Part shown: piece by piece, positions 1 through 39,672 of the stretch | How positions within the stretch are numbered: the stretch's first letter is position 1 | Layout: the number at the start of each line of letters is the position of its first letter | Virus record (IMG/VR): IMGVR_UViG_3300017739_000028 | Span: 1-39,672 of that record | DNA: 39,672 bases | Origin: a virus | Strand: one strand, 5' to 3' | The notes under the pieces: model-generated | The model's database searches: none | Told to the model about the DNA's origin: nothing | Seen by the model: only the letters and a program-made list of their open reading frames with translations | Program-made: the position numbers and the translations under genes

Positions 1-123
1 GATCAAACGGAACGACGTTCAAGCAGTCCGGGGTGTACTGCGGGTCGGGTTCCGCCAAGGCTCGCTTCTCTTGGAAGCCCTTGATGGGTGCCGGGATGGG
101 GGTCATGTCCATCTTCATGTTTA
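1..123. repeat. Direct terminal repeat, left copy
   Basis: Bases 1-123 are identical to 39550-39672. The copy holds the N-terminal codons (118 down to 1) of the minus-strand tail gene whose full version lies at 36848-39667, plus the stop codon of the fibre gene at 121-123. The simplest reading is a circular or circularly permuted genome of 39,549 bp whose assembly ends overlap. A genuine short packaging repeat is the alternative. Confidence 0.95.
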
Positions 124-1536
124 GGACAGCCTAATCACATAACCCCAGACAGATTCACCGATGCCGGTGAGCGTAAAGCAAGTCGTATCACTACCCGATC
201 CTGAGTTGGTATGGGTCACCCTAACACATTCAGCGTCTGTAACTCTTTCGTTGTCACTGCTCGATGTTGTTCCCCAGCAACAAACCAAATATGTTCCAGA
301 AGGAGCATTTACAAGGCTCTTGTTGCTGTCGCCATCAATACCCAAATCGTCGAAACTGACAGTAAAAGATGTTCCAGACACATTTGATTTACATACAACC
401 GCACGGACCCCGCCGATTGGGTAGTCAGAATCACTGTTACCAATGCTATCTGTTGAAGCCACCCCACTGATTTGGGACAAAACAGTCACCAGCAACTCAT
501 CTTTACGGACAAGCGAATCGTCTTGCAGAGTACGACCAGTCTGCGTAACAGCAGCGTCGTACATCTCGGCATCGCCGGTGTAATCGACATTGAAGCCTGC
601 ATCCGCCACACTATTTTTAGCAACCACCAAAGCCTTCATCGAAGAAGTAACACTCTGGTTGCCTACAAGTTTGAGTTGTCCACGCTGATTGCCGACTGCA
701 TCGCCTTGAACATGCAGTTTGATGTGATTTGCGTCCAACTGGTTGGAGTGGGCACCTGAGTCCGTGTTGTTAGGCGTTGTTCCTGAACGTATTACTGCAA
801 ACGAAGTAGGAATCGCATGGTCTGGGGTTGACCCCAAAATAAGTTTCTCAACGCTTCGGACTGAATCGTCTTCAACTTTGAGGATTGTTGTTGAGCCGCC
901 GGGCTTCTTAATGTCCAACGCAGTGTCCGCGTTGTCGCTCATCGTCAGCGTCACATTGGTGTCCGCAGTGCTGCTGTCGTTGCTCGGCGTAAGAACAATG
1001 TTGCCGTAGTCATCTACCTTGACAACTTCACTGCTGCTTCGGCTAATGGTAACTGTGCCGTCTGCACTGCTGGTGCCACTGTGAACGCCGACAAAAATGT
1101 TCATGCCATCGTAGAAGGACGGGATGTTTCTGAAGTCAGTGGTGACGTTGTCGTGAACCGTGACGGTTGTAGCCGTGCCTGAACCGTCTGCCCCAAACGT
1201 CATGGTGGCACCGTCTTTGACGTGCAGGGTAGATCCATTGCCCATGCCGTAGGTGTCGCCAGATCGTGCGTCACCTGACTCCAACATGGCAAAGGTGTAG
1301 TCATCGTTTTCTGCGGTGATATGACCGTTACGAGTGCCACTTCCTGATTGAGGGGTAAACGATGCAACCTGTGCCTTCAGAGCGGAGAACGTCGAAGACC
1401 CGTCACCAAAGTAAAGAATCGGCCCCTTAGAGTTGCCGGTCGCAACTGCTGGCTCACCTGCTGCCAAGACAACTGATGTAGCAATGCCTGACCAGTCATT
1501 CTCGGTGCCACGACGTACTTGAATTCTTGATGCCAT
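121..1536 (-). CDS. Tail fibre/receptor-binding protein with Mtd-like N-terminal domain
   Basis: 471 aa from the chosen start, beginning MASRIQVRRGTENDW. The first 50 residues, RIQVRRGT...W...VLAAGEPAV...ILYFGDGSSTFSAL, match the recalled signature of the major tropism determinant N-terminal domain, which attaches fibres to the phage tail. The rest is Ser/Thr/Gly/Asp-rich beta-type sequence with irregular repeats and no visible catalytic motif, as expected of a trimeric receptor-binding fibre. The ATG at 1536 overlaps the stop of the upstream gene (TAATG) and has AGGTGG six bases before it, so it is preferred to an upstream in-frame codon at 1566. Two bases separate its stop from the ATG of the 939-aa tail gene across the circle junction. 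The C-terminal half is probably the host-range region (inference). Confidence 0.8.
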   Translation of the reverse strand: MASRIQVRRGTENDWSGIATSVVLAAGEPAVATGNSKGPILYFGDGSSTFSALKAQVASFTPQSGSGTRNGHITAENDDYTFAMLESGDARSGDTYGMGNGSTLHVKDGATMTFGADGSGTATTVTVHDNVTTDFRNIPSFYDGMNIFVGVHSGTSSADGTVTISRSSSEVVKVDDYGNIVLTPSNDSSTADTNVTLTMSDNADTALDIKKPGGSTTILKVEDDSVRSVEKLILGSTPDHAIPTSFAVIRSGTTPNNTDSGAHSNQLDANHIKLHVQGDAVGNQRGQLKLVGNQSVTSSMKALVVAKNSVADAGFNVDYTGDAEMYDAAVTQTGRTLQDDSLVRKDELLVTVLSQISGVASTDSIGNSDSDYPIGGVRAVVCKSNVSGTSFTVSFDDLGIDGDSNKSLVNAPSGTYLVCCWGTTSSSDNERVTDAECVRVTHTNSGSGSDTTCFTLTGIGESVWGYVIRLS

Positions 1537-2450
1537 TAGGAGCCACCTGTCACAAAGAGATCCCACGGTGAGGTGGGCGGAACGACGCTGGTTGACACAT
1601 CACCTGTAGCGATATACACGTTGTTGTTGTGTTTGACCAACGAGTGCTTGCTGTAAGAATTACTGGCGGAGTAGGAACCCTTCCAAGTAATCGCTTGCCC
1701 TGCTGGATCTGCTGGGGCTTGACCGGACACGGTGTACCCGCCGGCCTGTGAGGAGAAGCCACTGTATTGGTACTGCGGAAGCAAAGCCCCGTAGTCCATC
1801 TGCAACAGGCCATCCTGCTCGGCCACCCGCATGTAGAGCGGGCCTACGTCAATCTCTGCGAGCCTTTGGTTCAGACCCTCGTCTTCGTAGCCTTGAGCAA
1901 ATGCCCGGCAGTACGCCGTCAGAAGGGACTCGCACCACGTCGGGACATCGATGACCGACGTGTCCCCCGACGAGGTTGTGTACGTCGGGAAGGAGTAGAG
2001 ATAAGTAATTCGGATGAAGTCCGTGTCTGCGGATGTCACGGTTGGGTAGATTTGGAGTTGCCATTTGGGGGCACTTTGTCCATTCACCGATCCGGGGTAG
2101 TGGTAGACCGCAACGTAGTAAGCGTTGTTGCTGCCCACCGTTGACCGGCGGTAGAGGTTGAGACGATCAGGAGTTGTCAGATCGACTGTGTTGTTAAGTT
2201 CATCCGACATGCGGACTGAAATCAACGTATCAAAGTCATCTGGCAAATCAAGCACAGAAGCGTCAGCCGTAGCCTGCACCACAGCATCATGCTTCTCGCG
2301 GAACCGCCAACGGCGTGAGAATAGATAACGACCTGCGTCGTTGATGATGTCAATAATTCGCTGGTCTGCGGAAACCCCGTGCGTGCTGTCGAAGGAAGGG
2401 TCGCCACCAATAGCCAAGCGAACCTGTTCTTTGAGGTTCTTCAGTTGCAT
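1536..2450 (-). CDS. Head-tail adaptor-like tail protein with C-terminal carbohydrate-binding module
   Basis: 304 aa. The first 210 residues (MQLKNLKEQVRLAIGG..., then a region with DLPDDFDTLISVRM) look like tail-tubular-A/gp4-type adaptors of podoviruses, with an N-terminal helical part and a beta-rich part. The last 50 residues carry WKGSYSASNSYSKHSLVKH, then VYIATGDV and a final W, spaced like a chitin-binding CBM5/12 module (W.G.Y...Y..G..V...G..Y). A sugar-binding end on an adaptor-size protein is unusual and suggests a role at the cell surface. It sits between the decoration-like gene and the fibre gene, sharing one base with the latter. The adaptor call is by position and general shape; the CBM spacing is seen directly. 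Confidence 0.65.
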   Translation of the reverse strand: MQLKNLKEQVRLAIGGDPSFDSTHGVSADQRIIDIINDAGRYLFSRRWRFREKHDAVVQATADASVLDLPDDFDTLISVRMSDELNNTVDLTTPDRLNLYRRSTVGSNNAYYVAVYHYPGSVNGQSAPKWQLQIYPTVTSADTDFIRITYLYSFPTYTTSSGDTSVIDVPTWCESLLTAYCRAFAQGYEDEGLNQRLAEIDVGPLYMRVAEQDGLLQMDYGALLPQYQYSGFSSQAGGYTVSGQAPADPAGQAITWKGSYSASNSYSKHSLVKHNNNVYIATGDVSTSVVPPTSPWDLFVTGGS

Positions 2451-2463
2451 AAGAAATCAACGA

Positions 2464-2479
2464 GGGGGCTTTCGCCCCC
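2464..2479 (-). terminator. GAAA-capped hairpin after the decoration-like gene
   Basis: On the minus strand GGGGGC-GAAA-GCCCCC forms a perfect six-pair stem closed by a GNRA tetraloop, in the only real spacer (47 bp) between the decoration-like gene and the adaptor gene. Only short T runs follow, so it may be a weak terminator or an mRNA end-protecting element that keeps capsid mRNA levels above those of tail genes. Confidence 0.4.
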
Positions 2480-2497
2480 CCGGTGAGAGAGAGTAAA

Positions 2498-3001
2498 TCA
2501 GGCTCGGTTGATTGCGAACCCGTTGAAGAGGACAGGGAACAATGATCCGGCAGCCCCGGCATCGGTCTTGGCGACCATACTAAGGCCAACCAATGCGTTA
2601 TCCGCATCAGCACTAGAGGCAATCAAACAACCGACGTTGCTGATAAGGTCCATTGTTAGACCCATACCTTTGGTGACGTTGACTGTATCGCCGTCAAGAA
2701 CGGCATCTACAACCCCGGACAAGCAAACCTTGCCAAGATTACCAGAGGTGATGTCTTCAAGAAGAATCCCGTAGATTCCGGCAGAGTTGTTTGCTTCAGT
2801 TGCACTGATGTCAGCAAAATTTACAAAGCCAGAAGTGAGACCAGCATCGGTGTCGTTGTCGGTTGCCGCAGCGTTTGCAAAGTCGAGGACAACAACCTCA
2901 CCCTTGGTTACGGTGCCGGCGGTGCCGTTTTTCAAAGTAACAACGTACTGGTCGAATTGAACGCCCCGTGGTGGAGCAATAGGAGTAAGTTTAAAACTCA
3001 T
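2498..3001 (-). CDS. Putative head decoration (capsid cement-like) protein
   Basis: 167 aa, directly downstream of the major capsid gene, where decoration proteins usually lie. The sequence is Gly/Ala/Val/Asp-rich and beta-predicted, with GTVTKGEVVVLDF near residue 32, followed by segments reminiscent of DUF2190-like cement proteins (GIYGILLEDITSG...VCLSGVVDAV). There is no Cys cluster, signal peptide or membrane segment. AAGGA lies nine bases before the ATG. The product is probably abundant on the virion surface. The assignment rests mainly on position and composition, so another small structural role is possible. Confidence 0.55.
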   Translation of the reverse strand: MSFKLTPIAPPRGVQFDQYVVTLKNGTAGTVTKGEVVVLDFANAAATDNDTDAGLTSGFVNFADISATEANNSAGIYGILLEDITSGNLGKVCLSGVVDAVLDGDTVNVTKGMGLTMDLISNVGCLIASSADADNALVGLSMVAKTDAGAAGSLFPVLFNGFAINRA

Positions 3002-3013
3002 TTGTATGTTTCC

Positions 3014-4318
3014 TTACGCAATTGCGACTGGAGCCACGATACCTTGACGTTGGCGAGAACCACAGAAGAGGTTGTACCAAGTGTCGGTAGGCTGGACATA
3101 GGTGAATGGCTGATTCGGGTGACGCATCACTTCATGCTTGACCATGTAGCGGTTGGCGTGGAAGAAGCCGTGGAGGTAGTTAAAGTTAACAAAGTAGTAA
3201 CGGGCACCCTTGTTAACCGTGTCATCTGCTGTTTCAGCATCTGCACCATCGGGGGTTGCACCCTTCTGGCCGGCATTCGTGTCGGCCACGCTGGCTCCAA
3301 CATCTGCGTCGTAAATCTTGGCAGTGTCGAGTTCAGAGCAGTACATCAACTCAATACCGGAATAGGTAGGAGAGTTGTACTGAGGGTCTTGAGCCGAGAT
3401 CAAAGTGTCATTAGAAGCACGAAGCAATCGCTTGTACTGGTTAATACCTTCGCGTGAGCAAAGAATGATCTGTCGGTTCAGGTTGTTATCCTCAAAATAC
3501 TGTGCTTGGGTGCTTGGCGGGACGTATTGCAAACGCAAGAACATCTCATCAAACGCTCCGAACAAGTCGAAGATACTTGTGGAACCATCAGCCAACGCAG
3601 AAGCGTTGTAGTGACCCGAGAACCCTGCGGCCTTTGATTGGACACCTGAGTTAACTGCAGCACTCTTGTTGTAGAAGACAACCTCGTTGGTCCAACGCAA
3701 CTCAGTGGTTGGGTCAACGCCCATCACATTTCCGGTGTAACCAAGAGGCCGACCGCCACGGAAGCGACCAGTAACAGAAGTGGCATCAACGCACTTTTCT
3801 GTAATGAACGAAGGAATGGATGAAGGCAACTTGCCGTTGGCCCCTTCCATTTCAGTAGCGTTGCCGAAGGTTGGTCGGAACAAGTCAGTTTCCATACCGT
3901 TGAGCATGGAGGTCATCATTCGCTGTTCTTTGATTCGCTTCAGACGCTTGTAGACACCCTTTTGACCTTCGCCAGACAGACCTTCACCGAAGTTCAATTC
4001 GACTTCAGAGTCAGTGAATGACAGGTGGTCAATAGAGAACCGCCAGTGCTGGGTGATCGTGTCGGTCACTTGTGGGTTGGACCAAGAGAACACTTCGTTT
4101 GGCTGGTAGTGCTGGTAGGTGGAGTTTTCGTCGAACATGACGACATCACGAATCTCGGTGCCGCCTTGAATGGTTTTGTCATCTGCTTTGTCTTTGAGAA
4201 GACGAGAGAAGACGTAAGTGTTCTTCACTGCTTCATTCACGACATCCTGAGCCGAAGTCATATACGACGGCCCGGTTGAGTTCATGAAGTCAACGAAGGT
4301 TTGGACTGGCGAAGCCAT
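3014..4318 (-). CDS. Major capsid protein
   Basis: 434 aa, flanked by a scaffold-like gene upstream and a decoration-like gene downstream, the standard head-gene order. It has no signal peptide, and the composition is that of an HK97-fold shell protein with a helix-rich start, a long region including RLKRIKEQRMMTSMLNGME near residues 125-145, and a beta-rich end (YYFVNFNYLHGFFHANRYMV). The Glu/Arg-rich helix followed by a variable Gly/Asn-rich segment fits the spine-helix layout of capsid proteins of podoviruses with separate scaffolds. AAGGGA sits eight bases before the ATG. Confidence comes from size, neighbours and general similarity to phage major capsid proteins. Confidence 0.85.
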   Translation of the reverse strand: MASPVQTFVDFMNSTGPSYMTSAQDVVNEAVKNTYVFSRLLKDKADDKTIQGGTEIRDVVMFDENSTYQHYQPNEVFSWSNPQVTDTITQHWRFSIDHLSFTDSEVELNFGEGLSGEGQKGVYKRLKRIKEQRMMTSMLNGMETDLFRPTFGNATEMEGANGKLPSSIPSFITEKCVDATSVTGRFRGGRPLGYTGNVMGVDPTTELRWTNEVVFYNKSAAVNSGVQSKAAGFSGHYNASALADGSTSIFDLFGAFDEMFLRLQYVPPSTQAQYFEDNNLNRQIILCSREGINQYKRLLRASNDTLISAQDPQYNSPTYSGIELMYCSELDTAKIYDADVGASVADTNAGQKGATPDGADAETADDTVNKGARYYFVNFNYLHGFFHANRYMVKHEVMRHPNQPFTYVQPTDTWYNLFCGSRQRQGIVAPVAIA

Positions 4319-4335
4319 AAGTCAAATCCCTTTTT

Positions 4336-5214
4336 TTAGGAGTACATAGCCTTTGCCTCTTCAGGACTCTTGCCGCCCATGATTGCGTCGAGGATGGCAT
4401 CCTCCTTCTGTGCCGTAGACATTGCCTTTTTAGGCGTTGGCTTGGCGGCAGAAGTACGGATTGGTGACGGCTGTGCTTTGACTGGCTGCTGTACTTTGTC
4501 CTGTTTCATTTTGGACAAGTCAGGTTCACCATACAAATCGCAACACGCCACAAACATCATCTGTTCAACCGATTCAAAGCGGCCCGGATGCTGTTCGGCT
4601 AGGGCTTGCATTGAGTTAGTAATTTTGTCTCGCTCCAACTGTTTATCAGACCACACGGCCTGCATGTTGTTTTCAGCACGAGACAATTCCGATTGGATTG
4701 CCATGTTTTGAACCTGCGACATCTGGCTTTGCATTTGCTCGGCCATTTCACGCAGTGGCTTGGCAGCGTCTTCTCCGTACTTTGCTTCAACAGAAAGAAA
4801 GGGGTCTTCTGCGGAGTCATCTATAACAGACTCTTCCTTCGGTTCCTCTTTGCCTTCTTCCAAAGCCTTGAGCCTAGATCCAAATGAATCGACTTCCGCT
4901 TGCCTCTTGGCAGCATTGTCGGCCCACTCGGTAAGCCCTTGCACGTCAGATTCCTTCATCTCTGCGATAACTGAATCTGGAACGCCATCACGTTTCAAAA
5001 CACTAACGGCTTTCTCCACAGCCTCGCTGTCAACCACTGGGGCTGGCGGCTCCTCTGTAGAGACTTCCGCTGCAACCGGCTCGGTACTTACCAAACGGTC
5101 AAGAACAGCATCGTCCGACTCGGTCGGGTTCGATGTCTCTACCGCTTGAGAAGTAGCCTCCTCAGATACAGTGGACTCAGATACGGGTTCAACGGTTTTG
5201 TTGTCCATTTCCAT
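4336..5214 (-). CDS. Scaffold / capsid assembly protein
   Basis: 292 aa, strongly acidic N-terminal half (Glu/Val/Ser/Thr-rich, residues 1-120), then a helical coiled-coil-like middle (KPLREMAEQMQSQMSQVQNM, around residue 155) and a Lys-rich end (PTPKKAMSTAQKEDAIL). Acidic disordered start, coiled middle and basic C-terminal tail is the usual layout of phage scaffolds, whose basic end binds the capsid protein. It lies between portal and major capsid genes. The start could be either of two ATGs two codons apart (5214 or 5208). No protease gene is evident nearby, so the scaffold may leave the head intact, as in P22 (inference). Confidence 0.8.
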   Translation of the reverse strand: MEMDNKTVEPVSESTVSEEATSQAVETSNPTESDDAVLDRLVSTEPVAAEVSTEEPPAPVVDSEAVEKAVSVLKRDGVPDSVIAEMKESDVQGLTEWADNAAKRQAEVDSFGSRLKALEEGKEEPKEESVIDDSAEDPFLSVEAKYGEDAAKPLREMAEQMQSQMSQVQNMAIQSELSRAENNMQAVWSDKQLERDKITNSMQALAEQHPGRFESVEQMMFVACCDLYGEPDLSKMKQDKVQQPVKAQPSPIRTSAAKPTPKKAMSTAQKEDAILDAIMGGKSPEEAKAMYS

Positions 5215-5231
5215 GGACTACATCGTACCAT

Positions 5232-5528
5232 TTACTCTTTTGTGTAGCCGTGCCTAGACATGATCTCTTTCTCATGATTTTGAGATGTGATAATTGGCTT
5301 GCCTTGCTTGTTAAGGTCACAGCCGTCTAGATTTCTTGGCAGGGTCGAGGACGTGTACGGGTACTGGTGAACCTTGCGAGCGATGCCGGCTTCGTCCAAC
5401 TGGAACGACGCGACCCGCTGCATCTCGACACTGTTGCGAACAATCCAGTCGCCAATCTTTGGGGCTGTCCCCATCGGAAAGTCCAACTCGATTTCGGCAC
5501 CTTCTTTGGTCTTAAACAGGTAAATCAT
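5232..5528 (-). CDS. Conserved small protein next to portal
   Basis: 98 aa, function unknown. It overlaps the portal stop by four bases (ATGA), so it is translationally coupled to portal. The C-terminal part, with PRNLDGCDLNKQGKPII then HEKEIMSRHGY, resembles a family of short proteins often placed beside portal or scaffold genes in podoviruses (from memory). The N-terminal half (MIYLFKTKEGAEIELDFPMG) is beta-type and recalls FmdB-like zinc ribbons, but no CxxC pair is present, so zinc binding is unlikely. A head-assembly or accessory virion role is inferred only from location. Confidence 0.6.
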   Translation of the reverse strand: MIYLFKTKEGAEIELDFPMGTAPKIGDWIVRNSVEMQRVASFQLDEAGIARKVHQYPYTSSTLPRNLDGCDLNKQGKPIITSQNHEKEIMSRHGYTKE

Positions 5529-7306
5529 GCTCCGGTCCTAGCCACTACGCTTTTTAGGGCGGCTGCAATCTGCTGGTCATTGCCGGATTGCCCGCCCACT
5601 GGATTTTCGCTGGGACTGAGTTGTGATACGCCACCACCACCGCTGCCAGCAGGGCCAATCATACCTTGCTGCATGGCTGCGGCAGCCTTTTCAAGGTCAA
5701 TAATCGACCCGAGGCTTGGGATATTCATGGTTTGACCCAGCATTCCCATCACGGTGGGCCAATCCACCCACGGGGCTTGAGCAAACAATGGGGCGATATT
5801 GCCGATCAGTTGGACAACTTCAATGGCCCGTCGCTGAAGAACCACCTCAGAGGTGCGTTCCATTGAGTACGGGTCAATCGTCATCAAGAGATCGTCGTAA
5901 TCCCCGTCAACATCTCCACCAGTAAAGATGGGGTCAATCTCACCCAACTCCATCATGGCTTCTCGGCCAAGCGGCAAGACAATCGTGTTGTCGTGGAACA
6001 GGTACCAAAGCACTGTGTGCAATGAATCCTTCACACCTTCTGAGAATTGACGCTGTATGTGGGCCAGACGAACGGTCGCACCCGATTCTGCCACCGCAAC
6101 TGCTGTTGCTGTCGCATCACCGGAAAGGTTACCACGCTGGGCATCGTTGATGCCCGACTGTCTATCCAGTTTATCTGTTAGCAGGTTCTGGTATTGAACG
6201 TGCTGGGCAGTAATCCCACCCAACTCCATCGGCATAACACGTTGCGTATCCAAACCTTCGACTGGGATGACAAAGCGGTCTGGCATCTCTTTGATGTCAG
6301 TTGCCAACTTCTTGTTCTTTGCGTCTACCAGATAGATTCGCTTATAAGACTGCCCATTACTCACCAGTTGCCGAAGCGATCCGTTGATCTCTTGGGTCAG
6401 TTGGTTGGTGGCAGTCAGGGGACTGAGGGGGTACGGGTCGCCGGGAACAGTGTAAACACCGAGAAGGGTGTAAGGGCCAGTGCGTGGTCCGTAGTAGGGC
6501 TGGGGTTTTCGGATGTATCCGACATAGGGGTCATCCTCATCGGACGTGGGACCAGCAACAGCAAGCGTGTAGAGCATGCCGTGGTGCTTCCCATCACTTT
6601 CGGCATCGGACCCAGTATTTGGACACCAGATTTCGTAAATGGCGACCTCGTCACGGTACTTACTGCCTTCTCGATAACTGCTTTTCCCCTCGTAGTCATT
6701 CATGCCCGCGTTCTCAGCGAGATCCTGAATGGCCTCCATGTCGTAGGTGTCATCACCCTCGGCTGCATCAATCAACTCTTCACGCATCATGGAGTACGAG
6801 TGACCCATAAATCGTGATTCAGTCCAGTGACCAGCCTTGGGGTCCATAAAGAAATGCTCTGGAGCAATCCGATAGACCCGTGGCAGGCTCTTTATAGCCT
6901 CGTCTGCGGGCCGCTGACCCGGAACAGGTTCACTTACAGTCATCAAAACACCCCACCCGAACATCATGTCCATGGCGGAACGGTGCAATGTCTCTCTAAA
7001 CTGGGTATCGCTGATCCATCGATTCATTGCCAACTGGATCTTTGCCACAGTCTCGCCCTGCAAGGCTGGCCGGCGGCTGTCGATCTTGACGGCAGGGTTG
7101 TCATACACGATCTTTGGAAGGACCAAAGAGATGTATTCGTAAGCGTGGTTGTCCACATCGGGACGTACTTCGTGTTGGTAAGAGTGATCGTAATCCGTGC
7201 CCGCGTACCGCTTAATCATGTCCTTCATTGAGACCATGTGGCGGTTGCGGAAGTCGATTGCGTTCTCTACTTCCAGAAATAGATTGTCTGCACTCTTATC
7301 AATCAT
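5525..7306 (-). CDS. Portal (head-tail connector) protein
   Basis: 593 aa, the usual size for podovirus portals. Evidence includes the N-terminal helical region with YEYISLVLPKIVYDNPAV, the crown/wing region, and the signature stretch LDRQSGINDAQRGNLSGDA, followed by a long helix (ATVRLAHIQRQFSEGVKDSL) typical of portal stems. The extreme C-terminus is Gly/Pro/Gln-rich. The protein forms the ring through which DNA is packaged and ejected and would bind terminase and adaptor. The start ATG at 7306 overlaps the upstream DUF5681-type gene by eight bases, and the 3' end overlaps the next gene by four. No frame break or missing segment is visible. Confidence 0.85.
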   Translation of the reverse strand: MIDKSADNLFLEVENAIDFRNRHMVSMKDMIKRYAGTDYDHSYQHEVRPDVDNHAYEYISLVLPKIVYDNPAVKIDSRRPALQGETVAKIQLAMNRWISDTQFRETLHRSAMDMMFGWGVLMTVSEPVPGQRPADEAIKSLPRVYRIAPEHFFMDPKAGHWTESRFMGHSYSMMREELIDAAEGDDTYDMEAIQDLAENAGMNDYEGKSSYREGSKYRDEVAIYEIWCPNTGSDAESDGKHHGMLYTLAVAGPTSDEDDPYVGYIRKPQPYYGPRTGPYTLLGVYTVPGDPYPLSPLTATNQLTQEINGSLRQLVSNGQSYKRIYLVDAKNKKLATDIKEMPDRFVIPVEGLDTQRVMPMELGGITAQHVQYQNLLTDKLDRQSGINDAQRGNLSGDATATAVAVAESGATVRLAHIQRQFSEGVKDSLHTVLWYLFHDNTIVLPLGREAMMELGEIDPIFTGGDVDGDYDDLLMTIDPYSMERTSEVVLQRRAIEVVQLIGNIAPLFAQAPWVDWPTVMGMLGQTMNIPSLGSIIDLEKAAAAMQQGMIGPAGSGGGGVSQLSPSENPVGGQSGNDQQIAAALKSVVARTGA

Positions 7307-7658
7307 TAATCATCTGACGCTGCAAGTACGCTTCAAGGGCAATATCGACCTCTTGATCCGCCTGCCGCTGCTCCTCTTGGGCTACTTGCAGTTTGTGAAC
7401 CTGCTCCACTGGACCCTCGTCCCGTGCAACAAAGTCCTTGAGAATAGGCCACGCTTTAACTGGGTCTTCTTTAATAGCCTGATGTATCAAAGCCACCATT
7501 TCGTCGGCACGAGTCACACCATCCGCTACTTCTTCAGACAGAACTGACCGTAAACGGGACATGAGGCCGACAGCCCCTTTGGATCTACCAGAGGGGTTGC
7601 CGCTCACGCCGGGGACAAACCGTCCCTGTTGATCTCTTGAGGGCTTTACGTCAGACAT
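7299..7658 (-). CDS. DUF5681-type protein, possible small terminase
   Basis: 119 aa. The start carries the recognisable DUF5681 signature GRFVPGVSGNPSGRSKG (residues 12-28), followed by helices (LMSRLRSVLSEEVADGV) and a Gln/Glu-rich coiled end. Such proteins occur in phage packaging clusters and have been proposed as small terminase or DNA-binding factors. Here it lies immediately upstream of portal, about 5 kb downstream of the large terminase gene, so a packaging role is plausible but not shown. It overlaps portal by eight bases. Other small-terminase candidates are the two genes just after terL (12684-12860 and 12296-12709). Confidence 0.65.
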   Translation of the reverse strand: MSDVKPSRDQQGRFVPGVSGNPSGRSKGAVGLMSRLRSVLSEEVADGVTRADEMVALIHQAIKEDPVKAWPILKDFVARDEGPVEQVHKLQVAQEEQRQADQEVDIALEAYLQRQMIND

Positions 7659-7664
7659 TGGTTT

Positions 7665-7790
7665 TCAATAACCGCCCATGCGACGGCGAACCGTCTTCTT
7701 TTTCTTCATTGCTGGCTTGGCCTTGCGTGCTTTGCCGGCTGCGGGTTTGCCCATTTTGCCTGTCATTTTTTTTCTGTTGGAATGTTGCAT
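7665..7790 (-). CDS. Tiny Lys/Arg-rich protein, 41 aa
   Basis: Translated by hand: starts MQHSNRKKMTGKMGKP, continues with alternating Lys/Ala, and ends KKKKTVRRRMGGY. About 40% of residues are Lys or Arg, with no acidic residue. Function unknown. It follows the pattern of the tiny basic proteins at 8550-9836 and ends six bases before the ATG of the DUF5681-type gene. Basic, Met/Gly-rich miniproteins like this are frequent in aquatic phage virion regions and could neutralise packaged DNA. The start is an ATG with no strong ribosome-binding site; an internal Met at codon 9 is an alternative. Confidence 0.55.
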   Translation of the reverse strand: MQHSNRKKMTGKMGKPAAGKARKAKPAMKKKKTVRRRMGGY

Positions 7791-7839
7791 TGTGTGCCCC
7801 TTTCGCCCCTACATCGGGCTGGCTAGTTATGCTATTACG

Positions 7840-8151
7840 ATGACCACAGATAAATATACCGCGACCACCAATGATGGCGTACGCACTCGATCAGGCAAAG
7901 CCTCAGTCTGCGTCAGAATTGATATTGAAGACTACAGACGCTTGCGAACGCTTGCTGAAAAGAACAACCCCATACTGCCACCAGCGACAGTATCGGCAGT
8001 TGCCTCAAGAATCCTTAGCCTCGCCATCAAGGACTTTGGGGCAATCGGAGCAGACTCCAATTTTGCCCAAAATCAGGCTTCTGAGGAAGGCGAGGACTGT
8101 TCGTCCGATCCACGCACCAGCGAGGAAAGAACAGAGGATGACGAGTGTTGA
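7840..8151 (+). CDS. Putative ribbon-helix-helix-type regulator, opposite to the late genes
   Basis: 103 aa, on the plus strand inside the minus-strand late block, filling a stretch (7791-8072) with no minus-strand gene. Residues 20-65 read ASVCVRIDIEDYRRLRTLAEK then a loop and SAVASRILSLAIKDFG: one beta strand plus two helices, the Arc/MetJ-like arrangement. The rest is a polar, Glu/Ser-rich tail ending EERTEDDEC. No Shine-Dalgarno sequence precedes the ATG at 7840. A TATGCT at 7828-7833 would place the transcript start on the ATG itself (leaderless), and a TTGCAT/TACATC pair with 19-bp spacing (7785-7815) is a second weak promoter option. The last 79 bases overlap the end of the lipoprotein gene. 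It may control the early/late switch (inference). Confidence 0.6.
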   Translation: MTTDKYTATTNDGVRTRSGKASVCVRIDIEDYRRLRTLAEKNNPILPPATVSAVASRILSLAIKDFGAIGADSNFAQNQASEEGEDCSSDPRTSEERTEDDEC

Positions 8152-8549
8152 CGCAATCGCGTCAGAGAACGGTAACGAAGACATTTCTTGAACTCCTGAA
8201 GGTCTAGACCCAGTATCAACAGGGCCACTAATACTGTACCCACGATCAACCAGATCGTGTAGGTGTTGCTGAGTGTATGTGCGAGCAGAGTATTCAACAG
8301 AACTAGCCCTGCTCCGGTCAAAAGAGGTATCCAACCCTTGCTGCCCTGCGATATGAACAGCAGAAGTGCCCCCGAGAGCATGCACAGTGCCCCCGCCCAC
8401 CGAAACGGACTGAGACTGTCCAGTATTAGGGCGTTCTGAGGGTTCGGCGGTGTAGCCGCCGGCAGATCGAAAGGGAGTTTGAAGCCCCCTTGGGTTTGAC
8501 ATCCGCTTACAAGCAGTAATATCGTGATGTAGGCACGCTGAAGGGACAT
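8073..8549 (-). CDS. Predicted lipoprotein with three transmembrane segments
   Basis: 158 aa. It begins MSLQRAYITILLLVSGCQTQ: a short basic start, a hydrophobic run and a lipobox LVSGC with Cys17, so signal peptidase II processing is expected. Three hydrophobic segments follow at about residues 50-70 (WAGALCMLSGALLLFI), 73-93 (WIPLLTGAGLVLLNTLLA) and 96-118 (IWLIVGTVLVALLILGL), then a basic/Ser-rich cytoplasmic tail. ATG follows directly on the upstream TAA. The position among small virion-associated genes and the topology suggest a lysis accessory (holin- or spanin-like) or a superinfection-exclusion membrane protein; neither is demonstrated. A longer ORF in another frame over the same bases is judged a shadow. 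Confidence 0.65.
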   Translation of the reverse strand: MSLQRAYITILLLVSGCQTQGGFKLPFDLPAATPPNPQNALILDSLSPFRWAGALCMLSGALLLFISQGSKGWIPLLTGAGLVLLNTLLAHTLSNTYTIWLIVGTVLVALLILGLDLQEFKKCLRYRSLTRLRQHSSSSVLSSLVRGSDEQSSPSSEA

Positions 8550-8843
8550 TTAGGCTTTCTTGGTCTTGCCGCCGCAATTCCAACGCTTGCGAGCCGCACA
8601 AATACGCTTTTTTGGTGTTTTGGAGCAGTTGATACCGTGCATTTTCATCTGACCAGCAGACCTTGCGCAGTAAGACTTCTTCCGTTTGCCCCCTCCGGGC
8701 TGCGGAGCCTTCAATTTGGACCCTGTAGCACGGTTGTACTTGGCTCTACCCTTCGCAGTAAGACCTGCACCACGGCTGGCAGGTCTTTTTTCACCACGTT
8801 TGACGGATAGGGATACTTGCTTACGCTTTCTTGCGGCTGCCAC
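8550..8843 (-). CDS. Basic protein, DUF6321-like
   Basis: 97 aa, strongly basic. The core ASRGAGLTAKGRAKYNRATG, then LKAPQPGGGKRKKSYCARSA and MKMHGINCSKTPKKRICAAR, matches a family I recall as DUF6321, found in phages of aquatic bacteria. Three conserved Cys (in YCARSA, NCSK, RICAA) and one more in WNCGG may bind metal or form disulfides. The start is GTG at 8843 with GAGG eight bases upstream. It overlaps the preceding 35-aa gene by 23 bases and abuts the lipoprotein gene. A DNA-binding or condensing virion component is likely from charge, but no biochemical role is known to me. Confidence 0.75.
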   Translation of the reverse strand: MAAARKRKQVSLSVKRGEKRPASRGAGLTAKGRAKYNRATGSKLKAPQPGGGKRKKSYCARSAGQMKMHGINCSKTPKKRICAARKRWNCGGKTKKA

Positions 8844-8928
8844 GTCGAAGTCCTCTTTTTGCCGGCGTTTTTTTGCCAGTGGTCTTCATCATTTTGTTGT
8901 ACCTAGCACGGCACTTACCTTGTTTCAC
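8821..8928 (-). CDS. Tiny basic protein, 35 aa, GTG start
   Basis: Hand translation from GTG at 8928 gives MKQGKCRARYNKMMKTTGKK followed by TPAKRGLRRGSRKKA. The GTG overlaps the TGA of the upstream gene (GTGA), the same coupling seen between its neighbours, and its 3' end overlaps the DUF6321-like start. Sixteen of 35 residues are Lys or Arg. The run of AAG codons upstream may act as a purine-rich ribosome landing site. An internal double ATG at 8892 would give a 23-aa product. Function unknown; grouped with the other basic miniproteins by composition and position. Confidence 0.5.
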   Translation of the reverse strand: MKQGKCRARYNKMMKTTGKKTPAKRGLRRGSRKKA

Positions 8929-9107
8929 TTCTTCTTCTTCTTCTTCAGGGCCGCTAGTTTCTTTTTCAGTGCGGAACGACGAACATCACCGACTGTGGTT
9001 TTTTTAGCGGGCTTCTTTGTTTTGGTTTTCATCATTTTGCCTGATGCAACTTTTCTCTTCTTGAACTTTTGCAAGACATCTTTGGGCATTTTTTCTTGTT
9101 TAGCCAT
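8925..9107 (-). CDS. Tiny Lys-rich protein, 60 aa
   Basis: Begins MAKQEKMPKDVLQKFKKRK, continues ASGKMMKTKTKKPAKK and ends ALKKKLAALKKKKKK. Nearly half the residues are Lys or Arg; the C-terminal poly-Lys is encoded by six AAG repeats (8928-8945), a microsatellite that could vary in length. The ATG overlaps the TAA of the upstream gene by one base (TAATG). MPKDVLxKFK is a start I associate with small phage proteins of unknown function. A nucleic-acid-binding or virion DNA-condensing role is inferred from charge alone. Confidence 0.65.
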   Translation of the reverse strand: MAKQEKMPKDVLQKFKKRKVASGKMMKTKTKKPAKKTTVGDVRRSALKKKLAALKKKKKK

Positions 9108-9262
9108 TACGCTTTCCTTTTCTTAGCCGACTTTGCTGCTGGCTTTGTATGTCCGTAACCTTTTTTCTTCAAAGCCAAATGCTCTGCGTGGGTATTTGCC
9201 ATACGACCACGGCCAGACTTTGGATACATCATGTGCTTTTTAAACTTCTTCGGTGCTTTCAT
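9107..9262 (-). CDS. Tiny basic protein, 51 aa
   Basis: Hand translation: MKAPKKFKKHMMYPKSGRGR, then MANTHAEHLALKKKGYGHT and a Lys/Ala end KPAAKSAKKRKA. It is linked on both sides by one-base stop-start overlaps (TGATG upstream, TAATG downstream), which strongly supports expression as part of the chain. The central HAEHLALKKKGYGHT block is less repetitive than the ends and looks like a conserved core. Function unknown; small basic proteins with this block occur in aquatic phages as far as I recall. Confidence 0.65.
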   Translation of the reverse strand: MKAPKKFKKHMMYPKSGRGRMANTHAEHLALKKKGYGHTKPAAKSAKKRKA

Positions 9263-9504
9263 CACTTTTTCCTTCTCTTGACGGACACGCGGGCTGGACC
9301 CGTCTTACGTTTGGCGGCAGACTTTGCTCCGCTTGATTTGCACTGAGCCTTTGTTGGTCGGCAGTACGGATAAGGTCGTCCCTTGTCCTTTTTACCGCTA
9401 CGACCACACTTTTTGCCGGTTTTGCAATCAACCCAGCCGGTTCCCTTGTTCCGATTGAACCATGTACGAAGGTTATCACTACTTCCGCTTTTTCTTTTTG
9501 CCAT
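9262..9504 (-). CDS. Basic protein with DUF5872-like Cys motif
   Basis: 80 aa from ATG at 9504: MAKRKSGSSDNLRTWFNRNK, then GWVDCKTGKKCGRSG, GRPYPYCRPTKAQC and a basic end. The pattern LRxWF...WVDC...CGR...YPxCRP...C is the signature I associate with DUF5872, a short domain seen in phages and giant viruses of water. Four Cys could bind a metal ion. An upstream in-frame TTG at 9537 would add 11 residues but is less convincing. It overlaps the 45-aa gene upstream by 26 bases and joins the next gene through TGATG. The role is unknown, perhaps virion or DNA associated. Confidence 0.7.
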   Translation of the reverse strand: MAKRKSGSSDNLRTWFNRNKGTGWVDCKTGKKCGRSGKKDKGRPYPYCRPTKAQCKSSGAKSAAKRKTGPARVSVKRRKK

Positions 9505-9616
9505 AGTTGGCTGCACCTTTCTTTCGGCACTGCACAAGTCGCCCAGAGGCGTAGGCAGAAGGCCAAACTTTGGCTGTTCGCTTCACTTTGTGGTAGCAGG
9601 CATCTTTCTTAGGCAC
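9479..9616 (-). CDS. Tiny conserved protein, 45 aa (KVWPSAYASG type), GTG start
   Basis: Hand translation from GTG at 9616: MPKKDACYHKVKRTAKVWPS, then AYASGRLVQCRKKGAANYG and a basic end KKKKRK. GGAG lies eight bases before the GTG, which settles the start. The KVWPSAYASG..V.CRKKGAANYG block is one I recognise from many small phage proteins and similar viral ORFs in aquatic samples; two conserved Cys suggest a metal or disulfide site. It overlaps the HNH-like gene by eight bases and the DUF5872-like gene by 26. Easy to miss in annotation because of the GTG start and short length. Function unknown. Confidence 0.7.
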   Translation of the reverse strand: MPKKDACYHKVKRTAKVWPSAYASGRLVQCRKKGAANYGKKKKRK

Positions 9617-9836
9617 GACCTTTTCTCCGATTCTGGGTCCGACTTACGACTCGCAAGTTAGATCGCTTGTTTGTACCGCCTTTGGACAATGGCCGGCGAT
9701 GGTCAACCTCACGTTTATCGCCTTTTTTGAGTCCTAAACGCCGTCTTGCGGTGTTTCGGGCCGCTCGATTGCGTTTTGCAGCCGGCGACGAATGGTCACG
9801 TTTGTATTCCTTCTTGTAATTACGACGAGCGGGCAC
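9609..9836 (-). CDS. Small HNH-like protein, 75 aa
   Basis: The chosen start GTG at 9836 gives MPARRNYKKEYKRDHSSPAA and has GAGG five bases upstream; an in-frame TTG at 9863 is less likely. The end carries EVDHRRPLSKGGTNKRSNLR followed by VVSRTQNRRKG, the DH...P..KGG....N....S..N motif of minimal HNH endonucleases (Asp-His, Asn and the final Asn). The N-terminal half is a basic helix that could grip DNA. It may nick DNA for packaging or recombination, although the HNH fold is also used structurally. The start overlaps the PEP-CTERM-like gene by 17 bases. Confidence 0.7.
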   Translation of the reverse strand: MPARRNYKKEYKRDHSSPAAKRNRAARNTARRRLGLKKGDKREVDHRRPLSKGGTNKRSNLRVVSRTQNRRKGRA

Positions 9837-10377
9837 GGGAACCTCTAATTGCAAGTAATCCAAGCAGCGGTAGCGATGTAGGTGTAGGTATCACGCTAAA
9901 CTCTGTATACAAAGGAGCGTTAACATGATCGCTATGCAACGATTTAGTTACGTCGATGAACCGGGAGCCAGTGAAACTGAAGGGATGTACCTCTTCAAAG
10001 ACCTCGATGACGCTTACTTGGGGCTGGCTAAGACTGTTGATGGACAATATGTCGCCATCTATTCCAAGGAAAAGATCATCAACCTGCTCAAATTTCGGGA
10101 CGGACTCAATAGTGTCGAGGCTTCTAGGGTCTTCCACAACGACATCGAGAGCCAGAACTCCGGCCCCGGAACCCCCTTGATCCTCAATGATTGCTGCGAC
10201 TTTGTCTGACAGGCTGAAAGCCATATCGAGGGCTTCTTTTCCAGCCACCGCAGACACCACAGCAAGAGCAAGCGACAGACGGTGACATTTCACCTTTAGT
10301 GCCTCCAGACTGCTGTTGCAGTCCTCCAGAGACTTCTTCTCTTCTTTCTGTCTACGCTCGCACTCCGGGCAGGACAT
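9820..10377 (-). CDS. Membrane-linked protein with PEP-CTERM-like C-terminus
   Basis: 185 aa. The N-terminus has CPEC and a charged helix, then a hydrophobic stretch at about 33-50 (LSLALAVVSAVAGKEAL) that may be a signal anchor. Residues 60-160 are acidic and beta/alpha mixed without a known motif. The last 24 residues, from VIPTPTSLPLLGLLAI to RGSRARSS, follow the PEP-CTERM layout: Pro-x-Pro, hydrophobic helix, Arg cluster. In bacteria this tail directs exosortase-dependent sorting; finding it in a phage protein is unusual. ATG is coupled to the lectin gene by TAATG. A well-formed ORF on the opposite strand (9925-10209) covers half of this gene, so the reading frame deserves checking. Confidence 0.6.
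   Translation of the reverse strand: MSCPECERRQKEEKKSLEDCNSSLEALKVKCHRLSLALAVVSAVAGKEALDMAFSLSDKVAAIIEDQGGSGAGVLALDVVVEDPRSLDTIESVPKFEQVDDLFLGIDGDILSINSLSQPQVSVIEVFEEVHPFSFTGSRFIDVTKSLHSDHVNAPLYTEFSVIPTPTSLPLLGLLAIRGSRARSS
9925..10209 (+). CDS. Possible antisense gene, 94 aa
   Basis: Fully antisense to the PEP-CTERM-like gene. In its favour, AAAGGAG stands seven bases before the ATG, the best Shine-Dalgarno in the area, and the product (MIAMQRFSYVDEPGASETEG..., then GMYLFKDLDDAYLGLAKTVD) is well mixed and free of low complexity. Against it, codon phase is mirrored with the minus-strand gene, so RNY bias supports both strands, and no good promoter is visible (a TATACA at 9906-9911 is too close to the ribosome site). 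It might be a second plus-strand regulator like the one at 7840. Function unknown. Confidence 0.3.
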   Translation: MIAMQRFSYVDEPGASETEGMYLFKDLDDAYLGLAKTVDGQYVAIYSKEKIINLLKFRDGLNSVEASRVFHNDIESQNSGPGTPLILNDCCDFV

Positions 10378-11246
10378 TAAATCACCCCTGCTGGTCCGTC
10401 AGAGGCGATGTCACCCGAAATGTCGAGTGAAATTTCGCCTTGAGTATCGTTGTTATGGTTGCCAACAATGCCAAAAGCGGGGGCAAAGGATTTGTAAGAG
10501 TGAGTGTCTGGAAGATTAGAGGCAAGACCGTACTTGTGTGAGAGGTATCCGCTAGTCCTCTGTAGGTCTTTATCATTTAAAGTACCCACAGCAATAAAGG
10601 CTTCGGCAAGATCCATGTCCGTGTCAAGTCCACCCGTGGAACTTGAACCAATATTAAAGTTGGCGTTATTGTCCATGTCACCATCGTTGACTTTTGAGCC
10701 ATTATCGGTTGTGAACGCCGAACCGTCGTACTCTGAACCCAATGTGCTTGATACTCTGCGTCCGACAATCGTGTGAAAAGATGAGTTAACAACATTACTC
10801 TGCTGAACATTGTTGGTTGTGCCGCCTGACGTTTGCGGCCTAAAAGTTAGATCGGTGGTTGCGTTGGTTGAAAGAAACACGTTCAGACCTTCAGTGCCGT
10901 TATCGGCCTTCGACATAAAAAACTGCGTGCCGACAGATGAAAAACTCGCAACCATCGCAATATAGAAGTCACCTGTACCGGGTTCAAAGTCGCCACCAAG
11001 GTCCGCGTTCAGCATGTTGTCGCCGCCTTTATGGTCCTTGTCGAACCGCACGACCGGCAACGAGTTCAACTCATTGGTTTGATACGAAGGCTTTGCAGAG
11101 GCGGTGCTTTGTGTGAGCGTGTTACCTTGACCAGATGAGTCAACCCACGACGCAACAGCATCACCGTCAGACAGCCCGGTAATCGCGTCCGCTTTGTACC
11201 AACCAGAAAGGGTCGCAGATTGATTGGATGGGGTCCACTTACTCAT
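10377..11246 (-). CDS. ConA-like lectin (LamG-type) virion protein
   Basis: 289 aa. The start has LSGWYKADAITGLSDGDAV, then ASWVDSSGQGNTLTQ, LNSLPVVRFD and later LQRTSGYLSHKYGL: the order W.kAD...W.D.SG.g......P.vrFd...l.r..gYL.hKyg of concanavalin A-like/LamG-3-type domains that bind sugars. After about residue 245 a short non-lectin tail follows (SYKSFAPAFGIVGNHNNDT). There is no signal peptide, so it is likely a tail or capsid appendage rather than a secreted protein. Four-base overlap (ATGA) with the upstream gene and TAATG with the downstream gene place it in one translational chain. It may assist host attachment (inference). Confidence 0.75.
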   Translation of the reverse strand: MSKWTPSNQSATLSGWYKADAITGLSDGDAVASWVDSSGQGNTLTQSTASAKPSYQTNELNSLPVVRFDKDHKGGDNMLNADLGGDFEPGTGDFYIAMVASFSSVGTQFFMSKADNGTEGLNVFLSTNATTDLTFRPQTSGGTTNNVQQSNVVNSSFHTIVGRRVSSTLGSEYDGSAFTTDNGSKVNDGDMDNNANFNIGSSSTGGLDTDMDLAEAFIAVGTLNDKDLQRTSGYLSHKYGLASNLPDTHSYKSFAPAFGIVGNHNNDTQGEISLDISGDIASDGPAGVI

Positions 11247-11554
11247 TCGTGTACGACGAACACGTCGCCTACGGAAGCGGTGTTAGCGTTTGTAGTCACA
11301 ACACGGAGAAGAGGCATTAGTGCAAAAGTAAATGCAGCGGTGCCAGAAGTCATATCCCCTTGATTCTTTTTGACTAGTGACGTAAAGGTGGTGCCTCCAT
11401 CAGGACTGCCTTGCAAGTCCATAGTCAACGCTGTGGCTGTGATCTTGAACATAACTACAGCCGTCAAAGACTTAGGTTGGTTGTCAAAATCAACAAGATG
11501 AACTGAACTGGTGGTATCTGTGGTTTGCCCGGAGGCAACGTGTGCGGTTTTCAT
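11243..11554 (-). CDS. Small beta-rich structural protein
   Basis: 103 aa, MKTAHVASGQTTDTTSSVHL at the start and LQGSPDGGTTFTSL in the middle. The block lxGSpDGGttft with hydrophobic strands on both sides is common in small phage virion proteins (memory, no family name). No signal peptide or Cys. It is coupled by ATGA overlaps both to the membrane/coiled-coil gene upstream and to the lectin gene downstream, so it may form the base on which the lectin protein sits. Role otherwise unknown. Confidence 0.6.
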   Translation of the reverse strand: MKTAHVASGQTTDTTSSVHLVDFDNQPKSLTAVVMFKITATALTMDLQGSPDGGTTFTSLVKKNQGDMTSGTAAFTFALMPLLRVVTTNANTASVGDVFVVHE

Positions 11555-11754
11555 TTCTTGGACTCCAACTGAATAATCCGGGCTTCGTGATTGTCTAGTC
11601 TTTCATCGAGCCTTTCGACAATTCGTTCCAAACGCTGGAGCGAGTTTGTCAACTGACCCAATGTAGCAGTAATTCTTGCGACGAACCAAACGCCGCAAAC
11701 CAGTAAGGCTAGTCCCTCTATCAGGACAAGTATGTCAATAGTCAGAGTCATCAT
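11551..11754 (-). CDS. Membrane/coiled-coil protein, holin- or spanin-like
   Basis: 67 aa from the first ATG of a pair (11754 and 11751). Residues 5-28 (IDILVLIEGLALLVCGVWFV) form one transmembrane helix. The rest is a regular heptad coiled coil (TNSLQRLERIVERLDERLDN, then IIQLESKK). N-terminal membrane helix plus coiled coil is the layout of XhlA-like holin partners and of inner-membrane spanins. The start overlaps the preceding gene by 20 bases; a longer in-frame extension is possible but not needed. Together with the lipoprotein at 8073-8549 it is the best lysis-membrane candidate on the late strand; not proven. Confidence 0.6.
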   Translation of the reverse strand: MMTLTIDILVLIEGLALLVCGVWFVARITATLGQLTNSLQRLERIVERLDERLDNHEARIIQLESKK

Positions 11755-12019
11755 CCCACTCCGGTTTGGGTACCGCAATAATCGGCATATTGATTGGACC
11801 CCGGCCCGATGTACCAATGACTATCGAGTGAACGGCTTCGGGGTCGATTGAACCAATGTCTTCCAAGATGTGTTGAATTCTTGTTCGACAGTAAATGGGG
11901 ACTACTGGCTCTCCCGGTCTACCCCCGTAACCGACAATCGCTTGATCCAGTATACTCGGAGTGAGGAACTGGGCATCTGGGTTTTCATCCCTGATGAGTG
12001 TTCTAAGAGACTGAGCCAT
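11735..12019 (-). CDS. Hypothetical protein, 94 aa
   Basis: MAQSLRTLIRDENPDAQFLT at the start, a helical middle (RTRIQHILEDIGSIDPEAVH) and an acidic end PEWDDDSDY. No motif recognised, no membrane segment. It follows a 276-bp gap after the 137-aa gene, so it may be the first gene of a sub-operon; no convincing Shine-Dalgarno precedes the ATG at 12019. It overlaps the membrane/coiled-coil gene by 20 bases. A structural or regulatory role cannot be chosen from sequence. Confidence 0.55.
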   Translation of the reverse strand: MAQSLRTLIRDENPDAQFLTPSILDQAIVGYGGRPGEPVVPIYCRTRIQHILEDIGSIDPEAVHSIVIGTSGRGPINMPIIAVPKPEWDDDSDY

Positions 12020-12295
12020 GGCTTAGTTTACATCGTGACTGGGTACGCAGGTTACCGACGTGACTCCACTGGAGATCAACCTGCTGCGGGCGGACCTCCT
12101 CATTGAACACGGTCAACGAACTAAGTCGTTGGATATGACCCTAGCCAACGCCGGAGTAATCCGCCCTCTTGACTTGCAGCAGGGACCGCGTCGTTCACGG
12201 TGAAATGGTGAAAGCAAGCCTCTACCTGAAGCGACAACTGACGGGTGCAATAGAGCAAGGGGTCATACCTTTGCTCTAACCTCAAGGTGCAATTT
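12020..12295. other. 276-bp gap in the late block with two coding-like plus-strand mini-ORFs
   Basis: No minus-strand gene fits here. On the plus strand a 47-aa ORF (12060-12203) and then a 24-aa ORF (ATG at 12205, MVKASLYLKRQLTGAIEQGV..., stop at 12279) follow each other with one base between stop and start and in different frames. No tRNA-like fold or strong terminator is seen. On the minus strand TTGCAC occurs twice (12287-12292 and 12245-12250), but no good -10 partner at normal spacing was found. Confidence 0.5.
12060..12203 (+). CDS. Possible small plus-strand gene, 47 aa, GTG start
   Basis: VTPLEINLLRADLLIEHGQR, then TKSLDMTLANAGVIRPLD and a basic end. It reads like a genuine soluble helical protein rather than a shadow, and no competing gene lies opposite. 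Weak points are a GTG start with only AGGT upstream at a loose distance and no known family. The ORF that follows could be a frameshifted continuation, making the pair a decayed gene. Function unknown. Confidence 0.3.
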   Translation: MTPLEINLLRADLLIEHGQRTKSLDMTLANAGVIRPLDLQQGPRRSR

Positions 12296-12709
12296 TCAGG
12301 GACGCAGCAACTCCCGAAGGTCAGCCGGCATGTCATTCCAGTATTTGGTGAGGATGTCGATATCCGTGATGTAAATCTTCTTGCCTTCTTTGTTGCGAAC
12401 ATACTTGCCATGATGGTGCCTCCAATACGACACCCAGCAGGATTTACGAAGAACCAAGTAGAGTTTTACTTTCCACCGACCCGCAACTTTTTGTTTTTTC
12501 GCTTTTGTGCAGTGAATCCATGCTTCGCTGACTACTTCGTCATCAGCCCACTTGGGATACCAGTTACGCATACGCGACTGCGGTAAATAGTCCTTGGTGA
12601 TGTAGCCAATCAAATCTTCAGGGTGGATGTCGCCAACTACGCCTTCAAAGCGTTCTGGGGTGTGGAGTGAGTCCCAACCGGACTTATTCCTCTTCTTCTT
12701 CTTCGACAT
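12296..12709 (-). CDS. Hypothetical protein, 137 aa, next to terminase
   Basis: MSKKKKRNKSGWDSLHTPER, then HPEDLIGYITKDYL and DDEVVSEAWIHCTKAKKQK, LVLRKSCWVSYWRHHHGKY and a C-terminal helix. The helical layout with DDEVVSEAW faintly resembles sigma-region-2/antiterminator-like proteins, but the match is too weak to claim. As one of two small genes immediately after terL it is also a candidate small terminase subunit. The start overlaps the preceding acidic gene by 26 bases. Basic overall, no membrane segment; function open. Confidence 0.55.
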   Translation of the reverse strand: MSKKKKRNKSGWDSLHTPERFEGVVGDIHPEDLIGYITKDYLPQSRMRNWYPKWADDEVVSEAWIHCTKAKKQKVAGRWKVKLYLVLRKSCWVSYWRHHHGKYVRNKEGKKIYITDIDILTKYWNDMPADLRELLRP

Positions 12710-12860
12710 CTTCTTCGTCCGGTAGATTTGCCCAAATCGTGTCTTGCTTTACATCCTCTAGAACGCCAGTGATCGTATACCGATCTATGTCGAACTCTAA
12801 CGCATAACGCGATACCACCTGTATCAGAACTTGTCTCAACTTTTCTGCTGCCGTAATCAT
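12684..12860 (-). CDS. Small acidic-tailed protein, 58 aa
   Basis: MITAAEKLRQVLIQVVSRYA, then EFDIDRYTITGVLEDVKQDT and a tail DEEDVEEEEEE. The ATG at 12860 overlaps the terL stop in ATGA, so it is coupled to terminase. A helical N-terminus plus acidic tail might mimic DNA or bind a basic partner. Its last 26 bases also encode, in another frame, the Lys-rich start of the next gene. No family recognised; a packaging accessory is a reasonable guess from position only. Confidence 0.6.
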   Translation of the reverse strand: MITAAEKLRQVLIQVVSRYALEFDIDRYTITGVLEDVKQDTIWANLPDEEDVEEEEEE

Positions 12861-14791
12861 GTGTCCCACCCAAGCATGTTGCCGTACGTCCCCGGTGCGA
12901 ACTCACTAGAGTCCTCAAGGAACGCTGGAAATTCATTCATCAACATGACTGCACCAGCAGCCGCAATCACACGGTCACCGTGGGCAAGTTTGGAACCAGT
13001 GGACTGGTCTGCAACCTCCGGTGATTCAATGCCGCCATCCCGCGTCAGCACATACTCGCTGGCTTCTTCCAGAGTCTTGTTGCAGGGACAGATGAACTCA
13101 CCTTGCAACAGTGATCGTTGGAAGTTGGAGAACAGCAAACGCTTGCTGGCTCTGGTTGATGTCCAACCCAAGGTGTGACCTTCCTTGTCATGGTCTTGAC
13201 CAACAGCACGCATGCGGTACAGCATCGGGTACTCCAGTCGCCACAGGTCAGAACCCATGCTTCCACCGGGACCGTTGTTCTCCCAGCCAATCAATGCAGA
13301 CCCGTAGCGACCCTTGAACGGACCACGACCAGCCATCGACATCATCTCAGCCAACTCAAAAGGTGTCACATGAGGGTCAACAAACATCGCTGCCAACTTG
13401 CCTGTGTCTACATTGACTACAGCCACTGCTGAGTTGTTACGGCCTAACCCATAGGATGGGTCAGCAAACATGACGTAGTGAGGAAGGGACTTGTTACCAG
13501 CAGCCTCCCAGACAAACCATCTTCCGTCTGTGTAGTCTTCCCAGCGTTGATACTGCTCGTTCCATTCGCAACGACGTGGATCGAACCCATGCTCACGCAT
13601 GTGCTGCCCCAATGCCGGCCTGTTGAAGAACGTCTGACCAGAGCCAACGTGGTCAATCAGGATGTTCTGGGCTACGTCCAGAGGGTCAGCACGACGCTCT
13701 ACCTCGCGGTCAAACCATGGTGACCACCAGTACCAGCGATTTACGGTACCTGTTACCGATCCGTCTTTATCGCATCGCCACTCCCTACCCCTTCCCTTCT
13801 CAGGGTGGTCCCAGTAGCCAAGGGTTATGACCTCCGGCGAGCCTGAAGCCATCCCTTGCATACGGAGTTTGGAGAAGTGGGTCTGAGGGCCAAGGGGGGT
13901 CGAGATTGCAATCCGACACGCAGTCGTATCTGCCGCTGATTGCCAAGCCGATTCCGCTTTTTCAAATGCTGCATATTCGTCAAAGACGATGAAGCGGGTT
14001 CTGCCACCACGGCCAACGTGACCAGTGGACGCTTGCCCGAATATCGTACTACCGTTCATCGGGTTCACGATTGACAAGTGACGTGAGCAGTCACCACCCT
14101 CACTGAAGCGAGCAGGGTCAATACCACTCAGCCACTCAGGGCACCGTTGCAGCAAATACCGGATCTTCCACATGACAGTACTAGGGTCACCCTTACGGTC
14201 CACCAGATCCTCTACACGGCTTACCACGATCATCTGGGACTCTGGGGTGAACAGAAGCGACCAAGCCATTAGAGCGGCTCCTAGCCACGAACAGCCCATG
14301 TCCCGAGACTTGTCCAGTAACACATCGCTTCCGTTGTCAATGCCACTGACTAGCCTTTGTAGGGTTGTTACCTGAATGGGATATAGGGCAAACGGATAGT
14401 GCGGGGTTGTTACTGTTAACGATTCGCGTGCTGGCCGGGATCTGCCCCCCGCCCCCCCCGTCGCTGCCACCTCGCCCGACCTATCAACATTGACCCCCAC
14501 TGATCTAGTCCGTCCATCTTCCCCGACCTCCCGCAGCCGGTATGTCCATCCATGTGCTGCCACCCAGTAGGGAAGACTCCTTGCACACCGTGCCCGCTCT
14601 GTCTCTGGAGCCACCGCTCCGTCCCGCACAGCCTCTCGGAGGGCCAGCCTCCACCGTGACAACTCAGCCACGTCAGAAGGAACGGACAGGCCACCGCCGC
14701 AGTCCAGCCTCCCTCCGGCCCATTCCAGCGGAGCGACCGCCGGTTCCCTGCTCATACCAGTATTGCTCGCCATTCCTTCTACATCGTCCAT
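12857..14791 (-). CDS. terL: Terminase large subunit
   Basis: 644 aa packaging motor. ATPase half: Walker A-like LLDKSRDMGCSW (about residues 158-169), Walker B FIVFDEY (267-273) with catalytic Glu, and coupling motif ISTPLG (296-301). Nuclease half: acidic residues in MFADPSYG (Asp near 444), GWENNGPGG (Glu near 504) and AHGDRV (Asp near 596), the RNase H-like set that cuts the concatemer. The ATG at 14791 has GGGAG eight bases upstream and is preferred to a GTG at 14818. The first 130 residues, encoded by unusually GC-rich DNA with C homopolymers, are Gly/Arg/Ala-rich and little conserved. First gene of the late block; ATGA overlap with the next gene. Confidence 0.92.
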   Translation of the reverse strand: MDDVEGMASNTGMSREPAVAPLEWAGGRLDCGGGLSVPSDVAELSRWRLALREAVRDGAVAPETERARCARSLPYWVAAHGWTYRLREVGEDGRTRSVGVNVDRSGEVAATGGAGGRSRPARESLTVTTPHYPFALYPIQVTTLQRLVSGIDNGSDVLLDKSRDMGCSWLGAALMAWSLLFTPESQMIVVSRVEDLVDRKGDPSTVMWKIRYLLQRCPEWLSGIDPARFSEGGDCSRHLSIVNPMNGSTIFGQASTGHVGRGGRTRFIVFDEYAAFEKAESAWQSAADTTACRIAISTPLGPQTHFSKLRMQGMASGSPEVITLGYWDHPEKGRGREWRCDKDGSVTGTVNRWYWWSPWFDREVERRADPLDVAQNILIDHVGSGQTFFNRPALGQHMREHGFDPRRCEWNEQYQRWEDYTDGRWFVWEAAGNKSLPHYVMFADPSYGLGRNNSAVAVVNVDTGKLAAMFVDPHVTPFELAEMMSMAGRGPFKGRYGSALIGWENNGPGGSMGSDLWRLEYPMLYRMRAVGQDHDKEGHTLGWTSTRASKRLLFSNFQRSLLQGEFICPCNKTLEEASEYVLTRDGGIESPEVADQSTGSKLAHGDRVIAAAGAVMLMNEFPAFLEDSSEFAPGTYGNMLGWDT

Positions 14792-14875
14792 CTTCATAAC
14801 TCCCTGCTTTGGCAGCACTTCAGGCCACCTCTCAAAATTAATTCAAGAAAACTCCAAACTTTCCCGAAAAATGAC

Positions 14876-14904
14876 TTGCAAGACTGGTGAACACTTGGCA
14901 TAGT
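14876..14904 (+). promoter_or_regulatory. Candidate early promoter
   Basis: TTGCAA and CATAGT separated by 17 bp, each four of six to the sigma-70 consensus, directed to the early block. The -35 shares TTGCA with the two promoter candidates inside the early block (16376 and 19583), which raises its credibility. Confidence 0.4.
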
Positions 14905-15113
14905 TCACTCATCGCAGTTGAGCGACGCCTTCTTTGACATCCGAATACTTCGCTGACCTCAGTGGTCCCCTCCACTGGTGCCATCCAGATCCGAGCAGAA
15001 CAGCCGGTTGGAGAGTCAGCAAGAACACCACCACTCAAATTCAGGTGGTGACCGGGACACCGGTCGCCATCTCTTCTGACAACGCTGCACATCGCAGCAG
15101 TCTACTTCATTCC

Positions 15114-15132
15114 AACTCACAGGAATCTCACC
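15114..15132 (+). promoter_or_regulatory. Start-associated leader motif, copy 1
   Basis: AACTCACAGGAATCTCACC directly before the ATG of the first early gene. AGGA is the ribosome-binding core; the flanking bases recur at the other copies. Confidence 0.7.
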
Positions 15133-15471
15133 ATGAACCAATTCGCCAAAGACGAAGCCGCAGCAATCAAAGCCATCACCATGCTGATCAAGCACGAAGC
15201 AGAACACGACTTCGCGGGGCACCTTGACTGCGAGAAGATCAACATCAACAAGTGCAAAAGCACAGTGGGCGACGGTTGGGACGGCACTCTCCTGATCACC
15301 AACATCTCAATGGAAAGGCAATGGATCGGCATCGACCGCGTTGACATCTTGGACATCGAGGATGGCGGCAAACTCGAAACGCAATTCAACAACGTGGCTT
15401 TCGCCTTCAAATGCCAAGCACGACTGCTTGAAGTCTGCGGTCATCTGGCTGTCAAAATCAGCCACGCCTGA
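15133..15471 (+). CDS. Early hypothetical protein, 112 aa
   Basis: First gene of the early block: MNQFAKDEAAAIKAITMLIK at the start, then HEAEHDFAGH. The HEAEH at residues 21-25 fits HExxH by pattern, but the surroundings do not look like a peptidase, so this is likely chance. The middle (WDGTLLITNISMERQWIGID) is beta-type; the end is helical with two Cys. The preceding leader motif and the first position suggest strong early expression, as for host-takeover proteins (inference). No family recognised. Confidence 0.7.
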   Translation: MNQFAKDEAAAIKAITMLIKHEAEHDFAGHLDCEKININKCKSTVGDGWDGTLLITNISMERQWIGIDRVDILDIEDGGKLETQFNNVAFAFKCQARLLEVCGHLAVKISHA

Positions 15472-15492
15472 ACCCTCCCATCACAGCCTTCC

Positions 15493-15518
15493 ATCGGGTG
15501 CCCTGCGGGGCATCCATT
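15493..15518. repeat. 26-bp direct repeat with UGCG hairpin, copy A
   Basis: Identical to 15955-15980. It contains a hairpin (15497-15515) whose CCC/GGG stem closes on TGCG, a UNCG tetraloop in RNA, extended by G-C, T-A and two more G-C pairs past one bulged T. It lies just after the stop of the 112-aa gene; no T run follows. Confidence 0.85.
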
Positions 15519-15548
15519 GGTCTGCTCTGACCCACTAACTAGTCACAC

Positions 15549-15566
15549 TACTCACGGAGAAAACTC
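15549..15566 (+). promoter_or_regulatory. Start-associated leader motif, copy 2
   Basis: TACTCACGGAGAAAACTC before ATG 15567; a diverged copy keeping ACTCAC and GGAG. Confidence 0.6.
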
Positions 15567-15941
15567 ATGACTGACCAATTCGCGTACAACGCAATCAACG
15601 TTGAAGCACAACTCAAATACCGCCGCATCAATTCCAACACCGTCTTCAAAAGTGTGGAGGACTTCAAGGAGTCTCGCTGCACGGAGGTTATGGAGATCAT
15701 TAGGACCGTCAAGTCGCTCTGGGATTGCGAACTAGTTGTCAATGACCATGGCGACTACGGCCTTTCGATCATCCTTGGCGGCGTTGGCTGGAAAGACCGT
15801 GGGGTCAAGACCCTCATGAACCGGCTCGGCACCATCAACAATCGGTGGGAACGCTGGGATCGGAAGCATGGGCAGTCTCACCTTCGATGCTGCACGGCTG
15901 GCGAAGAAGGCAGCGTCTGCATCGACCTCGCTTGGATGTGA
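15567..15941 (+). CDS. Early hypothetical protein, 124 aa
   Basis: MTDQFAYNAINVEAQLKYRR at the start, a helical stretch (SRCTEVMEIIRTVKSLW) and a beta/turn region (HGDYGLSIILGGVGW), ending with two adjacent Cys and acidic residues. No known motif, signal peptide or membrane helix. It is flanked by the two identical 26-bp hairpin repeats, so it sits in a self-contained cassette of hairpin, leader and gene. Unknown function; a small host-modifying protein is one possibility. Confidence 0.7.
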   Translation: MTDQFAYNAINVEAQLKYRRINSNTVFKSVEDFKESRCTEVMEIIRTVKSLWDCELVVNDHGDYGLSIILGGVGWKDRGVKTLMNRLGTINNRWERWDRKHGQSHLRCCTAGEEGSVCIDLAWM

Positions 15942-15954
15942 ACCACAGTCCTCA

Positions 15955-15980
15955 ATCGGGTGCCCTGCGGGGCATCCATT
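15955..15980. repeat. 26-bp direct repeat with UGCG hairpin, copy B
   Basis: Second exact copy of 15493-15518; hairpin at 15959-15977. The two copies flank the 124-aa gene, 462 bp apart. Confidence 0.85.
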
Positions 15981-16008
15981 TGCCGACTCTGGCTTATCAA
16001 CTCACCTC

Positions 16009-16028
16009 AACTCACAGGAGATTCCACT
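16009..16028 (+). promoter_or_regulatory. Start-associated leader motif, copy 3
   Basis: AACTCACAGGAGATTCCACT ends right before ATG 16029. It is nearly identical to the copy before the 220-aa gene (17554-17573). Confidence 0.75.
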
Positions 16029-16331
16029 ATGTCTGATTACACCTTTTACTCTGACCCCGGACACGCTTGGCTTGCCGTCCCGCTCCAAGAATTTATTGAT
16101 TCAGGTGCTGAAGTATCCTCGTTCTCTCATGTCTGCACCAAGCGGGACATGGCCTTCCTCGAAGAAGACATTGACGCTTATCGCTTCATGAAAGCCAAAG
16201 GCTTGATCGGTGAGGATGGTGCAATGCACCTTGGGGCCGAGATCAAAGAATCTCACTCCAACTCACCCAGTTGGATTCGCCGCTTGCCAAGCATCGGCAC
16301 CGTCACCGAAACCGTCTCGCTGCGACACTGA
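16029..16331 (+). CDS. Early hypothetical protein, 100 aa
   Basis: MSDYTFYSDPGHAWLAVPLQ, then EFIDSGAEVSSFSHVCTKRD and EEDIDAYRFMKAKGL. The order (short beta start, GHAWLAVP, a segment with polar turns, then a helix with acidic residues) recalls a family of small phage/plasmid proteins with a GHxWL.V motif, from memory only. The ATG at 16029 is fixed by the leader motif; earlier in-frame ATGs lie inside the hairpin repeat. Function unknown. Confidence 0.7.
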   Translation: MSDYTFYSDPGHAWLAVPLQEFIDSGAEVSSFSHVCTKRDMAFLEEDIDAYRFMKAKGLIGEDGAMHLGAEIKESHSNSPSWIRRLPSIGTVTETVSLRH

Positions 16332-16347
16332 TCCACTGCACCCCATC

Positions 16348-16369
16348 ACCCCCAAATTATTCTGGGGGT
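16348..16369 (+). terminator. Intergenic hairpin before the DUF932 gene
   Basis: ACCCCCA and TGGGGGT pair (7 bp) around an eight-base loop, 17 bases after the stop of the 100-aa gene. The bases after it (ATTGG) are not a U tract, so a weak terminator or RNA-processing element is more likely than a full stop. A promoter candidate follows at once. Confidence 0.45.
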
Positions 16370-16375
16370 ATTGGC

Positions 16376-16403
16376 TTGCACTGCTAGTCAGACTTGCTAC
16401 ATT
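16376..16403 (+). promoter_or_regulatory. Candidate internal early promoter
   Basis: TTGCAC, 16 bp, TACATT, with TGC directly before TACATT (extended -10). The 11-mer CTTGCTACATT recurs at 19601-19611 in the same role. It lies about 50 bases upstream of the DUF932 gene. Confidence 0.5.
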
Positions 16404-16435
16404 ACTCACTTATCAACTGGGCCACGTTGGCCCCC

Positions 16436-16454
16436 AACCTTTAGGAACCTCACC
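16436..16454 (+). promoter_or_regulatory. Start-associated leader motif, copy 4
   Basis: AACCTTTAGGAACCTCACC before ATG 16455. The weakest match in its first half, but AGGAaCCTCACC agrees with copy 1. Confidence 0.5.
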
Positions 16455-17477
16455 ATGTCTCACGAAATCACCTCTACTGATAACGCCGTCTTCGCCAAAA
16501 CTGCTGCATGGCACGGCCTTGGCACTGTCCTTCCCGAACACACCACCGCACAGGATGCATTCAAGCGTGTGATGGATTGGGATGTCGAATCACAAACTCT
16601 GCTCCGCAAGACTGCCGAAGGCAAGATCGTCGAGTGCGATCACAACGCCGTCGTTCGCAAAGACAACGACGCAGTGCTGGGCTATGTCAGCCCCTCCTAC
16701 AAGACGTTCAACAACCGCGAGTTTGCTGGGTTTGTCGAGCAGGCATGTGGCAAGACCAAGTTTGTTGAGTCAGCCCTGACCATGCGTGGTGGCAAACTCG
16801 TCGCCATGCTGGTGGATCTCGGTCGCACCGAGATCGAGGCACGCGGCACCACTGATGCACTGCACCAGTACGGCATGTTCTCCACCTCCCACGACGGCTC
16901 CCAAGGCTTGCGTCTGTGTGCCACCAACGTCCGGGTCGTTTGCAAGAACACCTTCGACGCTGCCAACGCTTCGGGTAGGCAAGCCAGCCTGCGTCACACC
17001 GCCACCATCGACCAGCGTGCTGCTGCCGATGCGGCTGACTTCTTCGCCGGCACCATGGAAGCCCACAACGTCTTCGCCGTGAAGGCTGAGGCACTTGCCA
17101 ACGTCGAGTTGTCACAGGGCGATTTGGAGTTGTTCCTCACCAACCTCTACAACCGTCAGATCGGCAAGGTCATCATCGACCCCAAGACCAAAGGCGAAAA
17201 GAAGTCTGCGTCGATGGCGATGGACACCATCAGCCAGTGGATGTCGCTCGCTCAGGGCCGCACTGCCAATGGCATGGAGCGTTCCGCATGGGCCGCGTTC
17301 AACGCTGTGACCGAGTGGGCTGACCACCACCGCACCGTACGCGGCGAGTCTGAGGACTCCACCAACCGCACCTTCTCCCGCCTGCTGGGCACCGGCAATG
17401 ACCTGAAGGGCAAGGTCTGGAACACCACCTGCTCGTCCTTCCTGCCCAAGAAGAAGGAGGCCGTCCTCGTCGGCTGA
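16455..17477 (+). CDS. DUF932 family protein
   Basis: 340 aa from ATG 16455. The start has AAWHGLGTVLPEHTTAQDAF and later VLGYVSPSYKTFNNREF, GLRLCATNVRVVCKNTF and LRHTATIDQRAA, which together are the pattern of DUF932 (phage/plasmid-like protein) members, whose length is usually about 300-350 aa. The molecular role is not established; these proteins occur on phages and plasmids near replication and recombination functions. The block is noticeably more GC-rich than its neighbours. It is preceded by hairpin, promoter candidate and leader motif, and followed by a UACG hairpin, so it may be a separate transcription unit. Confidence 0.85.
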   Translation: MSHEITSTDNAVFAKTAAWHGLGTVLPEHTTAQDAFKRVMDWDVESQTLLRKTAEGKIVECDHNAVVRKDNDAVLGYVSPSYKTFNNREFAGFVEQACGKTKFVESALTMRGGKLVAMLVDLGRTEIEARGTTDALHQYGMFSTSHDGSQGLRLCATNVRVVCKNTFDAANASGRQASLRHTATIDQRAAADAADFFAGTMEAHNVFAVKAEALANVELSQGDLELFLTNLYNRQIGKVIIDPKTKGEKKSASMAMDTISQWMSLAQGRTANGMERSAWAAFNAVTEWADHHRTVRGESEDSTNRTFSRLLGTGNDLKGKVWNTTCSSFLPKKKEAVLVG

Positions 17478-17500
17478 CCCCCGCACGACTTCCCACCTGT

Positions 17501-17516
17501 CCCCTCTACGGAGGGG
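17501..17516 (+). terminator. UACG-capped hairpin after the DUF932 gene
   Basis: CCCCTC-TACG-GAGGGG, perfect six-pair stem with C(UACG)G, a very stable UNCG tetraloop in RNA, 23 bases after the stop. No T run follows, so it may protect or process the transcript rather than terminate it. Confidence 0.45.
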
Positions 17517-17553
17517 GCGGACTGGGCAGCCCTGCTGCTTATCTACTCACCCT

Positions 17554-17573
17554 AACTCACAGGAGATTCAACC
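17554..17573 (+). promoter_or_regulatory. Start-associated leader motif, copy 5
   Basis: AACTCACAGGAGATTCAACC before ATG 17574. This is the copy closest to the consensus of the set. Confidence 0.8.
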
Positions 17574-18236
17574 ATGGAACCCGATTACACCAAGTGGACA
17601 CTGATCCACAGCACCCAACGACTTCTCAACCCATCCGAGAACGAAGTGCATTGCCACTCGGAAATCACAGACATGCAACAGTCGCTGCTCGAACTGGGGA
17701 AACGTAAGCGTCAAATCCAGATTGACCGCATGGCACTGCACCGCAAAGAGGAAGCCGACATCGACAGGCAATCCCAAGCCATCGACAAGAAGATGCGGGC
17801 CAAGTGGAACAAGGCACGCCTTTCAAAATTCTATGGCGGCCAAACTGTGATCGCTCGCCAGCGAGGGCTTGCGGCAAGAGGTGTCCCCGACTGCCCAATG
17901 CACGAAGGCTTTGTAGCCAATGTCGAGGGCGTGCGTGAAGGCGTGGAGGGCAAAGTCCTCAAGACGGTGTGTGGCCCACGCAACCAAGGCGTGTGGGTGC
18001 AATTCCCAGAAGAGTCCGGCATGGCTTGCCGACCTGCTGACTGCTTCTTCTATTGCCTTGAAAACATCGAGTGCAACCAAGCCCTCGAACCTGCCTTTGG
18101 CGGCTGGACAGGCCACCGCTTGGCAACTCTCAGCGACATTCGGTTGCTCGCCCATGAGATCGTGAAGAAGCCAGCCAGTTGGTTTGGTGCAGTCCTCAAA
18201 GGTGAATGTCATATCGAAGACTTCATGAAATCCTGA
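17574..18236 (+). CDS. Early hypothetical protein, 220 aa
   Basis: Residues 30-85 form a long charged helix, probably coiled coil (QQSLLELGKRKRQIQIDRMA, then RKEEADIDRQSQAIDKKMRA). The second half holds several Cys and turns (CPMHEGFVANVEGV, MACRPADCFFYCLENIEC), which might make a small metal-binding domain. There is no signal peptide. It lies between two hairpins in its own cassette. No family recognised. The two-part layout suggests an oligomeric protein with a C-terminal binding domain (inference). Confidence 0.7.
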   Translation: MEPDYTKWTLIHSTQRLLNPSENEVHCHSEITDMQQSLLELGKRKRQIQIDRMALHRKEEADIDRQSQAIDKKMRAKWNKARLSKFYGGQTVIARQRGLAARGVPDCPMHEGFVANVEGVREGVEGKVLKTVCGPRNQGVWVQFPEESGMACRPADCFFYCLENIECNQALEPAFGGWTGHRLATLSDIRLLAHEIVKKPASWFGAVLKGECHIEDFMKS

Positions 18237-18253
18237 TCCACAGTCAGACACCA

Positions 18254-18271
18254 GCCCCCCTGCGGGGGGGC
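18254..18271 (+). terminator. UGCG-capped hairpin after the 220-aa gene
   Basis: GCCCCCC-TGCG-GGGGGGC, a perfect seven-pair GC stem with a UNCG loop, 17 bases past the stop. It is the strongest stem of the series, again without a T run. Confidence 0.5.
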
Positions 18272-18303
18272 GACTGACCGACTCTGGTCTATCTACTCAC
18301 CCC

Positions 18304-18323
18304 AACTCACAAGGGAATCTCAA
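18304..18323 (+). promoter_or_regulatory. Start-associated leader motif, copy 6
   Basis: AACTCACAAGGGAATCTCAA before ATG 18324; AAGGGA is the ribosome-binding core. Confidence 0.7.
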
Positions 18324-18806
18324 ATGACCAAGCCAAAATTCACGGGCGACCAGCCCAGCGTCGAACTCACCAAACGGTTCGGGCACAAGCGTGTCCGGGT
18401 GTACCGGAACCTGAACAACGGGATGCTGTCAGTCAAGGATCACAGTCCAGACAGCCCCACCTACGGGAAGGTCATCGCCTACAGCAACAAGGTGCTTATC
18501 AGATCGGCTGACTTCAAAGTCAGCAAGGCTGGTCACAACCGCGTGTTGAAAGAAGGCCGTAAGAATGTTCACGCCTACATTGAAGGCATCCTGTCCGACA
18601 TCGACCCCCACAGCCTGCGTGGCCCGACTGCTCATGTGTCGTACCGCACCGAGAAGGCTTGGGGTCCACACTTCAGAGAGGTTAGCCTCACCACCCCGCA
18701 GTCACCATTTGGCAGAAAAGCGATGTACTCAGTATGGGCCTACTTAACAACTGGTGCCCAGACAGTCATCGAACCAATGTGGCGAAAACAAACCACCCAC
18801 TCATAA
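18324..18806 (+). CDS. Conserved phage hypothetical protein, 160 aa
   Basis: HKRVRVYRNLNNGMLSVKDH near the start, then GKVIAYSNKVLI, SADFKVSKAGHNRVLKEGRK and NVHAYIEGIL. The combination VRVYRNL....SV....GKV......F.V...G...V..EGRKNVHAY..G is one I recognise from many phage hypothetical proteins, with no assigned function. It is basic and soluble. The segment after residue 110 is less typical and contains VSYRTEKAWGPHFREV. Co-transcribed with the 100-aa gene 12 bases downstream, without a hairpin in between. Confidence 0.75.
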   Translation: MTKPKFTGDQPSVELTKRFGHKRVRVYRNLNNGMLSVKDHSPDSPTYGKVIAYSNKVLIRSADFKVSKAGHNRVLKEGRKNVHAYIEGILSDIDPHSLRGPTAHVSYRTEKAWGPHFREVSLTTPQSPFGRKAMYSVWAYLTTGAQTVIEPMWRKQTTHS

Positions 18807-18818
18807 GGAACTATCATC

Positions 18819-19121
18819 ATGTCCGATTCAAACTGGCCCAAATGCGTATCGCTGGGCAAGCCCTACATCAAAGTCATCCTCCGGTTCTGGACACCCGAAA
18901 GTGGCATCCGTGAACAGGAAACTTTTATCCATCCAAGGCAGCCGCAAAAGTCCAAGGCCGTGATGGATCAAGCCGAGAATGACTTCTCCGTTCACTGCTT
19001 CGCCTTCAACTGCGAGGCCGCACTGATGACCGAAACAATCGATGGGCACATCAAAGTCATCGCCCACCACACCGACTTCGATTGGGACAGCCAAGTGCTG
19101 CCCGAAGACGCAATCGAGTGA
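18819..19121 (+). CDS. Early hypothetical protein, 100 aa
   Basis: MSDSNWPKCVSLGKPYIKVI, then LRFWTPESGIREQETFIHP and an acidic end HTDFDWDSQVLPEDAIE. The ATG has AAGGA nine bases upstream, one of the few early starts without the full leader motif, so it probably depends on the gene before it (12-bp gap). Mixed alpha/beta, five Cys/His-rich positions (HCFAFNCEAA), no family recognised. Confidence 0.65.
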   Translation: MSDSNWPKCVSLGKPYIKVILRFWTPESGIREQETFIHPRQPQKSKAVMDQAENDFSVHCFAFNCEAALMTETIDGHIKVIAHHTDFDWDSQVLPEDAIE

Positions 19122-19139
19122 CGCTCACCCCTACCCCAA

Positions 19140-19156
19140 ACGGCATTCTCAGCCGT
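19140..19156 (+). terminator. Small intergenic hairpin before the lysozyme-like gene
   Basis: ACGGC-7-GCCGT, five pairs, between the acidic 100-aa gene and the lysozyme-like gene. Weaker than the others in the series and without a T run. Confidence 0.3.
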
Positions 19157-19158
19157 AC

Positions 19159-19176
19159 TTTCACAAGGAATCTCAC
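19159..19176 (+). promoter_or_regulatory. Start-associated leader motif, copy 7
   Basis: TTTCACAAGGAATCTCAC before ATG 19177; it agrees with copies 1 and 6 over the core. Confidence 0.65.
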
Positions 19177-19599
19177 ATGCTTACCACACTTCTTCTATCG
19201 TTCGGACTTGCTGCCGATTTCAAATTGACTGACTTGGAATGTGCCATCTGGCAGGTTGAGTCAGGCAAGAAACTCACGGGCGACAAACCAATCCTTGGTG
19301 ACTGGTGCCCACGTCGCAAGAAGTTTATGTCACGAGGCCCGCTTCAAATATCTGAGGATTATCACACAGACTCAGGTGTCAAGTTTCCATACCACATGGT
19401 TGATGACTTGGAGCATGCAGTGCTGACCATGCGTGGCTTCATGAAGCGTTACGCCCGCGAAGATCGCAAGCCTGCCGGCATGTCTTGGAACGAGATGAAA
19501 GCCCGCATGCACAACGGTGGCCCGCGTGGTCACTGGCGTATCGAAGCAACTCAGCAACATTGGGAAAAAACCCAAAAGGCTCTTGCAGACTGTAACTAG
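19177..19599 (+). CDS. Secreted lysozyme-like endolysin (i-type/transglycosylase fold)
   Basis: 140 aa. A short hydrophobic start (MLTTLLLSFGLAAD) looks like a signal peptide or anchor. IWQVESGKK places a likely catalytic Glu at 28; RGPLQISEDYH (53-63), an MKRYARED helix (89-96) and MHNGGPRG (111-118) follow. This set (E..SG, GPLQI, K.Y, HNGGP.G, then a W helix) matches the recalled pattern of invertebrate-type/destabilase lysozymes and related bacterial transglycosylase-like enzymes. It would cleave cell-wall glycan. Unusually for a lysis enzyme, it lies in the early block rather than beside late genes, so it may act in lysis through Sec export or in another wall-remodelling step. The start is fixed by the leader motif. 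Confidence 0.75.
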   Translation: MLTTLLLSFGLAADFKLTDLECAIWQVESGKKLTGDKPILGDWCPRRKKFMSRGPLQISEDYHTDSGVKFPYHMVDDLEHAVLTMRGFMKRYAREDRKPAGMSWNEMKARMHNGGPRGHWRIEATQQHWEKTQKALADCN

Positions 19600-19611
19600 C
19601 CTTGCTACATT
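19583..19611 (+). promoter_or_regulatory. Candidate internal early promoter
   Basis: TTGCAG, 17 bp, TACATT with TGC in front. The -35 lies in the last codons of the lysozyme-like gene, the -10 just after its stop. It shares CTTGCTACATT and the CTAG a few bases upstream with the candidate at 16376-16403. Confidence 0.5.
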
Positions 19612-19696
19612 TCAAATCCACCCCAACGCTTGGCGGCGGCACTCCCCGCTGCCGTCAGGCTTTGCCCAACAGGGCGACAACTCAACAACTTTCGCA

Positions 19697-19731
19697 CCCC
19701 TCGCCAGTCTGGACGTTCCTGCTGGCGGGGG
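19697..19731 (+). terminator. Extended intergenic hairpin before the 162-aa gene
   Basis: CGCCAG (19702-19707) pairs with CTGGCG (19722-19727), extended by C-G pairs past a bulged T. It occurs in a 154-bp gap that also holds the promoter candidate and leader motif; a GC-rich stretch around 19632-19655 can form another stem. No T run. Confidence 0.4.
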
Positions 19732-19735
19732 GCTT

Positions 19736-19753
19736 TCACTCACGGAGAATCAA
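19736..19753 (+). promoter_or_regulatory. Start-associated leader motif, copy 8
   Basis: TCACTCACGGAGAATCAA before ATG 19754; it shares ACTCACGGAGAA with copy 2. Confidence 0.6.
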
Positions 19754-20242
19754 ATGTCTGAACTCACCCAACCTGATGCCCAGTCGGTCATCAGCGACCA
19801 CTTCCAACACGTCACCATGGCAAGGCTTCGGCACGGGGCCAGCGTGGTCAGCATCAGCCGCCTTTACCACGACCCACAAACCCTGTGGATCAAGATCGCT
19901 TCGCGTGTTGTAGCGTGCATGGTGCAGGTCGCAGCCACCGCCAAAATGACCAAGCCGAACATTCTAATTCCTACTGACCTTCTGGAACACCAAGATCCTG
20001 TTACTGCAACCATGAATGCACAGGTGGCGTTCGCAGTCAGTGATTTCTTTTACCACCAATGCGATAGCGATGTCAAAAGCACCACTTGGACTGATGCGTT
20101 TAACGCCATCAACCAAGAATGCGAGGACTGGGGGTACGAGCGTATGAAACTTCCCGGCTTTTACGAGCAAGATGGTGTGACTTTGAAAGACCGAGGCACG
20201 CCTTATGATTCCCGACGATCAAGATTTATGGAGAACATCTAA
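19754..20242 (+). CDS. Early hypothetical protein, 162 aa
   Basis: MSELTQPDAQSVISDHFQHV, then ARLRHGASVVSISRLYHDPQ, and long amphipathic helices (IASRVVACMVQVAATAKM, ATMNAQVAFAVSDFFYHQ). Mostly helical, no transmembrane prediction of convincing length, no known motif. From here to 21546 the genes are tightly packed: its stop overlaps the next ATG in TAATG, and the hairpin/leader cassettes stop. It probably starts a second early transcription unit driven by the promoter candidate at 19583. Confidence 0.7.
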   Translation: MSELTQPDAQSVISDHFQHVTMARLRHGASVVSISRLYHDPQTLWIKIASRVVACMVQVAATAKMTKPNILIPTDLLEHQDPVTATMNAQVAFAVSDFFYHQCDSDVKSTTWTDAFNAINQECEDWGYERMKLPGFYEQDGVTLKDRGTPYDSRRSRFMENI

Positions 20243-20463
20243 TGAAACCCTCACTCACTAAAGCACGCATCAAACTGCTGCTCAACATGGTTCGCAAAGA
20301 GATCGCACGGGAAGAACTGGAAGTCGCAAAGCGACGTGTAGACCAGATCGAATCCATGTCGCGTGGCAGGCCAGTCCAGTACACGCCAGCACTGCGTGAC
20401 CTGAAGGCCACCTACATCTGGCTTGAGAACCAACTTGGCAAGCGTTCGGGTTACATCCAATGA
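20242..20463 (+). CDS. Small helical protein, 73 aa
   Basis: MKPSLTKARIKLLLNMVRKE, then EELEVAKRRVDQIESMSRGR and LRDLKATYIWLENQLGKRSG. Two charged amphipathic helices joined by a short Pro/Tyr loop, suggesting a helical hairpin that oligomerises or binds a partner. Coupled by overlaps on both sides (one base upstream, four bases downstream). No family recognised. Confidence 0.65.
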   Translation: MKPSLTKARIKLLLNMVRKEIAREELEVAKRRVDQIESMSRGRPVQYTPALRDLKATYIWLENQLGKRSGYIQ

Positions 20464-20927
20464 CGATGTGGGAGAACGAGGATGACCGGGGCCGCGAACG
20501 TGCGGCCTTCGGTTTCATCCAAGAAAAGACTGGTGCCACGTTGGTGAAGTTGCCAAAGACTTACACCGTTGACTTCGCTGCACTCCGTGACAACAAGGTT
20601 GTCTCGTTTGGCGAATACAAATACCGCAACATGGTTTGGGGTGATTACAAAACAATCGTCCTGAGTCTCAAGAAGTTTCTTGCGGCAACGCAACTGTACG
20701 AAACGACTGCTTGGCGAACGTACTTCTATGTCGAAGACAAGAACGGCGATATCAGATACGTTGACATAACAACCTCGTCAAGATTGAACGGGGCACCGAG
20801 AACAGTCAGCATCGGCGGACGCACCAAACTCACACGGGACTTCAACGACATTGAACCTGTGTGCCACATTCCGATCAATCAATTTTCAAAGTTAGGGGTA
20901 AACGATGGAACAAGTAACGATCAATGA
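20460..20927 (+). CDS. Possible PD-(D/E)xK nuclease-like protein, 155 aa
   Basis: TYTVDFAALRDNKVVSFGEY followed by KYR gives D (in VDFAA, about residue 38), then E-x-K in GEYKYR after a beta strand, with a helix behind it (YKTIVLSLKKFLAATQLY) and a Tyr/Phe-rich strand (TYFYVEDKNGDIRYVDI). This is the spacing of the PD-(D/E)xK core, as in VRR-NUC or Holliday-type nucleases, though the preceding region is not well matched. It would be a DNA-cutting enzyme near the recombination module; nonetheless an inactive or structural relative is possible. It overlaps both neighbours. Confidence 0.5.
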   Translation: MTMWENEDDRGRERAAFGFIQEKTGATLVKLPKTYTVDFAALRDNKVVSFGEYKYRNMVWGDYKTIVLSLKKFLAATQLYETTAWRTYFYVEDKNGDIRYVDITTSSRLNGAPRTVSIGGRTKLTRDFNDIEPVCHIPINQFSKLGVNDGTSNDQ

Positions 20928-21546
20928 CGGGTTCACGCTTGAGCGTGGAGATGGCTTTGTCACATACAACCTGAACCGAAAAGCCAAGCAAACCGTACTG
21001 GGCAAGCATTTGAAGGATCACCTGAAGTGGTACCCCAAGGCCCGTGCCCAAGGCAATCGCAAGTTTAAGCAGGTGGATCAATTCGACCGTGAGGTCTGGG
21101 GCCACCGCATGTGGGTTCCCCGAACTGAAACAAGAACTGAAGAACAGTTTGGTTTAACGATTCAGCAAAGCCTTGACGGTCTTGCCAACAACGTCGGCGG
21201 ATACAACGTGTGCATCCGGTGCCGGCCAGAGGGCTTGCAAGAAGACATGGCAAGAGCAGGCGACATTGGCATCGACACTTTTTCTGGCACCATTGAACTT
21301 GGGGCCAACCGTGTCAACTACCCGACCGTCATCCATGAGTTATCTCATCTGCTTTGTTACCCGCACGCGAACCATGGCAACGCTTTTGGTGCTGCATATC
21401 TTTTGACTTTGCGAAGTTATGGGTTTCCAACCAAAAGCCTGAGCCGTACAATGGGACGCAACAGTCTTTGCTACTGGGCAATTAATCAAGACACAAATGA
21501 TCGCCTCCGTAAAGCCCTTGACGTGGGCAAGGAAGTGATCCCCTGA
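20905..21546 (+). CDS. Zinc metallopeptidase-like protein
   Basis: 213 aa. The motif VIHELSHLLCYPHANHGNAF (residues 142-161) contains HExxH (144-148) and a downstream HGxxF (157-161), the zinc-ligand layout of SprT-like and TIGR04338-type metallohydrolases. TVIHELSH after GTIELGANRVNYP matches the usual strand-helix context. N-terminal 70 residues are basic and different, maybe a DNA- or partner-binding part. In host cells SprT-like proteases act on DNA-protein crosslinks; whether this one cleaves protein is unknown. Last gene before the terminator at 21587, overlapping the preceding gene by 23 bases. Confidence 0.7.
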   Translation: MEQVTINDGFTLERGDGFVTYNLNRKAKQTVLGKHLKDHLKWYPKARAQGNRKFKQVDQFDREVWGHRMWVPRTETRTEEQFGLTIQQSLDGLANNVGGYNVCIRCRPEGLQEDMARAGDIGIDTFSGTIELGANRVNYPTVIHELSHLLCYPHANHGNAFGAAYLLTLRSYGFPTKSLSRTMGRNSLCYWAINQDTNDRLRKALDVGKEVIP

Positions 21547-21576
21547 CGTGAGTTGAGCGGTTGTTCCGCTTGGTTC

Positions 21577-22029
21577 CTAGTGAGTGCCCGGAGGGGGGGT
21601 TTCCTCCCCTTCGGGTTTTTTATACTCCACAAGGATGTACGTTGCGGCCTGCTCTCCATCTTCGCACCAACGCTTTCGGGCGTTCAACCCTGCAACGATT
21701 GAATCGTCTGTCAACAAGCCTGAGTCAACAAGACCATCGAGTGTGGTCTTCAGCATGTTGTCGATGTCTGGTCTACGCAGGTGCGGGGTGCCGTGCATGG
21801 CTTTCCTGTTCTTGGTGGTCATTCGCATGGCAAACGTGATGTCCATCTCGCAGTGCCCTTCAATCACAAGGTTGGGACACTGGTCCAGAACAGCAGCCTT
21901 GATGGCTTTCCTGTAAGAAGCAGACTTTCCTTTGGGAACGTAAACCTGAACTCGATTACCAAGCCTTCTGGCTCTAGGCCGTGGCTGGGGGGCAGCCTGC
22001 TCAGGCACGATAATTTTAATCTCGATCAC
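21577..22029 (-). CDS. rusA: RusA-family Holliday junction resolvase
   Basis: 150 aa on the minus strand, opposite to all its neighbours. TPHLRRPDIDNMLKTTLDGL (81-100) then GLLTDDSIVAGL (104-115) is the RusA signature: Asp in PDIDN and in TDDS coordinate Mg and cut four-way junctions. The N-terminus is beta-type (IKIIVPEQAAPQPRPRAR). The start GTG at 22029 has no clear Shine-Dalgarno, so expression may be low. Its last ten codons, encoding GEETPPPGTH, are made from the bases of the plus-strand terminator. It resolves recombination intermediates from the RecE/Erf module. Confidence 0.85.
   Translation of the reverse strand: MIEIKIIVPEQAAPQPRPRARRLGNRVQVYVPKGKSASYRKAIKAAVLDQCPNLVIEGHCEMDITFAMRMTTKNRKAMHGTPHLRRPDIDNMLKTTLDGLVDSGLLTDDSIVAGLNARKRWCEDGEQAATYILVEYKKPEGEETPPPGTH
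21587..21621 (+). terminator. Rho-independent terminator at the end of the early block
   Basis: CCCGGAGGGG pairs with CCCCTTCGGG (one G-T wobble) around a nine-base loop and is followed by TTTTTT (21616-21621). It ends the plus-strand unit after the metallopeptidase-like gene and lies inside the rusA coding end on the other strand. Confidence 0.85.
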
Positions 22030-22061
22030 ACAAACACACTAACACAACGAAGGAGTTGACA

Positions 22062-22571
22062 ATGAGGTGGGACAAAAAGACTGGATGGTATGCATCGTTT
22101 GACGAACTGACGCAACTTTGCACGACCTTTCCCAGCATTAACATTTCGCAGCAACTTGTGCGAATGGACGGGTGGCTCCGGGCTAACCCACGCAAGCGGT
22201 ACAAGAACTGGGAGCGATTCGTACACAACTGGCTGTCCCGCGAGGAGCCGCCAACCGAGCAGGTGGTGTTGAGCAAGACAGCCAACGCTGCGTTAGATGA
22301 GATGATTCAGTTGGCCGAGAAGCATGAGACTGGATATAAGCGTGACGATTGTGCTGCTGCATTGGCTTTGATGTTTGTAGCACAAGGCTCACTGCCAGAT
22401 GCTGTCAGTAAAGAAGAAGATTTTTACAATGAAGTCAAGCGTTGCTGGTGGGAGTATGTGTATTATCACGACCACTACAGACGATTTGGAACGAAACGCT
22501 CGCTCCAGTCTTTCCTTACTTGGGACAAATGGAAGGGACCACATGAGTCAACCGACTTCGCAACCCACTGA
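22062..22571 (+). CDS. Replication-type protein
   Basis: 169 aa. ATG 22062 has GGAG six bases upstream, better than a TTG six bases earlier. The block INISQQLVRMDGWLRANPRK, then RYKNWERFVHNWLSRE, matches the C-terminal end of phage replisome organisers/primosomal proteins (nWL..np.kr.knw.rF..nWL.r). The second half (FYNEVKRCWWEYVYYHDH) is unfamiliar. A full initiator would be larger, so this may be a short loader or a remnant that works with host helicase. First gene of the recombination unit; no certain promoter was found. Confidence 0.6.
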   Translation: MRWDKKTGWYASFDELTQLCTTFPSINISQQLVRMDGWLRANPRKRYKNWERFVHNWLSREEPPTEQVVLSKTANAALDEMIQLAEKHETGYKRDDCAAALALMFVAQGSLPDAVSKEEDFYNEVKRCWWEYVYYHDHYRRFGTKRSLQSFLTWDKWKGPHESTDFATH

Positions 22572-23373
22572 ACTTACCGCAGGAATGCTGCACGACCTAC
22601 CGGAAACGGTGTACCGGCAGCATGCCGGCATCAACTTTTCTACGTTGAAAGCCATCGCACAGTCACCTCTGCATTACCAGCATCAACTCACTGCAAAGCA
22701 CACCCCCACCGCCAGCATGCGTTTGGGAACCGCCGTTCACAGCATTGTGTTGACACCCGATGCCTTTGATCTGGACGTGGCAGTTGCCCCATCCGTCAAC
22801 CGGCGTACAAAAGCAGGCAAAGAAGAGATTGCTGAGTTTGAGCGTGCCAACGCAGGCAAGGTGGTAATCACCAAAGATGAGTTTGACACAGCCCAGTGTG
22901 TAGCAGACTCAGTTACTAAGTGTCCGCACGCCAGCAACGTGTTGGCGGCAGCACCACAACGAGAGCAAATGGCTCTCTGGAACTGGGGCGAAGACGGTGC
23001 CTTGTGCAAGGGCAAGATTGATGCTCATGGCAAAGGCTTGCTGGTGGACCTGAAGACCAGTGCAGACGTGAACCTAAACACGGTGCGTCATCGCCTGTCT
23101 TCGTTCCACTACGACGCTCAGATGGCGTTCTACGCCGCAGGACTCAAAGCCTGTGGCAACCCTGTCGAACAAGTAATTATGGTTTTCGTTGAGAACACTG
23201 CCCCGTACGGAGTTACGGTGGTCGAGGTGTCTCAAGAATGGATTGAACTCGCAACTAGGAGGTGCGAACTATGGCTCAAGAAAGTTTTGGATTGTACGAT
23301 GGAGGACAAATGGGATCGGGGACCGGGGGGGATCGTTCTGATGGAACCGCCCGCTTGGATGAAGCCCTCTTGA
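22543..23373 (+). CDS. RecE-like/PDDEXK exonuclease
   Basis: 276 aa from ATG 22543 (AAGGGA four bases upstream), overlapping the previous gene by 29 bases. ISFSTLK-like start (INFSTLKAIAQSPLHY), LGTAVHSIVL with His66, CKGKIDAHGKGLLVDLKTS with Asp160 and the DLK/T pair (Asp169, Lys171), and YDAQMAFYAAG. This is the set of PDDEXK exonucleases of the exodeoxyribonuclease VIII/DUF3799 type, which degrade one strand from duplex ends to make 3' tails for the annealing protein encoded next. It overlaps that gene by 103 bases, a clear sign of joint expression. Confidence 0.85.
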   Translation: MSQPTSQPTELTAGMLHDLPETVYRQHAGINFSTLKAIAQSPLHYQHQLTAKHTPTASMRLGTAVHSIVLTPDAFDLDVAVAPSVNRRTKAGKEEIAEFERANAGKVVITKDEFDTAQCVADSVTKCPHASNVLAAAPQREQMALWNWGEDGALCKGKIDAHGKGLLVDLKTSADVNLNTVRHRLSSFHYDAQMAFYAAGLKACGNPVEQVIMVFVENTAPYGVTVVEVSQEWIELATRRCELWLKKVLDCTMEDKWDRGPGGIVLMEPPAWMKPS

Positions 23374-23993
23374 AGGCCCAAGCAGAAGTCGGCGGCGTAG
23401 CCAAAGACGGACGCAACAGCCACCAAAAGTACGACTACGTTTCTGCGGAACAGCAACTTGCTCACGCCGGCCCCGTGCTTCGGCGTAACGGCTTGGTGTT
23501 TTCGCAAACCACAATCACAATTATCAACAGCGGAACTGAACACCTTGTTATGGATGCTCTGTATCAACTCAGCCATCCTAACAGTGGGCAGACCCGTACG
23601 TTCAATAAGCAGTTGCCAATTGCTGGACGTGGTGATCTAAGCAAGGCTGCCTTGGCGGCACAGACCACTCTTCTTAACTACGCACTTCGTGACCTGCTCC
23701 TGATCCCTCGGGGTGAGCAGTTTGAAGTGGACAGCCTTCCACCAGAGGCGAGTACGGTGCCCAATAAGGCGGCGGGACTGGATGTACCACCGGCACCGGC
23801 TCGTCCTCTGGCGGACATGATCCGGGCTTTTGAAACCTACGCGGTTGCCGGCGGAGAAGATGGCTGGGCGGAACGAGTGCAGAAATTCTACGGGGTCGCA
23901 TCGTTAAAAGACCTCAATGCCCAGCAAGCCACGCAGGTTTGGGGTAGACTCACACAACAGGGCAAGATAAAGGAGGCCCAAGATGGCGAATGA
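23271..23993 (+). CDS. Erf-like single-strand annealing protein
   Basis: 240 aa from ATG 23271, which has AGGAGG eight bases upstream. QKYDYVSAEQQLAHAGPVL (residues 52-70) and SKAALAAQTTLLNYALRDLL (124-143) fit the ERF-family pattern K..Y....e.....p.l...gl and s.K..gaa.TYa.RyaL. The C-terminal third is helical with a different character (MIRAFETYAVAGGEDGW), possibly for partner binding. It anneals complementary single strands and works with the exonuclease and SSB-like protein in recombination-dependent replication or concatemer formation. Confidence 0.8.
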   Translation: MAQESFGLYDGGQMGSGTGGDRSDGTARLDEALLKAQAEVGGVAKDGRNSHQKYDYVSAEQQLAHAGPVLRRNGLVFSQTTITIINSGTEHLVMDALYQLSHPNSGQTRTFNKQLPIAGRGDLSKAALAAQTTLLNYALRDLLLIPRGEQFEVDSLPPEASTVPNKAAGLDVPPAPARPLADMIRAFETYAVAGGEDGWAERVQKFYGVASLKDLNAQQATQVWGRLTQQGKIKEAQDGE

Positions 23994-24276
23994 CAAACCC
24001 ACTTACGAAAAGTTTGAAGAAGGCGGTAAAGGCGTTTACTGCCGCTTCTACAAGAATGAAAAAGCCGGTCAAGAGAGACAGCCAGTAGGCTCAGTCTTCT
24101 TCACAATGAACGGCAAGACCTACCGTGCTGGACTCTGGAAAGACGAGCCGTCGGAGGATGGCAAGAAGTTTGCGGACTACTCTGGACGCATCGAAGTCAA
24201 GGTCGAGAAAGAAGACTCCTCGTCAAGTCAGGCAGCGGCTCCCTCCACTGCTGCCAATGACGATATCCCGTTCTAA
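23983..24276 (+). CDS. Small SSB-like protein with acidic DDIPF tip
   Basis: 97 aa. The last residues are DDIPF, the partner-docking tip of bacterial SSB, preceded by a Ser/Ala linker (SSSSQAAAPSTAANDD). The body (KFEEGGKGVYCRFYKNEKAG, then VGSVFFTMNGKTYRAGLW) is a short beta-rich domain, smaller than a usual SSB OB-fold, and may be a minimal or DUF736-like version. Last gene of the recombination unit; overlaps Erf-like by 11 bases. It would coat single-stranded DNA or recruit host partners. Tip and context are strong; the fold is inferred. Confidence 0.7.
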   Translation: MANDKPTYEKFEEGGKGVYCRFYKNEKAGQERQPVGSVFFTMNGKTYRAGLWKDEPSEDGKKFADYSGRIEVKVEKEDSSSSQAAAPSTAANDDIPF

Positions 24277-24303
24277 TCCACCCTAGAACTGGATTCCCTC
24301 CTG

Positions 24304-24336
24304 CCCCCCTCGGCTGCCCAGCGAGGGGGGTTTTTT
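24304..24336 (+). terminator. Strong rho-independent terminator between convergent blocks
   Basis: CCCCCCTCG and CGAGGGGGG pair perfectly (nine bp) around GCTGCCCAG and are followed by TTTTTT (24331-24336). It ends the plus-strand recombination unit. The T run also supplies the first base of the minus-strand polyvalent gene stop (TAA, 24335-24337). No T run follows on the minus strand, so late transcripts are not terminated here in an obvious way. Confidence 0.9.
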
Positions 24337-27300
24337 AATCCGCGAATGGACTCAGACCTTTGCCGTCTCGTTCACGAGCATGGTCGATTGCTTTGCGTTG
24401 GATTGACTCAACCATCTTTGGATCTTCTGTTGAATCCATGTACCCCGTGCCGTGCTTTCTCAGGTAGGCGATCTCCTCTGATGTCAGCGTGGGCACCAAA
24501 GTTGGTATCGGTTTGCCGTCAAGTACATCATCGTACTGAATCGAAACCTCAGTCATAGGTTTGCCGTCTGGTCCCTCAATGCGGCCCAAGAACCCCTCAC
24601 CCTTGGGTGTTCCATCTACACGGGTGCCGAAGTCATTTTTTTTTTCGTCGGTTTGACCACGCTGCTCTTTCAACACAGCCCCGTACAAACGGAGTGCTTC
24701 GTTGCGAACAACACGGCCAGCCCTGACCAACTCCAACTCGTCCTTGCGTGAACCATCATGTTCAGCAGTGTCTTGGATGGCTCGCACCTGCTTGAGTCCC
24801 TGCTTGATCTTGCGGTTCGCAGACTCGAAGCCACCGGGGGCATGGATAATCAAAGCCAACTCAAGGTAGTTGGGATCACGCTTCTCGATCTCTTCCATCT
24901 TCGGCACGTCACCGGCTTCAGCCGCACTGTTGTAAGCAACGTAGACCTTCTGTGTGTCGGCTCGCAACTCACGATAGACCGTGTCCCGATCACGTTCAGT
25001 CACCGTTCCGACAAAGGTGCGAAGCCACGGAACATCCTCACGCGAGGTGCCCATGATCTCCATTGCCTCTTCGTCTGTAACTGCTTCGGCCAATCGTGAA
25101 AGCCTGCCAACGGTTCGTCCAATGTCACCAGAGAAGGCTGAGTAGACATGGCGGAACACCTCGGGTTCTTGGTCAATGAACCCCGGCTCGTACTGGTCAC
25201 CACCAGTAACCTCGTTCATAAACGCAGCCAAGTCTTTCCACATATCAGGCGTGGTATCAAATCCCTGTTGTGATCGCGGACCTTGGTACCCGAAACTTTG
25301 GTTTGCGTAGATACGATTGCCTGCAAAGTTGCGGTTCAGTGCTAAGTCGGCAAGAGGTTTGACCGGCGTAGGAACTGCGGATGAAGCAAAGTTGGCCGTA
25401 ACGCCGGAACCCGAGATTGGGTTGAACGTGTCCAAACCAGTCATGGCAAACCTGCTAAGTCCATCTTTGAGTGACATTGTGCCGTTTGCCACCTCGGCTG
25501 TTGTAGTACCCACGTTGTAAATCATGTGGAAGCCGTAGGGAAGCGGAACCTTCATGTAATCGCCACCCGATCCGGGGATCATAAAGATGGCGTGGGATCG
25601 CTTCTCCCACTCAGGAATCAAGTCGTATCCCATCAGGCCAGTGTCCGGATCTTCTTCATCCACGGCTGCGTTCCAGTAAGTAGCAAGAACACCCATGCCA
25701 GAAAGGCCGGCAACTATTCGCTTGCCGTTCTTTGATGTGATCGTGCTTTCAACCAGACGAGCGGAACCTTGCAGACCAGCGTTGGAATACAAGTAAAGCA
25801 TATTCAAGGCACCGCCCCAAGTGCCCTTACGGCTGAAGTCAACCGTAACGTCACGGGCACGGAGTGCTGCCTGCTCCTTGGTCATGCCACCATCTCTACT
25901 CACAACGTAAGTTGACAAACGTGAAACATTCTCAAGGGCTTGACCAACGTCCAGAATCCAACCAAAGGCTTTCTTCCAACCGGATCGCGTAACCCTGCCG
26001 CCGTTCTTCAAAGCCCGCCTTGCCTTACGCATATCGTCAGCAATGGCATCCAAGTCAAGTCGTGAGTAGCCAGCCTGACGGCCACCCTCACTTATCATCT
26101 CTTGGTACTCGGATTCAAGTGGGCCGGCCTTGCCGAACTCGTGACCAAGAGTGGTCTTCAGTGCATCACCTAACTTACGAAGGGTGGCAAGACCTTTGCC
26201 CTGCTCGGCTGACTGAGCAAGCACAGCGGTCTGAGCATCACGAACAATGTTTCGCAGCATGAACTCAGGAGCAAACTGCGTAATCATGAACCGCATTCCG
26301 CTGATGACCGTGTTGCTTGCACGCAGAATGGTGTCGGCAGCACTGTTCCCGGCGTTGGTTGACTTGTTAAGGACTGCCACCAACTCTGGACTTGCGACTT
26401 CGATGTAGACAGTGTCACCTGCCTTCTTTTGTTTGCCGTTGATTCGCATGTCCCTTTCCAAGTGGACAGTCTGCACTTCTGGCCGGCTGGCGTAGCCTTC
26501 CACGCCCTCTGGCTTATCAGCAACTACATTGAAAAGACTAGGTTCGTTAAGTGCAATCGCTCCACGAAGCAAACGATTGGCCGTGCGGTTCTTATAGATT
26601 CGGGCAAGGACATCACCACGCCGCATCAAAGCATTGGCTAGAACGTCAGGGGCACGTCCTGCTCTACCTTTGGCTTTCCGCATACCCGTGCCGCCCTTGC
26701 CCATTTCGGTACCCTTGGGTCCGGGCATGACTGCATCCATCTCGCGGCGTGTCTCAGCCTCGATGGGATCGGAGATACCCTGCAACGGGACGTAGTGGTT
26801 GTACGTCTTGCCAAGAGTAATCTCTTCGTCCAATGTGATAAGCCCAGACTCCTGAAGCAGAGACAGGTTTTCCAACTGGATGTTCTGAAGCATGCCGGCC
26901 AACTCTTGGAAAGCCATGGAGCGTGGGTCAGCAGCAATGTTGGCAATGATTGCGTCAGCCTCTGCGTTGGTCATGCCCGAACCACCGTCAGCCATGTCAG
27001 GGTTGACCTTGGCAATTTGAGCGTTACGTTCCTTGGCATGCAATGCGTATGCGTACTCTTCCAACTCAGAGTCTGAGATGTCGTTCTCCGCCATCAACTG
27101 AGCGAAGGGCTGGATGGTGTCATCGCGGTAGTCTTGGATACCCTGCTGGATTTTGGCATCTTGCAAACGGACACCACTGTAGAAATCACGGTCTTCACGC
27201 AACTTGCCACGGGATTTCAACTCGTCGCGTGCATGGCGAAGATCAACAAACCTGTCAATTAGGCCACGTTGCACTCGGGTGCTAAGATCATCGACAAACT

Positions 27301-30300
27301 CCATGTCGCCTTGGTTGCCACGAATGGAGGCACGGATGTTGTTTGCCTGTTGTGTTCTAATCGGTTTATCGCCATGGTTTCGCACCTCGGCGGGGCCAAA
27401 GGCTGCTTCTCCCGGCATGGCACTACGCACCCCACCTACTTCTGCCACGTTTACAGAAAGCCCGCCGTAACTTGTAAAGTGGAGACCAATACCCAACCCC
27501 TGCTTGGCTTCAATTGGCAAGTCATGGGTGTCGTAGAAAGGAACCTTCACACCTTCTTGGTTGACCAAGAAGTGTTTGTCATCCGCCAGCATGTGCGGGG
27601 CTTGATTTTGCAAAAGGCCAACAGACTCTTTACTTCTTTGCCGGAAGTCCGACAGCAGCATTTGCACACTTCCGCTTTGGGAGGTCTGGAAGTTGCGTTG
27701 CCCGTACGCCATATCCAACTTGCTCCCAACAGGGAATGAGTCTGGGTCAGTCGAAGAAACAACTTTGCCGTCTGGTGAGACTCGTACTTCCAAGATGCGT
27801 GAGCCATCGGTATGTAGGGCAGTCTGTCCAAAGGCCATGGCTTCTGAACCAATGCTCTCGCTCACCACACCCGGACCAATGTTGACATTCTCAGCAATAG
27901 TTTCCAGTGCCCCAGAGAATGGTACGAACTCAGGATCGCCTTGTGATTCCTGCAAGTAGAAGACCGCGTCGTTTCTCTTTGTAACATCACCAATGACTTG
28001 GAAACCCAAAGACATATAAACGCCGTCAGTGCCTTGGAAAGAATGACCAACTGGCTTTCCGCCACCTCTCAGAATTGGCTTGAGCAAAGGTGTTCTTGTG
28101 TTGGGATCAAGCAAGTCTGATATCGGGTGGTGCGTACCGCCGAACTCTTGGTGCTGGTTTTTCTTAGACAACTCTCTGAGTGGAGTTGATGTATTACCGC
28201 TACTGCCAAACACGCCTTCAACAGTTTGGTCAAAGAGTGAAGCCATTTGGATGATCTGATCTTTGGTAAGCCAGTTGCGACCGTCTTTGCCAAATGCCAA
28301 CTCGTGTTGGACCACGCTAGACATATCTTGGTGTAGTGCAACACCAGTGGGAGCGACAATTAACGGGAAGATATTTCTGTTACCTCCCGCAAAGTTGCTG
28401 GCGATAGCAATGTTGGTTGCGGCATAAGTCCCCGGTCCCGCTGCACCATGAGCGGACGTAATCATCTTTTTACCATCTACCAATCTGCCGCCATGAAAGA
28501 AAGCAATCGGGTTGCCGCGTTCATCAGTTAGGTCTATACCAGAGTCCTCTACAAACTCACGGGCCGCTGCCGGAAATCTTTCAAGATCAATATATTTTGT
28601 GTTAGTGTTTCTTGGATAGCCTGTTTCGTTTCTGAGATTTCCACCATCGTAAAAGTGATTTGGGACATTGTCACGGTCTACTGACAGGCTGGCACGAAGG
28701 TCAAAGTTTTTAGCAGGGTCTTTCTCTGCTACACGGAATGAGTTGTCAATATCTTTAACCAGCCGGCGGGCCGCTCCGAGTGACCCCATGCCCTCTACCA
28801 ATGAACGGGACTTCCATCCCTCTGGAGTAGCCTCCGGGTTTGCTGCTTCCCATTCAGTCAACGCAGCGTCTACCGCATCAGTGTCAACACCAACCGCCTG
28901 CAATTCAGCACGCATGGATCGTTGTTCACCTGTTGTCAACTGACGTGACCTGCCAGACAAAAGGCTTGCAATGTCATCGCCACGGAACACTTCCGATGCT
29001 TCGATTGGAGACTCAGCGATTGCCTTCACACCGCGAGTTGGCTTCTTGCCTTTCGCCGCCGCCTTGGCTTGCTGCTGGCGTGAAGCACTGACCCGACCAC
29101 TGGTGGTCCGTGAGACAACCCAGATAGCAGCCTGTGCCTCTGCGGGGTCCATACCTGTTTTCTCAGCAATCTTGCGAACAAGAATGGTGCTGGCTAAGAA
29201 CTCGCCTACGTTGGACATCCGCTTGTTGAAGATCCCGTAGGCACGGGCCATAAGAGTGTCACCAACGACTTGGCTCAGATCGCCGTTCAACGCCTTTTGG
29301 AACGCAGTGACCTTAAGACCACTCAACTGCATTTCTTGTTCAGTAGCAGCCGTCAGGGCACGAACAGTGTTGTTCATGTCAGCACCAAGTCCACCATGAC
29401 GTTCGACCGACTCACGAATTTGCGTTGGGGTAAGGGACCGACCAGAGTCCTTCCAGTCTTTGATGACACCAAGTCCAACAATTACTGACTTCTCAACTGA
29501 CTTGCTAGGGCTGGTCGCCGCTAACACACCGGCCAAACGCCAAGGTTCAATCTCCATACCCTGAGCCGCTTTGTCAATCGTCAGGCTGGCGGCTTGGTAC
29601 CACTTCGCCATTGGCCTGCCCATCTCGGCAGCCTTTGTCAAGTGATTCACAGACGGGAAAGCCCTCAGATGGTCACGAATGCTTTCGGCGGTGGCTCGCC
29701 GGCCAACCTTGCCAATTTCATCATCCGTGAGGTACGCCACGTTGCGGCCAAGAACATCACGAGCAAGGACACGCTTGCCGTCACTGACCCTTCTGCTGGC
29801 ACGCAGGCTATGGCTGTCCTCCGCCTCTTTGCCCTCTTCCACTGGAAGGTCAAGTGCCATTGCTTCAGGCGATGGGATAAACACTTTTTGCTCTGCGAAA
29901 GGACGCTCTTCGTACGGAACGAAATCGACCTCACTCGCTGTTGGGATGCTGCCGTCTTCACGACGCAAGTGTCCTCCGAAATGCATGAAGGCATTCTGCA
30001 TGCGTGTCTCTGCAATCAAAGCAGGCAATGCACCCTCGGTGTACATCTGTGAGTGCTGAACAACTGCGTTCTCTTCACCAACCATGCCGAAGGACGATCC
30101 TTCTTTGGCGTGACCAAAGATATCGTGAACGACACGGAACACGTCGTTGTGTGTCAACTCATACTCGCCACCACCGTCAGTTGGGACAGTGATGCCTGTT
30201 CTTTCCATCAATGGGTGGTCGCCCAAGAAGTCGCCACCATCCTCTTGGATTGTTGGGTAGAAGACCAAAGTCTTTTCGTCAGCAACTTGGTCACGCATCT

Positions 30301-33300
30301 TCTTAGAGGGCGACCGTTGATCTGGCGAGCCTTTGACTGGTGGCTGGTACGGCTCCATACCTTCCTGCGAGTGGGCAACAAAGTTGTATCCACTTTCAAG
30401 AAGCAGATTGAACTGAGCCATGTTCTCACCCTTGAACTTGTTATAGGCTCGGACTACTTGTTCATCGTATGGCTTATGCTCTACGGATTCCAACTCGTCG
30501 GCAAGCCGGCGGTGCAACTCTGAATCCACCTCAGTAACTGCTGTGTTCAGACTTGGCAACCCAACACCTTTGGCGTAGTCGTTTGCAAGGCTACGCAACC
30601 CAGTGTTTTCACCATTGCTAACGCCACGGCTAAACCGTAAGTCAATTTCAGACTCGCCACGAGAACGCCGCCCATGGTGACGCTTGCGTTGCCTCTGAAT
30701 CTGACGCTGTTCTGGTGTTGATGCAGTAGGGCTTAAGTGGTCTGCAATGTCCTGAACCATCTGGTCAATCTCAGAAATGGTCCCAGCCTCTGATTTAAGG
30801 CGGCGGTTCAACTCTTCTAATGGTGAGACAGTGTCTTCAGAGCCAGCACCCTTGACAACCTCTTGGGCCTCTTGGTCGGTAGCAGGCTTCACAACCTCTT
30901 TGCCACCTTCAACTGTACCAACGTGTGCAGTCGAGAAAGGCAAGCCTTCCATCTGGGCCTGCATCGCACCAATGTAAATCTGAGCATCACGGCCAAGCAC
31001 TCCGTACTGAGCAAGCCGTCTACGGAACCAGTCAGCAACACGTTGAGGTGTAGACGCATCTGGGTTCAGGTCAGAATGCAAACCAACTCTTCGAGCAAGT
31101 GTGGCATTTGTGTCTGCCGTCATTTCAGCCCGAAGGCCATCAACGGCTTGGCGAACAGCAGTGGCCTCTTCTGTTCTGCCCTCTTGCTCAAGTTGTTCGA
31201 TTGTGCGGGTAATGTCTTGGGCAACATCCCTGCCGCCATCGTCTTTCATATCCTGAATCAGCGAATCCATAAACTCGCTGTCCGTAGGCTCACCGTAAAT
31301 TTTAGACAGTGCTTCTCTGAGATCATGTTCTTGATCTCTATTCATCCACTGGCCCGTCATGCCGCTTTCGGTAATTGAAGCCATCAACGCACGGTGCAAC
31401 TCAGGATTGTCACGTTTAAGGTGGTGGTCAAACTCATGGAACATGATGTCAATCCATGTTCTTTCGACCTGCTTTTGAGAATCGAGCATGATGACATCGA
31501 CTGCCTTGTCTCTCATCAGACCTTCGTTAACTAGGCTTACCTGTTCACCATCAGCGTTTGTGCCCTGCATGAACACAACCTTCTTGCCAAGTTTACGACC
31601 CGCCTCAACAACAGATTTCTGCTCTTGCGTCAAATCAGATTCTGAGACTTCCGTAACTGTAACCCCCGTACCTTTCTCTTTTTCTACCTGCCGTTGTGCT
31701 TCAATAAGGTTTGTTGTTTGCTGTGCGACGGATTGTTCTGTCCCGCTGACACGAATCGATTCGGGGGCTTGAAAGTTTGGGTTGCCTTCTGCAAAAAAGT
31801 CTGCCGCGTCTGCTGGTGCCAAGACTTGCTCACCGTTCATGTAAGCATCTTTTTGTGCCCCGTCCAGATGAATCACTCCCAACCCGCCACCCATAGATGC
31901 TCTGCGAGACTGAAACTCGTGGACGGTATTAAGGTCAACACTTTCTTGGTCAAAAGCCATGACGCTAACAATGTTTCCTTCAGCGTCAACCAAAGCAACA
32001 GCACCATTAGATTGACCAGTGGTAATCGAGTTAGACCCAACAAAGTTTCCAACAAACGCACCAAGCGTGCCATTGTCGGACGCGGCGGTAATTTGTGCTT
32101 CACTTACCGTGTTGGGATCAAACAGAACATAACTTTCGCCAACAGGCACAAGTCCTTTGCCTTCAGTCTGGTCTGGTGTAAGCGTGTCCAACTGGGCTTG
32201 AGTCAAAAGTGCAGCGGCCTGTGCCCCGCTTTCTACAAGCCTCATTTGACCAGCGGCAACGGCTCCAGCGTTGGCATCCATGCCGGCGGTATTTGTAGGT
32301 GCGTCAAACCCAATGCCAATTCCAGAAGATCCGCCGTCAGCAGCGTTTGCTACAGCGGTAGCAAGCATGCCAATCCGCTTGTGTTGCTCTACCATTTTGT
32401 TGAGTTGCTGCTGATCTCGTTGGTATTGCGATGCACCGGACGTTACACCAAACGGACCCATTGCAATCATGCCGGACAAGGCCACGTTTTGGGCTTCAAT
32501 GAGGTTAAACCCCTCGCCGGAGTCAAAGCCCAAAATGTCACCGCCAACCAAGTCATCCATCATTGTCTGAAGCAACTCGGTGCCACCCTCGGAAGTTGGT
32601 GCAACAACCAATCCGTGGGCCATAGTTTCAGCAAGCCGCCGTCGTGACGCAAGTCGCGTAGCACGTTCAACAGTGTTTGTGCCTGCGTACCTGCTCAGAG
32701 CCTTGGACAATCCACTTTCGACACCCGCAGTTGCAGCATTCCCTTTAAGTCGCTTCATTACGCCTGCAACCGGCAAGAAGTCAACGCCACCTTTTGCAAG
32801 TCCAACTCCAACAACTTTTGCGGTGTTGAACTCTTCATCTGAACCAGCCATTGTCATGGCAGACTCTTGCGTGGTACGAGTAGAGCCAACTACAGCACCA
32901 CCGATTGACCCTGAAGTTTTAGCAACAAGACCTCGTCCAGCACCAGCCTTTGCCAACTGCATCGCTGTCTGTTTTTTAGCAAGATCAACTGCGGCTTTAC
33001 CGGCTAATTTTTTTCCTGCTGTACCAACAACGCCTGCACCAGTCATAACCATGAGAATGTCAATGGAACCAGCACCAAGCGTATAAAGAGCCGCTTCTCC
33101 AGCAGTGCCCTTTTGCAACTCTTCATCTTCTTCTAAAACCATGGACCGCCTGCGTGTGGGGTCCAACAATTGCGGAAGCATTTGGAACGACCGAGCGATT
33201 GCAAAGTCATCCATCTGTTCTTGGCTGCCGTCTTCTTCGGCAAGACCAGAGAACACGTTGTACATATTCCTGACGCTTCCAAGAGTTTCACGGAGGCCAG

Positions 33301-34069
33301 TGGTAAAAGCGTTTGCATCACGACGTGACGCTCCAGTCAGAGTGAAGAACCCTGCGGTGCCTTGACCAAAGAAATCTTCATTGCCGCCAAAGGCTGCGTA
33401 TCGCAACACTTCCATACCGTCAGCCGAGTTGGGGCTGTGCCCACCCTCATTCAACAGGGATTGCAAATACTCAACGTGGGTCGCAGAAATAATGCCACCC
33501 GTAGCCTCCATTTGCTGGTCTACTTGGCGTGCATACTCATTGTCTTCCGCCAGACGTGCAGTGTGGGCACGACGAAGAATCTCAATGGCGGTAAGTTTGC
33601 CGTCAGACAGGCGGCGTGACTCCATGTTGCCTTGGTGTGGACCCTCAAGCAGAAACTGCAATTCACCCCGACCGGCAAGTCGTGATTCAAAAGGATCTTC
33701 TGGCTCGTCAATCGTTCCTGTTACTTTAGTTGCCTCAGGACGGTCTTTGACTGCGTCTACAGATGACTTGTCTCTAGACTCCTGCGACTTAACAAGAGTG
33801 TCGATACCTTTCGGCTCAACGCCCATTTCAGTGAGGTTACGACGCAACTCTTCACGTTCTTTTTCATCCAGAGATGCGATGTTGGGCAACTCAATTGACT
33901 CACCCTTTGTGGGGTCAGCCATTTCAAGAGTAGATGCACCGATGTCATACAGGCGACCATTTGTACCAACTTGGTACTTCGGCTTTTTGGGGGTGGTCAA
34001 ACCCTCGGTCAAAGTTTTATCTTCTTTGCCTTCGGGATCAATGCCGCCGGTAATCGGGTCAATGCTCAT
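24335..34069 (-). CDS. Giant polyvalent protein, 3,244 aa
   Basis: A quarter of the genome. N-terminal 300 residues polar; a hydrophobic Gly/Ala stretch at 331-360; HEFDH (878-882), a HExxH zinc-peptidase-type motif; a domain with FRVVHDIFGH (1311-1320) and GEENAVVQHS, ETRMQN; a helical domain with AAIWVVSRTTSG and ALNGDLSQVVGDTL (about 1470-1660), DUF7178-like; FFHGGR (1857-1862) and GPGTYAATN (1878-1886), like an ADP-ribosyltransferase; ALENVSRLSTYVVSRDGG...DFSRKGTW (2711-2751), LPD38-like; and a C-terminal domain with DGTPKGEGFLG (3152-3162) and PTLVPTLT. Such proteins are packaged and injected to act on the host early. It overlaps the upstream 411-aa gene by one base (TAATG). Domain names are by recall. 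Confidence 0.85.
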   Translation of the reverse strand: MSIDPITGGIDPEGKEDKTLTEGLTTPKKPKYQVGTNGRLYDIGASTLEMADPTKGESIELPNIASLDEKEREELRRNLTEMGVEPKGIDTLVKSQESRDKSSVDAVKDRPEATKVTGTIDEPEDPFESRLAGRGELQFLLEGPHQGNMESRRLSDGKLTAIEILRRAHTARLAEDNEYARQVDQQMEATGGIISATHVEYLQSLLNEGGHSPNSADGMEVLRYAAFGGNEDFFGQGTAGFFTLTGASRRDANAFTTGLRETLGSVRNMYNVFSGLAEEDGSQEQMDDFAIARSFQMLPQLLDPTRRRSMVLEEDEELQKGTAGEAALYTLGAGSIDILMVMTGAGVVGTAGKKLAGKAAVDLAKKQTAMQLAKAGAGRGLVAKTSGSIGGAVVGSTRTTQESAMTMAGSDEEFNTAKVVGVGLAKGGVDFLPVAGVMKRLKGNAATAGVESGLSKALSRYAGTNTVERATRLASRRRLAETMAHGLVVAPTSEGGTELLQTMMDDLVGGDILGFDSGEGFNLIEAQNVALSGMIAMGPFGVTSGASQYQRDQQQLNKMVEQHKRIGMLATAVANAADGGSSGIGIGFDAPTNTAGMDANAGAVAAGQMRLVESGAQAAALLTQAQLDTLTPDQTEGKGLVPVGESYVLFDPNTVSEAQITAASDNGTLGAFVGNFVGSNSITTGQSNGAVALVDAEGNIVSVMAFDQESVDLNTVHEFQSRRASMGGGLGVIHLDGAQKDAYMNGEQVLAPADAADFFAEGNPNFQAPESIRVSGTEQSVAQQTTNLIEAQRQVEKEKGTGVTVTEVSESDLTQEQKSVVEAGRKLGKKVVFMQGTNADGEQVSLVNEGLMRDKAVDVIMLDSQKQVERTWIDIMFHEFDHHLKRDNPELHRALMASITESGMTGQWMNRDQEHDLREALSKIYGEPTDSEFMDSLIQDMKDDGGRDVAQDITRTIEQLEQEGRTEEATAVRQAVDGLRAEMTADTNATLARRVGLHSDLNPDASTPQRVADWFRRRLAQYGVLGRDAQIYIGAMQAQMEGLPFSTAHVGTVEGGKEVVKPATDQEAQEVVKGAGSEDTVSPLEELNRRLKSEAGTISEIDQMVQDIADHLSPTASTPEQRQIQRQRKRHHGRRSRGESEIDLRFSRGVSNGENTGLRSLANDYAKGVGLPSLNTAVTEVDSELHRRLADELESVEHKPYDEQVVRAYNKFKGENMAQFNLLLESGYNFVAHSQEGMEPYQPPVKGSPDQRSPSKKMRDQVADEKTLVFYPTIQEDGGDFLGDHPLMERTGITVPTDGGGEYELTHNDVFRVVHDIFGHAKEGSSFGMVGEENAVVQHSQMYTEGALPALIAETRMQNAFMHFGGHLRREDGSIPTASEVDFVPYEERPFAEQKVFIPSPEAMALDLPVEEGKEAEDSHSLRASRRVSDGKRVLARDVLGRNVAYLTDDEIGKVGRRATAESIRDHLRAFPSVNHLTKAAEMGRPMAKWYQAASLTIDKAAQGMEIEPWRLAGVLAATSPSKSVEKSVIVGLGVIKDWKDSGRSLTPTQIRESVERHGGLGADMNNTVRALTAATEQEMQLSGLKVTAFQKALNGDLSQVVGDTLMARAYGIFNKRMSNVGEFLASTILVRKIAEKTGMDPAEAQAAIWVVSRTTSGRVSASRQQQAKAAAKGKKPTRGVKAIAESPIEASEVFRGDDIASLLSGRSRQLTTGEQRSMRAELQAVGVDTDAVDAALTEWEAANPEATPEGWKSRSLVEGMGSLGAARRLVKDIDNSFRVAEKDPAKNFDLRASLSVDRDNVPNHFYDGGNLRNETGYPRNTNTKYIDLERFPAAAREFVEDSGIDLTDERGNPIAFFHGGRLVDGKKMITSAHGAAGPGTYAATNIAIASNFAGGNRNIFPLIVAPTGVALHQDMSSVVQHELAFGKDGRNWLTKDQIIQMASLFDQTVEGVFGSSGNTSTPLRELSKKNQHQEFGGTHHPISDLLDPNTRTPLLKPILRGGGKPVGHSFQGTDGVYMSLGFQVIGDVTKRNDAVFYLQESQGDPEFVPFSGALETIAENVNIGPGVVSESIGSEAMAFGQTALHTDGSRILEVRVSPDGKVVSSTDPDSFPVGSKLDMAYGQRNFQTSQSGSVQMLLSDFRQRSKESVGLLQNQAPHMLADDKHFLVNQEGVKVPFYDTHDLPIEAKQGLGIGLHFTSYGGLSVNVAEVGGVRSAMPGEAAFGPAEVRNHGDKPIRTQQANNIRASIRGNQGDMEFVDDLSTRVQRGLIDRFVDLRHARDELKSRGKLREDRDFYSGVRLQDAKIQQGIQDYRDDTIQPFAQLMAENDISDSELEEYAYALHAKERNAQIAKVNPDMADGGSGMTNAEADAIIANIAADPRSMAFQELAGMLQNIQLENLSLLQESGLITLDEEITLGKTYNHYVPLQGISDPIEAETRREMDAVMPGPKGTEMGKGGTGMRKAKGRAGRAPDVLANALMRRGDVLARIYKNRTANRLLRGAIALNEPSLFNVVADKPEGVEGYASRPEVQTVHLERDMRINGKQKKAGDTVYIEVASPELVAVLNKSTNAGNSAADTILRASNTVISGMRFMITQFAPEFMLRNIVRDAQTAVLAQSAEQGKGLATLRKLGDALKTTLGHEFGKAGPLESEYQEMISEGGRQAGYSRLDLDAIADDMRKARRALKNGGRVTRSGWKKAFGWILDVGQALENVSRLSTYVVSRDGGMTKEQAALRARDVTVDFSRKGTWGGALNMLYLYSNAGLQGSARLVESTITSKNGKRIVAGLSGMGVLATYWNAAVDEEDPDTGLMGYDLIPEWEKRSHAIFMIPGSGGDYMKVPLPYGFHMIYNVGTTTAEVANGTMSLKDGLSRFAMTGLDTFNPISGSGVTANFASSAVPTPVKPLADLALNRNFAGNRIYANQSFGYQGPRSQQGFDTTPDMWKDLAAFMNEVTGGDQYEPGFIDQEPEVFRHVYSAFSGDIGRTVGRLSRLAEAVTDEEAMEIMGTSREDVPWLRTFVGTVTERDRDTVYRELRADTQKVYVAYNSAAEAGDVPKMEEIEKRDPNYLELALIIHAPGGFESANRKIKQGLKQVRAIQDTAEHDGSRKDELELVRAGRVVRNEALRLYGAVLKEQRGQTDEKKNDFGTRVDGTPKGEGFLGRIEGPDGKPMTEVSIQYDDVLDGKPIPTLVPTLTSEEIAYLRKHGTGYMDSTEDPKMVESIQRKAIDHARERDGKGLSPFAD

Positions 34070-35304
34070 TAAAGATCCAATCCTGTGAGTCTTGAAACTG
34101 CTTCAGCACTTGGGCTTACTGGTTGTGTGCCGACACTATCATTACCTGCGGGGGGCTGACTTACTACCCCTGACTGATTTCCGGGTGCCGCCGGCGTAGG
34201 TGCGGGCTGTGCCACAGCCTTCAACGCAGGGAAAAGTGCTTGCAACTGTCCAGTGGCATCAGCGTTAACAGCCTCAATCAAATACGGCATGTCTGATTGT
34301 GTTGCAAAAATTCTGCCAGTGAACCGCATAGACGCTTGGTTCAATGATGAAATTACTTGATCCTGAGTTGGGGCTTTGCCGTCATTACTAACAGGGGGCA
34401 TCGATTCAAGCAGTGGAATAATCGAACCCGAGATGCTAGTGGCCGGACCACCTTGGTTTAACACAGTGGCTGTTGCAACTCCCAGATAAGACCGCGAGTC
34501 GTATGTTTCGTCAGTGTTAGGGACAGAGTATCTGCCGACTATTGCCATGTTGCGACGGCGAGCGGAAGCATCCTCTGAAAGAGCAGCCTGTTGTTGCACC
34601 AACGCATCGAACTCGGACTGTCTAGACGGATCTACAAACTTACCACTGACTGGGTTTCTCATGCCTTCATACTGTTTGATACGAGTCTCGATGTCCCGCA
34701 ACTCGTCTTCGCGTGTGTGAACGCGACGTGCCTCTTGTGCTGATCCGTGACGAATCTTTTGCTGGTGGGCAGCCTGAATTTCTTCTGGCGACCTGTTTGC
34801 ATTCGTCCCAGACCTACCTGTGGTCTTAACTTTTGACATAAGGAGATCACGGGCGTAGGCTTGTGCGTTTGGGTAGTCCATGCCCATGACTGCCTCTTCA
34901 ATGCCTTGGATTTGCACTTGAGTGAAACCGGCAGCCCGAAGACCTTTCACAATCTTCATCTTGCCTTCTAACTCTTCACGTTGGGTACGCAGGCGTTCGG
35001 TTGCATCACGACGAATTTGATTGCGGCTTGCAACAATTGCAGTTGCTTTCTCAGGAGTAATCGGAATATAGAGGGCTTCTTTTCCGGGTTCCTGCTGCAT
35101 GGCATAGAGGTAGTCGCCACGTCGCACAATGTCCATAGACTCCATGCCACTTGGGTTGTCGTTGTGCAACGCCTCGACTGCCGCAGCAGAACTGGTGTTG
35201 GACAGCGGGTTAGCAGATCGGTTGTCAGTTTGACTAAGTAGATTCTCCATTTGACCAATGGTTTCAACCATGTCTGGAGTTACGGGCTTTTGAATTTGTG
35301 ACAT
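34069..35304 (-). CDS. Internal virion protein, 411 aa
   Basis: Mostly helical and polar. MSQIQKPVTPDMVETIGQME at the start, a long charged segment (RNQIRRDATERLRTQREELE) and RHGSAQEARRVHTREDELRD form likely coiled coils. Then GRYSVPNTDETYDSRSYLGV and a Pro/Gln/Ala-rich end. No enzymatic motif. Placed between the polyvalent gene and two other internal proteins, with one-base overlaps on both sides, it is likely an ejection or core protein of the podovirus head. No direct homologue recognised. Confidence 0.65.
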   Translation of the reverse strand: MSQIQKPVTPDMVETIGQMENLLSQTDNRSANPLSNTSSAAAVEALHNDNPSGMESMDIVRRGDYLYAMQQEPGKEALYIPITPEKATAIVASRNQIRRDATERLRTQREELEGKMKIVKGLRAAGFTQVQIQGIEEAVMGMDYPNAQAYARDLLMSKVKTTGRSGTNANRSPEEIQAAHQQKIRHGSAQEARRVHTREDELRDIETRIKQYEGMRNPVSGKFVDPSRQSEFDALVQQQAALSEDASARRRNMAIVGRYSVPNTDETYDSRSYLGVATATVLNQGGPATSISGSIIPLLESMPPVSNDGKAPTQDQVISSLNQASMRFTGRIFATQSDMPYLIEAVNADATGQLQALFPALKAVAQPAPTPAAPGNQSGVVSQPPAGNDSVGTQPVSPSAEAVSRLTGLDL

Positions 35305-35795
35305 TACAGTTTGCCTCCAACACCAATTTTACTGCCGGTATATTGCTTTGACGGATCTGCCTTGGTGTCCAACTTGCTACCTACACCTTTGGCAATAGAC
35401 TCAGACACGGTCGGTGCTTTCTCTCCACCAAAGATTGCTTCTTCAAAGCCATCCATGCTGCCGGCGAACAGTTTGAGCCTCTTGGAAAAGGTTTCTGCAC
35501 GACGGTCACGCTGTTCCTTTAACTCAGCGTCGTATTTTTCTTTAGCCTCGTCAACTGCTACCTGTGCTGTGTCGATTCGCTTTTGCTTACGCTCTTGGAA
35601 TCCCTTGAAGCCAGACTGAAAGCCCTTAACCAAGGACGCTGTCTGCAAGTCCAAGCCTTCGGTGTCAAGACCCATGGCAATGTTTGCAAGGCCACTAAAG
35701 GTCTGAGCCTTGTTCTCTTCTTTTGCTTTTTGCTCTTCGGCCTGTTTGAGAACTTGTGCCGCCATATCAACTGCTGCGTCGTAGTTAAATGCCAT
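35304..35795 (-). CDS. Internal virion protein, 163 aa
   Basis: Helical, charged: MAFNYDAAVDMAAQVLKQAE at the start, KKAKEENK-like region (EEQKAKEENKAQTF), then ERKQKRIDTAQVAVDEAKEK, a good coiled coil. GGKL at the end (KIGVGGKL). AAGGA lies six bases before the ATG. Short virion core/ejection protein is the best guess from neighbours (it precedes the 411-aa gene and follows the Gly-rich ejection-like gene). No known motif. Confidence 0.6.
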   Translation of the reverse strand: MAFNYDAAVDMAAQVLKQAEEQKAKEENKAQTFSGLANIAMGLDTEGLDLQTASLVKGFQSGFKGFQERKQKRIDTAQVAVDEAKEKYDAELKEQRDRRAETFSKRLKLFAGSMDGFEEAIFGGEKAPTVSESIAKGVGSKLDTKADPSKQYTGSKIGVGGKL

Positions 35796-35804
35796 GTCTA
35801 ATCC

Positions 35805-36845
35805 TTACGCTGGTACCGCTGCTTGTCCGGCTTGGAACGCACCGCCCATGCCGCCCCCCATGCCGCCGAAGTAGTTACTGAGTCCTGCGGAGAAGCCGCC
35901 GCCAAAGCCGCCTCCGCCCATCATGCTGCCAAAGCCGCCGGCAACACCACCAGTCAAAGCACCAATTCCCATGCCAATGACTTGCTGACCAAGAGCCGCA
36001 CGGCCAAGTCCCTCTTGCAACTGTGCCCCTGCAATCATTTCGTCCATGCCGACCATCTTATTGATATAGGTGCCCATCTGTTGTTGGTATGAACCAACAC
36101 CCTGTGCGGCCAAGTTGCCAAACGCACCGATGCCTTGTTGCATAAGGTCAAGTCGGGCAGTCTCTGCATCCTGACGCAAGCCTTGCATCCGCTGGGCATA
36201 AGACTCGTAGCCACCAAGGTAGGTGTTCATGCGTGCAGTCTCAAGACCAGTGGTCTGAGAAATTGCATTCTGGTCAAACTGACCAAGCGTCTGACCCGCC
36301 ATATTTAACTGACTTGCCAGTTGGGCACCGTATTGCTCTCGCATTGCTGCTTGCCGTAGGGCACCTTGCGTTTCCGCCGCAGACACTTGAGCCTGACCAG
36401 TTGTCGTACCACCAACGCCACCGAAGGCAGCGGACTGTTGTGCCCTTGCAGCCTCAGTAGCGGATTGCTGGGCGAGTAATTCAAGCGAAGCATCCCGTCC
36501 CGTCGCCAACTCGTCGTATGCTCGGTCGAAATACCCCGACATCGAGTCTCTAGCAGATGACAAATCAGAACGAAGTTGCGTAAGAACGCCCGAGAACTGG
36601 TTATCAACTTCACTGAGATACCTCGATCTGTCAACTTCCATGTCTTGATACAAGCCCATCATGACCCCACGGGCCTCGTCCCCTAGAGCGTCATACTCTC
36701 CACGCATCTCGGTGCCCAAACCGCGATACATACCAAGCATTTCGTTGGCAAAGTCTGAGTATCGACCATAGGAACCACCCATCATTTGGCTGTATGCGTC
36801 GTAATGTTGTCCGGTGCCTCCGAACATATCATCTAAGAAACCCAT
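35805..36845 (-). CDS. Ejection-type internal protein with Gly-rich tail
   Basis: 346 aa. MGFLDDMFGGTGQHYDAYSQ at the start, then Gln/Ala/Arg-rich helices with repeated LxxQxA patterns (ARAQQSAAFGGVGGTTTG; LRQAAMREQYGAQLASQL) and a Gly/Met/Ala tail (GIGALTGGVAGGFGSMMGGG) that could insert in a membrane. The layout resembles internal core proteins of podoviruses such as P22 gp7/gp20-type ejection proteins that form the injection channel. AGGAG six bases before the ATG. Sits between the 939-aa tail gene and the 163-aa protein. Sequence-level homology was not recognised. Confidence 0.7.
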   Translation of the reverse strand: MGFLDDMFGGTGQHYDAYSQMMGGSYGRYSDFANEMLGMYRGLGTEMRGEYDALGDEARGVMMGLYQDMEVDRSRYLSEVDNQFSGVLTQLRSDLSSARDSMSGYFDRAYDELATGRDASLELLAQQSATEAARAQQSAAFGGVGGTTTGQAQVSAAETQGALRQAAMREQYGAQLASQLNMAGQTLGQFDQNAISQTTGLETARMNTYLGGYESYAQRMQGLRQDAETARLDLMQQGIGAFGNLAAQGVGSYQQQMGTYINKMVGMDEMIAGAQLQEGLGRAALGQQVIGMGIGALTGGVAGGFGSMMGGGGFGGGFSAGLSNYFGGMGGGMGGAFQAGQAAVPA

Positions 36846-36847
36846 GG

Positions 36848-39667
36848 TTAACTCCTACTCTTGATGTTGCGGTGTGGGCCTACCGGAACAACACCAATAC
36901 TAATTTGTTCTACGATGAATGGTCGGGATGTGCTTTTGATTCCGACAGAAATCGCACCATCACGGATGCGGCAACGCTTGACCTCATTGCGTCCGGGGTA
37001 CAGAACACCAGACAGCGTTGTCTCGGTTCGGTCAATCGGGGCCGTGTCATTGGTTTCAACCGTTTCAAGGAACGTGCCGCTTGCAGTGACGAAACTGTTG
37101 TAGGTTGCGTTGAACGGTGGCGTTGAATCACCATCACCTGCGGCAAATCCAAACAGATCAAGTGAGTTTGCTGAGTAAGGTTCAAAACCAGTTACACCGT
37201 TATCGTCAGCATTATTCTTAGATTGAATCCGCCACTCGCCTGTAGTGGCTGTCACATTAGATGTGGTAATAGCAGTTGCAGTGTGGTGGTTGATGCTGGA
37301 GCCAATTGGGTATGCCGTAACGTAGAAGGGTGTGCCGGCTGAGTCAGCCGTCAGTTGCACCTTCGATGAACCGCCAGACCCTGTCTTTACAGCCGTCACA
37401 GCCGCAAACAGGCTATCTGACGAGCCGTTCCACGCTGAAACAATGGCATCAACTGTGGTTTCGACCGTTGGAGTAGATGGCAAAGTGACGGTCAGGGTCT
37501 GGGTAGTGCTTGTCCCGCTGGTCATCTTGATGGTGTATTGGTCGCTCTGAGCCAACGTGCCGGACGGGGTCAGTGTCACCACCTGAGCGACAGCACTAAG
37601 GACTTCGTAGGCAATCTGATTCTTGCCACCTTCTGGGCTGCTTTGCTCGTAGATACGACTGTTTGGAGACACACGGGTGTTGGCAACTTGATATGTGCCC
37701 TCCACCTTCTGTGCAAACCCACCGAAGCAGTGCAAGTCTGGGAAGAACGCTTCTGTGATTCCACCGCCGTCAATTGCAAAATCAGAGAAAGATGACTGGT
37801 CATGGGTGCCGCCATCAAAAGTTGGACGGGACACGCTGCTTACGTCGATCTTGTTGATCTGCCTGCTGGCAGCACACTCATTCGCAGTGTCTCCAGAACG
37901 GATGACTACCTGCGGCCTGTCGAGACTGGTCTTTGCGGCATTACCAACATCGGGGTCATTAATGTCAAGGTCAACTTCGACTGCTCGCAACTCAACTCTG
38001 TTCTTGTTGGGCAGAGTGATTGGACCCGTAAAGTAAAAAGACGTAATCTTCCGAAGTGCTGCCGATGCGGCTGGCAAGCCATCAGTGCTGCCGGCAACCC
38101 CTTCAAAAAACTCACCGTCATACGAAATGTTCTTACCTCGTGCAAAGGTGCTGATTTTGCCACCAGTCGAACCAAAAAAGGTGCGTGGAGCATCACGGTC
38201 GCCAAACAGGCGGGTGTTGCAACTAGACATTGCTCCACGGAAGTCGTTGGAGTAGAACGCCTGACCCCACCAAGACTGAGTCATGATGTCGTAGTAGTAG
38301 TTAATAGACGCAATCTCTGGATCGTCATCAGCCAACCAAATCCAAAGACCATTCATGTCATAGTCGTAAGTGACCATGGGTTCTTTGTCTTTGAAGTCAG
38401 TCTGTGCAAAGAAGTTGCCCAAGGCTGCGTCAGACAGGCTGGCACGCTCATCGACGTTGAACTGGTTGGGGGCAATCCCGTACACACCGTTGTGGTTCAG
38501 GATGTAGATTTCTTTACTTGGCCCATACGCAAAAGACCTCTGGCTGGCACAACCGATGGATCGAGACAGTGATCGCACCTGTGCCTGACCAAACAACGGG
38601 TCTTGTGTAAAGAACTGCACACTGCTGGTGCAGCCAAACAACAGCCCACCCTCACCAAACGGAGCAGCAAACAGGATGTTGTCGCCAAGGGTGCCGTAAG
38701 AGTTTGTTGCAGTCGTATCGCTAGAGGTAAACCCAAAGATTGCGTTTTGATCGCCAGACGCATACTTCCAATTCAAGATTGAATCAGTTGTAGATACGCC
38801 ACTGATGATGTAATTGGTAGGCGTGGTAATAAACCCAGTTGCCACCAATCGTGAACCCCACTTGGTCAAGTGACCAAAGTTGTCGGGCGGCAGTCCATCT
38901 TGACCAGCCTGCACACCACCAGTAAGGTTCCGCTCCCGGTAGTCGTACATGATGTAACGACCATTGAGGCTGTCTGAACCTCGCGTGCCACCTGTCTCGG
39001 CCTGCAACTTTAGGTTTACCCACGCCGTCGTAAATGTTGCATTCCTACTACTGGCGTGTTCACTAGGCAACGCTAGACCAGTCCGCTTCTTACCAATTAG
39101 GTAGAAGTCGTTAAAAAACTGCACCCCTTCGACAAGAGTGTCCGGGTCAAACGGTCGGTCATCTAATTGGACTCTGTCGGTAGTCGTATTGTGGTAATGG
39201 TTTTCGTCGCTGTCAGGCGAGCCGTCTTGTTGCAGTACAGTCGCAAGGTCTGCGTACGGCGTAATCATCCCAACTGCCTGCTGGCCGTTACCAATAAAGG
39301 TGTCGCCAGAATCGCAGACATAAACCCTACCGTCGTACACCACTATCATCACGTCCTTGATGACGTTGTTGGTGTCGTAGACCGTGGCTGCACCCATAAA
39401 CTGAATCTTCAGACGGGTGTCTGTAGTTGTCTCGTTGTAACTCGATGTGCCGAACGTCGATGCTCCCCCTTGGTTCTTCAGCACTGCGGGAATGTCAAAG
39501 ACTTTGTATTCAGCCGGCCTCGTACCCAAACGAAGACGATCCTCAAACCGATCAAACGGAACGACGTTCAAGCAGTCCGGGGTGTACTGCGGGTCGGGTT
39601 CCGCCAAGGCTCGCTTCTCTTGGAAGCCCTTGATGGGTGCCGGGATGGGGGTCATGTCCATCTTCAT
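36848..39667 (-). CDS. Large tail (tubular B/nozzle-like) protein
   Basis: 939 aa. The start DCLNVVPFDRFEDRLRLGTR (residues 31-50) is the conserved N-terminal block of podovirus tail-tubular/nozzle proteins (NV.P.D....R.R.G.RP). The end LSGVLYPGRNEVKRCRIRDG fits their typical closing block (y.pGr.qv.r.Ri.dg). Residues about 695-815 form an inserted beta domain (VTLTPSGTLAQSDQYTIKMT, LTADSAGTPFYVTAYP), a repeat seen in many phage tail proteins. The middle is beta-propeller-like in spacing. It forms the tail tube end and probably binds the fibre. The ATG at 39667 lies in the terminal repeat; the same first codons reappear at 118-1. Confidence 0.8.
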   Translation of the reverse strand: MKMDMTPIPAPIKGFQEKRALAEPDPQYTPDCLNVVPFDRFEDRLRLGTRPAEYKVFDIPAVLKNQGGASTFGTSSYNETTTDTRLKIQFMGAATVYDTNNVIKDVMIVVYDGRVYVCDSGDTFIGNGQQAVGMITPYADLATVLQQDGSPDSDENHYHNTTTDRVQLDDRPFDPDTLVEGVQFFNDFYLIGKKRTGLALPSEHASSRNATFTTAWVNLKLQAETGGTRGSDSLNGRYIMYDYRERNLTGGVQAGQDGLPPDNFGHLTKWGSRLVATGFITTPTNYIISGVSTTDSILNWKYASGDQNAIFGFTSSDTTATNSYGTLGDNILFAAPFGEGGLLFGCTSSVQFFTQDPLFGQAQVRSLSRSIGCASQRSFAYGPSKEIYILNHNGVYGIAPNQFNVDERASLSDAALGNFFAQTDFKDKEPMVTYDYDMNGLWIWLADDDPEIASINYYYDIMTQSWWGQAFYSNDFRGAMSSCNTRLFGDRDAPRTFFGSTGGKISTFARGKNISYDGEFFEGVAGSTDGLPAASAALRKITSFYFTGPITLPNKNRVELRAVEVDLDINDPDVGNAAKTSLDRPQVVIRSGDTANECAASRQINKIDVSSVSRPTFDGGTHDQSSFSDFAIDGGGITEAFFPDLHCFGGFAQKVEGTYQVANTRVSPNSRIYEQSSPEGGKNQIAYEVLSAVAQVVTLTPSGTLAQSDQYTIKMTSGTSTTQTLTVTLPSTPTVETTVDAIVSAWNGSSDSLFAAVTAVKTGSGGSSKVQLTADSAGTPFYVTAYPIGSSINHHTATAITTSNVTATTGEWRIQSKNNADDNGVTGFEPYSANSLDLFGFAAGDGDSTPPFNATYNSFVTASGTFLETVETNDTAPIDRTETTLSGVLYPGRNEVKRCRIRDGAISVGIKSTSRPFIVEQISIGVVPVGPHRNIKSRS

Positions 39668-39672
39668 GTTTA
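39550..39672. repeat. Direct terminal repeat, right copy
   Basis: Exact copy of bases 1-123; contains the start of the 939-aa tail gene (ATG at 39667-39665) and the stop of the fibre gene. Joining the two copies makes a continuous late operon across the junction. Confidence 0.95.

Follow-up and report, generated by a model that had tools for sequence, protein, structure and literature searches.

Several early genes of this phage begin behind leaders that closely resemble one another, and the question raised by the locus is whether these are ordinary ribosome sites or part of a dedicated signal.

The repeated leader and its distribution

We scanned the window, that is, the whole analysed stretch of 39,672 nt, for the pattern CTCAY-N(0-2)-GGR-N(6-10)-ATG. 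It matched seven times, always at the start of an early (+ strand) gene (15133, 15567, 16029, 17574, 18324, 18819 and 19754; genes are named by their start position, and the ATGs at 16029 and 19754, where an off-by-one misreading is easy, are given here correctly). Shuffled sequences gave 1.1 matches on average and none of 100 reached seven. With TTTCACAAGGA upstream of start 19177, the copies become eight under the looser form TCA[CT]A(0-2)GG, which was found at 8 of 9 early starts versus 1 of 26 late (- strand) starts, the latter being 34069 (Fisher P = 3e-6). These counts confirmed the repeated leader before eight early ATGs reported in the preliminary description. Gene 16455, the remaining one of the nine early genes that have a leader of their own, carries CTTTAGGA, without CTCAC, and the motif was absent from the + strand starts checked at 20242, 20460, 20905, 22399, 23262 and 23983.

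The earlier statement of up to 20 identical bases holds for two or three copies and not for the rest: the exact 20-mer occurs once in the window, with one more copy at two mismatches, and the two best copies lie inside longer duplicated stretches (86-nt and 40-nt repeats) and are therefore not independent. The distance from CTCAC to GG varies between copies by 0-2 nt, and an ungapped matrix from nine leader copies consequently ranked some of them poorly; the gapped pattern, used instead, found the seven, all early.

An ordinary Shine-Dalgarno site shares with the leader the AGGA/GGAG core, which is placed 11-13 nt before the ATG in the cassettes described below. A canonical 16S tail pairs over 4-5 nt at most, and the bases common to the leaders reach some 10-12 nt further upstream than the core, without 16S complement. 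Early leaders are also more unpaired than late ones (0.63 vs 0.45, P = 6e-5) and poorer in G. IMG/VR scans gave a single close relative, IMGVR_UViG_3300006919_000391 (hereafter L003), in which the leader is kept beyond the AGGA core at 15133, 15567, 16029, 17574, 18324 and 19754. The outcome that had been named as fatal to an extended motif, relatives keeping only the core, was seen at 19177 and not at these six places, and at 18819 the leader is absent from L003. The core is ordinary, as chance or plain Shine-Dalgarno similarity would have it, but the shuffles, the single late start and the conservation beyond the core refute this explanation for the extended motif, and we consider it hardly credible.

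Three known signals were compared with the leader and rejected. The T7/T3 promoter core, CTCACTA..AGGGAGA, is resembled by the leader; a T7-like phage promoter was discarded on the grounds that the spacing from leader to G run varies by 0-2 nt, that the G run occupies the position required of a ribosome site and that a search for a T7-type polymerase gene found none. The T4 RegB site GGAGRAYARAA was not enriched. The start-associated sequence (SAS) of cluster K mycobacteriophages had been proposed as an analogue with a different sequence: its 13-nt consensus GGGATAGGAGCCC had no match in the window within two mismatches, and identity of the two elements was dismissed on this difference in sequence.

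A covarying RNA rod upstream of the leader

The preliminary description had suggested a dedicated early-gene signal, translational or transcript-processing. The confinement of the leader to early genes, its G-poor and unpaired character and its conservation beyond the core at six places in L003 agree with this, but the suggestion missed a rod: a covarying RNA hairpin forms the bulk of a cassette of about 90 nt, and the leader is the 3′ end of this cassette. The elements, from 5′ to 3′, are as follows.

14876-14904, + strand: promoter-like site TTGCAA-17-CATAGT, with TG ahead of the -10, preceding gene 15133; TTGCAA-17-CATATT in L003
15115-15132, + strand: leader ACTCACAGGAATCTCACC before gene 15133-15471; identical in L003
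15481-15530, + strand: RNA rod 1, loop C(UGCG)G, 9 nt past the stop of gene 15133
15531-15566, + strand: linker and leader, ending in ACTACTCACGGAGAAAACTC, before gene 15567; in L003, 94 of the 95 intergenic bases are unchanged
15943-15992, + strand: RNA rod 2, loop C(UGCG)G, 1 nt past the stop of gene 15567
15993-16028, + strand: linker TTATCAACTCACC and leader TCAACTCACAGGAGATTCCACT before gene 16029
16333-16384, + strand: RNA rod 3, 8-nt loop, before gene 16455; independently found by model R2
16376-16403, + strand: promoter-like site TTGCAC-16-TACATT, with TG ahead of the -10, sharing bases with the 3′ end of rod 3; identical in L003
16432-16454, + strand: leader CCCCAACCTTTAGGAACCTCACC of gene 16455, a degenerate copy without CTCAC
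17483-17535, + strand: RNA rod 4, loop C(UACG)G, before gene 17574; independently found by model R2
17536-17573, + strand: linker CTTATCTACTCACC and leader CTAACTCACAGGAGATTCAACC before gene 17574
18238-18287, + strand: RNA rod 5, loop C(UGCG)G, 1 nt past the stop of gene 17574
18288-18323, + strand: linker CTATCTACTCACC and leader CCAACTCACAAGGGAATCTCAA before gene 18324
18798-18818, + strand: leader CACTCATAAGGAACTATCATC before gene 18819, without a rod; the leader is absent from L003
19159-19176, + strand: leader TTTCACAAGGAATCTCAC of gene 19177, no rod; just the core GAGAGGAA remains in L003
19583-19611, + strand: promoter-like site TTGCAG-17-TACATT, with TG ahead of the -10, preceding gene 19754; L003 has a weaker version
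19736-19753, + strand: leader TCACTCACGGAGAATCAA of gene 19754, with a different 12-bp hairpin (19697-19732) upstream
21586-21616, + strand: canonical U-tract terminator closing the block of early genes, in contrast to the rods

At five early genes the leader is preceded by the rod, a hairpin of about 50 nt that sets in 1-9 nt after the upstream stop codon and is joined to a G-poor, mostly unpaired leader of about 35-80 nt, TATCWACT being common to several of the linkers. The rod has 23 rungs, UNCG loops in most copies, mismatches at fixed places (C.C, Y.Y and C.A) and the invariant bases CAC/CTG and CCA/TGG. Genes 15133, 18819, 19177 and 19754 have a leader without this rod, so that rod and leader are separable. 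The five rods are partly descended from one another, three of them falling within the 86-nt duplicated stretch, and with such kinship the resemblance between copies proves little by itself. Covariation of the rod scored 0.556, against 0.155 ± 0.049 in shuffled controls (0 of 500 reaching it) and 0.12 or less in slid controls, with both sides changed in 7 of 12 counted pairs, and a model from three copies recovered the other two (E about 4e-4 and 5e-4). The copies are confined to gaps between early genes, on the coding strand. A near-match of model R2 at 3256-3300 (E 0.015), opposite a late gene, was taken as chance. Searching the window against Rfam gave no family at or above its gathering score, and nothing convincing at a lax threshold.

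Between the two genomes the rod is the most conserved part: identity to L003 is 98.4% for rods (4 substitutions in 255), 96.7% for leaders (7 in 214) and about 81% for fourfold-degenerate sites (about 75 in 403), the rod and the leader differing from the latter with P = 5e-13 and 8e-9, respectively. Every cassette copy best matches its positional counterpart in L003. In three gene slots of this genome pair, L003 has unrelated genes beside cassettes that are 95-99% identical, and there homology stops at the ATG. The cassette occurs in these two genomes only; the rod was absent from the distant IMG/VR relatives L004, L006 and L007, and a search of 199 genomes from the phylum of a Planctomycetia MAG gave no match.

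These data bear on the explanation that the leader alone is functional, as an ordinary strong and unstructured ribosome site, and that the cassettes were duplicated with their genes and homogenised by recombination, the rods being by-products. The three rods in the duplicated stretch and the exonuclease VIII-like and Erf-like recombination proteins encoded by the phage are in its favour. It fits poorly, however, with helices that covary between diverged copies while their mismatches stay fixed and with the rod being the part best conserved in L003; moreover, homogenisation predicts copies that are alike within a genome, whereas each copy is nearest to its L003 counterpart. We regard it as very unlikely.

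The rod and the CTCAC leader could also form one site for an RNA-binding factor of phage or host, a translational repressor or activator or a put/nut-like antitermination system, by which the early genes would be switched together. The presence of five copies in one region suits such a site, and the conserved C.C, Y.Y and C.A mismatches with the invariant CAC/CTG and CCA/TGG resemble specific recognition; no candidate RNA-binding protein was recognised, however, among the nine leader-bearing genes. Antitermination sites usually adjoin a promoter, and there is no rod between the 14876 site and gene 15133. On balance this explanation is quite unlikely.

Promoters, terminators and known phage elements

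Promoter-like sites were found before three genes only (15133, 16455 and 19754), and among the five rod cassettes only that of 16455 has one. A plain sigma-70 promoter in every cassette was rejected for the other four, where the best promoter score in the gap was equalled by 54-84% of random genome stretches. None of the five rods is followed by a U-tract or listed by the terminator scan. With promoters before only three genes and rods without U-tracts, most cassettes look post-transcriptional.

The early polycistronic mRNA of T7 is processed by RNase III at five intercistronic sites (PMC4858673). Like the rods, these sites (R0.3, R0.5, R1, R1.1 and R1.3) fold into hairpins spanning about two helical turns, and they occupy gaps that separate early cistrons, a short way ahead of a ribosome site. 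The T7 early block has host-type promoters and a single closing terminator (PMC4858673), and the block described here, with its promoter-like sites and its U-tract terminator, is probably read likewise; R1 shares the C(UGCG)G loop. The T7 sites, however, have a longer unbroken upper stem of 9-13 bp, in contrast to the stepped stem with several fixed mismatches seen here, and they are related to the rods neither in sequence nor by structure model, the rod model R1 giving no match in T7 400-8000. Also unlike T7, this phage has no detected T7-type RNA polymerase gene, in a search with a positive control.

The PeSLs of T4, as cited in PMC4503421, are composite intergenic stem-loops of the early region, and the genes lying between these conserved cassettes are swapped; gene exchange at conserved joints is likewise seen here, in three slots of one genome pair. 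They differ in having an early promoter per cassette, where here only 16455 has a promoter-like site, and a rho-independent terminator stem-loop, where the rods are without a U-tract; the cassettes here have a stepped rod and a conserved ribosome leader. The cassette thus resembles the T7 RNase III sites and the T4 PeSLs and belongs to neither. A PeSL-like arrangement, in which the rod terminates the upstream gene, TATCWACTCACC after the rod is the downstream promoter and each gene is its own transcription unit, would account for a stem-loop followed by a leader in every gap, for TATCWACT in several linkers, for gene swaps at the cassettes as reported for T4 and, in one cassette of five, for the promoter-like site right after the rod of 16455, identical in L003. 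The rods without U-tracts, the random-like promoter scores of the other four gaps and the conserved identities of the internal loops, unneeded for termination, nevertheless argue against it, and we judge it unlikely.

As with the leader, the SAS of cluster K is a near-identical stretch including AGGAG directly before the starts of many non-structural genes, and placement before non-structural genes only is matched here by 8 of 9 early and 1 of 26 late starts. SAS are found in genes with larger upstream gaps, a subset having, farther upstream, a second element of about 50 nt (ESAS), as here. The inverted repeats of the ESAS reportedly do not support RNA pairing, in contrast to the rods, which covary as RNA, and the ESAS contain SigA-like promoters, which four of the five cassettes lack.

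Proposed role of the cassette

The best reading of the cassette is an intercistronic RNA element that keeps cistrons apart, perhaps by RNase III-like cleavage, and that is followed by an unstructured leader for translation. That the motif is the 3′ half of such a composite cassette, acting on the transcript, has in our view about an even chance of being correct. The promoter-like sites at 14876, 16376 and 19583 would let host RNA polymerase read the early genes in polycistronic units; the hairpins lie in the gaps, and we infer co-transcription across them. At the cistron boundary the rod may be cut by an RNase III-type enzyme of the host, specific for double-stranded RNA, as the T7 early sites are, and/or leave a stub that would protect the upstream message from 3′-5′ decay; RNase III might cut the rod less well on account of its internal mismatches. 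Every downstream gene would keep the same open leader and might for that reason be translated efficiently and independently of its neighbour. Lying between standard boundary pieces, genes could use these as short homologies for exchange, perhaps aided by the exonuclease VIII-like and Erf-like proteins.

More tentatively, and as a possibility rather than an expectation, the cassette may be an undescribed phage RNA element, in which a stepped, mismatch-patterned rod and a fixed translation leader form a standard connector. Early genes would thereby be plug-in units open to exchange, with independent expression and exchange homology in one piece of about 90 nt, and a specific nuclease or RNA-binding protein would recognise the connector by its conserved internal loops. 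If correct, many early genes would share one standard RNA connector, supported by covariation inside a single genome, and division of the early message, translation of early genes and swapping of small accessory genes without loss of expression would be linked. A longer structured element can first come to notice through a start-associated sequence at its end, and the cassette suggests re-examining the unexplained SAS and ESAS of cluster K phages.

As a side observation, a search of genome contigs returned one terminase, at 29% identity, in the Planctomycetia MAG.

The leader at early start codons

To define the leader, a stretch of CTCAC type followed by an AGGA/GGAG core, we fitted a gapped pattern to its copies (CTCAY, 0-2 nt, GGR, 6-10 nt, ATG) and scanned both strands. 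It matched seven times in the 39,672-base window, in all seven cases at plus-strand gene starts from 15133 to 19754; dinucleotide shuffles gave a mean of 1.12 and none of 100 reached seven. The start at 19177 carries an eighth copy, TTTCACAAGGA, and the repeated leader that the preliminary description had placed before early starts was thus recovered in position. Its claim of up to 20 shared bases held in part: a single copy has the 20-mer exactly, and one more differs from it at two positions. The start at 16455 has CTTTAGGA in place of the usual leader.

These genes are probably early, because the recognised plus-strand genes are non-structural and the minus strand encodes terminase, portal and capsid. 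The leader is found at one of 26 late (minus-strand) starts (34069; Fisher P = 3e-6) and is absent from the listed later plus-strand starts beyond the block. Early leaders are G-poor and open, with an unpaired probability of 0.63 versus 0.45 at late starts (P = 6e-5). Only 4-5 nt pair with the canonical 16S tail, so the upstream CTCAC is not explained by anti-SD pairing.

The late copy (34069-34090, minus), ACTCACAGGATTGGATCTTTAATG, precedes a gene whose giant product, 3244 aa long, gives LPD38, DUF7178 and DarB-like matches. The protein encoded by 124-1566, also on the minus strand, has 481 aa. Its Mtd_N domain (major tropism determinant) hints at a receptor-binding protein like those that retroelements diversify in other systems. 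In the unrelated sewage phage MW091528.1, the exact 20-nt CACCTCAACTCACAGGAGAT lies 4 nt ahead of a start codon (11793-11812; 6001-6020 of locus L020), as a single copy without a rod (E 0.8); the match may be a coincidence, or the two phages may have converged on one kind of open leader.

A stepped hairpin between stop codon and leader

The leader belongs to a longer repeat. A repeat search identified an 86-nt family (15477, 15939, 18234) and a 40-nt family (15992, 17537, 18287), both reaching into the start region, and in each gap the upstream part folds into a hairpin of one common stepped shape, here called the rod and, together with the leader, the cassette. From the base, it comprises 3 pairs, a C.C mismatch, 3-4 pairs, a 2x2 or 3x3 loop, 3 pairs (CCA/TGG type), a 2x2 loop (Y.Y and C.A) and 7-10 pairs, with a UNCG tetraloop at the apex in most copies. 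The rod begins 1-9 nt past the upstream stop codon.

Rod copies in the window
15481-15530, plus strand, rod copy
15943-15992, plus strand, rod copy
16333-16384, plus strand, rod copy
17483-17535, plus strand, rod copy
18238-18287, plus strand, rod copy

The five copies are partly duplicates of one another, and an alignment of ten rows, seven of them distinct, was used. Across 12 alignable pairs, 89% of cells hold standard pairs and seven pairs show both-sided changes; the alignment scores 0.556 for covariation, shuffled alignments 0.155 +/- 0.049 (0/500), and sliding the partner by 1-3 columns lowers the score to 0.12 or less. That the cassette is a by-product of duplication appears very unlikely to us. 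RNAalifold, unaided, returned the same structure. A covariance model built from the three most similar rods recovered the other two (E about 4e-4 and 5e-4); it also scores the reverse strand of its first three copies, which are near-palindromes, and strand is therefore argued from the UNCG loops, a G-U pair and gene direction, not from score. The full model found the five copies and no other convincing match in the window, where an Rfam search gave no match.

Conservation and gene exchange in a relative

The cassette is known from two genomes, both uncultivated, the second being the one close relative in IMG/VR, IMGVR_UViG_3300006919_000391 (locus L003). Between them, identity is 95-99% in the five gaps with a rod, against about 79-81% at fourfold sites of shared early genes; substitutions number 4/255 in rods, 7/214 in linker plus leader and about 75/403 at fourfold sites. 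The rod is a structured, strongly conserved RNA lying directly after stop codons and followed by the leader and ribosome site. We regard binding by a regulatory or antitermination factor as a rather improbable reading of it. Retention of the AGGA core alone in relatives, which the preliminary description would have taken against the extended motif, was seen at the 19177 counterpart, while conservation reaches past the core at 15133, 15567, 16029, 17574, 18324 and 19754; the start of the 18819 counterpart overlaps the preceding gene and has no such leader.

Three slots hold unrelated genes.

Swapped slots, window versus L003
15567: 124 aa versus 105 and 137 aa (two genes)
16029: 100 aa versus 61 aa
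18324: 160 aa versus 160 aa

Nucleotide similarity ends at the ATG (15569, 16031, 18326) and restarts near the coding 3' end in the first two (15931, 16327), and in the third at 19108, shortly before gene 18819 ends. Exonuclease VIII-like (22399) and Erf-like (23262) genes of the phage could promote exchange through short homologies.

The small early proteins of 15133-15471 and 18819-19121 (plus) have about 35 C-terminal residues in common (34% identity, E about 0.01) and are perhaps paralogues; L003 carries a diverged 18819 homologue. In L003, too, the stretch from which the terminase gene and the first early gene diverge (7997-8447) is about 140 bases longer.

Transcription signals and a proposed role of the rod

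Sites of the form TTGCA(A/C/G)-16/17-(T/C)AnnnT, with TG ahead of the -10, precede three genes.

Transcription signals
14876, plus strand, promoter-like site before gene 15133
16376, plus strand, promoter-like site before gene 16455
19583, plus strand, promoter-like site before gene 19754
21586-21616, plus strand, canonical terminator closing the block

With a textbook sigma-70 matrix, these are equalled by 2-9% of random same-length stretches, and the best scores in the remaining gaps by 54-86%. As putative promoters they are suggestive rather than proven, because the class is not enriched genome-wide (6 found, 4.9 expected). No rod has a U-tract, and we consider a terminator-promoter cassette unlikely. 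An HMM search that detects T7's own RNA polymerase found no T7-type gene.

We infer that genes of the block would be co-transcribed, the rod marking boundaries between messages, where a double-strand RNase might cut it or its stub might shield the upstream 3' end, with T7 as a working model by analogy. To this post-transcriptional reading as a whole we give about an even chance; RNase III in particular is somewhat less likely than not to be the agent.

The layout lies between T7 RNase III sites, T4 promoter early stem-loop cassettes (PeSLs) and the start-associated elements (SAS/ESAS) of cluster K mycobacteriophages, and departs from each in a defining trait: the rods lack homology to the T7 sites; most cassettes lack the promoter or U-tract of PeSLs, which are described in part in PMC4503421; and the SAS consensus has no match in the window. 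ESAS reportedly do not support RNA pairing (PMC3203893); SigA-like promoters are reported within them (PMC11373665). Other strong hairpins, distinct from the rod copies, occupy the gaps before 15133 and 19754 (15020-15100 and 19623-19748, plus; z -6.3 and -3.4).
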